Of a stretch of DNA of 64,000 nucleotides, positions 1 through 64,000 are shown piece after piece. Each line of letters starts with the position of its first letter. Within the stretch, counting starts at the first letter, position 1. Source of the DNA: Jiangella alkaliphila (GTDB lineage Bacteria > Actinomycetota > Actinomycetes > Jiangellales > Jiangellaceae); contig NZ_LT629791.1 in assembly GCF_900105925.1 (NCBI RefSeq), positions 3,693,278 to 3,757,277 on the forward strand, in the 5' to 3' direction. The notes beneath the pieces were generated by a model. It saw nothing but the letters and a program-made list of their open reading frames with translations, was not told the DNA's origin and did not search any database. The position numbers and the translations under genes were made by a program.

Positions 1-38
1 AAAGCGGCCGTCAGGACTCACGGCCGGGACGCCGGGCG

Positions 39-485
39 TCACGGCACGAACGTGCCTGCGACGCACTCGCCGATCGTCACCTCCGGCAGGCCGTCCCAGC
101 ACTCGCGCAGCAGGGCGTCGCCGGTGAGCGTTCCGCCCGGCGGTCCCTGCGGGCCCTGCGGGCCTGGCACGCCCTGTGGCCCGGGCGCGCCCTGGGGCCC
201 CGGCTCGCCCTGGACACCCTGCGGACCCGGCACGCCCTGCGGGCCCGCGGCGCCGGGCGGCCCGGCCGGTCCCTGCCGGTTCCAGCTCAGCGGGTCCTCG
301 GTACGCCGGCAGTCGTCCGGTTCGTCGACGATGCGTACGTCGCCGGCGCCCAGGCCGAGCAGGCCCCGGCTGACGCACGCGTGGATCACGTCGTCGGAGG
401 TGGTCGCGGCCACGACCGCGACCGTGCCGCCGGTCGCGATCACCCCGGTCGTCGCGATCACGGCGAGCATCCGGTGGCGGTTCAC
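39..485 (-). CDS. Secreted or membrane-anchored collagen-like protein
   Basis: The product is 148 aa and starts at a GTG that overlaps the upstream stop as GTGA, so translation is probably coupled. Residues 6-28 form a hydrophobic signal or anchor segment. Residues 33-70 carry two cysteines (37, 59) and an SWNRQG motif that often precedes collagen-like stretches in actinobacterial surface proteins. Residues 72-118 are about 15 Gly-X-Y triplets rich in GPQ, GVP and GPP. The C-terminal 30 residues add two more cysteines (129, 141). Bacterial collagen-like repeats form triple helices used as stalks or spacers on exported proteins; that role is inferred here. The tandem gene encodes a tail-tube-like secreted protein, so the two may act together outside the cell. 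The repeat is unmistakable; the function is unknown. Confidence 0.8.
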
Positions 486-1015
486 GAGACCCGCACCAGA
501 CCGTCGGCGACGATCGTCACGACCTCGAGGAGGACCCCGCTGGAGTCGCCGGCGTCGACGAAGGTGAGCTCGCTGGGCCAGGCGTTGACGTACTGGACCT
601 GGGCGAACGGGGCGCCGGCCAGGTCGAACAGCGTGAGCGTGACGTCCTTGCGGGCGTCGGGGGCGCCGTCGAGCAGCAGCCGCTGCCACTCGACGAGCGT
701 GTCGTCGTCGGTCACCGCACGGGTGCACACGAGGTCGTGGTCGCGGCTGTGGCCGGGCACCTTGCGCGTCACGACCTGGCCGTCCGGGCCGGGCACCCGC
801 GTCTCGACGACCTCGGTCGCCGTGCCGATGCCGACGCACTGGTGCATGCTCAGGCTGATGCCGTCGATGGCGAGCCCGTAGCTGACGACCTCCTGGGCGG
901 TCTCCGCGGCCTGGGCCGCCTGGGTGGACTGGGCGACGCTGGGTGTTGACGTGCTGAGGACCGCTGCCGTCGCCGCGGCGACAGTGGCCCAGACGACTGG
1001 TGTCTTCTTGCGCAT
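482..1015 (-). CDS. Secreted protein with phage tail-tube (gp19-like) fold
   Basis: The product is 177 aa. The ATG at 1015 is chosen because a GGAGG sits about 9 bases upstream and because MRKK plus a hydrophobic run (residues 6-28, ending PSVAQ) makes a normal Sec signal peptide. Residues 45-176 match the pattern I know for the T4 gp19/Pvc tail-tube family: an opening beta strand, a VPG motif at 87-89, a strand followed by an acidic stretch, W110, a KDVTLTLFD strand at 123-131, the NAWP motif at 144-147 and a closing E-x-V-T-I-x-x-x-G-L strand. Contractile-tail tubes are normally cytoplasmic, so a signal peptide is unusual. No sheath, baseplate or ATPase gene lies nearby, which argues against a tail operon. 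Assignment rests on motif pattern, not on a search. Confidence 0.68.
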
Positions 1016-1031
1016 GACGAACCCCTCCGGA

Positions 1032-1060
1032 TGCCCCGTCGCCCTTCGCGACGGATGGCA
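1032..1060 (-). terminator. Hairpin between aceE and the tail-tube-like gene
   Basis: CCGTCGC (1036-1042) pairs with GCGACGG (1048-1054) around a 5-base loop. TGCC (1032-1035) and GGCA (1057-1060) extend the stem past a 2-base bulge. It lies about 70 bases after the aceE stop in the direction of transcription, so it may terminate aceE. There is no T-tract, and it also sits just upstream of the ribosome-binding site of the next gene. Confidence 0.45.
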
Positions 1061-1131
1061 CACCCAGCAAAGCGGGTCGATCTTGTCAAGGGAACGCGTT
1101 CAGCACACTCGGTGCGGCCCCTGGCGCTCTG

Positions 1132-3879
<2,748 letters not shown>

Positions 3880-4066
3880 GACTGTCCCTTCGTGGTCTCG
3901 GAGGACGCCGATGTGAGCGTCGAGTGAGTTCGGGTTCTGTGTTTCCTATCCTGCTCGCTCGGCGGCCGTACGTCACATTCGGACCCGCCGACGTCTTTCC
4001 AAGCGCGCTGAGCAGGGGCACCATAGGCCCGTTCGGGCGAGCGTGTCAGGCTTGGTCTGGCGGGTT

Positions 4067-4080
4067 CACTTGCGCAAGTG
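4067..4080. promoter_or_regulatory. Perfect 14-bp palindrome between aceE and DUF3052
   Basis: CACTTGCGCAAGTG reads the same on both strands. It lies in the 274-base divergent region, 74 bases before the DUF3052 start and 188 bases before the aceE start. A regulator could contact both promoters there. Its protein partner is unknown. Confidence 0.4.
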
Positions 4081-4153
4081 CGCGTCCTTGGGTGGACTAC
4101 AGCAAACGCGGAACGCAGGGGGCGGGCCGCGACGACTGCGAGGAGGACGATCG

Positions 4154-4588
4154 GTGGGCCAGATCGCGGGCCACTCGGACCAGAACGACGGGCCGGCGGC
4201 CAAGCTCGGCTTCCGTCCCAACCAGGTGGTCTTGGAGCTCGGCTGGGACGAGGACTGCGATGACGATCTGCGTATCGACATCGAGGAAGTCACCGGCAAC
4301 GAGCTGCTCGACGGCGACTCCGGTGACGTCGCCGACGTGGTGCTGCAGTGGTGGCGTGACGACGACGGCGATCTCACCGACGCGCTGATCGGCGCCACGA
4401 CCGACCTCGCTCCCGGTGGCGTGGTCTGGCTGCTCACCCCGAAGGTGGGCCGCGCCGGCGCCGTCGAGGCCAGCGACATCGCCGACGCCGCGCTGACCGC
4501 CGGCCTGTCCACCACGTCCACCGTGTCGGCGGCCGAGGACTGGTCCGGCACCAAGCTGGTCGCACCCAAGGGGTCGGCGCGCAAGTGA
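4154..4588 (+). CDS. DUF3052 family protein
   Basis: The 144-aa acidic cytoplasmic protein matches the DUF3052 family, which is widespread in actinobacteria and often encoded beside aceE. The GTG at 4154 is preferred because GAGGAG lies 8 bases upstream; earlier in-frame starts lack a site. The sequence opens with a conserved-looking KLGFRPNQVVLELGWDED stretch and ends in a basic tail. A middle acidic segment (ELLDGDSGDVADVVLQWW) and the hydrophobic GGVVWLLTPK strand suggest a compact alpha/beta fold. The family has no established biochemical function that I know of. The stop overlaps the ahpE start (GTGA), so the two are very likely co-translated. Confidence 0.88.
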   Translation: MGQIAGHSDQNDGPAAKLGFRPNQVVLELGWDEDCDDDLRIDIEEVTGNELLDGDSGDVADVVLQWWRDDDGDLTDALIGATTDLAPGGVVWLLTPKVGRAGAVEASDIADAALTAGLSTTSTVSAAEDWSGTKLVAPKGSARK

Positions 4589-5046
4589 GCCTGGTCGGTG
4601 CCCCGGCACCGGACTTCGAACTGCCGGACCAGCACGGTTCGGCAGTCCGGCTCTCCTCCCTGCGCGGCCGGCCGGTCGTCCTGGCGTTCTTCCCGTGGGC
4701 GTTCACGAACGTGTGCACGGGCGAGCTGACCGCGATCCGCGACGCGCTGATCCCCGCGGTCGGCGACTCCGCGCACGTCGTGGCCGTCTCGTGCGACTCG
4801 ATGTTCGCGCTGCGTGTGTTCGCCGACGCCAACGGCCTGGAATTCCCGCTGTTGTCCGACTTCTGGCCACATGGGGCGGTTGCCACGTCGTACGGTGTCT
4901 TCGATCACGACCGCGGCTGTGCCGTTCGAGGTACCGTCGTAGTGGACGCAGGGGGGACCGTCCGCTGGGACGTCGTCAACGCGCTTCCCGACGCCAGGGA
5001 CGTCGACGACTACCGGCGCGTGCTGAGCTCGCTCGGCGCGGCCTGA
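4585..5046 (+). CDS. ahpE: Peroxiredoxin, AhpE-like
   Basis: The product is 153 aa, the same length as mycobacterial AhpE. Peroxiredoxins reduce hydroperoxides through a peroxidatic cysteine. Here Cys44 sits in P37-W-A-F-T41-N-V-C44, the family P-x(3)-T-x(2)-C pattern. The N-terminal APAPDFELPDQHG and the central AVSCDS and FPLLSDFWPHG motifs are typical. The only other cysteines are at about positions 74 and 112 and do not match the usual C-terminal resolving position, which fits a 1-Cys enzyme that uses an external thiol. Translation is coupled to DUF3052 through the GTGA overlap. It acts in the cytoplasm as an oxidative-stress defence. Confidence 0.92.
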   Translation: MSLVGAPAPDFELPDQHGSAVRLSSLRGRPVVLAFFPWAFTNVCTGELTAIRDALIPAVGDSAHVVAVSCDSMFALRVFADANGLEFPLLSDFWPHGAVATSYGVFDHDRGCAVRGTVVVDAGGTVRWDVVNALPDARDVDDYRRVLSSLGAA

Positions 5047-5118
5047 CGGTCCGGGCACCTCCGCGTTCGCCGGTCCAGAACGACAGGTCCAGAACGACAG
5101 CAGGAAGGGAGCTCGCTC

Positions 5119-5580
5119 GTGCCGTGCTACCGCTGTGGCGCCCGCCAGTCCGACCCTGCCCGGGGGACGAACCTGTGGGTGCGCGGGGTCCGGGCCGATG
5201 AGCAGGTGCTGATCTGCCCCGACTGCCAGCAGACCAAGGGCTGGTCCACCGACCTCGACCACTGCTCGGTCTGTGGCGCCACCACGCTCGTGCGCCGCCT
5301 CGGCCACACCGTCTGCCGCTCCTGCGAGGCGTCGGCCACCGCCGAGTTCCTCGCCGTCGAGACGACGATGGACCGCGGCTTCGCCATCCGCATGCCCGGC
5401 CCCGGCCGGCACCGCCGCACCGACAGCCGCGACCTCTCCGCCGACGTCGCCAGCGCCATCGACCGCGTCCTCGGCCGAGCGCCGGCCCGGCCCACGCAGT
5501 CGGCCATCGCCGACGCCCTCGCCGCGCCCGGCGTGAACACCCAGGAACAGGAGAAGGTGCCGCCAGAAGGCGCCGCCTGA
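5119..5580 (+). CDS. Zinc-ribbon-like protein of unknown function
   Basis: The 153-aa cytoplasmic protein has four CxxC pairs: C3-C6, C33-C36, C48-C51 and C67-C70. Two zinc ribbons are therefore likely in the first 75 residues. The remainder is a positively charged linker (RMPGPGRHRRTDSRDLS) followed by a short helical stretch and a polar tail. The start is GTG with AGGAAGGGA upstream. It follows ahpE by 72 bases in the same direction and may share its transcript. Zinc ribbons of this kind bind nucleic acid or protein, but nothing here indicates which. I do not recognise a named family. Confidence 0.75.
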   Translation: MPCYRCGARQSDPARGTNLWVRGVRADEQVLICPDCQQTKGWSTDLDHCSVCGATTLVRRLGHTVCRSCEASATAEFLAVETTMDRGFAIRMPGPGRHRRTDSRDLSADVASAIDRVLGRAPARPTQSAIADALAAPGVNTQEQEKVPPEGAA

Positions 5581-5590
5581 CACCGATTTC

Positions 5591-5608
5591 GGCGACCCCC
5601 CGGTCGCC
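5591..5608 (+). terminator. Hairpin after the zinc-ribbon gene
   Basis: GGCGACC (5591-5597) pairs perfectly with GGTCGCC (5602-5608) around a 4-base C loop, starting 10 bases after the stop codon. There is no T-tract, which is common in high-GC actinobacteria. It separates the operon from the tRNA gene. Confidence 0.55.
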
Positions 5609-5636
5609 CGATACCCTGACCCTTCGCACGTCGACG

Positions 5637-5711
5637 GGGCGCATAGCTCAGCGGTAGAGCACTGGTCTTACAAACCAGGGGTCGTAGGTTCGAACCCTAC
5701 TGCGCCCACCA
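5637..5711 (+). tRNA. tRNA-Val (anticodon UAC), CCA encoded
   Basis: The cloverleaf folds completely. The acceptor stem pairs GGGCGCA (5637-5643) with TGCGCCC (5701-5707). The D arm is GCTC/GAGC, the anticodon stem is CTGGT/ACCAG and the T arm is GTAGG-TTCGAAC-CCTAC. The 7-base anticodon loop CTTACAA gives anticodon TAC, which reads GUA valine codons. Discriminator A5708 is followed by an encoded CCA (5709-5711). No second copy of its 3' end was noticed downstream, so there is no sign of an integrated element. Confidence 0.97.
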
Positions 5712-5867
5712 CACATCGTGATCCAGCGGGTGCTGGACTTCCTCGACCACGGGTGAACATCGCCTGATCAGATAAATGGGTGATCCGCTCAATCGCAACG
5801 TTCCACCACATATGTGAGGTTGTGGCGGACGACGGTGACGAGCCCAGCCCGTGGAGACGATGACCCG

Positions 5868-8800
5868 ATGCCTCACATGTTTCGCTTCCAGCAGCGCGCA
5901 CGCCGCCGCCTGCTGGCGCCGGTGCTGGTCGCCGTCCTGCTGGCGGTGCCCGTCGGCAGCGCCGCGACGCCCACCGGAAGCGTCGCCGCGCCCCGGACCG
6001 TCGCGGAACCGGGTGGCGATCCCGTAGCGCAGACCTACCAGGTCACCTTGGTCACGGGCGACGTCGCGGTCGTGAGTGTCACGCCGGACGGCCGGCAGAG
6101 CGCCTGGCTGGAGTCCGCGGCAGAGATCCAGCCGCGCGTGTACGAGCGGGACGGCCACGTGCACGTCGTCCCGGCCGAGGCCGAGGAACACCTGCGCGGC
6201 GGACGGCTGGACGAGCGGTTGTTCGACCTCACCTACCTGGTGCGGGAGGGCTACCACGACGGCGTCAGCGACGCGCTGCCGCTGCTGGTCACCGCGCCGG
6301 CGGCAGCCACCCTGTCCGCACCGGCGGGAGTCACCGTCGAACGCCGCCTGACCAGCATCGACGCAGTCTCCGTCAGCGCGCCCAAGGCTGAGCTCGCCAC
6401 GGTGTGGGCGCAGCTCGACGCCGGTGTCTTCGCGAGTGTCCGGCTCAACGGCCGGGTCGAGGCGGCGCTCGACGAGAGCGTCCCTCAGATCGGCGCGCCG
6501 CAGGCGTGGGAGCAGGGGCTGGACGGCACCGGCGCCACCGTGGCGGTCCTCGACACCGGCTTCGATGCCACCCACCCGGACCTGGCCGGGCAGGTCGTCG
6601 GCGCGGCGAACTTCACCGCGGACGCCGACCCCGACGGCCAGACTGCGGCGGACGGCCACGGGCACGGCACGCACGTCGCGGCGACCGTCGCAGGCACCGG
6701 CGCCGCGTCGGGCGGCACGCACGTCGGCGTCGCGCCAGGCGCCGACCTCCTGGTCGGGAAGGTCCTGGACGCGACCGGCAGCGGCTACGAGGACTGGATC
6801 ATCGCCGGCATGGAGTGGGCGGTCGCGCAGGGCGCCGACGTCGTCAACCTCAGCCTCGGCACGCCGGACCCCAGCGACGGCACCGACCCGCTGAGCCTCG
6901 CCGTCGACCGTCTCAGCGCCTCGTCGGACACGCTGTTCGTCGTCGCCGCAGGCAACACCGGACCGCTGGAGACCACCATCGGCGGGCCGGGCGCGGCCAC
7001 GTCGGCGCTGACCGTCGGCGCCGTCGACAAGGACGACCATGCCGCCGACTTCTCCTCCCGCGGCCCACGGCTCGGCGACGGCGCGGCCAAGCCTGAGGTC
7101 GTCGCGCCGGGCGTCGGCATCGTCGCCGCCCGGGCGGCCGGCACCGCGCTGGGCAACCTGCTCGACGAGCACTACACCGCGCTCGACGGCACCTCGATGG
7201 CCACACCGCACGTCGCCGGCGCCGCCGCGATTCTCGCCCAGCAGCACCCGGAGTGGGACGGCGAGCAGCTGAAGGCCCGGCTGGTGTCCACCAGCACGCC
7301 GCTCGACGGCGAGCCGGCCAGCTTCCAGGGAGCTGGACGGGTCGACGTCGCCGCGGCCGTGGGCACGTCGAGCGAGGTCAGCGACGGGGTCCTGAACCTG
7401 GGGTCGCTGCGCTACGACGACGATGCGGTGAGCCGGACCCTCACCTTCAGCAACCCCACCGACCAGCGGGTCACGCTGCGGCTCACCGCGGACGTGGAGC
7501 GCCGCGGGCCGGGCGACGACCCGCGCTCGCCGATCCGGCTGCGCCAGCCGGTGCTGTCGATCCCGGCCGGCGGCACCGCCAGCACGGAGGTACGGGTCGA
7601 CCCGCGTGGGCTGGCCGGTGGCGCGTACGAGGGGTACATCGTCGCGCAGGACCCGCGCAACCGCGACGTCCGCGTCGCCACGCTCGTCGCCTTCGCCGTC
7701 GAGGCGCCCCGGCACACCCTGACCGTCACCGCGGCCGACCGCGACGGGAAGCCGGCGTCCGGCCCGGTCGATCTGTGGAGCCTCGACACCTGGACCGGCG
7801 AGCGCGGCTTCTTCACCGACGGCGTCGCCACGTTCGAGGTGTTCGAGGGCACCTACACGCTCGCGGCGTCGATCCAGACCGGCAGCCTGCTCGACACCAC
7901 CAGCGTCACCGTCGCGACCGAGCCGGAGCTGGTGGTCGACGGCGACGAGACGGTCACGTTCGACGCCCGCGCGGGCGAGCCGATGACCGTCGAGACGCCG
8001 CTGCCGTCGACGCTGATCCGCGCCCAGGTGCTGTGGCGGCGCGAGATCGGGGGCGAGTCCGTCACCACCCAGCTGCTCGACGCCGCCACCGACCGGCCGC
8101 TGTACGTCCTGCCCAGCGACCCCTCGCGCACCGGCGAGTTCGACCTCACGACGGCCTGGCAGCTGGAGGAGCCGCGGCCGGCGGACAGCCCTGAGCCCAC
8201 CTACTCCTACAGGCTGGTGTTCGCCGAGGCCGACGGCGTGCCGGCCGGCCGCACCTACACCGTCGACCACGACGACCTGGCCGCCGTGCACGGGACCTAC
8301 CGGGAGGCCTCGGACCGGCAGGTGCGGCGCGAGTCGTGGCGGCCGTTCACCGACGGCGCGCTGCTCGGAGTGAGCATGATCCTGGTCCGCGACGGACCCG
8401 CGCAGCGCACCGACTACCTCAGCACCGACGGCGTCGAATGGCAGCGCGACGGCCGCCCGCACTGGTCGCCGGTGTCGTTCACGGTCACCTCGCCGGCCGA
8501 GCTGTACGAGCCCGGGCAGGAGTACCAGCAGGAATGGTGGGGCCCGCTCGTCGGCCCGTCCATCCCGCCGGTCACCGGGCTGGAGGAGTACGGCCTGCCG
8601 GTGTCGCGCCACCGCGACGCGATCCGGGCGCTGATCCCGCCGCACCGCTTCGGCGACGACACCATGCGCGGCGCCGGCTACACCCCGGGCGAGACGTTCG
8701 AGCTCACACTGCACCGCGACGGCGAGCTGGTCGGGACGTCGCACACCTCGGCGATCCCGTCGCAGTTCACCGTTCCGCCCGCTGAGGCGCAGATGCAGTT

Positions 8801-9230
8801 GCGAGTCCAGGTGGCCGACGATGCCGAATACTGGTCCGACCTGTCGGTGTCCACCGACACGATGTGGAGCTTCCGATCCGGGCGAACCGGCGACGAACCC
8901 GCCGTTCTGCCGCTGGTCCAGGCGGCCTACGTTCTGGACGCCGGCCTGTACAACGACATGCCGGCCGGCGCGTCGTACCCACTGGAGGTCCGGCCGGCGT
9001 ACCAGCCGGGCGCGACCGGACCCGGCGGCTTCGAGGTCACCGTTCAGGTGTCCTTCGACGACGGCGCCAGCTGGCATGCCCCGCCGGTCACCGCGACCGA
9101 GGACGGGTTCCGCGCGCAGATACCGGCCGCTGGCACGGGGTTCGCGACAGTCCGGGTCGATGTCGCCGACGCCGACGGCAACACCATGACACAGCGCATC
9201 GACCGTGCTTGGCGGATCGGGCGGCCCTGA
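5868..9230 (+). CDS. Secreted subtilisin-like serine protease (S8) with C-terminal beta domains
   Basis: The product is about 1120 aa. The ATG at 5868 is chosen because it opens a signal peptide (MPHMFRFQQRARRR, then a hydrophobic run ending GSAA) and has GGAGA upstream. Residues 50-190 look like a propeptide. The catalytic triad is D229 (in VAVLDTGFD), H266 (in DGHGHGTHVA) and S443 (in LDGTSMATPHVAG). Beyond residue 490 come several Ig- or fibronectin-like beta domains of about 90 residues each, including a C-terminal DGASWHAPPV stretch, that could bind substrate or cell wall. The enzyme should degrade proteins outside the cell, possibly exposing glycoprotein glycans for the clusters that follow; that link is inferred. 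The 156-base leader contains the palindrome CACATATGTG at 5807-5816. Confidence 0.92.
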   Translation: MPHMFRFQQRARRRLLAPVLVAVLLAVPVGSAATPTGSVAAPRTVAEPGGDPVAQTYQVTLVTGDVAVVSVTPDGRQSAWLESAAEIQPRVYERDGHVHVVPAEAEEHLRGGRLDERLFDLTYLVREGYHDGVSDALPLLVTAPAAATLSAPAGVTVERRLTSIDAVSVSAPKAELATVWAQLDAGVFASVRLNGRVEAALDESVPQIGAPQAWEQGLDGTGATVAVLDTGFDATHPDLAGQVVGAANFTADADPDGQTAADGHGHGTHVAATVAGTGAASGGTHVGVAPGADLLVGKVLDATGSGYEDWIIAGMEWAVAQGADVVNLSLGTPDPSDGTDPLSLAVDRLSASSDTLFVVAAGNTGPLETTIGGPGAATSALTVGAVDKDDHAADFSSRGPRLGDGAAKPEVVAPGVGIVAARAAGTALGNLLDEHYTALDGTSMATPHVAGAAAILAQQHPEWDGEQLKARLVSTSTPLDGEPASFQGAGRVDVAAAVGTSSEVSDGVLNLGSLRYDDDAVSRTLTFSNPTDQRVTLRLTADVERRGPGDDPRSPIRLRQPVLSIPAGGTASTEVRVDPRGLAGGAYEGYIVAQDPRNRDVRVATLVAFAVEAPRHTLTVTAADRDGKPASGPVDLWSLDTWTGERGFFTDGVATFEVFEGTYTLAASIQTGSLLDTTSVTVATEPELVVDGDETVTFDARAGEPMTVETPLPSTLIRAQVLWRREIGGESVTTQLLDAATDRPLYVLPSDPSRTGEFDLTTAWQLEEPRPADSPEPTYSYRLVFAEADGVPAGRTYTVDHDDLAAVHGTYREASDRQVRRESWRPFTDGALLGVSMILVRDGPAQRTDYLSTDGVEWQRDGRPHWSPVSFTVTSPAELYEPGQEYQQEWWGPLVGPSIPPVTGLEEYGLPVSRHRDAIRALIPPHRFGDDTMRGAGYTPGETFELTLHRDGELVGTSHTSAIPSQFTVPPAEAQMQLRVQVADDAEYWSDLSVSTDTMWSFRSGRTGDEPAVLPLVQAAYVLDAGLYNDMPAGASYPLEVRPAYQPGATGPGGFEVTVQVSFDDGASWHAPPVTATEDGFRAQIPAAGTGFATVRVDVADADGNTMTQRIDRAWRIGRP

Positions 9231-9252
9231 TCGTGGAGCGCCGCACGTTCGA

Positions 9253-9696
9253 TCAACTGCGCGCTCGCAGCCGGCCGGTGAGCCGGAGGCCGTCACGGAT
9301 GTTGCGGCCCATGAGCGTGAGGTTGATCGCACCGGCGACCAGTTCGACGGCCTGGACGGCATAGAACGCGGCACCGAAGTCGTCCCGGCCGGCCGCCGCC
9401 GCGAGGTACAGGGCCGACGGCACCAGGACGATCACTCCGATGCCGGCGATGACGGGCATCCGCCGCCTCTTGGCCTGGACGAGCGGGTCCGCGGACCGCC
9501 TCGCCATCGCGAAACCGGTCGCTCCGGTGAGCGCCAGCGCCGGCACCAGGACGAGCAGCCCCCACGGGATCGCCTGCTTCACCGCGACGACGGCCGCCGC
9601 CGACCCGACCAGCTCGACGGAGGCGGTGGCGCACCAGAAGGCGAGGATGATCACGAAGGCGGCTGGACCGGCGATGCGGTGTACCCCCGGCAGCAC
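9253..9696 (-). CDS. Small four-helix membrane protein
   Basis: The 147-aa protein has four hydrophobic segments: about residues 10-33, 42-64, 80-101 and 112-130. Short basic loops (ARRSADPLVQAKRRR) suggest they face the cytoplasm. The start is GTG at 9696, two bases after the marR stop, so the genes form an operon in which the MarR regulator probably controls this protein. MarR partners are often exporters or redox and stress membrane proteins, but I see no motif that identifies a transport family. Function is unknown. The gene converges on the S8 protease with only 22 bases between the stops. Confidence 0.75.
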   Translation of the reverse strand: MLPGVHRIAGPAAFVIILAFWCATASVELVGSAAAVVAVKQAIPWGLLVLVPALALTGATGFAMARRSADPLVQAKRRRMPVIAGIGVIVLVPSALYLAAAAGRDDFGAAFYAVQAVELVAGAINLTLMGRNIRDGLRLTGRLRARS

Positions 9697-9698
9697 GG

Positions 9699-10166
9699 CT
9701 ACTCCACCGCAGCGAGGGGAGCGTCCCCCACCAGGTTGTCGATCAGGCGAGCGACGAGCGACATGACGGCGTCAGCCTCCGCGGCGTCGAGTCCTCGGGT
9801 CGCGACGGCGTTCACCTCGGCCGCCGCCGCTGTGAGCGCCGGCCGCAACGACCATGCGTGCGGCGTGAGGGTGACGATCGCGCGGCGGCGATCGGCCGGA
9901 TCGGGAGCACGCTCGATCAGGCCGTCTCGCTCCATCCGCTTGAGCGTGTGCGCCATCGTCGACTGATCGACCTGGACGCGCTCGCACAACTCGTTCTGCG
10001 TGATCCCGTCCTCGTCGTACAACGCCAGCAGTTGCGCGAACTGGCCCGGGACCACCCCATGCGGCTCGATCCGGGCTCGCAGCGAGCCCGCCAGGAGCCG
10101 GGCCAGGCGGTTGACCTGGTACCCCAGCGATGCCTGTCGATCCGGACTGAACGGTGTCGGCGACAT
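9699..10166 (-). CDS. MarR-family transcriptional regulator
   Basis: The 155-aa protein has the winged-helix MarR pattern. Helices at 15-45 serve dimerisation, the recognition helix is near ITQNELCERVQVDQSTMAHT, and the wing holds DRRRAIVTLT. The DPADRRR motif is diagnostic of the family. MarR proteins are usually dimeric repressors released by small phenolic or oxidising ligands. The ATG is 11 bases from a perfect inverted repeat that very probably is its own operator, so the marR-membrane-protein operon should be autoregulated. The divergent lacI gene could also be affected. Confidence 0.93.
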   Translation of the reverse strand: MSPTPFSPDRQASLGYQVNRLARLLAGSLRARIEPHGVVPGQFAQLLALYDEDGITQNELCERVQVDQSTMAHTLKRMERDGLIERAPDPADRRRAIVTLTPHAWSLRPALTAAAAEVNAVATRGLDAAEADAVMSLVARLIDNLVGDAPLAAVE

Positions 10167-10176
10167 GCCCGCCTCC

Positions 10177-10219
10177 TATACATTGCTTGCCATCCATATT
10201 ACATGGCAAGCAATGTATA
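10177..10219. promoter_or_regulatory. Perfect 17-bp inverted repeat, probable MarR operator
   Basis: TATACATTGCTTGCCAT (10177-10193) is matched exactly by its reverse complement at 10203-10219, with a 9-base spacer. It is AT-rich against the local GC content and starts 11 bases before the marR ATG, so it overlaps the expected marR promoter. TTGCTTGC-type half-sites are common for MarR repressors. Confidence 0.75.
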
Positions 10220-10301
10220 TCCACTCGGCGATGCCGCAACGAGGCCCAGGAGCCCTTGACGGTCCGCGAAATCCATGCGTAACATCTGCGTCCAACCTGC
10301 T

Positions 10302-10313
10302 CGATACGTATCG
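10302..10313. promoter_or_regulatory. 12-bp palindrome with central CpG, candidate LacI operator
   Basis: CGATACGTATCG is a perfect palindrome 20 bases upstream of the lacI start. LacI-family operators are typically even palindromes with a central CG pair, as here. Binding would repress lacI and the downstream sialidase-transporter cluster. No second copy was noticed upstream of other genes. Confidence 0.5.
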
Positions 10314-10332
10314 GGGTAAACGAGGAGTGGCT

Positions 10333-11406
10333 TTGGCAGCGCAGCGACGGCGACCGACCCAGACGGACATCGCCCGCCGGGCCGGTGTGTCGCAGTCGAC
10401 CGTGTCGGTGGTCATCAACGGTGCTCCGGCGATCGCGGACGTCGCCGAGGACAAGCGCCGAGCGGTGCTGGAGGCGGCGGCTGAGCTCGGCTACTCGGTG
10501 AACGCCTCGGCGCGCAATCTCAAGGGCGGGCGCAATCGGATGCTCGGCGTCTTCACCTTCGAGCCGGTCTTTCCCGTGAACCAGCGCGATTTCTACTTTC
10601 CCTTCCTTCTCGGCATCGAAGAGTCGACCGCCGAGTGCGGCTACAATCTGCTGCTTTTCAGTGCTGTCACGGCGGGCACCGAGCGCCGCGTTTTCGCCGA
10701 TGGCGTCAACCAGCTCAAGCTGGCCGACGGCTGCGTTCTGCTCGGGCGCCATCTCCGTGAGGACGACATGGCGGCGCTGCTCCGCGAGGACTTTCCGTTC
10801 GTGTTCATCGGACGGCGTGACGTGCCCGGCGAGGAGTTCTCCTACGTCGCGGCCGACTACGTGGGTGCGACCCGTGACATGGTGCTGTCCCTGGCCGCCC
10901 TCGGGCATCGCCGGATCGCCTATCTGAAGGCGGCCGACGACAAGGAGTGGACCCAGGACCGCGAGACCGGCTTCCGGCAGGGCCTCGACGAGGCCGGCAT
11001 CGCCGATGACCGGATCCTCTTCCACGTGATGGGGGAGGGGGCCGCACTCACCGGAGCTGAACTCGAGCGGTGGCGGGCGGCGGGAGTCACCGCCGTGCTG
11101 GTGGAGCCCAGCCAGGACGACAGCGCGATCTCGGCCCTGGAACACGCGGCCACCGAAGCGGACATCGAGATCCCCGGGGATCTCTCGGTGGTCCTGCTGG
11201 GCGATCCGCCGCTGGTCCATGCCACGGAACGCGACTGGACGCGGTTCACCATCCCGCGTGAGCAGATGGGCCGCGAGGCCGTTCGTCTGCTGCTGGAACT
11301 CCTCGATGACGAGGCCGGGGTCAAGCGGCACCTGTACCTGGACTGCGTTCCGGTTCCGGGTGACTCGGTGGCAGCGCCTCGCTCCGGCCGGGGACGGACG
11401 ACGTGA
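10333..11406 (+). CDS. LacI-family transcriptional regulator
   Basis: The product is about 357 aa. The TTG at 10333 is favoured because GAGGAG lies 5 bases before it; the GTG at 10327 overlaps that site. Residues 9-30 form the LacI helix-turn-helix (TQTDIARRAGVSQSTVSVVI) with the expected ARNLKGGRN hinge-region helix after it. Residues 60-345 are a periplasmic-binding-protein-like ligand domain that senses a sugar. Its stop overlaps the start of the sialidase (GTGA), so it heads the cluster through 23186 and probably represses it until a sialidase product or related sugar binds. The palindrome at 10302 is the likely operator. Confidence 0.92.
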   Translation: MAAQRRRPTQTDIARRAGVSQSTVSVVINGAPAIADVAEDKRRAVLEAAAELGYSVNASARNLKGGRNRMLGVFTFEPVFPVNQRDFYFPFLLGIEESTAECGYNLLLFSAVTAGTERRVFADGVNQLKLADGCVLLGRHLREDDMAALLREDFPFVFIGRRDVPGEEFSYVAADYVGATRDMVLSLAALGHRRIAYLKAADDKEWTQDRETGFRQGLDEAGIADDRILFHVMGEGAALTGAELERWRAAGVTAVLVEPSQDDSAISALEHAATEADIEIPGDLSVVLLGDPPLVHATERDWTRFTIPREQMGREAVRLLLELLDDEAGVKRHLYLDCVPVPGDSVAAPRSGRGRTT

Positions 11407-13040
11407 CCGGGCGCCACGGCACCCCGATGCGGATCACCAGGCGCCAGGCGATCGGCGCCGGGCTCGGCGCGACCGTCGCCGTCATGACTGCGACCCCGTC
11501 CGCCACCGCCCGCACCGCCGGATCCGGCGACGGGCTCGAGCCGACGACGCTGTGGTCGCGCGGCGAGAACGGCTGGGTCGACTTCCGCGTGCACGCCGTC
11601 GACGTGACGTCCGCGGGCACGCTGCTGGCCTTCAGCGAGGCCCGGGTCGGCACCAGCGCCGACGACGGTCCGAAGGACCTGGTCCTGCGGCGCAGCACCG
11701 ACGGCGGCCGAGCTTGGGGCCCGACGACCTACATCGAGAGCCACCGCGGTGGCGGCTGGGCGAACCCCACACCCGTGGTCGACCTGCGCACCGGCCGGAT
11801 CACCGTCTTCTACGCACTCAACGCGGCGGGTCGCTCCTCGAGGGTGTTCCGGCGCGTGTCGACCGACGACGGCCTCAGCTGGAGCGACCCCGCCGAGGTC
11901 ACGGACCTGTTCGCGGGGAACGAGCACGGGTGGACGTTCCACCTGCCCGGGCCGGGCCGTGGCATCCAGCTCGCGGACGGCCGTCTCCTCGTGGAGGTCT
12001 GGCATCGCCGATCGATCGACGTGCCCGCCGCCGACCGCGACTACAGCGTGAGCGTCGTTCACAGCGATGACGGAGGCCGGACCTGGGCCTGGGGCGGCGT
12101 CGTGCCGGACGCTGCGGGACTCGGGCTGGACGAGGCCCGCGTCGCCCAGCTCGCCACAGGCGACGTGATCGTGAACTCGAGGCTCGCGAGTGGCGTGAGC
12201 AACACCAGCCGTGCTGTCGCCCGCAGCCGCGACGGTGGCCTGACGTTCATCGGTGCCGTCGTCGAGACGAACATCGCTCCGCACGCGGGCATCGCCTCCG
12301 GACTGGCCGCCCGCGTGGACCGGAACGGCGTCGAGCGCGTCGTGTACACCAGTCCCGTCAAGGGCACCGGCAGAGACACGTTGTACGCGCGGATCAGCTA
12401 CGACGGCGCCGAGTCGTGGTCCTGGGGCCGCGTCCTCGACGGTGCCCGGGCCGGCTACTCCGATGTCGTCTGGCTCGACGACAGCACGCTCCTGGTCCTC
12501 TACAGCAGACTCGGCGGGTCCGGAGTCGAGACGCTCGACGTCGTCGCGGCTCGGTTCGACCTCACCTGGCTCACCCAAGGACGCGACGACGTCGATGGGG
12601 GACCTGGCGACTTCATTCATACGTATCAGGTGGAAGGTCTCCGCACGGAATCCACCGTCCCACGAGCGCCGATGACCATCGATCCGGCCGCCGGGGGCTC
12701 GGCGGTGACACACGTGCCCGCCACCGCCCCGAACGACGCCCACGCCGTGACCATCGTCCCGGCGGTCTCCCGTCCCCACCTCCTGCGCTGCCGCTTCCGC
12801 GCGCCGGACGCGACACCCGGCGGCGCCGACGTCGTGGTCGAGGTCGACGGGCGGCGGCGTGGCGGCGTCGTGGCCACATCGGGCGCCGATCCGTTCCTCG
12901 ACGTCGATCTCGGGATCATCTCGGTCCGCGCGGGCCGGCCGGTGCGTGTCGCGTTCCTCGCGGCCGGGGCGGGTCCCACCGGCGACTCGCACGCGTTCCA
13001 GATCGACGCGATCTCACTCGTCCCCCGGAGCAGCGGCTAG
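11403..13040 (+). CDS. Tat-exported exo-alpha-sialidase (GH33-like)
   Basis: The 545-aa protein starts at a GTG overlapping the lacI stop. A twin-arginine signal (TRRQAIGAG) lies at residues 12-20. Five Asp-box repeats mark a six-bladed beta propeller: STDGGRAW, STDDGLSW, SDDGGRTW, SRDGGLTF and YDGAESW. The first arginine of the sialidase triad is probably in VDFRVHAV, where the usual FRIP is changed. A glutamate motif (LDEARVAQL) with a following NSR, and the YSDVVWL tyrosine, complete the active site. The last 130 residues form a beta sandwich that may bind carbohydrate. It should release terminal sialic (nonulosonic) acids outside the cell for the importer encoded downstream. The altered FRIP could mean a shifted substrate preference. 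Confidence 0.82.
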   Translation: MTGRHGTPMRITRRQAIGAGLGATVAVMTATPSATARTAGSGDGLEPTTLWSRGENGWVDFRVHAVDVTSAGTLLAFSEARVGTSADDGPKDLVLRRSTDGGRAWGPTTYIESHRGGGWANPTPVVDLRTGRITVFYALNAAGRSSRVFRRVSTDDGLSWSDPAEVTDLFAGNEHGWTFHLPGPGRGIQLADGRLLVEVWHRRSIDVPAADRDYSVSVVHSDDGGRTWAWGGVVPDAAGLGLDEARVAQLATGDVIVNSRLASGVSNTSRAVARSRDGGLTFIGAVVETNIAPHAGIASGLAARVDRNGVERVVYTSPVKGTGRDTLYARISYDGAESWSWGRVLDGARAGYSDVVWLDDSTLLVLYSRLGGSGVETLDVVAARFDLTWLTQGRDDVDGGPGDFIHTYQVEGLRTESTVPRAPMTIDPAAGGSAVTHVPATAPNDAHAVTIVPAVSRPHLLRCRFRAPDATPGGADVVVEVDGRRRGGVVATSGADPFLDVDLGIISVRAGRPVRVAFLAAGAGPTGDSHAFQIDAISLVPRSSG

Positions 13041-13095
13041 CCGCACCCCGATCCATGAACCCGCGAGGCCCCATCACTACCGCCACGGAGGCACG

Positions 13096-14028
13096 GTGCA
13101 GAAGGTCATTCACTACGAGCGCGGCCTGGAGAAGTTCAAGCCGTTGCGCAACATCGTCACCTACGACGACTTCGATCGTGGCTTCAACGGCTGGCTGGAC
13201 CTGACACCGAACTTCGTCAACGACGACTACCGGCACTACCCGTCCGAAGTGGATCTCGCCAGCTGGGCACCCTCGATGATCAGCGCGGCGCCGATGCGTT
13301 TCGCCGCCACCCACGGGTCGATGGAGGGCACCTACTCGCTGAAGCTGAACACCAAGCCGGTCGCGAGCCGCTACGAGGAGAAGCCGGCCGACGGCAGCAT
13401 GGGAGTCGCGCTGAAGCGTCTCTCGAACTTCGACCCGAACATGCGCTACATCCAGATCGAGGCGTTCTACGCCTACACCCCGCAGCAGGACCGGCTCGGC
13501 TTCGGTGAAGAGGATCTGCGCGCGTTCGGGTTCTACTTCGACCTGCAGGACCACGAGTACCGCTGGATGCCCGGCGTCCGCTACGTGAACTCCGTCAACG
13601 GCGAGCTCACCAAGAAGTGGCAGTACTGGAAGGTCGCCGACGGAGTGACCAAGAAGGACTGGTGCTACGGCCGTGAGGACGGCTGGCAGCGACCCGGTGT
13701 CGACAATCTCTGGTACGGCCGTCGCCATGCCGACGGCTCGGCCGACGCCTTCCAATGGGTCCCCGGCGGCGAGCAGGACCTGCTCTACAACGAGAGCCCG
13801 GACAAGCTCAACTGGCTGTACTTCCGTCTGCTCATCGATTTCCAGCGGCGCGAGTACGTCGAGCTGCAGAGCATGGACCGGACGTTCGACCTGCGCGGTC
13901 TGACGCCGACGCTCGTCGCGCCCTACAAGAGCATCACGAACCTGATCAACCCGATCTTCTTCGTCGAGACCGACACGAATCGCAGCGTGAACCTCTTCCT
14001 CGATTCCGTCGTGTACTCCACGGAATGA
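13096..14028 (+). CDS. Uncharacterised 310-aa protein, possible beta-jelly-roll
   Basis: The GTG at 13096 follows GGAGG closely. There is no signal peptide or membrane segment, so the protein looks cytoplasmic. It is rich in aromatic residues (many W, Y, F) and opens with YDDFDRGFNGWLDL, then YSLKLNT, a pattern seen in carbohydrate-binding jelly-roll domains. I tentatively recall a family of this size catalogued as DUF6772, but this is unverified. It lies between a sialidase and an Opp-type importer, so it may bind or modify the imported sugar. No catalytic motif is obvious. Codon use matches its neighbours. Confidence 0.7.
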   Translation: MQKVIHYERGLEKFKPLRNIVTYDDFDRGFNGWLDLTPNFVNDDYRHYPSEVDLASWAPSMISAAPMRFAATHGSMEGTYSLKLNTKPVASRYEEKPADGSMGVALKRLSNFDPNMRYIQIEAFYAYTPQQDRLGFGEEDLRAFGFYFDLQDHEYRWMPGVRYVNSVNGELTKKWQYWKVADGVTKKDWCYGREDGWQRPGVDNLWYGRRHADGSADAFQWVPGGEQDLLYNESPDKLNWLYFRLLIDFQRREYVELQSMDRTFDLRGLTPTLVAPYKSITNLINPIFFVETDTNRSVNLFLDSVVYSTE

Positions 14029-14067
14029 CCACAGCCCACCGTAGATCGACTCGGAAGGCCCTGCTCA

Positions 14068-14394
14068 GTGCGCACTTTCGCCACCTCTGTCATCGAGCGT
14101 CGACTCGAGATCACTGCCACCCACACCACCCATCCGTACGAGGCGGGCTGGGCTGACGAGGCGGTCTTCTTCGTTCAGGTCGAAGGAGACCACCCGGATC
14201 TGTCGGTCCAGGTGCAGATCTCACCGGACGGGCTGCACTGGGCCGGCCGAGGCAGGGCCAGCGTGCTGCAGGCCGATGACGAGATCGTCGCCATCGACCT
14301 GGCGAACTTCGGCGGCTGGCTCCGGCTGGCCTTCGCCGGCGCGACGCCGGAGCGGCCGGCCACCGTGCTGGTCCACCTCGCCCTCAAGGGCTGA
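14068..14394 (+). CDS. Small uncharacterised protein, 108 aa
   Basis: The GTG start has GGAAGG about 10 bases upstream. The sequence is all beta in character (VFFVQVEGDHPDLSVQVQI, then GGWLRLAFAG) with no signal peptide and no cysteines. It lies 39 bases after the 310-aa gene and 41 before the permease gene, so it is within the same operon. SPDGLHWAG resembles an Asp-box loop but is single, so it is not a sialidase fragment. It may form a complex with the preceding protein. I do not recognise a family. Confidence 0.65.
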   Translation: MRTFATSVIERRLEITATHTTHPYEAGWADEAVFFVQVEGDHPDLSVQVQISPDGLHWAGRGRASVLQADDEIVAIDLANFGGWLRLAFAGATPERPATVLVHLALKG

Positions 14395-14435
14395 CGACAC
14401 CAGAGGGATCGCCTCGATCGAGAGGAGGACAGCAC

Positions 14436-15365
14436 ATGCTTCCCCAACTCATCCGCCGACTCGGCCTCATGATCTTCACCGTGTGGGGAGCCGTGAGCCT
14501 CACGTTCGTGATCCTCCGGCTCGCACCCGGTGACCAGGCCACCGTGCAGCTCGGGCCGGACGCGACCGCGGCCGACGTGTCCGCGTTGCGCGAGGAGCTC
14601 GGACTCGACCGGCCGATGCTGGTGCAGTACCTGGACTATCTGGGCTCGGCGATCACCGGTGACTTCGGTGAGTCGTACCGGTTCCGCGACTCGGCGACGG
14701 CGGTCATACTCGACCGGTTCCCGGCAACCGTCCTGCTCGCGGGCACCGCGACCGCGCTGGCGCTGACGATCGGTCTGCTCCTGGGAGTCCTGGCCGGTCG
14801 CGCACCGGGAGGGCTCACCGACCGCGCGATCTCCGGCATCACCCTGGTCATGCAGGCCATCCCGTCGTTCTGGTCGGGCATCATGCTGATCCTGCTGATG
14901 GCGCTGACACTGCGGCTCCTGCCGAGTGCGGGGTCCGGCGACCTGCGGCACCTGGTGCTGCCGGCGATCACCCTGGCGATCCCGTTCACGGCGCTGGTCG
15001 CCCGGATCACCCGCAGCAGCGTCGCAGAGGTGACCGCCGAGCCGTACATCATGACGGCACGGTCGAAGGGGTTGTCCGAGCGGCTCGTGCTGAGCCGCCA
15101 CGCCCTGCGCAACTCGGTGATCCCGGTGGTGACCATCGTGTCCTTGCACATCGGCACCTTGATGGGTGGCGCGGTGATCGTCGAGCAGGTCTTCGCATGG
15201 GAAGGGGTCGGATCGCTCCTCGTCGGCGCGGTAGGCAACCGCGACTACGCCATCGTCCAAGGCACGACCGTCCTTCTGGCGATCGTCGTGGTGACGATGA
15301 ACCTGCTCGCCGACGTTCTCAACGCCCGGCTCGATCCACGAATCCGAGCGGGGGTGACGTCATGA
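14436..15365 (+). CDS. ABC transporter permease, DppB/OppB type
   Basis: The 309-aa integral membrane protein has six predicted segments and the BPD_transp_1 loop near residues 190-215 (RITRSSVAEVTAEPYIMTARSKG contains the EAA-like contact). The N-terminus (LIRRLGLMIFTVWGAVSLTFVILRLAPGD) is typical of DppB. AGAGGAGG precedes the ATG. It pairs with the DppC-type permease encoded next, with an ATGA overlap. The transporter is formally of the peptide/nickel class, but such importers also carry sialic acids (Haemophilus ducreyi SatABCD, Corynebacterium SiaEFGI). The position after a sialidase supports a glycan product as substrate; this is inferred. Confidence 0.93.
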   Translation: MLPQLIRRLGLMIFTVWGAVSLTFVILRLAPGDQATVQLGPDATAADVSALREELGLDRPMLVQYLDYLGSAITGDFGESYRFRDSATAVILDRFPATVLLAGTATALALTIGLLLGVLAGRAPGGLTDRAISGITLVMQAIPSFWSGIMLILLMALTLRLLPSAGSGDLRHLVLPAITLAIPFTALVARITRSSVAEVTAEPYIMTARSKGLSERLVLSRHALRNSVIPVVTIVSLHIGTLMGGAVIVEQVFAWEGVGSLLVGAVGNRDYAIVQGTTVLLAIVVVTMNLLADVLNARLDPRIRAGVTS

Positions 15366-16255
15366 CGACGATGGGGCTGGTGCAGAACCCGGCGCCGCCG
15401 ACGCCGCTGGTGCCGGCGCGGACCCGGCGCGCCACGGTGCGCCGCGTGGTCGCCGCCGTCCCGATCATCATCTTCGGCCTGTATGTCGTCGCGGCGATCA
15501 TCGGCCCGCTGCTCATCGACTACTCCCCGGTGGGCGGGGAACTCGACGACCGCCTCCTTGCGCCCGGCTCGGTGCTCAGCGACGGCAGCACGGCCCTGTT
15601 CGGCACCGACGCCCTCGGCCGCGACCTGTTCGGCCAGGTCGTCTACGGCGCGCGAACGTCGGTGTTCATCGGCACGCTCGTCGTCCTGATCAGCGCCCTG
15701 GCCGGGATCACGGTCGGTACGGTCGCGGGGTATCGAGGCGGCAAGACCGACCTGGTGGCGTCGCGCATCATCGACGTCCTGCTCGCCTTCCCCGGCATCC
15801 TGCTGGCCATCGTCATCGCCGGGGTGTTCGATCGAAGCCTCGCCATCGTCGTCATCGCGCTGAGCGTGACCAACTGGATCGGCTTCGCCCGCCTCTCGCG
15901 GTCGATGGCCATGACGCTGCGGGAGCGCGACTGGGTCAAGTCGGCGACGGTGATGGGCGTGCGGCGCCGGCGCATCCTCGCGCGGCACATCCTGCCCTTC
16001 ATCGCCGGACCCACGTTCGCGCTGGCGACCACCGAGTTCGCCGGCGCCATCCTGGCTGAAGCTTCGCTGAGCTTCCTGGGGCTCGGACTCCCTTCGGCGT
16101 CCGTCTCCTGGGGACAGACCATCGCCGCCGGCAAGGAATATCTCGCCAGCGCCTGGTGGATCTCCGCCATTCCTGGCATCGCCCTGGCGTTGCTCGTCAT
16201 CTGCGTGGGCTTCACCGGAGATCGACTCACCCGCTACTTCGGCCGGAAGCAATGA
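15362..16255 (+). CDS. ABC transporter permease, DppC/OppC type
   Basis: The product is 297 aa, starting at an ATG that overlaps the previous stop. A cytoplasmic N-terminal tail of about 25 residues precedes the first membrane segment (AAVPIIIFGLYVVAAIIGPLL). The family motif FGTDALGRDLFGQVVYGAR appears near residue 80. The coupling loop near 190 (RSMAMTLRERDWVKSATVMG) contacts the ATPases, and the AEASLSFLGLGLP stretch is characteristic of DppC. It forms the membrane channel with the preceding DppB-type subunit. Confidence 0.94.
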   Translation: MTTMGLVQNPAPPTPLVPARTRRATVRRVVAAVPIIIFGLYVVAAIIGPLLIDYSPVGGELDDRLLAPGSVLSDGSTALFGTDALGRDLFGQVVYGARTSVFIGTLVVLISALAGITVGTVAGYRGGKTDLVASRIIDVLLAFPGILLAIVIAGVFDRSLAIVVIALSVTNWIGFARLSRSMAMTLRERDWVKSATVMGVRRRRILARHILPFIAGPTFALATTEFAGAILAEASLSFLGLGLPSASVSWGQTIAAGKEYLASAWWISAIPGIALALLVICVGFTGDRLTRYFGRKQ

Positions 16256-16317
16256 CGAGGCTTCGCCAGGCCGCACCGCCCAACACAGTCCAGCGCAGCT
16301 CAGTGAGGAGCACGGCA

Positions 16318-17829
16318 ATGAGATCGTTTCGACACTCCACCATGGCGGCGACCGCACTCCTAGGCCTGTTCGCGGCCACGGCATGCGGCGCCGACGACGA
16401 CACTTCGGACAGTGGTGGCGAGGCAGGCGGCGGAGAGATCGCCGTGGCCGGCCAGTTCCCCACCGAGTCCATCGACCCGAACGGACCGCTGGCCATCGAC
16501 GGCGGCACCCGTGTCGCGTCGATCCAGCTGTACAGCCCCTTGCTGGAAACGATCGGCCCGGGCGAGTTCGACCCTAGGGCCGCGGAGAGTTGGGAGATCA
16601 ACGACACCGCGACGGAGTTCACCTTCACGCTGCGTGCCGGGATCACCTTCTCCGACGGCTCGCCGATCACAGGGCACGACGTGGCCGCCTCGTTCGAGCG
16701 CACCGTCGCGTCCGACAGCCCGTTCTCCGCGAACTTCGTCGACGTCAGTGTCGCGGCGACCGACACCACGGTGACCTTCACCACCGCTGCCCCCGACCCG
16801 GCCCTTCCGGCCAAGCTGACCGGGCTCATGATCACCCCGGCCGGCGCCACCGAGGACAGCTACCTGGACACGCCGGTGACCTCCGGGCCGTTCCAGGTGG
16901 AGTCGTTCACCCCTGGTGGAGATCTCGTCATGGTCCCCAACGAGCACTACTGGGGAGACCAGCCGCAGGTCGACCAGCTCACCATCCGGTCCATCCCCGA
17001 GGTCGCGGCGAGAGTCACCGCCCTCGAGACCGGTGAGCTCGACGTCATCTGGGGCATCTCCGACGACCAGGTGACGCAACTCGGCGGCAACACCGAGGTC
17101 GAGGTCGTGTCCGCGGTCGGTTCCGCCGTCACCACGATGTGGATGAACGCCTCCACACCCGCACTGGAGAAGGCGGAAGTGCGGCGGGCACTCTGGCAGG
17201 CCGTCGATTTCGAGAAGAAGATCGACGCGCTCTACCCGGAGAGCGGCGAGCCCGCCGATTCCGTCCTCGCCCCCACGGTGTTCGGATATGCGCCGCAGGA
17301 GCCGGTGGTCTACGACCCCGACGCGGCGAGGCAGGCGCTGATCGACGCGGGCTTCGACTTCGACACGACGTTGCGCTTCCACTTCTCCCAGGCGCAGTTC
17401 CGGCAGTGGGTGGACTCGGTCGTGGCCGATCTCGCCGCCATCGGTGTCCACGCCGAGGCGCTGGAGAAGGAACAGGCCGTCTACACCGAGGACCTGCTGG
17501 CCCTGAACTGGGACATCAATATCCAGCAGGTCGGCACGCTCGGGCTGGACGCCTCGTACAACCTCGGCCGGCTCTACACCTGCGCCGCGGAGCGGACCGG
17601 CTACTGCAACCCGGAACTGGACGAGATGCTGCGGCGGGCCGGAACCTCCGTCGATCCCGCCGAGCGGGAGGCGGCCTACGCGGAGGCGACGGAACTGATC
17701 TGGACCGAGGCCGTGGGCATGTACCCCATGTTTGTGAAGAACCTGTTCGCCACTCGTACGTCGGTGTCCGGCTTCGAACCCGACGGAGAGGGACTGCCGC
17801 GATTCGACACGGTCTCGGTTGATGAATGA
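16318..17829 (+). CDS. Substrate-binding lipoprotein, SBP family 5 (DppA/OppA type)
   Basis: The 503-aa protein starts at the ATG at 16318 with GAGGAG upstream. A lipobox (LFAATAC) puts the lipidated cysteine at 23. The SBP_bac_5 pattern follows: a YSPLLETIGPGEFDPRAAESW segment near 60-80, TLRAGITFSDGSPITGHDV at about 105, and the conserved TSGPFQVESF near 190. It captures the substrate at the outer membrane face and delivers it to the permeases. Unusually it lies after the permease genes rather than first in the operon. Substrates in this family range from peptides to oligosaccharides and sialic acid. Confidence 0.93.
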   Translation: MRSFRHSTMAATALLGLFAATACGADDDTSDSGGEAGGGEIAVAGQFPTESIDPNGPLAIDGGTRVASIQLYSPLLETIGPGEFDPRAAESWEINDTATEFTFTLRAGITFSDGSPITGHDVAASFERTVASDSPFSANFVDVSVAATDTTVTFTTAAPDPALPAKLTGLMITPAGATEDSYLDTPVTSGPFQVESFTPGGDLVMVPNEHYWGDQPQVDQLTIRSIPEVAARVTALETGELDVIWGISDDQVTQLGGNTEVEVVSAVGSAVTTMWMNASTPALEKAEVRRALWQAVDFEKKIDALYPESGEPADSVLAPTVFGYAPQEPVVYDPDAARQALIDAGFDFDTTLRFHFSQAQFRQWVDSVVADLAAIGVHAEALEKEQAVYTEDLLALNWDINIQQVGTLGLDASYNLGRLYTCAAERTGYCNPELDEMLRRAGTSVDPAEREAAYAEATELIWTEAVGMYPMFVKNLFATRTSVSGFEPDGEGLPRFDTVSVDE

Positions 17830-18787
17830 CACCCTCCGGGTCAGGGATCTGACGATCCTGCTGCCCGGCCCGCGCGGCATGGCCGATGTCGTCGACGGCG
17901 TCTCCTTCGACATGGTCGAAGGTCGCACGACCGGCCTGATCGGTGAGTCCGGGAGCGGGAAGTCGCTGACGGCGATGGCCTTGGTCGGCCTGATCCCGGA
18001 GACCGGAGTGGTCAGCGGGCAGGTGCTCCTGGGCGAGGAGAACCTGCTGGAGGCCGGCCGGGCGCGGATCAGGCAGGTCCGGGGGACCGAGATCTCGGTG
18101 GTGTTCCAGGACCCGTCGACCGCACTCAACCCGACCATGACCATCGGCGACCAGGTCGGTGAGATCCTGCGGGGCCGACGTGTCTCCCGGGGCCAGGCGC
18201 GGGTGCGGGCGGCAGAGCTCCTCGACCATGTCGGCATCCCGGACGCGGCGGCCCGCGTGGGCGCCTACCCCCATGAGTTCTCCGGCGGCATGCGTCAGCG
18301 GGCGATGATCGCGCTGGCACTCGCCGGCCGGCCGAGGTTCATCCTGGCCGACGAGCCGACGACGGCGCTGGACGTCACCGTGCAGGCCCGGATCCTCGCT
18401 CTGCTCGGCCGCCTCCGCGACGAGGACCACCTGTCCATGTTGCTGGTCAGCCACGACCTGCGAGTGATGTCGCACGTCGCGGACGATCTCGTCGTCATGT
18501 ACGCCGGGCGGGTCTGCGAGCGCGGCGGGGCCAGAGCGGTGCTCAACCGTCCGCTCCATCCCTACACCGACGCCCTGGTGCGCAGTGTCCCCTCGGTGCA
18601 TGTCAGGTCGGCGATCGCCGACCCGCTGCCAGGCAGCCCGGCCAACCCGTTCGACCGGCCGGCGGGGTGCCCGTTCAACCCGCGCTGTCCGCGTGCGGAG
18701 GACCGGTGCCGGACCGAGGTGCCGGCGTTGCGTGAGATCGCCCCGGGCCGTCTCAGCGCCTGCCACCTCGCGGAGGAGCTGACATGA
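17822..18787 (+). CDS. ABC transporter ATPase, DppD/OppD type
   Basis: The product is 321 aa from the ATG at 17822, which overlaps the SBP stop by 8 bases. The Walker A motif GESGSGKS is at 41-48, the signature is FSGGMRQR and Walker B is [11 protein letters not shown]. The C-terminal CPFNPRCPRAEDRC cysteine cluster is the oligopeptide-transporter extension that binds an Fe-S cluster or zinc in related proteins. It powers import with the DppF-type ATPase encoded next. Confidence 0.94.
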   Translation: MNDTLRVRDLTILLPGPRGMADVVDGVSFDMVEGRTTGLIGESGSGKSLTAMALVGLIPETGVVSGQVLLGEENLLEAGRARIRQVRGTEISVVFQDPSTALNPTMTIGDQVGEILRGRRVSRGQARVRAAELLDHVGIPDAAARVGAYPHEFSGGMRQRAMIALALAGRPRFILADEPTTALDVTVQARILALLGRLRDEDHLSMLLVSHDLRVMSHVADDLVVMYAGRVCERGGARAVLNRPLHPYTDALVRSVPSVHVRSAIADPLPGSPANPFDRPAGCPFNPRCPRAEDRCRTEVPALREIAPGRLSACHLAEELT

Positions 18788-19608
18788 CGGCTGCTGCCGG
18801 CCTGAGGATCACGGACCTCACGGTGACCTACCCCGGGCCTCGCGCCGGTGGCCTCGTCGGCCGGCGGACGCCCATCACCGCGGTCGACGCCGTCAGCCTC
18901 GAGGTCGCGCCGGACGAGACCCTCGCCCTCGTCGGAGAGTCGGGGTCCGGGAAGTCCACGATCGCGCGCGCGGTCGTGGGGCTCGTCGCTGCGTCGGCGG
19001 GCTCCATCGACTTCGACGGAGCGTCGCTGCTGAATCTGCGCCCCCGCGATCAGTGGGCGCGCAGGAACATCGCGATGATCTTCCAGGATCCCCGGTCCGC
19101 GCTGAACCCGCGCTTGTCGGCGGCGGCCTCCATCGGTGAGGCCTGGGAGGCACATCCCGACGTCGCTCCCGAGGGCGTGCGCCGTGATCAGCGACGGCGA
19201 CGGGCGGCCGTCGTCGACCTGCTGGCCCAGGTCGGGCTCGATCCCGACGTCGCGGGGAAACGCCCGACCGCGCTGTCCGGCGGGCAGTGCCAGCGAGTGA
19301 GCATCGCCCGCGCGCTGGCACTCAGCCCGAAGCTGCTCATCTGCGACGAGGCGGTGTCGGCCCTCGACGTCTCGGTCCAGGCGCAGGTGCTGCAGCTCCT
19401 GGTCGGCGTCCGCGAGGCGCGCTCGCTGTCGATGCTCTTCATCACCCACGACCTCGGGGTGGTGCGTCAGGTCGCCGACCGCGTCGCGGTGATGCGTCGT
19501 GGCGAGCTGGTCGAGAGCGCCGACGTCCACACGCTGTTCACAGCACCGCAGCACGACTACACCCAGGAACTCCTCGCCGCCGCCGTCGACCTCGACGTGA
19601 GGAGCTGA
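18784..19608 (+). CDS. ABC transporter ATPase, DppF/OppF type
   Basis: The 274-aa cytoplasmic ATPase starts at an ATGA overlap. The Walker A motif GESGSGKS is at 51-58, the signature is LSGGQCQR and Walker B is LLICDEAVSALD. It ends just after FTAPQHDYTQELLAAAV and lacks the usual C-terminal cysteine extension seen in its partner, so it is shorter than most DppF proteins (about 330 aa). It completes the five-gene importer begun at 14436. Confidence 0.93.
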   Translation: MTAAAGLRITDLTVTYPGPRAGGLVGRRTPITAVDAVSLEVAPDETLALVGESGSGKSTIARAVVGLVAASAGSIDFDGASLLNLRPRDQWARRNIAMIFQDPRSALNPRLSAAASIGEAWEAHPDVAPEGVRRDQRRRRAAVVDLLAQVGLDPDVAGKRPTALSGGQCQRVSIARALALSPKLLICDEAVSALDVSVQAQVLQLLVGVREARSLSMLFITHDLGVVRQVADRVAVMRRGELVESADVHTLFTAPQHDYTQELLAAAVDLDVRS

Positions 19609-19661
19609 CCACCGCACGGCACGTCCTCGTCCGCTGTGAGACCACCCAAGGAGAAGGACAC

Positions 19662-21512
19662 ATGACCGATCGCATCAACCGACGCATGATGATCCGTTCC
19701 GCCGCCGGCGCAGGTGTCGCAGGCGTCGGCGGGCTCGCACTCAGCGGGACCGCCCATGCCGAAACGGCACCGCCGAGTCTCGTCGAGGCCGACGGGTCCC
19801 CGGTCCTGACGCCTCAGCAGTTCGGTGCCGTCGGTGACGGCGTGGCCGACGACACCGCCGCCATCCAGGCCGCGATCAACGCGGCGCGTTCCCAGCTGAA
19901 CAAGATCGTCGTCGTCCCGCCCGGGCAGTACAAGGTCACCTCGACGATCGTGGTCGGTGACCACGAGTACGAGACCCCCGGCGAGCACCTGAACCGGTTC
20001 GTGCTGCGCGGGTACGGCATGTTCAGCGAGGAGCCGTCGAAGTTCATCTTCCACCACGACGGTGTCGGCATCCGGTGGGAGGCGTCGCTCGGCGGAATCC
20101 ACGGCATGGCGTTCGACGCCCCGGTGAAGACGGCGAACAACGTCGGCATTCACGTCGCCCGGACCGCGAACACCGACGATACCGACGTCACGATCGTCGA
20201 GTGCTCGTTCCTGCGCTTCAATCGCGCGGTCGAGAGCGTCGGCCGCGGCTTCAGCTTCACGAAGAACAAGGTCGCCGTCTGCACGACAGGCGTCACGATC
20301 TCCTGGCCCACGGAGGGCGTGCAGGGCGACGGTGTCCACGTCCTCCCGTACGGTCTGCGCAAGTGGCTGATCACCGACAACCACTTCCACTCTGACTTCG
20401 ACGCGATCGTGTTCAACGGCGCCCCGGACGGAAATTTCCGCGGCGCGGTGATCAGCAACAACCTGCTCGACATCGGCCGCCGGCTGTTCAAGGGCAGCCT
20501 GACGAACTCGACGATCAGCGGCAACGTCGTCGAGAACGGCACCGGGAACGCGATCATCCAGATCGATGCCGGCGGCCACAATCTCACCATCACCGGCAAC
20601 GTGATCGGCGGGTTCGACACGACGCCGGGGGCGTGGGACCCGCCCCGATACGCGATCCACTTCACCAGCGGGGTGTCGGCGAAGAACGTCACGATCTCGG
20701 CGAACTCGTTCAACTGGATCGGCGGCTCCGGCATCCGGTTCGACCAGTCCGCCGACAAGATCAGCGTCACCGACAACTCGTTCGATCGCTGGAACCAGAC
20801 CAACTCGGCCATCCACGGCGCCGTCCTCGTGAACGCCGACGCCACCCGGTTCGCGATCCTCGGCAACGTCTTCTCGGCCAATCCGAACCCGGCCGGGCTG
20901 CCGATCCGGATCGCCGGCACGCTCAGCGCGTCCAACGCCGTCGGCAACGCGTTCGAGCAAGCAGGCCTGGTCGCCGCCGGGTCGATCGCCCCCGACTCGT
21001 TCGTCGAGTCCGCGCCGGGCCGGTTCACGAGGCTCGAGGTGGCCGCCGCGAAGGGCGCCGCCGCACGCGTCCACAGCACGGCCACGTCCGGCATCGCCGC
21101 CGGCGACAGCTACGGCGGCTACCTGGTCGAGGGAGCGCTGGCGGCCGGGGCGGGCGCGGGCGTCAAGGGCGGTGTCGAGGTGGTCGCGGTGAACGCGTCC
21201 GGGTCGGCGGCCACCAACCTCCTGTGCTCCACGAACTCCACGAACGAGGTGGTGGCGTTCCAGGCCAGCGCCGCGGGCCTCGTCCCGCCGACGGACAACG
21301 CCCGCGACATCGGCAGCCCCGACGCGAGCATCCGGACGGTGTACACCTACGCCACCCGGCTGCATCCCTACACGGTCGCGACCATGCCGCCGGCCGCGGA
21401 CGCGCCGGGAGCGCTCATCCAGGTCGTCGACGGTCAGGGCGGCAAGCCGTGCCTGGCGATGTCCGACGGGACGTCGTGGCGTCGGATGCCGCTCGGGAAC
21501 GCGGTCAGGTAG
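19662..21512 (+). CDS. Tat-exported right-handed beta-helix protein with tailspike-like tip
   Basis: The 616-aa protein starts at the ATG at 19662 (AAGGAGAAGG upstream). A Tat signal (NRRMMIRSAAGAG) is followed by a cleavage-like AHAE site near 33. Residues 48-70 (FGAVGDGVADDTAAIQAAI) are the opening of the pectate-lyase-3 superfamily. The centre has many short turns of the type ISNNLLDIG, ITGNVIGG and VTDNSFDRW, typical of a parallel beta helix. The last 60 residues, including KPCLAMSDGTSWRRM, resemble the tip of phage tail-fibre and tailspike proteins. It could be a polysaccharide lyase or hydrolase working outside the cell with the adjacent GH13 enzyme. The catalytic residues cannot be assigned by eye. 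Confidence 0.8.
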   Translation: MTDRINRRMMIRSAAGAGVAGVGGLALSGTAHAETAPPSLVEADGSPVLTPQQFGAVGDGVADDTAAIQAAINAARSQLNKIVVVPPGQYKVTSTIVVGDHEYETPGEHLNRFVLRGYGMFSEEPSKFIFHHDGVGIRWEASLGGIHGMAFDAPVKTANNVGIHVARTANTDDTDVTIVECSFLRFNRAVESVGRGFSFTKNKVAVCTTGVTISWPTEGVQGDGVHVLPYGLRKWLITDNHFHSDFDAIVFNGAPDGNFRGAVISNNLLDIGRRLFKGSLTNSTISGNVVENGTGNAIIQIDAGGHNLTITGNVIGGFDTTPGAWDPPRYAIHFTSGVSAKNVTISANSFNWIGGSGIRFDQSADKISVTDNSFDRWNQTNSAIHGAVLVNADATRFAILGNVFSANPNPAGLPIRIAGTLSASNAVGNAFEQAGLVAAGSIAPDSFVESAPGRFTRLEVAAAKGAAARVHSTATSGIAAGDSYGGYLVEGALAAGAGAGVKGGVEVVAVNASGSAATNLLCSTNSTNEVVAFQASAAGLVPPTDNARDIGSPDASIRTVYTYATRLHPYTVATMPPAADAPGALIQVVDGQGGKPCLAMSDGTSWRRMPLGNAVR

Positions 21513-23186
21513 GTGAGCATGGGTGATGACGTGACCTCGGTGCCGTGGTGGCGAGACGCGGTGATCTATCAGGTCTATCTCCAGTCCTTCGCCGACGGCA
21601 ACGCCGACGGGATCGGCGACATCGCCGGGCTGCGAAGCCGGGTCGGCTACCTGTCGGGTCTCGGCGTCGACGCCATCTGGATCACGCCGTGGTTCCGCTC
21701 ACCCCTGCGCGACGCCGGCTACGACGTCTCCGACTACCGCGCCATCCATCCACGGTACGGGTCCGTGGACGAGGGCATGACGTTGATCGACGAGTGCCAC
21801 GCGGCGGGGATCCGGGTCATCCTCGACATCGTTCCCAACCACACCTCTTCGGCTCACCCGTGGTTCGTCGAGGCGCTGGGCGCACCGCCCGGATCCCCGG
21901 AACGCTCTCGTTACCACTTCCGCGCCGGGCGCGACGACGGCCGGAGTCCGCCCAACGACTGGCTGAGCGTGTTCGGCGGACCCGCCTGGACACAGGTCGA
22001 GGACGCGCACGGCCGGCCGGACGAGTGGTACCTGCATCTGTTCGACTCCTCGCAGCCCGATCTGAACTGGGACAGTGCGGACGTCCGGTCGGAGTTCGAG
22101 GACGTCCTGCGCTCCTGGTTCGACCTCGGTGTCGACGGGTTCCGCATCGACGTCGCCACCGCGCTGGTCAAGGCGCCCGGACTCCCGGATCTCGGGTACC
22201 CCGACGGCGCGTTCCTCGCCGACCTGACCCGCGCGGACCACCCCCACCGCGACCGCGACGAGGTCCACGAGATCTACCGCGGCTGGCGAAAGCTGGCCGA
22301 CTCCTACGATCCACCGCGGATGTTCGCCGCGGAAGCCTGGCTCGACGACCCGGACCGGCTGTCGCGGTACGTCCGGCCCGACGAGCTGCACACCACCCTG
22401 AACCTGTACTACCTGAAGTCGGCGTGGACGGCGGATAGCATGCGCCGCGCCATCGACGCCTCGATCGCGGCCACGTCGGGTGTCGGGGCCCCCACCACGT
22501 GGGCGCTGTCCAACCATGATGTCGAACGTGTCGTCACTCGATACGGCCGCGACGACACCCGTCGGCGACCGGGCGTGTCCGGGCCCGAGCTGGGGCCGGT
22601 CGACGAGCAGTTGGGCCGCCGCCGGGCCCGAGCAGCGGCGCTGCTGACGCTGGCACTACCCGGCAGTGTGTACGTCTACCAGGGCGACGAGCTCGGGTTG
22701 GCCGATGCGCACGTGCCGGAGCACGCCCGGCAGGACCCCATCTGGATCCGGTCCGGGGGCCGGCGCCGGGGTCGCGACGGCGCCCGGGTGCCCTTGCCAT
22801 GGGCGCCGGACGGCAGCTCGTTCGGCTTCGGCGACGACGGCGCCTGGCTGCCGCAGCCCACGGGGTGGGGAACGCACGCGGTGTCGTCCCAGGCAGGCGA
22901 CGACTCGTCGTTCCTCGAGCTGTACCGGAGCGCGTTGCGTCTCCGGCGCACTCATCCGGCTCTGGGCGGAACGAACGGCGTGCACTGGTCCGAGGCGCCC
23001 GGTGACGACGTCCTCGTGTTCACCCGTGATCCCGGCTTCGGCTGCGTCGTCAACTTCGGGCCGGCGCCGGCGCCGATCCCCCTGGACGGCCGCGTCATCC
23101 TGTCCAGTGACCACGCAACCACCGAGGGCGAGGTCCCTCCCCACGGTGCGGTCTGGCTGGATCTCCATCCGGTGAGCCGCCCATGA
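21513..23186 (+). CDS. GH13 alpha-glucosidase-type glycoside hydrolase
   Basis: The 557-aa cytoplasmic enzyme starts directly after the previous stop at GTG 21513; an in-frame ATG at 21519 is also possible. It has the four GH13 regions: DIVPNHTS (105-112), GFRIDVATA with nucleophile D213, AAEAW with acid/base E274, and SNHDVERV with D336. The opening WWRDAVIYQVYLQSFADGNADGIGD is typical of the alpha-glucosidase/oligo-1,6-glucosidase subfamily. It hydrolyses alpha-linked glucose from short oligosaccharides. As the last gene of the cluster it suggests the imported sugar includes alpha-glucosyl units. No terminator is evident after it. Confidence 0.95.
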   Translation: MSMGDDVTSVPWWRDAVIYQVYLQSFADGNADGIGDIAGLRSRVGYLSGLGVDAIWITPWFRSPLRDAGYDVSDYRAIHPRYGSVDEGMTLIDECHAAGIRVILDIVPNHTSSAHPWFVEALGAPPGSPERSRYHFRAGRDDGRSPPNDWLSVFGGPAWTQVEDAHGRPDEWYLHLFDSSQPDLNWDSADVRSEFEDVLRSWFDLGVDGFRIDVATALVKAPGLPDLGYPDGAFLADLTRADHPHRDRDEVHEIYRGWRKLADSYDPPRMFAAEAWLDDPDRLSRYVRPDELHTTLNLYYLKSAWTADSMRRAIDASIAATSGVGAPTTWALSNHDVERVVTRYGRDDTRRRPGVSGPELGPVDEQLGRRRARAAALLTLALPGSVYVYQGDELGLADAHVPEHARQDPIWIRSGGRRRGRDGARVPLPWAPDGSSFGFGDDGAWLPQPTGWGTHAVSSQAGDDSSFLELYRSALRLRRTHPALGGTNGVHWSEAPGDDVLVFTRDPGFGCVVNFGPAPAPIPLDGRVILSSDHATTEGEVPPHGAVWLDLHPVSRP

Positions 23187-23255
23187 TCTCGGCCGAGCGT
23201 CCGAACGTGGTGCTGATCCATTGGCACGATTAGGCTGCGGTGACCGGAGGTGGCG

Positions 23256-24059
23256 ATGACGCGCGAACCTGCCGACGAGGGACGGGGCGCTCTCGCCGCG
23301 TTTCTCACGTCACGCCGGGGACGGGTGTCGCCGGAAGAGGCCGGCATCCCGCCGGGTTTGCGGCGCCGAACGCCCGGCCTGCGGCGCGAGGAAGTCGCTC
23401 TCCTCGCGGGGATCAGCCCCACCTGGTACACGTACCTGGAGCAGGGCCGCCGGATCCATCCGTCGCAGCAGGTGCTGGACGCGATCGCCCGGGTGCTGCG
23501 GCTGAGCGAGGACGAGCGGCGCTACATGCACGTGCTCGCTTTCGGCTCGGTCCAGAATCCGCAGCCTCTCGAGGGTGAGATCCCGGCCGACGAGATCGTC
23601 CGCCAGCTCGTCGCGACCGCTGAGCACAGTCCGTACCCGGTGTATGCCGCCGATCTGTTCGGCGACCTCATCGCCTGGAATCGGGCGATGGCCGACTATT
23701 ACGCCGACTTCGACGCGATGCCGCCGGAAGACCGGAACATGATCCGCTGGCTGCTGTTCGACCCCGAGGCCAGGCGGCGGCTACCCGAGTGGGCGGCGGA
23801 CGTGCCGGACATCGTCGGGCGGTGGCGCGCCATGGTCACGGCCCACAGCCAGGTTCCCGGGCTGCTCGACCAGGCCGCGGAGTTCCGCCGTGGCTCCGCC
23901 GAGTTCGCCGAGGCATGGGACGGGTACGAGGTGGTCGAGAGGCGCACCCGCACCCGGACCTTCCTGATGCCCGGCGGGCACCTGGTCGTCATGCGGCTGA
24001 TCGTCGTGCACGCCCCCGAGTTCGAGCCGTCGCTGGTCGCGTTCCACGTCCCGGTCTAG
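23256..24059 (+). CDS. XRE-family regulator with MmyB-like ligand domain
   Basis: The 267-aa protein starts at ATG 23256, 5 bases after GGAGG. Residues 30-95 hold the helix-turn-helix (LRREEVALLAGISPTWYTYLEQGR), the stereotyped form found with MmyB domains. Residues 105-265 match the MmyB pattern (YAADLFGDLIAWNRAMADYY and ...WLLFDPEARRRLPEW). MmyB domains resemble PAS folds and may bind fatty-acid-like ligands. Such regulators usually control a neighbouring oxidoreductase, but none is adjacent here. The stop codon lies in one arm of a 10-bp inverted repeat. Confidence 0.92.
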   Translation: MTREPADEGRGALAAFLTSRRGRVSPEEAGIPPGLRRRTPGLRREEVALLAGISPTWYTYLEQGRRIHPSQQVLDAIARVLRLSEDERRYMHVLAFGSVQNPQPLEGEIPADEIVRQLVATAEHSPYPVYAADLFGDLIAWNRAMADYYADFDAMPPEDRNMIRWLLFDPEARRRLPEWAADVPDIVGRWRAMVTAHSQVPGLLDQAAEFRRGSAEFAEAWDGYEVVERRTRTRTFLMPGGHLVVMRLIVVHAPEFEPSLVAFHVPV

Positions 24060-24106
24060 AACCATGCCTGACCTGCGCTGATCCGGCTGGTACCGCTGGT
24101 TCTAGA
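24055..24106. repeat. 10-bp inverted repeat spanning the XRE stop codon
   Basis: TCTAGAACCA (24055-24064) is matched by TGGTTCTAGA (24097-24106), with 32 bases between. Each arm contains the palindrome TCTAGA. It may be a transcription-terminating hairpin for the XRE gene or two sites for the regulator. The remaining part of the 180-base gap to the PAS pseudogene shows nothing further. Confidence 0.35.
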
Positions 24107-24240
24107 ACAACCACTGTCTACCCGCGCGGCCGGCTGCTGCCGAACGATCGACTCATGCACCGACGAGTCCAGAGCCAGGAGCCCGCGATGGCCCTCGACG
24201 CGCATCTTCGCCGCCGCGGCGACAGGACGAAGGAGAGCTC

Positions 24241-24597
24241 ATGGCGACCGCCGCAGTGATCTTCGCGAATCCCTCGGGGAGGATCCAGTACTGGAACCCT
24301 GGAATGACCGAGCTGTTCGGCTTCAGCGAGGACGAGGCACTCGGAGCCACCCTCGACCTCATCGTTCCGCCCGACTATTGAGAGCGGCACTGGATCGGAT
24401 ATCGCGCGGCCATGGAGTTGGCGGACGGCGTCGTCGATCACGGCTCCTACAACGTTCCGGCACTGCACCGTGACGGTCGAAGGATCCGGCTCGAGGTTCA
24501 CCTCAACGTCATTCACGACAGCCGCGGCCGCGTCGTGGGAGCGTTCTCTGCCTTCAGCCCGGACGAAGGCCCTTCTGACTCGATTGAGCCCCTCTAG
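24241..24597 (+). pseudogene. PAS-domain protein split by an in-frame TGA
   Basis: From ATG 24241 (AAGGAGAG upstream) the frame reads a PAS domain: VIFANPSGRIQYWNPGMTE, then FGFSEDEALG and LIVPPDY. It is stopped by TGA at 24379-24381. The same frame continues with ERHWIGYRAAM, VPALHRDGRRIRLEV and VVGAFSAFSPDE to the stop at 24595. This is exactly the second half of the PAS fold, and the RERHW position is usually arginine, so a single CGA-to-TGA change explains it. The intact protein would be about 118 aa, a single-domain sensor of light, redox or a ligand. Reinitiation at ATG 24412 could only make a 61-aa fragment. A sequencing error cannot be excluded. Confidence 0.75.
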
Positions 24598-24682
24598 AGT
24601 CAGACGCCTAGGAAGCCGTGGCCGCTCACAGCAGCGGCCAGACGACCGGCCGTCGCGCGGTGGTCGCGTACCGTGTCCCCGC

Positions 24683-25261
24683 GTGGAATCGTTCGTCCCC
24701 GCGCTCGTCATGGCCCTGGTGGTCTTCGTCCTGTCGATCCTGGTGTTGCGTCGGGTCACGACGCCCGCGAGTCTCGTCCGGCTCGCCGATCGGTTACCTT
24801 CGCGGCCGAGAACCGCCTTCTCGCCCGACGAGGTACGCCGGCAGGCGACCGGTGTACTGAACCGGCTCGCCGACGAGCTGAGCCGGACGAACCCGGCCGA
24901 GGTGGACCGCGATCTCTACGAGCGCGCCGGGACCGGGCTCGACGATCTGCGGGTCGGCGCCGGGCGATCGCACGTCCGGTACCGGCCGTGCTTCTTCAAC
25001 CCGCTGCACGACCAGGCCACCGGCCAGGCCGACTACGTGATCGGCTCGGGCACCGTCTCAGTGCCGGTGTGCCGGCGGTGCCAGAGCGAGATCCGCAGGG
25101 GCGGGCACGACCTCGACGCGGTTCCGAGCGACACCCGCCCCGGTGAGCCGTACTTTCTCGGCGACGACGAATGGGCTGTCACCGGGTACGGAGCGCTGGT
25201 CGAGGACCTCCCGGCGGCGCTGTTCCGGTACCAGCGGGCCTTGCGCGAAGACGCCCGATGA
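24683..25261 (+). CDS. Membrane-anchored protein with CFxNPxH / CxxC motif
   Basis: The product is about 192 aa, from GTG 24683. One membrane segment (VPALVMALVVFVLSILVL) lies at 4-22, followed by a helical stretch. Then C-F-F-N-P-L-H and, 23 residues later, V-P-V-C-R-R-C appear; together these would make a metal site of three cysteines and a histidine. The same pattern recurs in the neighbouring gene, which starts in an ATGA overlap, so the two are probably made and work together. The only obvious ligand for the motif is zinc. I do not recognise a named family, and no enzyme motif is present. Confidence 0.7.
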   Translation: MESFVPALVMALVVFVLSILVLRRVTTPASLVRLADRLPSRPRTAFSPDEVRRQATGVLNRLADELSRTNPAEVDRDLYERAGTGLDDLRVGAGRSHVRYRPCFFNPLHDQATGQADYVIGSGTVSVPVCRRCQSEIRRGGHDLDAVPSDTRPGEPYFLGDDEWAVTGYGALVEDLPAALFRYQRALREDAR

Positions 25262-26679
25262 CGGCCAGGACGTCGTCGAAGACCAAGCGGCTCCGGCGCG
25301 CAAGGAAGCGACTCGAGGTACGGCGAGATCGGCCGTCCGCCACCGTCGTCCCGTTGCGGGCTCGTGTCCTGCGGCAGCTGGAGATCTGGGGTGGCGCCGC
25401 CGTGCTCGCCGCCGGCGCCTACGTCGGCGCGGTGATCGCGGTGGAGGCGTTCCTCGACGACCGGGACGACGAGTCTCCGCTCGCCACCGCCGCGGAGGCG
25501 CTGGGCGACGGCAACGTCTACGTCGACTCCCGGGCCGAGGGCGTGGTCGACGAGGCCGGGCTCACCGCGTTGGAGGAGCGGGCGGCCGGCGCGAGTCAGC
25601 CCACGCGGGTACTGATCTGGCCGCTGGACGGCGGTTGGCCGGCCGACGTCGTCGAGCACATCGCGGCACGGTCGGACCTGGACAGCAGGTTCCTCCTGGT
25701 CGACGAGGAGGGGCGGACCGCGGTCGCGTCGACGCTCGACGAGTGGGAGCCGTCGATCGACGACACCGAGGGCATGCCGCCCGCCGACGCGGCGGCCCAG
25801 GCGCTCGAGGAGCTCGAGGCGACACCGTTGCAGGGGGAGCCCGAGGAGTACGACGAGGGCTCGCAGCCGTTCGGGTCGACCTGGCTCGCCGCCGCGCTGG
25901 GTGGCTTGCTGGGGGTGGCGATCATTCTCCTCGCGGTCAGCGGCGGGTTCGTGGCATTCGGCGTCCTCCTGCTCGCGGCGGCTCCCGGGTGGTTCGCCGT
26001 CGACGCCTACCGCCGTCGCCGGGCCGGCCCGGCGATCGCGAACATCGAGGCGCGGCCGGCGCGCCGCCGCGGTCCGAACCGGCTCGTCTACCGGCCTCCG
26101 AACGACGTCCTGGTCCGGCTCAACACCATCCGTGCCACCGAACGAGCCGAGCGCCTGCGCGATGAGTTGCTCGCCCTGGGGGAGCGGATGGCCGCGTCGA
26201 CCGACGACGCCACGGGAGCGGCCTGGGAGCAGGCTCTCGACTGCTATGCGACGGCGGGCCGCATCGCCGACCGCGTCGAGGGCGATACCGACCTCGCGAG
26301 CCACGCCGACGTCGTCGCCGGCCTGGTCCTGGTGGCGCGCGGGCGGCAGGCAGTTGACGCGGCCGAGTCCGGCAACGAGCCGGCGGAGTCGGCCGACTGC
26401 TTCGCGAACCCGTTCCACGGTCCGTCGGTCGGCGCCGTGCCGACGATCGCGCTCGGCGCCCAGCGGCCGCCGGCCTGGGTACCGCACCAGGTCGACGTCT
26501 GCTCGACGTGCCGTGCCGCGGCCGAGAAGGGGATCGCGGTCGCGGATCCTCTCGTGCTCGACTCCGGCGGCGGGCGCATGCAGGCGTACTGGATGCTCGA
26601 CGTGACGCCGTGGGCCCGGCTCGGTTACGGCGTCGCGACGCGTGAGTTGATCGACGCCTGGAGCCGCCCACGGGTCTGA
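25258..26679 (+). CDS. Membrane protein sharing the CFxNPxH / CxxC motif
   Basis: The 473-aa protein begins at an ATGA overlap. A basic N-terminus precedes one membrane segment at 40-60, then an extracytoplasmic region of about 150 acidic residues with a thiol-free alpha/beta pattern (TRVLIWPLDGGW). Two further segments lie near 205-250. The C-terminal 200 residues contain a helical domain and then D-C-F-A-N-P-F-H-G and V-D-V-C-S-T-C, the same candidate metal site as in the preceding protein. The topology places that site on the cytoplasmic side if the N-terminus is inside. The function is unknown; the pair could form a membrane complex. Confidence 0.7.
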   Translation: MTARTSSKTKRLRRARKRLEVRRDRPSATVVPLRARVLRQLEIWGGAAVLAAGAYVGAVIAVEAFLDDRDDESPLATAAEALGDGNVYVDSRAEGVVDEAGLTALEERAAGASQPTRVLIWPLDGGWPADVVEHIAARSDLDSRFLLVDEEGRTAVASTLDEWEPSIDDTEGMPPADAAAQALEELEATPLQGEPEEYDEGSQPFGSTWLAAALGGLLGVAIILLAVSGGFVAFGVLLLAAAPGWFAVDAYRRRRAGPAIANIEARPARRRGPNRLVYRPPNDVLVRLNTIRATERAERLRDELLALGERMAASTDDATGAAWEQALDCYATAGRIADRVEGDTDLASHADVVAGLVLVARGRQAVDAAESGNEPAESADCFANPFHGPSVGAVPTIALGAQRPPAWVPHQVDVCSTCRAAAEKGIAVADPLVLDSGGGRMQAYWMLDVTPWARLGYGVATRELIDAWSRPRV

Positions 26680-26723
26680 ACCCCGTCCCGTCGCTCGGCA
26701 TCTTCCCCCACTGAGCTAGCTGC

Positions 26724-26746
26724 TATAAGCTAGCTGATGTCTTACA
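26724..26746. promoter_or_regulatory. Probable GntR (NanR-like) operator upstream of nanA
   Basis: TATAAGCTAGCTG followed 3 bases later by TCTTA (26724-26744) matches the operator region in front of the gntR gene at 31947-31967 (opposite orientation) in 19 of 21 positions. It lies 17 bases before the nanA start codon, where it would block RNA polymerase. The left half-site (TATAAGCTAGC) is complete and the right half-site is degenerate. Confidence 0.65.
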
Positions 26747-26762
26747 TCCACTTGGGGAGACC

Positions 26763-27731
26763 ATGGCCGACATTCCTTCGGATCCGCCGGTGCGCCTGAC
26801 GGCGGCGCCGTTCACCGCGTTCGACCGCGAACGCTCCCTCGACCTGGACCGCATCGCCGGCCAAGTGGCAGGTCTTCGCGCTGATGGCGTCCACGCGGCC
26901 TTCGTCTGCGGCACCACCGGCGAGGGGGCGTCGCTGACCGAGGCGGAGCGCATGAGCGTGGCGCAGCGCTGGTGCGCGGAGGCAGGTCCGGGATTCGGCG
27001 TCGTGGTCCACGTGGGCCATGCGAGCCTGCGGGTGGCGACGGAGCTGGCTCGGCACGCCGCCTCGGTCGATGCGAACGCCGTCGCCGCCGTCGCGCCCTA
27101 CTTCCACCGGCCGCAGACGGTGGAGGAGTTGGTGGAGGCCTGCGCCGAGATCGCCGGGGCGGCCGGGTCGCTGCCGTTCTTCTTCTACCACCTGCCGGAC
27201 ATGACCGGTGTGCGCGTATCGATGGCGGAGTTCATCACGCTCGGCCGCAAGGAGATCCCGAACTTCGCCGGCGTGAAGTTCACCCACAACGATCTCGCCG
27301 AGCTCGGACAGTGCCTGCAGCTGGCCGGCGACGACCTGGAGATCATGGCCGGCCGCGACGAGATCCTGCTGTCCAGTCTCGCGGCGGGGGCGGTCTCGGC
27401 CGTCGGGAGCACGTACAACTTCGCCGCGCCCATCTATCTCGACATGGCGGATGCGTTCGCCGCCGGCGACCTCGCATCGGCGCGCCGGTTGCAGCAGGTC
27501 GCGCGGGGTGCGATCGACCTGGTCCATCCGTTCGGCGGTCTGCCGGCGCTCAAGGCGATCGCGTCGATGATCGGCGTCGACTGCGGGCCGTGCCGGCTCC
27601 CGCTGCGCGATCTCGACGAGGCTGCGCGGGCCGGCCTCCGGCGGGGGCTCGAGAGCATCGGCTTCCTCGAGACGCTCGAGCAGAGCCGAGCGCGCCGTGC
27701 CGTGGACGAGACTGCCGCTCGAGCGGTCTGA
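26763..27731 (+). CDS. nanA: N-acetylneuraminate lyase (DapA/NanA family)
   Basis: The 322-aa class I aldolase cleaves sialic acid to N-acetylmannosamine and pyruvate. It shows GTTGEG at 50-55, the YHLP tyrosine Y142 and the Schiff-base lysine K172 in GVKFTHND. The motif FAGVKFTHNDL and the LPALKAIASMIGVDCGPCRLPL stretch favour the lyase over dihydrodipicolinate synthase. GGGGAG precedes the ATG. It is the first gene after the candidate GntR operator, followed closely by the FAD oxidoreductase and sialidase. Whether the natural substrate is Neu5Ac or another nonulosonic acid is not known. Confidence 0.85.
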   Translation: MADIPSDPPVRLTAAPFTAFDRERSLDLDRIAGQVAGLRADGVHAAFVCGTTGEGASLTEAERMSVAQRWCAEAGPGFGVVVHVGHASLRVATELARHAASVDANAVAAVAPYFHRPQTVEELVEACAEIAGAAGSLPFFFYHLPDMTGVRVSMAEFITLGRKEIPNFAGVKFTHNDLAELGQCLQLAGDDLEIMAGRDEILLSSLAAGAVSAVGSTYNFAAPIYLDMADAFAAGDLASARRLQQVARGAIDLVHPFGGLPALKAIASMIGVDCGPCRLPLRDLDEAARAGLRRGLESIGFLETLEQSRARRAVDETAARAV

Positions 27732-27756
27732 TCAGCGGCTGGGCAGGGGAGCTGTC

Positions 27757-29968
27757 ATGCGGGAGCAGCAGGTCCGGCACGACGTGACCGTTGTGGGCGG
27801 CGGGCTGGCGGGCGTGTGCGCCGCCATCGCCGCCGCTCGCCTCGGGCGGTCGGTCGCGCTGGTCAACAACCGTCCGGTGCTGGGCGGGAACTCGTCCAGC
27901 GAGATCCGGGTGTGGGTGGTCGGCGCGACGGCGCATGGCCGCAAATCACCAGGCGCGCGAGACCGGGATCATGGGCGAGCTGTTCGTCGAGAACCAGTAC
28001 CGCAACCCCGAGGGCAACCCGTACTACTGGGACGCGGTCGTGCTCGACGCGGTGCGGGCCGAGCCGAACATCTCGCTGTATCTCAACACCGACGTGCGGT
28101 CGGTCGCCGCGTCCGACGGCCGCATCGAGTCGGTGACCGGCTGGACCATGGGGTCGGAGCTGCTGACGACGTTCACCGGGCCGGTCTTCCTCGACTGCAC
28201 CGGCGACGGCTTGGTCGGCTATCTCGCCGGTGCTGAGCATCGCATCGGTCACGAGGCCCGGTCGGAGTACGACGAGCCATGGGCGCCCGACGAGGCGAGT
28301 CGGCTGACCATGGGGAGTTCGCTCTTCTTCTACTCCAAGGACGCCGGCGAGCCGGTGCGGTTCGTCCCGCCGGACTTCACCAAGGACATCACCGCGACCA
28401 CGATCCCCGAACTGCGCACCATCCGCGCCGACGAGAGCGGCTGTGCCTACTGGTGGATCGAGTTCGGCGGCGAGCTGGACACCGTCCACGACAACGAGGC
28501 GATCCGCGACGAGCTGTGGGCCGTCGTCTACGGGATCTGGGACCACATCAAGAACTCCGGCGAATTCGTCGACGTCGACACCTTGACCCTGGAATGGGTG
28601 GGCGCGTTGCCGGGCAAGCGGGAGTCGCGCCGGCTCATCGGTGATCACGTGCTCACGCAGCACGACATCGTGAACCAGGCAGACTTCGACGATCGGGTGG
28701 CGTTCGGAGGATGGTCCATCGACCTTCATCCGCCCGGTGGCATGTACGCGTCGGCGAAGGCCTCACGGCACTTCATCGTCAACGGCGTGTACCACGTTCC
28801 GTACCGGGCGCTGTACTCGAGGAATGTCAGCAACCTGTTGATGGCGGGACGGAACGTCTCGGCGACCCACGTCGCGCTCGGCGGCGTGCGGGTGATGGCG
28901 ACGTGCGCCGTCATGGGCGAGGCCGCCGGGGCGGCGGCCGCCCTGTGCGCGGCGCAGGGCCTGCTGCCCGCGGCGTTGCCTGCCGGAGTGTTGCAGCGCA
29001 CCCTGCTGCGTGAGGACGCCTCCATCGTCGGGCTGCGCGACGAGGACCCCGGTGACCTGGGCCGCCGGGCTACGGCGACGGCTTCGGGCTCGCTGGGTGA
29101 GCTCGCCGTGGAGGATGCGGCGCGCACGTTCGGTCTGGCGGCCGACGCGGGACTCGTCGTCCCGGTCGATCCGGCGCTCACCTCGCTGGAGTTCCTCGTC
29201 GACGCCCGGCGCGACACCGAACTGGTGGTCGAGGTCTACGACCCGGGCCGCGGCCAGAACTACGTGCCGATCGACCTCATGGGCAAGGTGACGGCGGCGG
29301 TGGCGGCGGGGGAGCGGCAATGGGTCCGCCTCGAACCCGACTGGACGCCGGCGTCGCCACGCAACGCCTTCGTCGTCGTCAAGGCGAATCCGGAGCTGTC
29401 GCTGCACGTGGCAGAGCGGCCGACGCCGGGCGTGCTGTCGTTCAGCCGTCGGCGGTCGCGGCCGGAGGGCGATGCCGGACAGGTGGTCCGGGAGTGGACC
29501 GACCGTGGCCTCCTGCGGCGGACGTTCTGCTTCCGGGCCGGCGCGACCAGGGCGTTCGAACCCGCGAAGGCGGTCGACGGCTACCTGCGCCCTTTCGCCG
29601 GTCCGCACCTGTGGGTGTCGTCGCCGCTCGGTCCCGAGGCCCCGGCATGGCTGCAACTGACCTGGCAGGAGCCCGTCGTCGTCGGCCGGATCGAGGTCAT
29701 CGCCGACGACGACCCCAACGAGGATCTGATCAACCTGCACCGCCATCGCACGCCGTTCGACGTCCTGCCGACCCTGGTGCGCGACTACGTCGTCCAAGCG
29801 CGCGTCGAGGGGGCATGGCAGGACATCGCCGAGACGAGGGGGAACCACCGCCGGCGGATGAGCCACGTGCTCGACCATCCGGTCGAGACGAGCGCACTGC
29901 GGGTCCTGGTCACGGCGACCAATGGTGCCCCGGCCGCGCACCTGGTCGCCGTCCGCGCCTACGCCTGA
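27757..29968 (+). pseudogene. FAD-dependent oxidoreductase (FAD_oxidored family), frameshifted
   Basis: From ATG 27757 the frame encodes an FAD Rossmann motif (VTVVGGGLAGVCAAIAAARLG), then LGGNSSSEIRVWVVGATAHG. At about 27943 it runs out of frame. The family sequence continues in the next frame as NHQARETGIMGELFVENQ and reads open to 29968. One extra A in the run AAA at 27943-27945 accounts for this. The intended protein is about 735 aa. The N-terminal 430 residues are the FAD_oxidored core (LDCTGDG, GRNVSATHVALGGVRVM), followed by beta-sandwich domains of about 150 residues each. Its place between nanA and a sialidase suggests a redox step on a sialic acid or linked sugar. If the shift is real the gene is inactive. 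Confidence 0.8.
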
Positions 29969-30040
29969 CGCATGACGTTGTTCGGAGCGGGCCGGCTCGA
30001 GCCGCCCGCCATCCAGAGGTAGTCCAATGAAGGGAGACCC

Positions 30041-31933
30041 ATGGCCAGGCAGGGATCGACACGAAGGACGTTCCTCAAGGCGACGGCGGTCGCCGGGATC
30101 GGCGCCGCGAGCGGAATCTCCGCGTCGGTGCCGGGCATGCGCCCGGCGGCGGCCGGACCCCAGGTCGAGTACCTGACCGTGTTCGAGTCGTTGATGGACG
30201 GCTACCACACCTTCCGCATCCCGGCCGTCACCAAGGCGCCCGACGGCACGGTCCTGGCCTTCGCCGAGGGCCGCCGGCTCGCCGCCGCCGACTCCGGCGA
30301 CATCGACCTCGTCCTGCGTCGCTCGCTCGATGGTGGCCGGACCTGGGAGCCGCTGCAGGTGGTCGGCGACAACGGTCCGAACACGTTCGGGAACCCGGTC
30401 CCCCTGGTCGACCCCGCGTCGGGCGACATCGTCCTGCTGAGCACGCACAACGCAGGGCACGTCAACGCCGGGCAGATCCGGCGCGGCGAGGTCACCCCGG
30501 AGGAGTCCCGGCGCGTGTTCGTCCAGCGCAGCACCGACAGCGGCGCCACGTGGTCCGAGCCGGTGGAACTCACGTCGGAGGTGAAGCCGTCGCACTGGAA
30601 GTGGTACGCCACCGGCCCGGGCCACGGCATCGCGCTCCAGCACGGCCCGCACGCCGGGCGACTGGTCGCGCCCTGCAACCACAGCTTCCTCGTCGACGCC
30701 CTCTCGCGGGAGAACAGCCACGTCATCTACAGCGACGACGGCGGCCACACCTGGCAGCTCGGCGCCATCGCCACGCAGACCGGCGACGCGGTCGGGAACG
30801 AGAACTCCGCGGCCGAACTGAGCGACGGCACCGTCTACTTCAACGCGCGCAACTCCCACCTGCTCAATCCGGGCAACCGCATCGCGACGACCAGTAGCGA
30901 CGGTGGTGAGACGTTCGACGGGCCGTTCGTGCCCGTCCTCGACATCGTCACGGCACAGGTCCAGGGGTCGGTCCTCAGGCTGTCGCCCGAGGTCGACCGG
31001 AGAGAGCGCATCGTCTTCTCCGGGCCCGGGCACTTCATCGCCCGCGAGAGCCTCACCCTCCGGCACAGCGGCGATCGGGCCCAGACCTGGAGCGACGGCA
31101 ACGTCCTGTACGACGGCCCGGCCGGGTACTCCGACCTGGTCGAGCTCGGCAAGGACGACGGCCCGCCGCTGATCGGCGCGCTCTACGAGAACGGCGATCG
31201 GCTGGAAGAGATCGTCGGGTCCGGCCTGGCCTACCACCAGCGGATCACCTTCGCCAGGGTGCCGGTCGCCCGCCTCGATGTATCGAGTCCGCCTCCGTTC
31301 GTCACGCCCGACTCGTCCGGCCGGGGCAACCACGGCGTGGTGAGCGGAACGCCACTGAGAGGCCGCGGCGCCTTCGGCCGGGCCGTACAGTTCGCCGGCC
31401 ACTACGTCGAGTTCCCGATGAACGACGACCTCGCTCTGGCCGACAGTCCGTTCACGGTCGCGACGTGGTTCCGTACCGAGTACCGCGCGTTCAACCAGGC
31501 GCTGTTCTGGGCGCATTCCACGGCCACCGAGCGCGCGAAGTGGCGCATCGCGATCGAGGGCGGGCGCATCCGCGCGCTGCTCGACGACACGGTCACCGCG
31601 CGCTTCGTCAACGGCGAGGTCGACGTCACCGACGGCGCATGGCACCACCTGGCCCTGGTCCGCGACGCGCACGAGACCGTGCTCTACGTCGACGGAGTCC
31701 GCGCCGGCACCGCCGGCCCGGTCGCCGGGTCGGTGTCCCAAGACGCGCCGGGCGGCGTTCGCGTCGGCGCTCGCGTCGACGGGATCAACTGGCCGTTCGT
31801 GGGCGCCATGGACGAGATCTGGGTGATCCGGGAGGCGCTGACCGCGGATCGGATCGCCGCGCTCATGGCGTCGAACGAGGTAGCCGGCGGCGCGGTGGTC
31901 GCGCACCTGGCGTTGGACACCATGCGCCGCTGA
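30041..31933 (+). CDS. Tat-exported sialidase with LamG-type C-terminal domain
   Basis: The 630-aa protein has a Tat signal (TRRTFLKATAVAGI), and the ATG has GAAGGGAG upstream. The FRIPA motif (R59) and SGDIDLVLRRS start the six-bladed propeller, with Asp boxes SLDGGRTW, STDSGATW, SDDGGHTW and SSDGGETF. ENSAAELSDG and FNARN carry the glutamate and second arginine, and AGYSDLVEL carries the tyrosine. Residues 435-620 form a LamG/concanavalin-like fold (FGRAVQFAGHYVEFP, DGAWHHLALVRD) likely to bind carbohydrate. It removes terminal sialic acid outside the cell. It is a close paralogue of the sialidase at 51081. Confidence 0.93.
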   Translation: MARQGSTRRTFLKATAVAGIGAASGISASVPGMRPAAAGPQVEYLTVFESLMDGYHTFRIPAVTKAPDGTVLAFAEGRRLAAADSGDIDLVLRRSLDGGRTWEPLQVVGDNGPNTFGNPVPLVDPASGDIVLLSTHNAGHVNAGQIRRGEVTPEESRRVFVQRSTDSGATWSEPVELTSEVKPSHWKWYATGPGHGIALQHGPHAGRLVAPCNHSFLVDALSRENSHVIYSDDGGHTWQLGAIATQTGDAVGNENSAAELSDGTVYFNARNSHLLNPGNRIATTSSDGGETFDGPFVPVLDIVTAQVQGSVLRLSPEVDRRERIVFSGPGHFIARESLTLRHSGDRAQTWSDGNVLYDGPAGYSDLVELGKDDGPPLIGALYENGDRLEEIVGSGLAYHQRITFARVPVARLDVSSPPPFVTPDSSGRGNHGVVSGTPLRGRGAFGRAVQFAGHYVEFPMNDDLALADSPFTVATWFRTEYRAFNQALFWAHSTATERAKWRIAIEGGRIRALLDDTVTARFVNGEVDVTDGAWHHLALVRDAHETVLYVDGVRAGTAGPVAGSVSQDAPGGVRVGARVDGINWPFVGAMDEIWVIREALTADRIAALMASNEVAGGAVVAHLALDTMRR

Positions 31934-31936
31934 GGG

Positions 31937-31967
31937 TTGACATCTATAAGATAGCAGCTAGCTTATA
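31937..31967 (+). promoter_or_regulatory. Leaderless gntR promoter overlapped by a GntR operator
   Basis: TTGACA (31937-31942) and TAGCTT (31959-31964) are separated by 16 bases, and the start codon begins 6 bases after the -10 box, so the mRNA probably starts at the ATG. A near-perfect palindrome TATAAGATAGC-A-GCTAGCTTATA (31945-31967) has 10 of 11 arm pairs and covers the -10 region. No Shine-Dalgarno site precedes the ATG. The site is nearly the same as the one upstream of nanA. Confidence 0.72.
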
Positions 31968-31970
31968 TCC

Positions 31971-32678
31971 ATGAGTCACGGTGACACGTTCCGGCTGGCG
32001 CAGGAGAGGCTTCGCCAGTACATCGACGACCACGATCTCCGGCCCGGCGATCGGCTGCCCTCGGAGGCGCAGCTGGCCGAGAACCTCGGCATCAGCAGGA
32101 TCTCGCTGCGCGAGGCGACGAGGAGCCTGCAGTCACTGGGCGTCATCAACGCCGTCTCGGGCCGGGGACTGTTCGTCAGCGAGTTCTCGTTCCGTCCCAT
32201 CCTGGAGCAGTTGCCGTACGGGCTGGCGGTCGGAGGCGCGTCGCTGCACGAGGTCTTCGTCGTTCGCGAGGCCCTCGAGGAAGGCCTGGTCGAGATGGTC
32301 GCCAAGCGGCTGACCCCGGCCGACCTCGACGACCTGCAGGCGATCGTCGACCAGATGGCGCGCAAGGAGGAGGCCGGCGAGTCGCTCACCGAGACCGACA
32401 AGGCCTTCCACGCCCGGCTCTACCGTCCCCTCGACAACGCCCTGGTGTCGTCGCTGATCGACATGTTCTGGGAGCTGTTCAACCGCCTCTACAGCTCGCT
32501 TCCGGGTGAACGCGACCCGCACCCGGCGCGGGTGCACCAGGGCATCGTCGACGCGCTCCGGGCGGGTGAGGGGATGTCCGACGCCATGGTCAGCCACTTC
32601 AGCTACATCCGGCATCGGCTCGAGCCGCTCGGGTCGTCGCACAAGGAGGGAACCGGAGAGCCCGGTTCGCCTGAGTAA
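31971..32678 (+). CDS. GntR-family regulator, FadR subfamily (NanR-like)
   Basis: The 235-aa protein has a winged helix at residues 8-70 (LPSEAQLAENLGISRISLREATRSLQSLGVI) and an FCD ligand domain at 85-225 (FVVREALEEGLVEM...DKAFHARLYRPLDNALV). FadR-type proteins often bind metal and a carboxylated sugar acid and repress transport and catabolic genes. The operator over its own promoter and at nanA suggests it controls the lyase-sialidase-importer locus. The ATG is leaderless. It is a paralogue of the regulator at 59494. Confidence 0.9.
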   Translation: MSHGDTFRLAQERLRQYIDDHDLRPGDRLPSEAQLAENLGISRISLREATRSLQSLGVINAVSGRGLFVSEFSFRPILEQLPYGLAVGGASLHEVFVVREALEEGLVEMVAKRLTPADLDDLQAIVDQMARKEEAGESLTETDKAFHARLYRPLDNALVSSLIDMFWELFNRLYSSLPGERDPHPARVHQGIVDALRAGEGMSDAMVSHFSYIRHRLEPLGSSHKEGTGEPGSPE

Positions 32679-32704
32679 TCCCCTTCAGGCAGGAGACACA
32701 GGAC

Positions 32705-34282
32705 ATGGTCCAGCATCAACGACGATGGAGGATCCGCCGCTTGGCGGCGGCGACGGCCGTGGGCGTCATGGCCATGGCCGGCTGCTCGTCGATCGACGCG
32801 CCGGCGGACGACGACGCCGATGACACCGCCGCCGAAGGCGAACCGCAGACCGGTGGCACCCTCACGTACCTGCAGGCCGGCGACGTGACCACGTTCGACC
32901 CGGCCATGCTTCCGCAGGTCAACTACGCCATGCTTCCGCAGCTCTTCGACACGCTGGTCTCGCTCGACGCCGCGCTCGAACCACAGCCGGAGCTGGCGGA
33001 GTCGTGGGAGTTCAACGACGACCGCAGTCAGCTCACCCTGCGGCTGAGGGAGGGTGTGGTCTTCCACGACGGGACGCCCTTCACCGCGCAGAGCGTCGCC
33101 TTCACCCTGGACCACTATCGCGACCCCGAGGTCGGAGCACTCATCGGCCCGTTGCTGGCGGCCATCAGCGAGGTGGAGGTCGTCGACGACACGACCGTCG
33201 TCCTGCACTTCTCCGCGGAGCCGGTCAGCATCTTCGACGCACTGGACCTGATGTTCGTCATCCCCGAGGGCGACCGCGACCGGATCGCCACCGAGCCCAT
33301 CGGCACCGGGCCCTTCCAGCTCGAGAGCCGCCAGCCCGGGGTCGGCCTGACCCTGGTCCGCAACGAGGACTACTGGAAGGACGGCCTGCCGCACCTGGAC
33401 CAGATCGAGATCGTCGCGGCCCGCGACCAGCAGGCGGCGATCGTGCAGCTGGAGAGCGGCGCCGGGGACATCCTGCTCCGGCCGCAGTACAGCGACCTGG
33501 GCCGCCTCGACGACCAGGACGGCATCTCCACCCGCGTCCTCGACATCTCGCCCAACATGCTGTCGCTCCACGTCAACGTCGCCACCCCGGCGCTGGCCGA
33601 TGCGAGAGTCCGGAAGGCGATCTCGCTGGCCATCAACCGCGAGCGCATCGCCGAGACGGTCCTCGCCGGGACGGTCGAGCCGACCTGCCTCCCATGGAGC
33701 GAAGGCTCGCCCGCCTACAACCAGGAGCAGGTCCGCGACGCTTGTGCCTATGACCCGGCGGAGGCGGAGAGACTGCTCGCCGAGGCCGGATTCGACGGCA
33801 GCACCGAACTGTCGATCGTGGTGCAGAGCGGGGTCGAGCCCGCCTACGGCGCGGCGGCGGAGATCATCGCCGAGGATCTGCGGCAGATCGGGGTCACCGT
33901 CGCGATCGAACCCGAGGAAGAGGCGGAGGCCGCCCGGCGACTGGACGAGCGCGACTTCGACCTGTACTCGAAGGGCTACGGCCGGGCGAACCGCGATCCC
34001 GTGACCGCCCTGAGGTCCACGGCGGCCTGGCGGCCGGACGACGGCGTGACGAACTACGCCTCGCCGGAGTACACCGACCTCATCGACCAGGCCACCGCCG
34101 AGACCGATCCGGAAGCACGGCAAGAGATCTTCGAGCAGCTCAACCAGCTGATCCTCGACGAATCGTTCATGCTGACCATCACGTCGCTCCCGACCACGTT
34201 CGCGTACGCCGACCATGTCAGGGGACTGACCACCAACCTCGAAGGCATGCCCCTGCTCGACGAGGCATGGATCTCCGAGTAG
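32705..34282 (+). CDS. Substrate-binding lipoprotein, SBP family 5
   Basis: The 525-aa protein starts at ATG 32705, 26 bases after the gntR stop; CAGGAGA upstream. The lipobox AMAGC places the lipid cysteine at 27. The family 5 pattern includes TFDPAMLPQVNYAMLPQLFDTLV, LREGVVFHDGTPFTAQSV and IGTGPFQLES. The long acidic linker (DDDADDTAAEGE) follows the cysteine. It is the receptor for the Opp-type importer whose genes follow in order, and next to nanA and sialidase a sialic acid is a plausible ligand. Compared with the SBP at 16318 it has a different pocket region. Confidence 0.93.
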   Translation: MVQHQRRWRIRRLAAATAVGVMAMAGCSSIDAPADDDADDTAAEGEPQTGGTLTYLQAGDVTTFDPAMLPQVNYAMLPQLFDTLVSLDAALEPQPELAESWEFNDDRSQLTLRLREGVVFHDGTPFTAQSVAFTLDHYRDPEVGALIGPLLAAISEVEVVDDTTVVLHFSAEPVSIFDALDLMFVIPEGDRDRIATEPIGTGPFQLESRQPGVGLTLVRNEDYWKDGLPHLDQIEIVAARDQQAAIVQLESGAGDILLRPQYSDLGRLDDQDGISTRVLDISPNMLSLHVNVATPALADARVRKAISLAINRERIAETVLAGTVEPTCLPWSEGSPAYNQEQVRDACAYDPAEAERLLAEAGFDGSTELSIVVQSGVEPAYGAAAEIIAEDLRQIGVTVAIEPEEEAEAARRLDERDFDLYSKGYGRANRDPVTALRSTAAWRPDDGVTNYASPEYTDLIDQATAETDPEARQEIFEQLNQLILDESFMLTITSLPTTFAYADHVRGLTTNLEGMPLLDEAWISE

Positions 34283-34285
34283 CCG

Positions 34286-35251
34286 ATGTCGATGACCCGT
34301 TACGTGGCCGGTCGCCTGGCACAGATCGTGCTCCTGGCGTTTCTGGCGTCACTGCTGATCTTCATGTTCAGCCGTGCGCTGCCGGGCGACCCCGCCACGC
34401 TCTACGCCGGTCCGGACGCCAGCCCCGAGACCGTCGCGGCGGTGCGGGCGTCGTTCGGCCTGGACGAACCGATCTTCGTCCAGTACTGGCGCTGGCTGAC
34501 CGAAGCGCTCCAAGGCAACTTCGGCCAGTCCTACAACAGCCGGCTGCCGGTGTCCGAACTGGTGGCCGGGGCGCTGCCGGCGACACTCCAGCTTGCCGCC
34601 GCCAGTCTCGTCCTCGCCTTGATGATCGGCCTGCCGACCGGCGTGATCTCGGCCCTGAAGCCCGGCTCGAAGGCGGACTACGCGATCACGACCTACAACG
34701 GACTGGCGCTGAGCATCCCGGGTTTCTGGCTGGCGATCCTGCTGATCATCCTGTTCGCGTTGGTCCTGGGCCTCCTGCCGGCCGGCGGACGCGTCAGCAT
34801 CTTCGACGATCCGGCTGGAGCGCTGCGCACCATCGCCCTGCCCGCGGTGGTGCTCGCGTTCCGGCTGTCCGCGGTGCTGTCCCGCTTCACTCGGACAGTG
34901 GTGCTGGAGGCCCTGAACGACGACCACGTGCTCACCGCCACCGCGAAGGGGCTCAGCCGCCGGGCGGTGCTGACCAAGCACGTGCTTCGTAACGCGGTCG
35001 TTCCGCTGATCACCATCATCGCCGTCGAGGTCGCCGAACTGTTGAACGGCGCGGTGATCCTCGAGGCGCTGTTCGGCTGGCCGGGCATGGGGTGGTTGTC
35101 GGTGCAGGCGGTGCAGACGCGCGACTACCTGCTGCTCCAGGCGATTCTGCTGGTGTTCGTGCTGGTGACGCTGGTCCTGAACCTCCTTGCCGACGTCGCC
35201 CAGGCCCGGCTGGATCCACGGGTGCGGACCAGACGGGGGGCGCTGCGGTGA
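34286..35251 (+). CDS. ABC transporter permease, DppB/OppB type
   Basis: The 321-aa protein starts 3 bases after the SBP stop. It has the N-terminal RYVAGRLAQIVLLAFLASLLIFMFSRALPGDPA, six membrane segments, and the cytoplasmic loop TRTVVLEALNDDHVLTATAKG that couples to the ATPase. The C-terminus is LARPRVR-type basic. The next permease starts at a GTGA overlap. It is part of the five-gene importer 32705-38197. Confidence 0.94.
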   Translation: MSMTRYVAGRLAQIVLLAFLASLLIFMFSRALPGDPATLYAGPDASPETVAAVRASFGLDEPIFVQYWRWLTEALQGNFGQSYNSRLPVSELVAGALPATLQLAAASLVLALMIGLPTGVISALKPGSKADYAITTYNGLALSIPGFWLAILLIILFALVLGLLPAGGRVSIFDDPAGALRTIALPAVVLAFRLSAVLSRFTRTVVLEALNDDHVLTATAKGLSRRAVLTKHVLRNAVVPLITIIAVEVAELLNGAVILEALFGWPGMGWLSVQAVQTRDYLLLQAILLVFVLVTLVLNLLADVAQARLDPRVRTRRGALR

Positions 35252-36156
35252 GCGCGGCAGTGACGCCCGAGCCGGGCGTGAAGGCGGCCGTCACCCCGAT
35301 GCGCGGCGGCTACTGGCGGCAGAGCCTGCGCCAGTTGCGCCGGCACCGGCAGGGTCAGATCGGCGCCGTCCTGGTGCTGCTCATCGTGATCCCGACGATC
35401 ATCGCGCCGTGGATCGCGCCGTACGACCCACTGGCGCAGCACGCCGGTTCCGAACTGCTGCCTCCGGGTGGGCAGTTCCTCCTCGGCACCGACGAGTTCG
35501 GTCGCGACCTGCTCAGCCGGGTGATCTACGGGGGCCGCGCGTCACTCGTCGTCGGCCTGTTCGCCGTGTCGATCGCCCTGGTCGCCGGGGTGCTGCTCGG
35601 CATGTTCGCGGCGTACCGCGGCGGCGTGATCGACACCGTCCTCAGCCGGTCGTTCGATGTGCTGCAGGCCTTTCCCGGCGTCCTGATCGCGATCTCGATC
35701 GTGGCGCTGCGGGGTCCGGGCGTCGAGAACGTCGCTCTGGCTCTCGGCATCGGCTTCGCGCCGGTCTTCGCGCGACTGGCCCGGGCCGGCACGCTGTCGG
35801 CCCGGAACGCCGATTTCGTCGAGGCGGCGATCTCGATGGGCGCGGGGACCGGGCGGGTGCTCCGGCACATGTTCCCCAACATCTTCGCGCCCATCCTCGC
35901 GCAGGCGGGCATGCTCGTCGCGGCTGCGATCCTGGCCGAGGCCGGGCTGTCGTTCCTGGGGCTGGGGTCGCAGCCGCCGGATCCGTCGTGGGGCCAGATG
36001 CTGAGCGTCGCCCAGGGCTATCTGCGCGTCGCCCCGTGGTACGCCGTGTTCCCTGGTCTGGCCCTGACGATCCTGCTGATCGGGATGACCTTCCTGGTGG
36101 ATGCCCTTCGGGACGTGCTCGACCCCAAGTCCGAGCTCCGAAGGAGCGTCACATGA
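35248..36156 (+). CDS. ABC transporter permease, DppC/OppC type
   Basis: The 302-aa protein starts at GTG 35248 inside the previous stop. Residues 40-62 form the first membrane helix ([22 protein letters not shown]). The [20 protein letters not shown] and [22 protein letters not shown] stretches are diagnostic of the DppC subfamily. [13 protein letters not shown] is the coupling loop. The next start overlaps the stop in an ATGA. Confidence 0.95.
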
Positions 36157-37157
36157 CCGATCCGGTGCTGCGTGTGCGCGAGCTCGGCGTGCGGTTCGGC
36201 GTCGACGGACCGGCCGCCGTCGACGGGCTGTCCTACGACGTCCACCCGGGCGAGACCCTCGGCATCGTCGGGGAGTCCGGGTCGGGCAAGACGATGGCGC
36301 TGCGGGCACTGCTGCGACTGTCGCCGCCCAACGCGGTGGTCACGGGGCGCGTGCTGTTCGGCGACCGGGACCTGTTGCAGGAACCCGAGTCGGCGATGGC
36401 CGCGGTGCGGGGCCGGACGATCGCCATGGTCTTCCAGGACCCGACCACGTACTTCAACCCCGTCCTCACCGTCGGAGCCCAGGTCGCCGAGGCGGTCCGC
36501 GCGCACCATCGGCGGACATCGCGCAAGGCCGCCCGGCAACGGGCCGTCGACCTGCTCAGGCGGGTGGGGATACCGGCCGCCGAACACCGGTGCGACCAGT
36601 TCCCGCACGAGTACTCCGGAGGTATGCGGCAGCGCGCGATGATCGCGATGGCGATCGCCAACGAGCCGGAGATCCTGCTGGCCGACGAGCCGACGACCGC
36701 GCTCGACGTGACCGTGCAGGCGCAGATCCTCGACCTACTGCGGGTCGCCCAGGAAGAGACCGGCGCGGCGACGGTCCTGGTCACCCACGACCTCGGCGTC
36801 ATCGCCGAGATCGCCGACCGGGTGCTCGTCATGTACGCCGGGCGTGCGGTCGAGGAGGCGCCGGTTCGGTCGATCTTCGACTCTCCGGGGCACCCGTACA
36901 CCGCGGCGTTGCTGGCGAGCCGGCCGATCCTGGGCGACACGCTGAAACGGCTGCGGCCGATCCCGGGCGTCATCCCGGCCATCGGCGAGTTGCCGCCGGG
37001 CTGCGCCTTCAACCCCCGGTGCGACCTGGGCCGCGACGACGACCGCTGCCGCACGGTCCGGCCGGACCTTCGCACGGTCGTCGACGGGCACTCGTCGGCC
37101 TGTCATCACGCGGAGAAGCTGCTCGACATCATGACGACCTCGGGAGAACGCGCATGA
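36153..37157 (+). CDS. ABC transporter ATPase, DppD/OppD type
   Basis: The 334-aa cytoplasmic ATPase has the Walker A motif GESGSGKT (40-47), Walker [12 protein letters not shown] and the signature YSGGMRQR. The C-terminal [16 protein letters not shown] cysteine cluster is typical of the oligopeptide family. It starts at an ATGA overlap and is followed the same way by its partner. Confidence 0.95.
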
Positions 37158-38197
37158 CGGCCACATCGCTGGATGACGGCGCGGCGGTCGCCGGCGTCGC
37201 GGACGGCGACGAGGCCGTCCTCGAGGTGGACGGCCTCGTCAAGCACTTCTCGACGGGCGGCGACTTCCTCGGGCGGCACCGGTCGACCGTCCACGCCGTC
37301 GACGGCGTCAGCTTCTCGATCCGCCGCGGCGAGACGCTGGGACTGGTCGGGGAGTCCGGGTGCGGCAAGTCGACGGTGAGCCGGCTCGTGCTCGGCCTGA
37401 TGAAGCCGACCAGGGGTTCGATCCGGTTCCACGGGCAGGAGATCACGAACCTGCGGCCGCGTCGGCTGCGGCCCGTCCGGCGTGACATGCGGCTGGTGTT
37501 CCAGGACCCGTACGCCTCGCTGAACCCGCGGATGACGGTCGGCGACATCGTCGGCGAGCCGTTCCGCATCCATGGCCGCGGACGGGAGGTCGCGCGGGAG
37601 GTGCCGCGGCTGCTCGAGCTGGTCGGTCTGCGCCCGGAGCATGCCGGACGGTTCCCGCACCAGTTCTCCGGCGGGCAGCGCCAGCGCATCGGCATCGCCC
37701 GGGCGCTGGCGCTGGACCCCTCGCTTCTGGTGCTGGACGAGCCGGTGTCCGCGCTCGACGTGTCCGTCCAGGCCCAGGTGATCAACCTGCTCCAGGACCT
37801 CCAGCAGGAGTTCGGTTTCGCCGTGCTGTTCATCGCCCACGACCTTGCGCTCGTGCGGCACATCTCGGCGCGCGTCGCGGTGATGTACCTCGGGACCGTC
37901 GTCGAAGAGGGCACGGGCGAGGAGATCTACGAGCGGCCCACACACCCGTACACCCAGGCGCTGCTGTCCGCCGTGCCGATCGACCATCCGGACCAGCGTG
38001 GACGAGGCCGTCTGCTGCTGGCCGGCGACCCGCCGAGCCCGCTGGACCCGCCGTCCGGATGCCGCTTCCGGACGAGGTGCTGGAAGGCCCAGCACACCTG
38101 TGCAGATGAGGAGCCCATGCTGATCGAGCGTCCTGCCGACCCCCATCGGAGTGCATGTCACTTCGCCGCCCTCGATCCGGGCGACGGTGCCAGGTGA
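37154..38197 (+). CDS. ABC transporter ATPase, DppF/OppF type
   Basis: The 347-aa protein has the Walker A motif GESGCGKS (66-73), signature FSGGQRQR and Walker [12 protein letters not shown]. Its C-terminal [14 protein letters not shown] cluster is present, unlike the shorter homologue at 18784. It completes the importer. The sulfatase start overlaps its stop, so the sulfatase is translated with the transporter. Confidence 0.95.
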
Positions 38198-39675
38198 GCA
38201 CCGGCGAACGGCCGAACATCCTCTGGTTGTGTGCGGATCAACAGCGGTTCGACACCCTCGGCGTCTACGGGAACCCGTACGTCGAGACCCCCAACCTCGA
38301 CCGGCTGGCCACCGAAGGCGTGATGTTCGACCACGCCTACGTGCAGAGCCCCGTCTGCACGCCGTCGCGAGCGAGCTTCCTCACCGGCCGCTATCCGCGC
38401 ACCACCCGTGCCCGGCAGAACGGTCAGTCGATCCCGCCGGACGAACGCCTCGTCCCGCGCATCCTGGCCGATGCCGGCTACACGTGCGGCCTGGTGGGAA
38501 AGCTGCACCTCAGTGCCGCCCATCCGCGGCCGCACCGTCCCGTGGAACCACGCATCGACGACGGCTACAGCTGGTTCAGCTGGTCGCACCAGCCGCCGCC
38601 GAACGCGGTGCAGGCCGCGATGGACTGGCCCACCAACTCCTACACCAACTGGCTGCGCGCCCGCGGTGTCGAGTTCGAGCGCGAGACACACCCGGACACT
38701 GACGAGGTCCAGATCGGCGTCGCGGAGGAGCACCAGCACACGACGTGGTGCGCCGACACCGCCTCCGATTTCGTCGAGACCATGGCCGGCTTCACTCAGC
38801 CGTGGCTGCTGTCGGTCAACTTCTACGACCCGCATCATCCGTTCGACCCGCCGAAGGAACTGCTCGACCGGTACATCGAGCTGCTCGACGACATCCCGCT
38901 GCCGAACTATGTGCCGGGGGAGCTCGACACCAAGCCCGAGTTCCAGCGGTGGCACCACGAAGGCACCTACCAGGGCGCACGAACTATCGCCTATCCCGAC
39001 CGGACCGATCGGGAGCACCGGGTGATGCGCGCCGCCTACTGGGCGATGATCGACCTGCTCGACCGCCAGGTCGGCCGCATCCTCGACACCCTGGAGCGCA
39101 CCGGACAGCGCGCGAACACCATCGTCGTCTTCCACGCCGACCACGGTGAGCTGCTGGGTGACCATGGGCTCTACCTCAAGGGGCCGCACTTCTACGACCC
39201 GGCGGTCCGGGTGCCGCTGATCCTCAACTGGCCGGCCGGGCTTCCGTCCGGGCGGCGGGTCGGTTCCCTCGTCGAGCTCGTCGACCTCGCGCCGACCCTC
39301 CTCGACGCGGTGCGCGCCGAGCCGGAGCCGGGGATGCAGGGTCGCTCGCTCTGGCCCTTGATCAACGGATCGATCGCCGACGCGGAGCATCGCGACGACG
39401 TCTACGCGGAGTCGTACAACGCCGGCGGGGACCACAACGGGGAACGGGCCTACGTGACCATGGTTCGTACGGCCGAACACAAGGCCGTCGTCGTGCACGG
39501 GCATCCCGGCGACGTCGACGGCGAGTTGTACGACCTGATCGACGACCCGGGGGAGAACGTCAACCGCTGGGACGACCCCGCCTACGTCGATGTCAAGGTG
39601 CGGATGCTCCGGCGCATGGTCGACCGGATGGCCATGACCGTCGACCCGCTCCCTGAACGAGACGACGTCTGGTAG
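38194..39675 (+). CDS. Sulfatase (formylglycine type)
   Basis: The 493-aa protein starts at a GTG overlapping the stop of the ATPase gene. The motif C55-T-P-S-R is the site at which the cysteine is converted to formylglycine, and [17 protein letters not shown] is the consensus. [12 protein letters not shown] near the N-terminus supplies metal-binding aspartates, and [18 protein letters not shown] is a second active-site block. There is no signal peptide, so it may act on imported sulfated sugars in the cytoplasm. The maturase needed to make formylglycine is not in the window. Its coupling to an importer next to a sialidase suggests a sulfated oligosaccharide as substrate. Confidence 0.93.
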
Positions 39676-39712
39676 CCGGCCTGGCGGGGCTTGACGCGTT
39701 GACGGTGGTGAA

Positions 39713-39750
39713 GGTCGAGTTACTCCTGCTGTAGCCGTAGTAGCTCGACC
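39713..39750. terminator. Hairpin after the sulfatase gene
   Basis: GGTCGAGTTACT (39713-39724) pairs with AGTAGCTCGACC (39739-39750) except at one position, around a 14-base loop. It lies 38 bases past the sulfatase stop. With the stronger hairpin at 39793 it probably insulates the two convergent transcription units. Confidence 0.5.
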
Positions 39751-39792
39751 TCGACGGCGAACCGGGCCACCAACCCGTGCCGGCTGACCCGC

Positions 39793-39833
39793 AGCACCGG
39801 CCCGGGGGAGGCCTTGACCCCCGGGCCGGTGCT
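39793..39833. terminator. Strong 16-bp hairpin between convergent genes
   Basis: AGCACCGGCCCGGGGG (39793-39808) is perfectly complemented at 39818-39833 around the loop AGGCCTTGA. It lies between the convergent sulfatase (+) and sialidase (-) genes and can act as a bidirectional terminator. Confidence 0.75.
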
Positions 39834-39845
39834 CGTCTGCGGTGG

Positions 39846-41033
39846 TCAGTCCGGCAGGCCGATGTCGGATTCGAGGAAGTGGTTGAAGACGATCAACTGG
39901 TACGGGTTGTCCGTGCCCCGCTCGTAGAGCACTCCGATCCGGCCGTTGGCGAGCTCCACCATGTCTGAGTACGCCGACTCGCCGGCGAAGATGACGCCGC
40001 CGTCGTTGACGCCGGTCCAGTTGGCTCCCTCGTTGTACGAGGAACGGATCATCATCCGGTTGCGGCCGTCCGACGGTGACGAGAAGAGCACCCGGTTGTA
40101 GTCGTCGCCATCGAGGGTGGACCGCAGCCGCAGGACGGCGCCCTGCACGTTCGGCGCGAGCAGCGTCGTGACGTTGAGGAACGGCCCGTCGAAGGTCTCA
40201 CCTCCGTCGGAGCTCACGGCGCGGGACTTGTCGTAGCCCTCGACGGCGCCGCCGTTCTCGTCGCGGGCCATCACGTAGATGCTGCCGTCGTTGCGTTCGA
40301 AGAGGTTGGGTTCCTGAGCCTGGACGCCGTTGACCGTCGTGTACGTGGCTCCCTTCTGCCACGTCCGGCCGGCGTCGTCGCTGTAGACGAGCACCAGGGC
40401 GCCGGCCGGGTTCATGGCCCACAGCGGGACCACCATCCGCCCGGGGTGGTCGCCCCGCTCGAGCTGGATGCCGTGGGCCGGGCCGGCCAGAACGTTCCAG
40501 CCGGCGAGGTCGAGGTAGCCGCCGTCGCAACCGGGAACCGAGGCGGCGACCTGGATGCACTCCGGGGGCGTGAAGGTGACTCCGTCGTTGACGCTGACGA
40601 GCTGATGCACCGTTCGCAGGTCGCCACTCATGCCCTCGCTGGCCAGCACCGTGATCCGGTCGCTGGCCCGGTCGACGATCGGCACCGGGTTGCTCCATCC
40701 GGCCTGGCTGGTGCCGCCCGGGTCGTTGCCGGTCGCGATGACCTTGACGGCGGACCAAGTGGCGCCGTTGTCGGTGGACCGCCGCACCACGAGGTCGGCC
40801 TCGCCGTGGTCGGCGCAGGTTCCCCTCCGGCCCTGGGCGAAGGCCAGCAGCGTCCCCTCGTTGGTCCGCACGATCGAGGGGATGCGATAACACGCGTAGT
40901 CGTCGGCGGTGTCCGCGCGGAACAGGATCGTTCCGGAGATCACCGCCTCTGCCCGTGGCGCCGACGTCACCGCCGTGAGTCCGGTGAGGAGCAGCCCCAG
41001 CGCGCAGAGCATCGCCCCTATTCGACGTCCCAT
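39846..41033 (-). CDS. Secreted sialidase (GH33-like), single propeller
   Basis: The 395-aa protein starts at the ATG at 41033 (GGGAGG upstream) and overlaps the end of the preceding gene by 16 bases. Residues 1-31 form a Sec signal peptide. YRIPSIV carries the first arginine, followed by EADLVVRRSTDNGATW. NLFERNDGSIYVMARDENG carries the glutamate and second arginine, and SAYSDMVEL the tyrosine. Asp boxes: STDNGATW, SDDAGRTW and SSDGGETF. There is no added carbohydrate-binding domain, and the length equals a minimal catalytic propeller. It is the third gene of a minus-strand operon headed by alpha-galactosidase. Confidence 0.92.
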   Translation of the reverse strand: MGRRIGAMLCALGLLLTGLTAVTSAPRAEAVISGTILFRADTADDYACYRIPSIVRTNEGTLLAFAQGRRGTCADHGEADLVVRRSTDNGATWSAVKVIATGNDPGGTSQAGWSNPVPIVDRASDRITVLASEGMSGDLRTVHQLVSVNDGVTFTPPECIQVAASVPGCDGGYLDLAGWNVLAGPAHGIQLERGDHPGRMVVPLWAMNPAGALVLVYSDDAGRTWQKGATYTTVNGVQAQEPNLFERNDGSIYVMARDENGGAVEGYDKSRAVSSDGGETFDGPFLNVTTLLAPNVQGAVLRLRSTLDGDDYNRVLFSSPSDGRNRMMIRSSYNEGANWTGVNDGGVIFAGESAYSDMVELANGRIGVLYERGTDNPYQLIVFNHFLESDIGLPD

Positions 41034-42988
41034 GTCGAACCTCCCATTCTTTCGGTGCCGGCCTCGATCCCTGCTGGTGCCGGCTCGATGGCGTTGAACC
41101 TCAAGTTGAGCCGGAGCCCGTCGACGATCGCGTCGGTGTCGAAGCGGATCCGGTCGAGCTCCTCGGTCGTCAGCGCGCGGTCGTACAGGCGGAACTCGTC
41201 GAGCCCGCCGGTCCATCTGTTGGCGCCATCGAGGCGCTGCCCGATGTACAGGCCGTGCAGCCCGAACTCACGCCCGTTCGTGGGCGCCCCGGGAGGCGTC
41301 GGGCCGGTCGCCACGGATGCGCCGTCGACGTACATCGTCAGCTGGTTGCCCACCCGCTGGAGCGCGAGATGGTGCCAGGCTCCGTCGTTGTACGCCTGGG
41401 ACGACGAGATCCGGGCGGCCGTCCCGAGACCCGTCGAGAGGTAGGCCTGAAGTCGATCGCTCTCGGGTTCGGCTCGCAGCCAGAGCTGCGGAGCCGCGTC
41501 CATGCGGTACGCCCAGAGGATCGCTTGGGTGCCGGTGGTCTCGGCGTAGCGGAACCACGTCGTCATGGTGAAGTCGCCGTCCCCGACGTCCACCGCGGGC
41601 GAGTACGGGATCTCGACCCGGTCGTCGACGCCGTCGAACGCCAGCGCCCTGCCGAACCGGCCCTTCGTCCGCTGGGCGTCGCCCCTCACATACGCGTCGT
41701 TGTCGTGGTTCGGGGCCGTGTCGGGTGTGGTCGGGCCTGGTTCCGGCGGCGGAGCGAACGCCGGCGGGGTCCCGTTCGGCGTCTCGAGGTACGCCTCGTT
41801 GAAGCGGGCCCACCGGATCGTCTCGTACGGGTTGGCCTGGCCCGCCTCGTAGGCCAGACCGGCGATCACGCCGTCGGCGGGGTCGGTCTCGATCTCGACC
41901 AGGTCGGAGTACGCCGTCGGGCCCCACCAGAAGACCTTGCCCTGATCCCAGGTCTGCCACGTGGTTCCCTCGTCGAAGGACGACCTGACCGCCATCACCT
42001 CGCGGGCGCCCGGGTGGGCGACCGTGGAGATCAGGAGGCGGTTTCGCGCGTCGCCCTCGTCGGTGGCGGTCAGGCGCAACAGCGCGGCCTGGACCTGCAC
42101 CGTGGTGAAGGTCGGCAGCATCTGGAAGTACCCGTCGTAGGTCTCGCCGCCGTCGCTGGAGTACGCGAACGCCCGTACGCCGGCCGACGCCGAGGCGACC
42201 TCGCGGGCGCTGAAGTAGAGCCGGCCGTCCGTGAGCTCCACCACCGTGCTCTCGGTCGGCTTGGTGCGCCCCTCGAAGTCGTCGACGACGGCACCGATCC
42301 GCCAGGTCAGGCCGCCGTCGTCGCTGAGGTACGTGTGGTTGCCGAAGACGGGGAGGCCGGCTCCGTTGCTCATCTCGTGGCTGGAGCTGACCACCAGTCG
42401 TCCCGCGTTCGGGCCCCGCGTGAGCTGGATGCCGTGGACCGGGCCGTTCGCGACGAAACGGTCCCACTCCGGGCGCTTCAGGTGCGGCATCTCGCGAGGG
42501 GCACTCCACGTGGCGCCGTCGTCCTCGCTCGTGACCAGGTGGACGTCCCGGTCGCAGGGAGGGCAGCCGCCCTTGACGTTGCTGTTGGCCAGGATCGAGA
42601 TCCGGCCGCTCTCGCGGTCCACGACCGGTACGGGGTTCCCGAGGGTGCCGTCGCCTCCGTCGGCGATCAGCTGGACCGGCCCCCAGGTCCGACCGCCGTC
42701 GGTGGACCGCTTCAGCACGAGGTCGATGTCGGCGTCGTCCGCGCAGCTGCCGTTGCGGCCTTCCACGATGGCGAGCAGATCCCCGTTGCCGGCCTTGACC
42801 AGCGAGGGGATGCGGAAGCAGAAGAATCCCGCCTCACCACGGCTGAACAGGACCTCGTCGGTCCCCACGGGCTCGGCCGCGGCGGCCGCCGCGCCACCGG
42901 CGCCGAGGCCGGTGGCGATCATCGCCATTGCCGTCACCACTGATGCGATCGTCAGCGACCGCCGATCGTGTCGTCGTCTTCGGCGCAC
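41018..42988 (-). CDS. Secreted sialidase with LamG domain
   Basis: The 656-aa protein starts at GTG 42988 with GGAGGAA upstream. A basic N-terminus and hydrophobic run to about residue 38 make a signal peptide. FRIPSLV, then DADIDLVLKRSTDGGRTW opens the propeller; PTESTVVELTDGRLYFSARE holds the glutamate and arginine; TAYSDLVEI holds the tyrosine. A proline-rich linker (PPPEPGPTTPDTAP) near 410 leads to a LamG domain (FGRALAFDGVDDRVEIP, DGAWHHLALQRV). It lies between alpha-galactosidase and a second sialidase in one operon. Confidence 0.93.
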   Translation of the reverse strand: MRRRRRHDRRSLTIASVVTAMAMIATGLGAGGAAAAAAEPVGTDEVLFSRGEAGFFCFRIPSLVKAGNGDLLAIVEGRNGSCADDADIDLVLKRSTDGGRTWGPVQLIADGGDGTLGNPVPVVDRESGRISILANSNVKGGCPPCDRDVHLVTSEDDGATWSAPREMPHLKRPEWDRFVANGPVHGIQLTRGPNAGRLVVSSSHEMSNGAGLPVFGNHTYLSDDGGLTWRIGAVVDDFEGRTKPTESTVVELTDGRLYFSAREVASASAGVRAFAYSSDGGETYDGYFQMLPTFTTVQVQAALLRLTATDEGDARNRLLISTVAHPGAREVMAVRSSFDEGTTWQTWDQGKVFWWGPTAYSDLVEIETDPADGVIAGLAYEAGQANPYETIRWARFNEAYLETPNGTPPAFAPPPEPGPTTPDTAPNHDNDAYVRGDAQRTKGRFGRALAFDGVDDRVEIPYSPAVDVGDGDFTMTTWFRYAETTGTQAILWAYRMDAAPQLWLRAEPESDRLQAYLSTGLGTAARISSSQAYNDGAWHHLALQRVGNQLTMYVDGASVATGPTPPGAPTNGREFGLHGLYIGQRLDGANRWTGGLDEFRLYDRALTTEELDRIRFDTDAIVDGLRLNLRFNAIEPAPAGIEAGTERMGGSTWDVE

Positions 42989-43021
42989 GAAGGTTCCTCC
43001 TAGTCGGTGTTGCCGTCGAGC

Positions 43022-45181
43022 TCAGGGCACTTGCTCTTGCTCCCGGACGACGTGCACGAGGACGAGTCGTTCGGGAAACAGCGGTGGGACCTGCACGCCG
43101 TGCTCGGCGAGCAGCCGCCCGGGCAGAGTGGTGCCGTGGCGCCACCACGACGGGCCGGCGCGGCCGGGGAAGCCGGTGGTGTCCGCGGTGAGGTCCACGG
43201 GCTGGACCCGATAGGCCGCGTGCGGGTCGAGCCCCGGCATGCGGACCATGCCCGTACGGGTGAGCTCCGAGGTCGCGACCGCGACGATCGCGAACAACGC
43301 CTCCGACCCGTCACGCGCGACGACGCCGTGCACCTGGGTCGCCGGGTCGGGATGGTCGACGTGGACGACGCGGCCCGAGTGGAGCAGCGGCTGGTGCCGC
43401 TGATGCAGGTCGATCCAGGCGGCGAGCGCGGCGCGATCGGCATCGGAGGCTCGCCGCAGGTCCCACTCGATGCCGAACGCACCGAACAGGGCGGTTCCCG
43501 CACGGAAGGCCAGGTCGTGGGTACGCCGGGTGGTGTGTGACGACGGGGCGCCCACGTGCGAACCGATGAGCTCCGGCGGGAGCAGCAGCCCGGTCCAGCG
43601 CTGGATCTGCTGCCGTTCGAGCGCGTCTATGCAGTCGCTGGCCCAGACTCTGTCGGTCCGCTCGACGATGCCCAGGTCGACCCGCCCGCCACCGGACGCG
43701 CACGCCTCCACCTCCAGGCCTGCGTGCCGGGCTTTGAGGGTGTCGATCAGGCCGTACACCGAGAGCGTCTGGCCGCGCACTCCGGGTCTGCGGTCCGCGA
43801 CCCGTCCCGGATCGACCAGGTCCCGGTTGTGGTCCCACTTGAGGTAGTCGAGGCCGTACTCGGTGATCAGCGCATCCAACCTCTCGAGCACGTGCTCGAA
43901 GGCGGCCGGGTTGGTCAGATCGAGGACCTGTTGGTGGCGAGCCTCGGGCGGGAGCCGGTGACCCGACGAGAGGATCCAGTCCGGGTGCGCCCGGGCCAGG
44001 TCCGAGTCCAGGCTGATCATCTCGGGCTCGACCCACAGCCCGAACTCCATGCCGAGTGCGCGGACGTGATCGACCAGTGGGTGCAGGCCCTCCGGCCAGG
44101 CCTGCTCGTCGACGTACCAGTCTCCGAGCCCGGCGCGGTCGTCCCGGCGGCGGCGGAACCAGCCGTCGTCCAGGACGAACCGCTGCGCGCCGACCTTCGC
44201 GCCGAGCTCGGCCAGCTCGGTCAGCGCCTCGAGATCCTGGTCGAAGTAGACGGCCTCCCACGTGTTCAGGACGACCGGCCGGACGGCGGACGGGTGCTGA
44301 GGACGTGCCCGCAGGTAGTCGTGGAACCTGGCCGACAGGTCGTTGAGACCATGTCCCCAGGCGCCGAACACCCACGGCGAGGTGTATGAGTCGCCGGGCC
44401 GGAGCACGCCCTCGCCGGGAAGGAGCAGTTCGCCGCCGCCCAGCAGAGCGAAGCCGTCCGGAGTTCGCTCCGCGAGCGTCCGGTGATTGCCGCTCCAGGC
44501 GACGTGGACGCCCCAGGCCTCGCCGGACTCGAACGCGAATCCCGGCGTCCCCGCGAGCACGAGACCGGTCGCGTCGAGACCGGTCCGTCCGCGGCGGCCC
44601 TCCCGCACGTGCGTGCCGAGGGTGAACGGTTGTCTGGCGGGCGCGCGCTCCCTCAGGTGCCGTCCCGAGAAGTGCATGATCTCCCGCGCCCGCGGAGGTA
44701 CCGGCAGCGTGAGCTGCAGCCCGTCCAGCGTGTAGGGGCGCTCGGGGTCGACGTTGGTGACCGTCGCACGCAGGCGGAGCAGACCGGACGCGGTGAGCTC
44801 GAGCTCGATCCGTAAGGTCAGGTGGGCGTCGCGGTCCTGTGCGTCGACGCAGAGCCGCCCGGCCGGCTGTGCCGGAGTCTGCTCGACGTCCGCCGCCGTC
44901 ACGACGAACGCCGGCGAGAAGTCCTGCCCGTCGCGATGACCGGACAGGCCCGGACTCCCGAACCAGCCCGCGGACTGCAGAGGCAGCACCGCCATCGGCA
45001 CCGCGACGTCCACCGGGCCGCGCACGACAGGCGGGTCGGATGCCTCGGCGAGGCGGGTCAGGACGTCGGCGTCGAGCTCACCGAGCTCCGCTCCCCAGTA
45101 GAGGATTCTCGGCAGCCCGCGGTCGCGCAGGTCGACGATCACCGAGACGCCGTTCGCGCGCAGCTGCAGCAACTCGAGCAT
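43022..45181 (-). CDS. Alpha-galactosidase, GH36 family
   Basis: The 719-aa enzyme starts at the ATG at 45181, which has GGAGG 7 bases upstream; upstream in-frame codons lack a site. An N-terminal beta supersandwich (1-290) precedes the TIM barrel. The nucleophile is D450 in YLKWDHNRDL and the acid/base is D516 in WASDCIDALERQQIQ; EACASGGGR (492-500) is diagnostic. It releases terminal alpha-linked galactose. There is no signal peptide, so it is intracellular and acts on imported oligosaccharides. It is the first gene of a three-gene operon with two secreted sialidases and is divergent from iclR. Confidence 0.94.
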   Translation of the reverse strand: MLELLQLRANGVSVIVDLRDRGLPRILYWGAELGELDADVLTRLAEASDPPVVRGPVDVAVPMAVLPLQSAGWFGSPGLSGHRDGQDFSPAFVVTAADVEQTPAQPAGRLCVDAQDRDAHLTLRIELELTASGLLRLRATVTNVDPERPYTLDGLQLTLPVPPRAREIMHFSGRHLRERAPARQPFTLGTHVREGRRGRTGLDATGLVLAGTPGFAFESGEAWGVHVAWSGNHRTLAERTPDGFALLGGGELLLPGEGVLRPGDSYTSPWVFGAWGHGLNDLSARFHDYLRARPQHPSAVRPVVLNTWEAVYFDQDLEALTELAELGAKVGAQRFVLDDGWFRRRRDDRAGLGDWYVDEQAWPEGLHPLVDHVRALGMEFGLWVEPEMISLDSDLARAHPDWILSSGHRLPPEARHQQVLDLTNPAAFEHVLERLDALITEYGLDYLKWDHNRDLVDPGRVADRRPGVRGQTLSVYGLIDTLKARHAGLEVEACASGGGRVDLGIVERTDRVWASDCIDALERQQIQRWTGLLLPPELIGSHVGAPSSHTTRRTHDLAFRAGTALFGAFGIEWDLRRASDADRAALAAWIDLHQRHQPLLHSGRVVHVDHPDPATQVHGVVARDGSEALFAIVAVATSELTRTGMVRMPGLDPHAAYRVQPVDLTADTTGFPGRAGPSWWRHGTTLPGRLLAEHGVQVPPLFPERLVLVHVVREQEQVP

Positions 45182-45385
45182 GGTGGTCCTCCCAGGCGTG
45201 CCGGGTCCGCTCGCCATGACACAGCGCGTGCGGGGCAGGACGGGCCGGGGGAGAGCTCACCTCGAGGCGAGCCGACAACGGCCCCGGCTGACATCGACGT
45301 CCAGCCGTTCTCCGACCAGGTGTCCGTCATACCAGCGATGTGCGCACAACGTAGCAACAGCCATGAGCAGGGCGCAATAGGGCTC

Positions 45386-45414
45386 TTGTCCATGCGTTAG
45401 ACGCATGCTAGGTT
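45386..45414 (+). promoter_or_regulatory. Leaderless iclR promoter with a perfect 17-bp palindrome
   Basis: TTGTCC (45386-45391) and TAGGTT (45409-45414) are separated by 17 bases. The ATG begins 8 bases after the last base of the -10 box. No ribosome-binding site is present, which supports a leaderless mRNA. CATGCGTTAGACGCATG (45391-45407) is an exact palindrome (7-3-7) that fills the spacer, so a bound regulator would block the promoter. IclR is the obvious candidate. The other 200 bases before the alpha-galactosidase start show nothing comparable. Confidence 0.72.
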
Positions 45415-45421
45415 CCCTGCC

Positions 45422-46183
45422 ATGCGAAGCGCGGCACTAGGGATGGAGAACGCGTCGGCCCTGGCCCGAGGGCTGCACGTGCTCCGGTTGCTCGTGGACG
45501 AGGGTTCGCCGATGACGGCGACCGAGATCGCCCGGCGGATCGGCGTCCACCAGAGCTCGGTGTCCCGGATCCTCGCGACACTGATTCACGTCGGGTACGT
45601 CCGCAAGACGCCGGACCGGCGGTTCGCCCCCGACTTCGGGGTGCTCTCCCTTGCCTCCGCGACCACCTGGTTCCCGCTGATTCGCAAGCCAAGGGCCGCG
45701 ATGGAGGAGATCGCCGCCGCACACCCAGAGGTCGAAGCCACGCTCTGCATGCTCTGGCGTGGCGAGATGATCTACTTCCTGCGTACCCGTCACCAGGCCG
45801 GCGCGATCGATTTCGGCATGGGCTTTCCCGTCCACCTCTCCGCCCCCGGGCTGCGGATGCTCATCGATCTGCCCGAGGACCACGCCCTGGAGGTCCTTCG
45901 GCAGTCGCGCAGCCGTTATGGCTGGTCGGGCACCGAGGTGGTGCCGGAGACGGCGGAGGAAGTCCTCGCCTGGGCACAGGCACACGTGGAGCACGACGTC
46001 CTCGTCCTGGCGGAGTGGAGATCCATGGGCCACGTCGGCGCGGCGATCCCGATCAAGACCGACGAGGACCACCCGGTGGCCCTCGCACTGACCGGCGACC
46101 TCAGTGCCGCCGATCCGGCCACCCTTCGGCTGTGGCTGCACGATGCCCGCCGCATCGTCGAATCCGCCCTCGCCGAGCGCTGA
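45422..46183 (+). CDS. IclR-family transcriptional regulator
   Basis: The 253-aa protein starts at ATG 45422, probably leaderless. Residues 12-70 form the IclR winged helix (MTATEIARRIGVHQSSVSRILATLIHVGYV). The C-terminal half is the IclR effector domain, with the pattern EATLCMLWRGEMIYFLR and APGLRMLIDLPE. Such regulators repress or activate sugar-degradation genes and bind small acids or sugars. It heads the operon with the sugar importer, sialidase, esterase, beta-galactosidase and sulfatase, and lies divergent from alpha-galactosidase, so it may control both. Confidence 0.92.
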   Translation: MRSAALGMENASALARGLHVLRLLVDEGSPMTATEIARRIGVHQSSVSRILATLIHVGYVRKTPDRRFAPDFGVLSLASATTWFPLIRKPRAAMEEIAAAHPEVEATLCMLWRGEMIYFLRTRHQAGAIDFGMGFPVHLSAPGLRMLIDLPEDHALEVLRQSRSRYGWSGTEVVPETAEEVLAWAQAHVEHDVLVLAEWRSMGHVGAAIPIKTDEDHPVALALTGDLSAADPATLRLWLHDARRIVESALAER

Positions 46184-46829
46184 AGGCCACAGCACCACCG
46201 ACCCCGACCCTTCCCGCCCGCACATCACGTCTCGCAAAGGAGCCCGATGTGACCACGTCGTCTTTCTCCCGGCGTACCGCCCTGAAGGCGGCCGCCGGTG
46301 TCGCCGGTGCCGCGTTCCTCGCCGCTTGCGGCAACGGAAGCAACTCCACCGGAGGCGGCGGAGGCGGCTCAGGCGGTGGAACCCTCAACGTCTGGGGCGG
46401 CGTCCCGCCCGAGACCGGCCCCGACGATCTGATCGCGGCGTTCCACAAGGAGCACCCCGACATCCAGGTCATCTACACGCGTTACGTCAACGACGACGAG
46501 GGCAAACTCAAGCTCGACACGTCGTTGCAGGGCGGGGTTCCGATCGACGTGTTCTACACGTATGACACCCCGACCCTCACCAAGCGGGTCGACGCGGGCC
46601 TCACCGCCGACCTCACCGACAAGATCTCCAACGACTCCGATCTCGCACAGTTCGGCCCGGACGAGTCGCCCGCGACGAACGTCGTCTTCGGCGGCAAGGT
46701 CCATTCCATCCCAGCGCAGAAGTCGCCGACGATCGTCTACGTCAACGACAGCATGCTCTCCGAAGCGGGCATCACCATCCCCGACGACTGGGACATCAAC
46801 GACTACCACGAGGTGGCGCGGGAGCTAAG

Positions 46830-46844
46830 CCTCGATCCACCGAC
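46830..46844. repeat. Left terminal inverted repeat of the IS
   Basis: CCTCGATCCACCGAC matches the complement of the right end at all 15 positions. The match then decays to partial pairing. The flanking 5-base duplication CTAAG lies immediately before it. Confidence 0.9.
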
Positions 46845-46964
46845 CAGCTTGGTGACGTCGTCTGGTTTCAGGCGAGGTGGTTGTGATCACGTTGGGTGTG
46901 AGTGAGTTGCCGGTCTGCCCGGCTTTCCACTGGGGTTCCTTCTCGTGCCGGCGGGGGCTGGTGG

Positions 46965-48371
46965 TCAGGTGTGTGTCGTGGCGGGCCGGGGGAAGAGGGC
47001 GTTGTAGAGCGTGGACCACGCGGTCTGCCAGGGCCAGTTGGTCGGCAGGTGCAGGGTCAGACGCCGGGCGGAGGTGGCGATCCGGGCGGGGACGGTGATG
47101 AGTTTGCGGCGGATCGTCGCGGTGGTCGCCCTGGTCAGAGTGGGGGTCTTGGTCAGGGTCGCGGCGGCGCGGGTGAGGTTGAACGCCATGACCGCGCAGA
47201 CGAGCCAGGCCGCGTTGGCGTTGAACACCCCGGAGGGCAGGTGGGCCAGCGCGGAGGCCTTGAGGTCGGCGTGGACGTTCTCGATGACCGCGTGGGCCCG
47301 GTGGGTCTGGTCCGCGGCGACGGTGTCCATCTCGGTGGTGTCGGTGGTGGTGAAGAAGGCGTGGAAGCGCCAGGAATCGAACAACGTGTCCTGGCCTTCG
47401 CTGTTGCGGGGGTTGAGATCGGGGATACGGCGGACCACGAGCCGGCCGGGGATCTGGTCGGTCTTGTTCTTGGAGGTGAACGCGGTGAAGGGAACCTCGG
47501 CGACCTCGGCACGAGAGTTCCATGTTCTGGTGGTCTCGTCGTAGACGGCGTCGGTGTATTTGATCGTGGTCCAGGCGGTCTCGGCGATGCCGGCGATGGC
47601 GCGTTTGACCGCCGGGTCCATCCGCACGGTGATCGAGACGTTCGCGCCGGCCTTCAACGCTGCGGTGACCAGGGCGTGGGAGTAGAACGCCGAGTCCGCC
47701 CGGACCAGCACGTCTCGGCCGGCCAGGTGGGTGCGGCGGATCAGGGCGAGGGCGTCGGTGGCCAGACGCGTCGCCCCGCGTGGGGACCCGGCCGAGCCGT
47801 TGCGCAGGCGCTGGGCGGCGATCACCGGCGCGAAGGTCTGGCTGGAAACGGTGGCCAGCACGGCGTTCAGGCCCCGCACCCCGGAGTACCCGAACCCCGC
47901 GCCCTGCTTCTGATAGCCGTGTACCTCCACGATGGTGTCGTCGATGTCGACCATCACCGTCGCGGTGTCTGCGGTCTCGCCCAGCAGGGCCGTGCGCTGG
48001 GTCAGGTTGATCAGAAACCGAGAGGCGATCGCGTCGGCTTGGCGGACATGGCCGAAGGTGAAGGCGCGCAGGAACGAGCCAAGTGTGGAGGGGGCGTAGA
48101 TGCCGGCGAAGACCTTCCCCATCGCGCCGTGGCGTAGCAGGGCCATGTCGTCGATGCTGTCCGCGCCGGCGGTCATGCCGGCGACCAGGCCCGACAGCTT
48201 CAGCCCGGCGTTGGCGCCCTTGTCCGTCGGCACGCTCAGGTGCTCATCGCCCAGCTCGCGCAGCCGTGCCTCGCCGGCCAGGGCCATCGCCGGGACCAGG
48301 CCCGCCGACGACACGAGGTTGGGCTCATCGAAGGCCGCCGAGACGACCGGTCGGGTGTGAGAGAGTTGCAT
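46965..48371 (-). CDS. IS1380-family transposase
   Basis: The 468-aa protein covers most of the element. Candidate DDE acidic residues are in VMVDIDDTIVEVHG, VLVRADSAFYS and HAVIENVHADLK, and the family-typical GFGYSGVRGLNAVLAT follows the first block. It should catalyse cut-and-paste movement of the element. The reading frame is uninterrupted. It is transcribed against the host gene. Other copies may exist elsewhere in the genome and could have served as the source. Confidence 0.95.
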   Translation of the reverse strand: MQLSHTRPVVSAAFDEPNLVSSAGLVPAMALAGEARLRELGDEHLSVPTDKGANAGLKLSGLVAGMTAGADSIDDMALLRHGAMGKVFAGIYAPSTLGSFLRAFTFGHVRQADAIASRFLINLTQRTALLGETADTATVMVDIDDTIVEVHGYQKQGAGFGYSGVRGLNAVLATVSSQTFAPVIAAQRLRNGSAGSPRGATRLATDALALIRRTHLAGRDVLVRADSAFYSHALVTAALKAGANVSITVRMDPAVKRAIAGIAETAWTTIKYTDAVYDETTRTWNSRAEVAEVPFTAFTSKNKTDQIPGRLVVRRIPDLNPRNSEGQDTLFDSWRFHAFFTTTDTTEMDTVAADQTHRAHAVIENVHADLKASALAHLPSGVFNANAAWLVCAVMAFNLTRAAATLTKTPTLTRATTATIRRKLITVPARIATSARRLTLHLPTNWPWQTAWSTLYNALFPRPATTHT

Positions 48372-48479
48372 CTACGAGATGCCCTTCTTGAGCTGGCGAT
48401 ACGTGCCTTAGACAAGTCGTATCCTCCCAGCTCAGAAGCGCATTCTCACGCTCCCACGCCCTACCACGACACTCCACCT

Positions 48480-48494
48480 GTCGGTGGATCGAGG
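48480..48494. repeat. Right terminal inverted repeat of the IS
   Basis: GTCGGTGGATCGAGG is the exact complement of the left end. The second copy of CTAAG follows at 48495-48499, after which the interrupted reading frame resumes. Confidence 0.9.
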
Positions 48495-49249
48495 CTAAGC
48501 AACGGTGACTCGGTGTTCGGCACGTACAACACGCCGCCGATTCAGCGGTACACGCTCGGCCCGAACTACTACTACAGCCCGGACGGCACGTCGTCGTCGT
48601 TCGGCAACCCGATCTGGCGGGAGTATCTCGACCTGTCGCTCGAGATGCAGGCCGACGGCAGTGCGCTGCCGCGGCGGACGATCATGGCCGAGCAGCTGGA
48701 GACGTTCGTGCACGGCCCGCTGCTGACGGGACGGGTGGCGATGCTGCCGGCGCAGCTGTTCGTGCTGCGCTATGTCAGCGACCTCACGGAGTTCCCGCAC
48801 GACTTCAAGATCCGCGCGGTGCCGAACCCGGCGCCGGTCAAGGGCGAGGAGGCCTGGAACGACGGGGCGATCGGCGACCACATGTCGATCAGCACCAAGT
48901 CCGAGAACCAGGACGCGGCGTGGACGTTCGTGAAGTACTGCATGCTCAACGGCGGTCCCATGATCCCGGGTGGCCGGCTGCCGTCGCTCCTGGACCCGAG
49001 CAAGCAGTCGCAGGCGGTCGCCGACCTGCTCGGCCCGGACAGAGACACCCTGTACGACGTCGCGTCCTTCGAGAAGACCATCTTCCAGACCCCGTACAAG
49101 ATCCCCATCGACACCATCACCACGGCCGCAGTCGAGGTCGACACGATCTACAAGAAGCTCCACAACGAGGTGCTGCTCGGCCAGCTCTCGGTCGACGACT
49201 TCGTGGCCCAGGCGACCCAGCAGGCCGACGACGCCATCGAGGCGGCTGG

Positions 49250-50191
49250 GTGACCACGACCACGACGAGCGTGGTTCGAAGGGGCGGTGACACCCGTCGC
49301 CGCCCGAGATCCACCGGCCGGGCGAGCAGAACGGCCTGGCTGTTCATCGCGCCGAATCTGGTCGGCTTCCTGTGCTTCACACTGGTGCCACTGCTCGCCG
49401 CGGTCGCCATCGCCTTCACCGACTGGAACGTGGTGTCCGGCATCGATGGCATCGCGTTCGTCGGCCTGGCGAACTTCACCGAGGCACTCGGCAGCGGCAC
49501 GCTGTGGGCCACCGTCGCGCGCACGGCGTTCTACGCGGGCACGGCGGTCCCGCTGACCATGCTCGGTGGTCTCGGATTGGCCCTGCTGCTCAACCGCGAG
49601 ATCCCTGGCCGCACCGTGCTGCGGGTGCTGTTCTTCCTGCCGCACGTGGTGACCTCGGTCGCGATCGGCCTCGTGTGGCTGTTGCTCCTCAACCCTGACA
49701 GCGGCATCGTCAACGCCGGCCTGCGAGGGATCGGTGTCGACTCCCCGCCGGACTGGCTGATCTCCCAGACCTGGGGGCTCCCCTCGCTGGTGCTGATCGC
49801 GGTGTGGTCGGCGGTCGGCTACAACGCCGTCATCTACCTGTCGGCGCTCCAGGGCATGCCGGTCGATCTCTACGAGGCGGCGGCGCTGGACGGAGCGGGT
49901 GCCTTCCGCAGGTTCACCACGGTGACCTGGCCGGCACTGATGCCGATCACCACGTTCCTCGCGATCACCATGACGATCGGTCAGTCGCAGGGCTTCGGAC
50001 TGATCGCCTTCCTCACCCAGGGCGGACCGGGCGATTCGACGACCACCCTGTCGTACTACATGTACCAGCAGGGGTTCCAGTTCTACCGATTCGGTTACGC
50101 GGCAGCGATCGGAATGATCAGCTTCGCGGGCGTTCTGGTGTTGACGGCGTTCTTCTGGCGATTCCAGAAGGGGCGGGGACTGTACACGTGA
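49250..50191 (+). CDS. Sugar ABC transporter permease (MalF-like)
   Basis: The 313-aa protein starts at GTG 49250 inside the SBP stop. The N-terminal RTAWLFIAPNLVGFLCFTLVPLL is a typical CUT1 opening and six membrane segments follow. The EAA loop is near residue 215 (LYEAAALDGAGAFRRF). It forms the channel of a sugar importer with the next gene. No ATPase gene is in this operon, as is usual for CUT1 systems in actinobacteria that share an MsiK-type ATPase. Its receptor gene is disrupted just upstream. Confidence 0.95.
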   Translation: MTTTTTSVVRRGGDTRRRPRSTGRASRTAWLFIAPNLVGFLCFTLVPLLAAVAIAFTDWNVVSGIDGIAFVGLANFTEALGSGTLWATVARTAFYAGTAVPLTMLGGLGLALLLNREIPGRTVLRVLFFLPHVVTSVAIGLVWLLLLNPDSGIVNAGLRGIGVDSPPDWLISQTWGLPSLVLIAVWSAVGYNAVIYLSALQGMPVDLYEAAALDGAGAFRRFTTVTWPALMPITTFLAITMTIGQSQGFGLIAFLTQGGPGDSTTTLSYYMYQQGFQFYRFGYAAAIGMISFAGVLVLTAFFWRFQKGRGLYT

Positions 50192-51042
50192 GCGCTCTTC
50201 ACATCGCCGGCGTTCGCCGGCGCCGGCTCAGCGGCAAGGCCGGCAACGCGCTGCTCGCCTGGGGACTGGCCCTCCTGTTCATCGTGCCCTTCCTCTGGAT
50301 GCTCTCGTCGTCGCTCAAGCGGAACATCGACGTGTTCACCCTTCCCATCAGGTGGATTCCCGACCCGATCCACTGGGCGAACTACGCCGACGTGTGGCTC
50401 GGCGACATGTCGATGGTCACCTACTACGGCAACTCGCTCATCGTGACCCTGACCGGCGTCGTGGGCGACCTGACGACCTCGGCCATGGCCGGCTACGCGT
50501 TCGCCCGGCTGAGGTTCCGTGGCCGGGACAAGATCTTCCTGCTCTATCTGGCGACGTCGATCATCCCGGCGCAGCTGCTGCTGGTTCCGCGGTTCATGTT
50601 CTTCCAGCAGCTCGGCCTCTACGACACCCTCTGGGCGCTGATCCTGCCCGGCGTGTTCACGGTGTACGGGACGTTCCTCCTCCGGCAGGCCTTCATCGCC
50701 GCGCCGGAAGCGCTCGGCGAGGCGGCTCGAATCGACGGCGCCAACGAGTGGCAGGTGTTCTGGCGCATCTACCTGCCGCTGGTGCGGCCGATGCTGGCCG
50801 CCTTGGCCATCATCAGCTTCGTCAGCAGCTGGAACGACTACGAAACCCCCCTGGTCATGCTGACGAGTCCGGAGAACTTCACGATCCCGCTGGGCCTCAC
50901 CACGTTCGCCGACGCCGAAGGCGGCCTCTCGGCCGGCATCGCGATGGCTGCGGCCGTGTCGGCGCTGATCCCGGTGGCCACGGCCTTCGTGATCTTCCAG
51001 CGCCAGTTCATGGAGGCCCTTGCACACTCCGGGATCAAATGA
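50188..51042 (+). CDS. Sugar ABC transporter permease (MalG-like)
   Basis: The 284-aa protein starts at GTG 50188 in an overlap. Membrane segments include LLAWGLALLFIVPFLWML and the MalG hallmark GYAFARLRFRGRD. EALGEAARIDGANEWQVF is the EAA loop. RQFMEALAHSGIK closes the protein in the style of this family. It pairs with the preceding permease. Confidence 0.95.
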   Translation: MSALHIAGVRRRRLSGKAGNALLAWGLALLFIVPFLWMLSSSLKRNIDVFTLPIRWIPDPIHWANYADVWLGDMSMVTYYGNSLIVTLTGVVGDLTTSAMAGYAFARLRFRGRDKIFLLYLATSIIPAQLLLVPRFMFFQQLGLYDTLWALILPGVFTVYGTFLLRQAFIAAPEALGEAARIDGANEWQVFWRIYLPLVRPMLAALAIISFVSSWNDYETPLVMLTSPENFTIPLGLTTFADAEGGLSAGIAMAAAVSALIPVATAFVIFQRQFMEALAHSGIK

Positions 51043-51080
51043 GAGCCGAGCTGCCCTTCTCAGAGGACGGAGTCTCACCG

Positions 51081-52999
51081 ATGCCCCGACCGACCCGACG
51101 CACCTTCCTCCGCACGACGACGCTGGCGAGCGTGGGCGTGGCGACGGCCTGGCCGTTGTCGCGGCCGGGGCCGGCCGTTGCCGGACCCGCCGTCGAGGTC
51201 ACCACCGTCTTCGCCTCGGTCAGCGAGGGTTACCACACCTTCCGGATCCCGGCCGTCGTCCGAGCAGCGGACGGAACGGTGCTGGCGTTCGCCGAGGGCA
51301 GGGTCGATTCCTCGGCCGACTCCGGCGACATCGACCTGGTGCTGCGCCGCTCCACCGACGGCGGCCGGACCTGGGGCCCGCTGCAGGTCGTCGGCGACAA
51401 CGGGCCGAACACGTTCGGCAACCCGGCGCCCGTCGTCGATCCCGCGTCCGGTGACGTCGTCCTGCTGAGCACCCACAACGACGGCACGGTGACCGCCGCT
51501 CAGATCCGGCGCGGCGAGGTCCGGCCCGAACATGGCCGGCGCATCCACGTCCAGCGCAGCTCCGACCACGGCGTCACCTGGTCCGACCCGCTCGAGATCA
51601 CCGACGACGTCAAGCTGCCGGAATGGCGGTGGTACGCCACCGGGCCGGTGCACGCGATCGCGCTCGAGCATGGTCCGCACGCCGGTCGCCTGGTCGTCCC
51701 GGCCAACCATTCGACCAGCCCGGAGCCGGGCTCGCCCGACACCGGCAACGAGCCCAAGTACTTCGGCGGTCATGTGCTCTACAGCGACGACGGCGGGTAC
51801 ACCTGGCGGATCGGTGGCGTGGACACACCGCTGACCGGTGACGTGAACCCCAACGAGACGACCGCGACCGAGCTGAGCGACGGCACCGTCTACTTCAACA
51901 CGCGCAACCAGAACGGAACGAACCCGCACAACCGCGCCGGCGCCATCAGCACCGACGGCGGCGAGACGTTCGAGGCTCCGTACGCACCTGTCAGCGACGT
52001 CGTCGCGCCGGTGATCCAGGGATCGGTCCTGAAGCTGTCCGGTGCGGCCGACCCGCGCCGGCGGGTGGTGCTCTCCGTCGCCGGACACCACTTCGCCCGG
52101 GAGAACCTCACGCTGAGCTCGAGTTTCGACGACGCTGCGTCCTGGCATCATGGCGTGGTCGTTCACGACGGGCCGGCCGGGTACTCCGACGTGGTCGAGC
52201 TCGGCGAGCGGAAGGGCGCGGCGCTCGGCGTCCTGTTCGAGAGCGGCGGCCGGCTCGACGAGATCGTCCCGCCTGGCCTGCCCTATCACCAGCGGATCAG
52301 CTTCGCCCGGGTGCCGCTCGCCCGGCTCGACGTGCCCGACCCGCCACCGCGGATCACCCCGGACCGCTCCGGCCTGCGTAATCACGGCACGGTCGGCGGA
52401 CGGCCACAGGGCGTCGGCGGCCGGTTCGGGCGCGCCCTGGAGCTCGCCGGCGACTACGTCGAGCTCCCGCTGACGGATGCGCTGGCTCTCGGCGAGAACG
52501 AGTTCACCGCCGCGGCGTGGTTCCGGACGGGGGAGCGCACGCGGGTCCAGTCACTCCTCTGGGCGCACTCCCACGCCGACGGGGCCGCCAAGTGGCGCAT
52601 CCAGGTCGAACCCGCGCAGAATCGCATCCACGCCCTGGTCGACACGGTTTCGGCCGCGAGCACTCTGGCCGTGCCGGGTGACTTCGCCGACGATCGCTGG
52701 CACCACGTGGCGCTCGTCCGTCGTGACCACGCCCTCGACCTCTATGTCGACGGTGATCGGGCCGCATCGGCCGCCGCCGTTCCCGGCTCCGTCTCGGCAG
52801 CCGCGCGCACGGGCATCCGCATCGGCGCCCGTGTCGACGGGGTGAACGATCCTCTCGTCGGCGCGGTCGAGGAGGTCTGGATCGTGGGCCGGGCGCTGGA
52901 CGACGGCCAGGTCCGTACTCTGGTGGAACGCAACACCGCGCCCGGCGCCGTCGTGCACCTTCCCGTCGACCGGATCCGGCGCGGGTCCTCTGGCCGCGG

Positions 53000-53003
<4 letters not shown>
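51081..53003 (+). CDS. Tat-exported sialidase with LamG-type C-terminal domain
   Basis: The product is 640 aa from ATG 51081, 8 bases after GGAG; the upstream ATG at 51039 overlaps the permease stop but would extend the Tat signal (TRRTFLRTTTLASVG) unusually. FRIPAVV and SGDIDLVLRRSTDGGRTW begin the propeller. NETTATELSDGTVYFNTRN holds the glutamate and arginine and AGYSDVVEL the tyrosine. Asp boxes: STDGGRTW, SSDHGVTW, SDDGGYTW and STDGGETF. The LamG region is FGRALELAGDYVELP to DDRWHHVALVRR. It is a paralogue of the sialidase at 30041. Being in an operon with an esterase and beta-galactosidase points to sequential trimming of one glycan. Confidence 0.94.
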
Positions 53004-56949
<3,946 letters not shown>

Positions 56950-56974
56950 CCCACGTACGACCGGAGGCTCATCG

Positions 56975-58273
56975 GTGGCAGACCCCGACCGCCCGAACGT
57001 GCTGGTGTTCCTGACCGACCAGCAGCGCTTCGACAGCACCGGCGTGCACGGCAACCCGCTCGGGCTCACGCCGAATCTGGACCGGCTGGCCGCGACCGGC
57101 ACCCACTTCAGTCACGCGTTCACGCCGCAGCCGGTGTGCGCGCCGGCCCGGGCCGCACTGCAGACCGGCCAGTACCAGAACCGCACCGGCGTGTACCGCA
57201 ACGGGTGCGTCCTGCCGCCGGGCATCCCCACCCTGGCGCATCACTTCGGCGCGGCCGGCTACCGGACCGGGTACGTCGGCAAGTGGCACCTGGCCGGCAC
57301 CGACGACCAGCCGGTCCCGCCCGAGCTGCGCGGCGGGTACGAGCACTGGCTCGGCGCCGACGTGGTGGAGTTCATCTCCAGCCCGTTCGAGGCGCGGCTG
57401 TACGACACCGACGGTGCGGACGTGCGGCTGCCGGGCTACCGCGCGGACGCCTACGTGGATGCGGCGATCGACTACCTGTCCCGCCCGCGGGCCGACCCGT
57501 TCCTGCTGTTCGTCTCGCTCATCGAGCCGCACCACCACAACCCGGACGACGACTACCCCGCGCCGCAGGGCTACGCCGAACGGTATGCGGGGCGGTGGAC
57601 CCCCGGCGACCTCGCCGCGCTCGGCGGGACCACCGAGGAACACCTGCCCGGTTACTGGGGCATGGTCCGCCGCGTCGACGAGGCCTTCGGGCGGCTGCTC
57701 GACGCGCTGCAGGCGCACGGCCTGCGCGATGACACCGTGGTCGCGTTCACCTCCGACCACGGCTGTCACTTCAAGACCCGCAACCGCGAGTACAAACGCT
57801 CCGCGCACGACGCGTCGATCCGGGTGCCGCTGGTGTTGGACGGGCCAGGCCTGCGCGGTGGCGGCCGGCGCGACGACCTCGTCAGCCTGATCGACCTGCC
57901 GCCCACCCTGCTGGACGCGGCCGGGCTGCCCGCGCCGGACGCGATGCAGGGCGTCTCGTTGCTGCGCGAACGCGACCGGGACGCGGTGTTCGTCCAGATC
58001 AGCGAGTCGCACGTCGGCCGGGCGATCCGCACCCGGCGATGGAAGTACTCGGTGCGGGCACCCCACGCGGACGGCCGGGCCGATCCCGGCGCGCCCGAGT
58101 ACGTCGAGGACCTCCTCTACGATCTCGACGCCGACCCCTACGAGCTGACCAACCTGGCCGGCCGGCCGTCGCACACGGAGGTCGCCGCGCACCTGCGCCG
58201 GCAGCTGACCGCGTCGATGCTGGCCGCCGGTGAGCCGGTTCCGGTCATCCGAGCCGCCGGGCGGGAAGGATGA
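56975..58273 (+). CDS. Sulfatase (formylglycine type), short
   Basis: The 432-aa protein starts at GTG 56975 with GGAGG about 8 bases upstream. The formylglycine motif is C55-A-P-A-R. LVFLTDQQRFD gives the N-terminal metal aspartates. FTSDHGCHFKTRNREYKRS holds the second metal-site block, with an unusual histidine-rich replacement of the usual GE-H-G. YDLDADPYELTNLAG is the typical C-terminal motif. No signal peptide is present. It closes the IclR-headed operon and should remove sulfate from a sugar in the cytoplasm. It is distinct from the sulfatase at 38194 in length and motif. Confidence 0.92.
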   Translation: MADPDRPNVLVFLTDQQRFDSTGVHGNPLGLTPNLDRLAATGTHFSHAFTPQPVCAPARAALQTGQYQNRTGVYRNGCVLPPGIPTLAHHFGAAGYRTGYVGKWHLAGTDDQPVPPELRGGYEHWLGADVVEFISSPFEARLYDTDGADVRLPGYRADAYVDAAIDYLSRPRADPFLLFVSLIEPHHHNPDDDYPAPQGYAERYAGRWTPGDLAALGGTTEEHLPGYWGMVRRVDEAFGRLLDALQAHGLRDDTVVAFTSDHGCHFKTRNREYKRSAHDASIRVPLVLDGPGLRGGGRRDDLVSLIDLPPTLLDAAGLPAPDAMQGVSLLRERDRDAVFVQISESHVGRAIRTRRWKYSVRAPHADGRADPGAPEYVEDLLYDLDADPYELTNLAGRPSHTEVAAHLRRQLTASMLAAGEPVPVIRAAGREG

Positions 58274-58288
58274 GCCTCCGCACGCGGG

Positions 58289-59353
58289 TCAGCGCGTCAG
58301 CCAGTCGAGGTCGAGGCGAACGACGTGCAACGGGGCGGCGTTGGCGACGACTCGGTGGTTGCTCATGTACGCGACGACGATGGTGCCGTCGTCGGTCACG
58401 GCGATGTCGGAGTACCGCGCGCTCGGGGCGCTCGCGGTGATGAGCTTCTCGTCGATCCAGGTCCGGCCCTCGTCGACGCTGCGCCGGATGTAGAGCTGGC
58501 TGTCGCGGGAGACGGTCATGAGGAGCGTCCGATCGTCGTACCGGACGAACCCGAGGTTGTTGTCGCCGCCGAAATCGTGGGTGACGGTGCCGCGGTACTT
58601 GTACTGGTTCGTGACGCGCACCCGCCCCATGCGTCCGACGCCATCCCGGGTACGCCAGGGGACGAGAGCCGTCATGCCCTCCCTCCGGGCGGGCTGTGCT
58701 TTCGTCTCGACGGTTTCGGCGAACTCCGGGGTGGCCGTCCACGTTCGCCCGTCGTCGTCGCTGTAGAGGAGGCACGCCCGTCCGGGCACCACGACCCGGC
58801 CGGTTGGCAGAGTGAAGCCCGTCCCCCCGTTGGTCGGGAGACCGTTGGCGTGGTCGCTGGTGACGGTGGGGAAGGACACGTCTCCCCAGGTCCGGCCGCC
58901 GTCACCGCTCACCCGCTGGTGCAGCACGAGGTCCGGCGGTTCCCAGTTCTGCGGGCCGGCCGTGTACAGCGTGGCGAGGTCGCCGCCCATCATCGTCACG
59001 ACGCTCGCATAGCCGCAGTCTCCGGCTTCCCCGCCGGCGTGGTGGATGATCCCACCCGGCGACCAGTTCCGCCCTCCGTCGACGCTCCGGAACGTCACGA
59101 TGTCCGCGGCGCCCTTGTCCACGTTCACGCCCGGCGTCGTGACGGGGTATCGGTGCTGGGCCACGATCGTGAGCGTCTGGCTCCCGGTCGCGATGACTGT
59201 GGGGAGCTGATGGTTGCCGGCCGAGATTTGCCCGATGTCCTCGAACATCCCGGTGGACGTCCGCGCCGCCGCCGGTGCGGGACGTGTGACATCGGGGAGG
59301 TAGGCGGCACCCAGGCCGGCAGCTGCGCCGGCGAGGAACGTTCGTCGCTTCAT
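58289..59353 (-). CDS. Exported BNR-repeat protein, divergent from sialidases
   Basis: The 354-aa protein starts at the ATG at 59353 with AAGGGA upstream. A Tat-like signal (KRRTFLAGAAAGLG) begins it. Asp-box-like repeats are SVDGGRNW, SGDGGRTW, SDDDGRTW and SVDEGRTW, so it is a beta propeller. The FRIP arginine motif is missing (LPTVIATGSQTL lies there) and no ENxxxEL glutamate block is seen. A tyrosine motif (SARYSDIAV) is retained. It may therefore be a non-hydrolytic lectin or an enzyme with a different specificity. It is divergent from the second GntR gene, with their operators between. Confidence 0.85.
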   Translation of the reverse strand: MKRRTFLAGAAAGLGAAYLPDVTRPAPAAARTSTGMFEDIGQISAGNHQLPTVIATGSQTLTIVAQHRYPVTTPGVNVDKGAADIVTFRSVDGGRNWSPGGIIHHAGGEAGDCGYASVVTMMGGDLATLYTAGPQNWEPPDLVLHQRVSGDGGRTWGDVSFPTVTSDHANGLPTNGGTGFTLPTGRVVVPGRACLLYSDDDGRTWTATPEFAETVETKAQPARREGMTALVPWRTRDGVGRMGRVRVTNQYKYRGTVTHDFGGDNNLGFVRYDDRTLLMTVSRDSQLYIRRSVDEGRTWIDEKLITASAPSARYSDIAVTDDGTIVVAYMSNHRVVANAAPLHVVRLDLDWLTR

Positions 59354-59390
59354 GAGGATCCCTTCTGAGCCCGAGGGTGGCAGTGATCGT

Positions 59391-59407
59391 ATGACTTGAA
59401 AAGTCAT
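59391..59407. promoter_or_regulatory. 17-bp palindrome between divergent BNR and gntR genes
   Basis: ATGACTTGAAAAGTCAT is a perfect 7-3-7 palindrome, AT-rich and located 38 bases before the start of the BNR gene. It is a likely operator for the FadR-type regulator. It does not resemble the operator of the other GntR protein at 31945. Confidence 0.6.
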
Positions 59408-59430
59408 CTGAGCAATAGCTGAAATAGGAG

Positions 59431-59479
59431 TTGATTCATCTGATCTGTTGCTCTAGTCTTCCGTTGTCTCATCAGATGA
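59431..59479 (+). promoter_or_regulatory. gntR promoter with flanking 9-bp inverted repeat
   Basis: TTGATT (59431-59436) and TAGTCT (59454-59459) are 17 bases apart. TCATCTGAT (59436-59444) and ATCAGATGA (59471-59479) are exact complements on either side of the -10 box. GAAGG (59482-59486) lies 7 bases before the start, so the mRNA has a normal leader. Confidence 0.5.
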
Positions 59480-59493
59480 TCGAAGGTCGGCCC

Positions 59494-60153
59494 ATGTCCT
59501 CTGTCCCGAAGTACCGCGAAGCTCAGCTCAGGCTGCGTTCGTTCATCGCCGAGCACGGACTACGAGCCGGCGACCAGCTGCCTCCGGAGGCGGAACTGGC
59601 CGAAGCGTTCGGCATCAGCCGTCTGTCGTTGCGGGAGGCCGTCAAGGGTCTGGAGACGGTCGGCGTCCTGCGAACGCGCCACGGCGGCGGGACCTACGTC
59701 GAGCCGTTCTCGTTCGCGCCGATCCTGGAAAACCTGCCGTACGCCCTTCAGTTGGAGGGGCGTGATCTCCTGAATCTCCTCGAGCTCCGTGCCGCTCTCG
59801 AGGAGGGGCTGATCGCGCGGGCGTCGGAGTGGATCCGGCGTCGCGACGTCGAAGAGCTGCGGGGCATCGCGACGGCCATGGCCGCCGAGGGCTGCACACC
59901 GGATGAGCACGCTGCCCTGGATCGGCAGTTTCATCGCCGCCTGTACGAGCCCTTGGACAATCCGCTGGTCAACCAGGTGATCGATCTGTTCTGGGAGATG
60001 TTCAACCGGCTGCACCGTGCGACGGTCGCTCAGCCGTCCACCCCCGCGGAGCTCGCTCGGATGCACCTGGACATCGTCGATGCGGTCGCCGCGCAGAGCG
60101 GCGAGGTCGAGGCGATGTACCGCCACTTCGAGAACATCCGCACGCGGCTCTAG
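59494..60153 (+). CDS. GntR-family regulator, FadR subfamily
   Basis: The 219-aa protein starts at ATG 59494. The upstream in-frame codons are less likely because only this ATG has a Shine-Dalgarno site (GAAGG). The winged helix is LPPEAELAEAFGISRLSLREAVKGLETVGVL and the FCD domain begins around residue 80 (LNLLELRAALEEGLIA). It contains DRQFHRRLYEPLDNPLV, like the other regulator. It probably controls the downstream sugar importer and aldolase and the divergent BNR gene. The best operator candidates are at 59391 and 59436-59479. Confidence 0.9.
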   Translation: MSSVPKYREAQLRLRSFIAEHGLRAGDQLPPEAELAEAFGISRLSLREAVKGLETVGVLRTRHGGGTYVEPFSFAPILENLPYALQLEGRDLLNLLELRAALEEGLIARASEWIRRRDVEELRGIATAMAAEGCTPDEHAALDRQFHRRLYEPLDNPLVNQVIDLFWEMFNRLHRATVAQPSTPAELARMHLDIVDAVAAQSGEVEAMYRHFENIRTRL

Positions 60154-60198
60154 GGCCGCGGAGCCCATTCGTCCTGATTCTCAGCTCAAGGAGGAGCG

Positions 60199-61464
60199 AT
60201 GAACCGCGCCTGGAAACGTAAGGCCGTCGTGTGCGGCGCCGCCGCGGTTGCCGTCGTCCTGACCGCATGCGGTTCCGGCGACTCCGGTTCGGCCGAGGAG
60301 GGGGAGCCCGTCGACGACCTGGAGATCTGGGTCTTCTCCAGTTCCGCGCCTCCGGTCATCGAGGAGGGCTTCACCGCCGCGTTCCCGCAGTACGACGTCG
60401 AGGTCGTGGAGATCCCGATCGCCGACGTGACCCAGCGCCTCGTCGTCGCCCTCCAGGGCGGCGACGACCTGCCGGACGTCGTCCAGCTCCCGCTGCGTGA
60501 GTCAGGCGGGTTGTTCGCCACCGGCCAGTTCCTGGACCTGTCCGAGGAACTCGGTCCGATGGAGGACGACTTCGCCGAGGGCATCCTGGTGGGCGGGAAC
60601 GGCGAGATCAACTCGTTCACGATGGGCCCGGGCAACATGGGCCTCTGGGTGAACCAGGCGGCCCTCGCCGAGCACGGCCTCGCCATCCCGGAGAACCCGA
60701 CATGGGACGACGTCGTCGCCGTCGCGCGCGAGCTCCAGGCGGCCTCCGGCGGTACGCAGTACCTGTTCGTGCAGCCGCCGGGCACCAACGGCGCCAACAT
60801 GTTCAACGCGTTCTTCAACTCGCGGGGCGGCACCTGGTGGGACGAGGACGGCGAGCTGGCCGTCGACGAGGACCTCGCGACGCAGACACTGGAGTTCATG
60901 GTCGGCCTCGACCAGGAGGGTCTCGTTTACCACGGGGTGTGGACCGACGCGACCTACTGGGACGCGATTCGCAACCAGGAGATCGTCGGCTGGACCATGA
61001 ACTTCGGCGTCGGCAGCACCAGCCTGCAGGAGAACGTGCCGGAGCAGTCCGGCCAATGGCGACTGGTCACCTGGCCGACCTGGGCCGAGGGCGACGAGCA
61101 GCGCACCGGCGTCTTCGGCGGCAGCCTCTACGCCGGGCTCGACGGCGCCGACAACCCCGACGGGGCGCGCGACTTCATCATGTGGTGGCTCGCCCCCGAG
61201 GGCCTTCAGGCCCAGTCCGACACCCTGGGCCTCGTCTCGTACGAGCGGGCCGCTGAGGAGATCGACCTCGACCTCGAGGACCCGTACTTCGGCGGGCAGA
61301 ACGTCCGTCAGGAGCTGTCCTCCGTGCCCTATCCGGCGTTCCACTTCTTCCACTGGCCGGAGACCGAGGCGGCCATCACGGCGGCCGTCGACCAGGCCTA
61401 CGCCGGCGACCTCAGTCCCGAGGAAGCCGTCGCGCAGATCGTCGCGGAGCTCAGCGCGCTGTGA
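60199..61464 (+). CDS. Sugar ABC transporter binding lipoprotein (SBP_bac_1)
   Basis: The 421-aa protein starts at ATG 60199 with AAGGAGGAG. The lipobox VVLTAC puts the lipid cysteine at 24. The SBP_bac_1 pattern includes LPDVVQLPLRESGGLFATGQFLDLSEEL, then WVNQAALAEHGLAIPENPTWDD and TGVFGGSLYAGLDGADNPDGARDF. It is a sugar receptor for the permeases that follow. It is intact, unlike the homologue at 46249, and is a plausible alternative receptor. It lies 45 bases after the gntR stop. Confidence 0.94.
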   Translation: MNRAWKRKAVVCGAAAVAVVLTACGSGDSGSAEEGEPVDDLEIWVFSSSAPPVIEEGFTAAFPQYDVEVVEIPIADVTQRLVVALQGGDDLPDVVQLPLRESGGLFATGQFLDLSEELGPMEDDFAEGILVGGNGEINSFTMGPGNMGLWVNQAALAEHGLAIPENPTWDDVVAVARELQAASGGTQYLFVQPPGTNGANMFNAFFNSRGGTWWDEDGELAVDEDLATQTLEFMVGLDQEGLVYHGVWTDATYWDAIRNQEIVGWTMNFGVGSTSLQENVPEQSGQWRLVTWPTWAEGDEQRTGVFGGSLYAGLDGADNPDGARDFIMWWLAPEGLQAQSDTLGLVSYERAAEEIDLDLEDPYFGGQNVRQELSSVPYPAFHFFHWPETEAAITAAVDQAYAGDLSPEEAVAQIVAELSAL

Positions 61465-62354
61465 GCACGACCACCCGCCGCGCGACCCGCAAGTACCCGG
61501 CCTCGACGCCCTACCTGTTCATCGCTCCGTTCTTCGTGCTGTTCATCCCGTTCGGCGCCGGGTCGGTACTGCTGGCGCTCGGCATCGCCTTCGTGGACTG
61601 GCCGCTCGGTCAGGCGCCGGAGTTCGCCGGGTTCGACAAGTTCGCGACGGTGCTGGACGACCCGCTGTTCGGGCAGGCGATGGGCAACACGCTCTACATG
61701 CTCGTCGGGTTCCTCCTGGCACTGCTTCCGTTGTGCCTGTTCGTCGCCGTGCTGCTGAAGCAGCTGCGGCGGCGCACGGCGAACCTCGTGCAGGTGGTGA
61801 TCTTCGCCCCGATCACGATGTCGCTGATCGCCGTCGCGCTCGTCTTCGACCTGCTCTACAACGAACGGGTCGGCTTCGTGAACGGCGCCCTCGACCTGAT
61901 CGGTGTCGGCCCGGTCCCGTTCCTCACCGACGCCGACCTCGCGCCCTGGTCGATCATCGCGCTGCGGATCTGGCGGGTGCTGGGCTACTACGCGGTCATC
62001 CTCTACGCCGGGCTCCAGTCGATTCCGGACGAGTACTACGAGGCCGCTCAGCTCGACGGCGCCGGCGCCTGGCAGCGCTTCCGGTACGTGACGTTCCCCC
62101 TGCTGAAGCCGGTCACCCTGTTCGTGCTCGTCGCGTCGAGCATCGCGGCGTGGGAGCTGTTCGCGGAGGTCCAGGTGCTGACCGACGGCGGGCCGGCCCG
62201 GTCGACGCTCACCGCCGTCATGTACATCTTCGGGGCCTCGTTCGAGCAGTTCGACCTCGGCAAGGGCGCGGCCGCCTCCGTGCTCCTGGCGGCCGCGATC
62301 ATCGTCAGCACCGCTGTCGCGAGCCGCTTCTTGAGGAGTGACGCCCGTGCGTAG
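61461..62354 (+). CDS. Sugar ABC transporter permease (MalF-like)
   Basis: The 297-aa protein starts at GTG 61461, overlapping the SBP stop. It begins STPYLFIAPFFVLFIPFG and has six membrane segments. The coupling loop is EYYEAAQLDGAGAWQRFRYV near residue 195. It carries sugar across the membrane with the next subunit. The operon contains no ATPase gene. Confidence 0.95.
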   Translation: MSTTTRRATRKYPASTPYLFIAPFFVLFIPFGAGSVLLALGIAFVDWPLGQAPEFAGFDKFATVLDDPLFGQAMGNTLYMLVGFLLALLPLCLFVAVLLKQLRRRTANLVQVVIFAPITMSLIAVALVFDLLYNERVGFVNGALDLIGVGPVPFLTDADLAPWSIIALRIWRVLGYYAVILYAGLQSIPDEYYEAAQLDGAGAWQRFRYVTFPLLKPVTLFVLVASSIAAWELFAEVQVLTDGGPARSTLTAVMYIFGASFEQFDLGKGAAASVLLAAAIIVSTAVASRFLRSDARA

Positions 62355-63183
62355 GGGATCGGTGGCGCAACGGCTGGGACGGGGCGCCGTCGTCGGGCTC
62401 ATCGTGGTCGTGGCGGCGTTTCCGCTGTACTGGCTGCTCATCTCGTCGCTCAAACCGAGCACCCGGCTCGGCGAGGTCGCGCTGATCCCGTCCAGCGTGA
62501 CGCTCGAGAACTACGCCGCCGCCTTCGACACGCAGATCCCGCGATGGATGCTCAACACGTTCGGCATCGCGCTGCTCACGACGCTGCTGGGCGTGGCCGT
62601 CGCCGCGCTGGCCGGGTTCGGGTTCGCCCGCTACCGGTTCCGCGGGCGCTCGGTGTTGTTCGGCATGGTCCTGGCGAGCCTGGCGATCCCCGAGTACGCC
62701 CTGGTGCTGCCGCAGTTCACGATCATGCGGCAGTTCGGCCTGCTCAACACCTGGGCGGCGGTGATCCTGCCGCTCGCGGCCAACGCGCTCGTCCTCTTCC
62801 TCCTGCGGCAGTACTTCTCCCAGCTGCCCGAGGAGCTGTTCGACGCGGCCCGGCTGGACGGGAGCGGCGAGTTCCGGCTGTTCTGGACCATCGCTGTGCC
62901 CCTGGTCCGCCCGGGTCTCGGCGCGGCCGGCCTGCTGCTGTTCCTGAACGCGTGGAACGCGTATCTGCTCCCGCTGGTCATGCTCACGAACTCCGACCAG
63001 TTCACCATGCCGATCGGGCTCGCCTTCCTGCACTCACAGCTCAACTTCGGCATCGTCGAGCAGTCGCCATGGGGCGCCATCACGGCCGGCACGGTCATCT
63101 CGATCGTGCCGCTCATCCTCTGCCTGCTCGTCATGCAGCGACAGTTCATCGGAAGCCTCACCGCCGGCGCGGTGAAGGCATGA
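62347..63183 (+). CDS. Sugar ABC transporter permease (MalG-like)
   Basis: The product is about 278 aa. GTG 62347 is chosen because GAGGAG lies 9 bases upstream; GTG 62338 overlaps that site. Membrane segments include VVGLIVVVAAFPLYWLLISSL. AGFGFARYRFRGRSVLF is typical of MalG. LPEELFDAARLDGSGEFRLF is the coupling loop. It overlaps the previous gene by 8 bases and is followed 22 bases on by the aldolase. Confidence 0.93.
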   Translation: MRRGSVAQRLGRGAVVGLIVVVAAFPLYWLLISSLKPSTRLGEVALIPSSVTLENYAAAFDTQIPRWMLNTFGIALLTTLLGVAVAALAGFGFARYRFRGRSVLFGMVLASLAIPEYALVLPQFTIMRQFGLLNTWAAVILPLAANALVLFLLRQYFSQLPEELFDAARLDGSGEFRLFWTIAVPLVRPGLGAAGLLLFLNAWNAYLLPLVMLTNSDQFTMPIGLAFLHSQLNFGIVEQSPWGAITAGTVISIVPLILCLLVMQRQFIGSLTAGAVKA

Positions 63184-63205
63184 CCGCATCGATCAGAAGG
63201 GCATC

Positions 63206-64000
63206 ATGAAACCGCACCTGTCGGGGATGATCCCCCCGGTCGTGTCGCCCCTGACCGCCGAGCACCGGCCCGACACCGGCGCCGTCGAACGTCTGGCGGC
63301 TCATGTCGTCGGCGGCGGCGCCACCGGCGTCTTCGTCCTCGGATCCTGTGGCGAGGGCCCGACCCTGGAACCCGACGTCGCCACGGCGATCACGCGGGCC
63401 TACGTCGACGCGGTGGCCGGCTCCGTTCCGGTGCTCGCCGGCATCGGCGAGGCGAGCACCGAGCGAGCCGTCCGGGCGGCGATGGAGCACGAGCAGGCCG
63501 GCGTCGACGTGCTCGTGGTGATGGCGCCCATGTACTTCAACACCGAGACCGACGACGCTGTGGTCCGCCACGTCACCGCGATCGCCGAGGCCACGCGCCT
63601 GCCGCTCGTCGTCTACAACATCCCGCACCTGACCCACCACCCGATCACGCCTCGGGCGCTGCGGGAGGTCGCCGCCATCGACGCGGTCGTCGCGCTCAAG
63701 GAGTCGTCCGGCGACTGGGACACCTACAGCGCACTCGCCGAGACGGCGCGCTCCACCGGGCTCCAGGTGTTCCAGGGCGCCGAGGCACTGATCGCCCGCA
63801 GCCTCGCCTCCGGGGCGGACGGCGCGGTACCCGGGATCGCCAACGTGGTCCCCGGCCTGGCCGCGGAGCTCGTTCGCGCGGGCCTCGCCGGTGACACCGT
63901 TCTGGCAGCGGACCTGCAGCGACGGCTCGACGACGTCTGCGCGCTGTACCGGTCCGGGTTCTGGCTCAGTTCCCTCAAGTCGGCACTGGCCGAACTCGGG
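63206..64000 (+). CDS. DapA/NanA-family aldolase, cut by the window edge
   Basis: At least 265 aa are visible from ATG 63206 (GAAGG 5 bases upstream); the 3' end lies beyond the window. The family features are the Schiff-base lysine K165 in ALKESSG, Y137 in YNIP, and G-S-C-G-E-G at 46-51 in place of the usual GTTGEG. It probably cleaves or condenses a 2-keto sugar acid with pyruvate. The SCGEG change argues for a substrate other than Neu5Ac or dihydrodipicolinate. It belongs to the GntR-importer operon and so should act on the sugar that importer brings in. Confidence 0.85.
   Translation, partial: MKPHLSGMIPPVVSPLTAEHRPDTGAVERLAAHVVGGGATGVFVLGSCGEGPTLEPDVATAITRAYVDAVAGSVPVLAGIGEASTERAVRAAMEHEQAGVDVLVVMAPMYFNTETDDAVVRHVTAIAEATRLPLVVYNIPHLTHHPITPRALREVAAIDAVVALKESSGDWDTYSALAETARSTGLQVFQGAEALIARSLASGADGAVPGIANVVPGLAAELVRAGLAGDTVLAADLQRRLDDVCALYRSGFWLSSLKSALAELG

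Follow-up and report, generated by a model that had tools for sequence, protein, structure and literature searches.

A conserved near-palindrome in front of nanA and gntR in Jiangella alkaliphila, a candidate operator of a FadR-type regulator

The window analysed in this work, a stretch of 64,000 nucleotides from Jiangella alkaliphila, carries a sialidase/lyase cluster in which two similar short sequences precede the nanA-like gene and a gntR gene. Are these sites operators of a common regulator, or do they resemble each other by accident? Sialic-acid use has been little explored in actinomycetes, free-living ones included (PMC8754123). The comparisons described below make it quite probable that both sites are operators of the GntR/FCD repressor encoded in the cluster, which would be released by a product of sialoglycan breakdown.

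The gene cluster and its two sites

The genes of the cluster are all on the plus strand. The nanA-like gene (26763..27731) encodes a lyase of the DHDPS superfamily (Pfam DHDPS, 2.8e-47). Its best solved match is an N-acetylneuraminate lyase (5afd, 4.7e-56), and the best 20 solved matches all bear this name, many of them being versions of one protein. Tyr142 and Lys172, which we take to be the catalytic Tyr and Lys of N-acetylneuraminate lyase, are invariant in the alignment with E. coli NanA. The lyase scored below the NCBIfam equivalog cut-offs (NF003164, 143.5 versus 281 bits; TIGR00683, 123.9 versus 382). It is followed by genes for an FAD-dependent oxidoreductase (PF12831; 27757..29968) and for a sialidase (BNR_2; 30041..31933; 1eur, 1.2e-37) with a LamG-like domain and, as judged by eye, an export signal. 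The reading frame of the oxidoreductase gene shifts near 27935, and the Pfam match is on the downstream frame only. The gntR gene (31971..32678) was identified as coding for a FadR/FCD-type regulator by Pfam, alignments and structure matches. Co-directional genes behind it encode a family-5 solute-binding protein, assigned by Pfam, and Dpp/Opp-like ABC permease and ATPase components, named by eye (32705..38197); related transporter sets are also found at the loci of relatives. The final gene of the run specifies a sulfatase (38155..39675; Pfam). The NanE family has a single match in the genome, 2.9 Mb from the cluster.

The site at nanA (26724..26746, plus strand) reads TATAA-GCTAGC-T-GATGTC-TTACA and ends 16 nt before the start codon, whereas 3 nt separate the site at gntR (31945..31967, plus strand; TATAA-GATAGC-A-GCTAGC-TTATA) from its gene. 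A preliminary description of this DNA had reported a 19/21 match between the two sites and a near-perfect palindrome at gntR. Direct comparison confirmed both: the sites are identical at 19 of 21 bases (20 of 23 over the longer span), and the gntR copy is self-complementary at 20 of 23 positions. The symmetry of the nanA copy is poor, with 14 such positions. Both sites contain the exact 13-mer TATAAGCTAGCTG, at 26724-26736 on the plus and at 31967-31955 on the minus strand; with up to two mismatches it gave three matches in the window, compared with 0.03 expected. The 13-mers are thus on opposite strands as had been claimed, but for the gntR copy orientation means little because of its self-complementarity.

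A further copy of AGCTAGCTG, read from the sequence at 26714..26722 (plus strand), is located 14 bp upstream of the copy within the nanA site and may be an auxiliary half-site; weaker overlapping matches lie at 26710 and 26717. The GntR operators surveyed in PMC4494728 often have a second, weaker half-site at a distance of 7-12 nt from their centre. A tRNA remnant just upstream of the nanA site, considered because of a minus-strand arm resemblance seen by eye, was rejected, as ARAGORN and Rfam found nothing there and a genome search for this stretch brought up no second strong match (best other E, 0.32).

By eye, gntR appears to have a leaderless promoter composed of a candidate -35 element TTGACA (31937..31942, plus strand), 16 nt, a candidate -10 element TAGCTT (31959-31964, plus strand), 6 nt and the start codon. 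The arrangement TTGNNN-N16/17-TAGCTT-6/7 nt-start codon, also recognized by eye, is common to the gntR promoters of the window, of Nonomuraea (L007) and Streptosporangium (L008), and of locus L019. The -10 box previously placed under the gntR palindrome was thus seen by eye as TAGCTT, but an automatic sigma-70 scan reported no promoter in the nanA or gntR region. Since the site overlaps this putative leaderless promoter, steric autorepression of gntR is likely.

Occurrence of the site in the genome and in relatives

The resemblance of the sites might reflect chance or the shared composition of two A+T-rich promoters. In second-order Markov shuffles of the region 26000-34000, one or more 19/21 pairs were present in four of six, with palindromes that overlap themselves included in the count; the real stretch holds the nanA/gntR pair and one 19/21 self-overlapping palindrome, near 26011. 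The earlier statement that such identity is very unlikely to arise by chance in DNA of 70% GC was therefore wrong in that form, and the identity of the pair is by itself weaker evidence than had been held. What decides is conservation.

Loose patterns did not rise above control level in the family genomes or in Nonomuraea and Streptosporangium. In the 22 family genomes two mismatches yielded two real matches outside the own genome versus five for the reversed pattern, which is noise level, and one of the two (G018 C12, L020) has no related genes nearby. Controls for the Nonomuraea and Streptosporangium whole-genome scans were similarly at noise level when the pattern was loose. A relaxed 23-mer with two mismatches matched 4 of 393 genomes of the class, the own included, and its reversed control none throughout; at this threshold the scan is blind to relatives' sites scoring 18-20/23. 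The three other matches (G022, G149 and G355) adjoin a Fic-like gene, an acetyltransferase/proS-like region and a polyketide-type region, respectively (all named by eye), and were judged to be chance or unrelated, there being no relatives of the reference genes nearby.

Strict patterns behaved differently. The genome-wide search that had been proposed for the site was run: in the whole genome (7,716,500 bases) TATAAGNTAGCNGNTNNCTTA occurs without mismatch only at the nanA and gntR places. This leaves the idea of a widespread repeat, raised in the preliminary description, unsupported. Three mismatches added three rows, namely the nanA site on the other strand and two rows elsewhere, which we regard as noise because the reversed pattern also gave three; with up to two mismatches the reversed pattern gave none. 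In Nonomuraea and Streptosporangium, whose GntR orthologues are 77% identical, nearly the same palindrome lies 4 nt before gntR and matches the consensus at 22 (L007) and 23 (L008) of 23 positions, while the flanking bases differ. Across both genomes, matches with no or one mismatch were the gntR sites only. In Phytoactinopolyspora (G018) the palindrome precedes both a gntR gene and a sialidase gene, and in more distantly related bacteria the half-site takes the form GATATC.

The consensus core of the operator is AGNTANC-W-GNTANCT; across 18 aligned sites it is TANC-W-GNTA, with half-sites that are mostly GCTAGC, GATAGC or GATATC. Of the 19 GntR loci examined, 15 had a site of at least 18/23 close to a gene for GntR, NanA, a sialidase or a solute-binding protein. 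The relatives' 18 loci (287,453 bases) contained 27 such matches at 17 separate places and a second-order control of 1,437,265 bases contained none, a test that is partly circular as the consensus was derived from the very loci scored. No site of this quality was found at L014, L051, L054 and L057, of which the last two may have the operon head outside the examined stretch. Lower-scoring GntR matches (about 32-44%, other than L060) were partly aligned and fell outside the promoter survey. Same-genus genomes had neither the site (0/11) nor a GntR relative above 50%. The window encodes a second regulator, GntR2 (59494-60150), which is 46% identical and has no such site upstream; its same-genus relatives have TCATCTGAT/TCATCAGA-like repeats in common instead. 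Taking into account that the site is kept at gntR, nanA and sialidase promoters of other genera in differing flanks, and that the strict pattern is unique to two places in the genome, an origin by chance or composition is hardly credible.

The regulator and its ligand

Among three reference regulators, relatives of GntR alone accompany the site-bearing loci. Binding by another protein, above all the IclR-family regulator encoded at 45422-46183, might be suspected from Nonomuraea and Streptosporangium, where an IclR relative is divergent from gntR and the site lies between both genes. However, these two are the only ones among 21 loci with an IclR relative (E 1e-8), many of the remaining 19 have the site beside a GntR relative, and nothing comparable is near the window's own iclR, which makes this reading improbable.

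The regulator belongs to the FadR type of the GntR family (PF00392, 60.3 bits; PF07729, 75.6 bits; both above cut-off). It resembles E. coli NanR (PDB 6on4, 6wfq) in its FCD domain and in the location of its gene beside nanA, and Foldseek ranked E. coli NanR third among the structure matches, for which VIA gave Z 15.0 and an rmsd of 7.1 over 206 residues. The metal-binding Asp and three His of the FCD domain (D143, H147, H189, H209) are invariant in seven aligned sequences including E. coli NanR, whose Asp172, His176, His222, His244, Arg128 and Arg203 align with D143, H147, H189, H209, R99 and R172. In contrast, identity is 24%, most of the N-terminal extension of E. coli NanR is missing, and Ala33 takes the place of its Arg59, which probably contacts a base. 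E. coli NanR binds (GGTATA)3 repeats (PMC8012715), and GGTATA is absent from the sites described here as read directly. In other genera the site accompanies this GntR clade and precedes genes for GntR, NanA, sialidases and solute-binding proteins. These observations support the earlier proposal of a NanR-like regulon whose operator differs from the GGTATA type. NCBIfam NanR model NF003011 gave 80.8 bits, below its cut-off of 260.

If GntR binds the sites, what releases it? The signal may be an amino sugar in phosphorylated form, or an acidic sugar other than free sialic acid, and the cluster would then be a regulon of wider scope for sialoglycans or nonulosonates. This reading, which differs from the preferred one in the ligand alone, is less probable but a serious candidate. 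Of the Neu5Ac contacts of E. coli NanR, Asn165, His214, Asn215, Ser218 and Gln221 are replaced, so that the inducer may be something else than free sialic acid. C. glutamicum NanR (Cg2936), an actinobacterial GntR repressor of nan/nag genes, is said to be released by GlcNAc-6P and ManNAc-6P. On the other hand Arg128, Asp172, His176, Arg203 and His244 are kept, that is, the metal ligands and both carboxylate-binding arginines, and the neighbours are NanA-like and sialidase genes.

The C. glutamicum operator is reportedly GATGTC-W-KATGTM with flanks. It has the same two-hexamer, 7-bp layout as the sites described here, and the nanA site has one GATGTC half, whereas most half-sites are GCTAGC, GATAGC or GATATC. 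This C. glutamicum motif was found in none of 393 class genomes, which says nothing on C. glutamicum itself. Bifidobacterium NanR is an N-acetylneuraminate-responsive repressor of nan genes (PMC4746261). Like the regulator studied here, it comes from actinobacteria and is tied to nan genes. It is reportedly also of GntR type. Nan clusters of actinobacteria are already known to have regulators of the FadR type (COG2186), to which the present one adds a member. PMC8754123 counted a fadR gene in 226 of the 234 nan clusters that it found in Actinomycetia, and the nanA/K/E set in 0 of 17 Jiangellales genomes; the word 'operator' is absent from its main text. In the literature searched, with most subscription papers outside it, we found no report of the operator, and ATCAGATATCTGAT, AGCTAGCTGCTA or TGATGTC in combination with NanR gave nothing relevant.

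Proposed regulation and operator drift

In the model that we favour, the GntR/FCD protein, probably as a dimer, would bind the dyad AGNTANC-W-GNTANCT. At gntR, where the dyad lies between and over the putative promoter elements, the bound protein would block RNA polymerase, and gntR and the co-directional transporter and sulfatase genes would be repressed together. The less symmetric copy would control nanA together with the two genes that follow it, for the oxidoreductase and the sialidase. The DNA would be released when the metal-containing FCD pocket binds sialic acid or an amino-sugar phosphate formed further down the pathway.

The GntR operators surveyed by Suvorova et al. (2015, PMC4494728) are A/T-rich palindromes like the sites described here, and those of the FadR type have a GT-N2/3-AC core. 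This core does not occur in the 18 aligned sites, and an Arg at the base-contacting position of helix 2 was found in none of 37 aligned relatives, query included. The GT-N2/3-AC core has exceptions, namely NanR and BioR. Tentatively, an actinobacterial branch of the FadR type may have lost the helix-2 Arg together with the GT/AC core and come to read AGNTANC-W-GNTANCT, the half-site having drifted between GATATC and GCTAGC. If so, half-site drift and the different upstream motifs of paralogues would allow several sialidase/lyase clusters per genome to be under separate regulators: none of five stretches from this genome's other nan-like regions has a site of at least 18/23.

The general picture of nan regulation is unchanged by these findings. 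What they offer is a concrete motif for the operators at sialidase/lyase clusters of actinomycetes, to be sought with the regulators of such clusters, and a system in which the drift of operators between related GntR repressors is tractable.

Two similar sites in a sialidase gene cluster

The nanA site (26724-26746, TATAA-GCTAGC-T-GATGTC-TTACA) lies 16 nt before the start codon of a NanA-like lyase gene (26763-27731, plus strand), and the gntR site (31945-31967, TATAA-GATAGC-A-GCTAGC-TTATA) 3 nt before the start codon of a regulator gene (31971-32678, plus strand) encoding clear GntR and FCD domains. With one of them reversed, the sites are identical at 19/21 (20/23) positions, as the preliminary description had stated, and the near-perfect palindrome it had noticed at gntR was borne out (20/23 symmetric positions; 14/23 in the nanA copy). 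Its view that chance identity is very unlikely in this DNA (70% GC) was contradicted: second-order shuffles of an 8-kb stretch contained some 19/21 pair in four of six cases, thus the identity of the two sites is not decisive by itself. In the whole-genome search that it had named as a check (7.7 Mb, single contig, family Jiangellaceae), TATAAGNTAGCNGNTNNCTTA at zero mismatches occurred only at nanA and gntR; at three mismatches there were three matches beyond the exact ones, versus three in the reversed control.

Among solved structures, the top 20 matches of the lyase all carry the name N-acetylneuraminate lyase (many are versions of the same protein), and the sialidase (30041-31933, plus strand) had 1eur as best solved match (E 1.2e-37). 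Neither the lyase nor the GntR regulator reached the cut-off of the NCBIfam NanA and NanR models. Between nanA and the sialidase gene lies an FAD-dependent oxidoreductase gene (27757-29968, plus strand) with a frame shift near 27935, the Rossmann motif being in one frame and the remainder in the other; either the gene is broken or the sequencing was in error. Behind gntR, plus-strand genes for a family-5 solute-binding protein and Dpp/Opp-like ABC components (permeases and ATPases named by eye) follow in the same direction with tight spacing, the last listed being a sulfatase gene ending at 39675.

The 30-kb stretch 30041-59407 contains four BNR_2 sialidase-type genes (Pfam) and a fifth recognized by eye, as well as genes for a GH36 galactosidase, a GDSL hydrolase, sulfatases and a LacZ-like protein (by eye), and looks like a degradation island for a sialylated, sulfated glycan. 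A DDE transposase gene (PF13701) between 38-nt imperfect inverted repeats (46824-48500) splits a sugar-type solute-binding-protein gene. Both fragments of the split gene (within 46015-46905 and 48240-49253) show PF01547, the latter slightly below cut-off.

The site in related loci

A scan of genome contigs yielded 10 loci with a GntR relative. The two closest relatives (77% identity), from Nonomuraea turkmeniaca and a Streptosporangium, have almost the same palindrome 4 nt before gntR, flanked by unlike bases; the Streptosporangium copy, TATAAGCTAGCTGCTAGCTTATA, is a perfect palindrome except at the centre. A relaxed pattern, widened after the copies in G018 (a genome of the same family) were known, found the gntR site in the whole genomes at zero mismatches in Streptosporangium and one in Nonomuraea. 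At two mismatches one extra Nonomuraea place appeared and the reversed control gave 5 and 1 matches in the two genomes, therefore only the gntR matches count. One of the G018 copies lies before a GntR gene (59% identical) with a DHDPS-family gene behind it; the other lies before a divergent sialidase gene, behind which come solute-binding and permease genes (permease by eye). The family scan at two mismatches gave two matches outside the own genome, both in G018 and one of them unexplained, fewer than the five in the control; the case for the G018 sites is their position and the pairing of the copies. Before a Fic-like gene (L097, G022:C10:185775-185797) there is an unexplained near-perfect dyad of the GATAGC/GTTATC type; the 3-kb stretch contains no nan genes.

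More distant GntR relatives (43-52%) have a related, GATATC-based site. The 16-mer TATCAGATATCTGATA with up to four mismatches had 26 matches in 316,731 bases of 20 loci (L009/L052 and L010/L054 overlap, and shifted registers were counted separately) and one in 950,193 bases of first-order control. The 23-mer TRTMAGMTAKCWGMTAKCTKAYA at ≥18/23 had 27 matches, at 17 separate places, in 287,453 bases of 18 loci and none in 1,437,265 bases of second-order control. This enrichment is partly circular because both probes were derived from the same loci; the location of the sites is free of this circularity. They lie before, or intergenic at, gntR, nanA, sialidase or solute-binding-protein genes. When loci are counted on the longer stretches, excluding duplicates, GntR2-type regulators and L016 (26% identity), 15 of 19 GntR loci carry a site: the window, L007 (Nonomuraea), L008 (Streptosporangium), two in L019 (the second weak), L011, L012, L013, L015, L052 (site in L110), L053, L055, L056, L058 and L060. 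No site was seen in L014, L051, L054 or L057; for the last two, the stretch may not include the head of the operon. In 18 sites and their reverse complements, picked by score, which favours invariant columns, A5, A9, C11, G13, T15 and T19 are invariant, and G6, T8, A16 and C18 each deviate once or twice among 36 readings. The core of the proposed operator is AGNTANC-W-GNTANCT; the central base is C in 2/18. C. glutamicum NanR is reported to bind a motif of the same two-hexamer layout.

The regulator and the gntR promoter

In a 10-sequence AlphaFold model of GntR (mean pLDDT 76.6, pTM 0.57), the predicted fold does not point to NanR specifically, since 6az6 ranks first (Z 17.0) and the scores of further FadR-type regulators are similar; E. 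coli NanR (6on4) is third by Foldseek (VIA Z 15.0, rmsd 7.1 over 206 residues). The K-12 protein is 24% identical to GntR. In the alignment its metal ligands, Arg128 and Arg203 are kept, whereas Asn165, His214, Asn215, Ser218 and Gln221 are not. Arg59, a proposed base contact, corresponds to Ala33, and Arg occurs there in none of 37 aligned relatives, query included. According to a passage in PMC4494728, an Arg of that kind favours the FadR-type GT/AC core, which the present operator lacks as well; the correlation between Arg and core is suggestive.

Upstream of gntR the order is TTGACA, 16 nt, TAGCTT, 6 nt and start codon, and the alignment of L007, L008 and L019 reads the same (TTGNNN, 16-17 nt, TAGCTT, 6-7 nt, start codon). 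TTGAC directly upstream of the site is also found at L011-L014, L053, L056 and L058. The order from TTGACA to the start codon fits a candidate leaderless promoter taking its -10 element from the operator's right half. The preliminary description had placed the gntR copy over a -10 box: TAGCTT can be read within the right half, but it differs from TATAAT, and an automatic sigma-70 scan of the site regions reported no such promoter. Regulator bound to the gntR operator and polymerase would be mutually exclusive. Because the genes following gntR run in the same direction with little space between them, autorepression would include the transporter genes.

Relation to other nan systems and distribution

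GntR repressors of nan genes are known from actinobacteria and are described in passages of PMC4746261 and PMC8861201; no earlier report of the present motif was found in the literature searched. According to Li and Huang (PMC8754123), 226 of 234 nan clusters in Actinomycetia include fadR, and 0 of 17 Jiangellales genomes have the nanA/K/E set.

The own genome has a single NanE-family gene, at 783 kb, and other nan-like regions around 6.44-6.48, 6.08 and 1.61 Mb (NanA relatives 35-47%). Those at 6.44-6.48 and 6.08 Mb (L101-L103) also contain sialidases and GntR relatives, 36-41% identical to one of the window's two, and an additional GntR relative lies at 1.64 Mb. Stretches taken from these other regions had no site at ≥18/23 and one place at 17. 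The second GntR/FCD regulator of the window, GntR2 (within 59400-60153), is 46% identical to the first and divergent from a sialidase-like gene. Upstream of it, the nanA/gntR-type operator is absent and TCATCTGAT/TCATCAGA-like repeats are present, common to the same-genus relatives L028 and L029.

In 11 other genomes of the genus, neither the site nor a GntR relative above 50% was found. Since these genomes lack the site and a close orthologue, and the nearest relatives come from Nonomuraea and Streptosporangium, the patchy spread of the cluster may reflect horizontal transfer.
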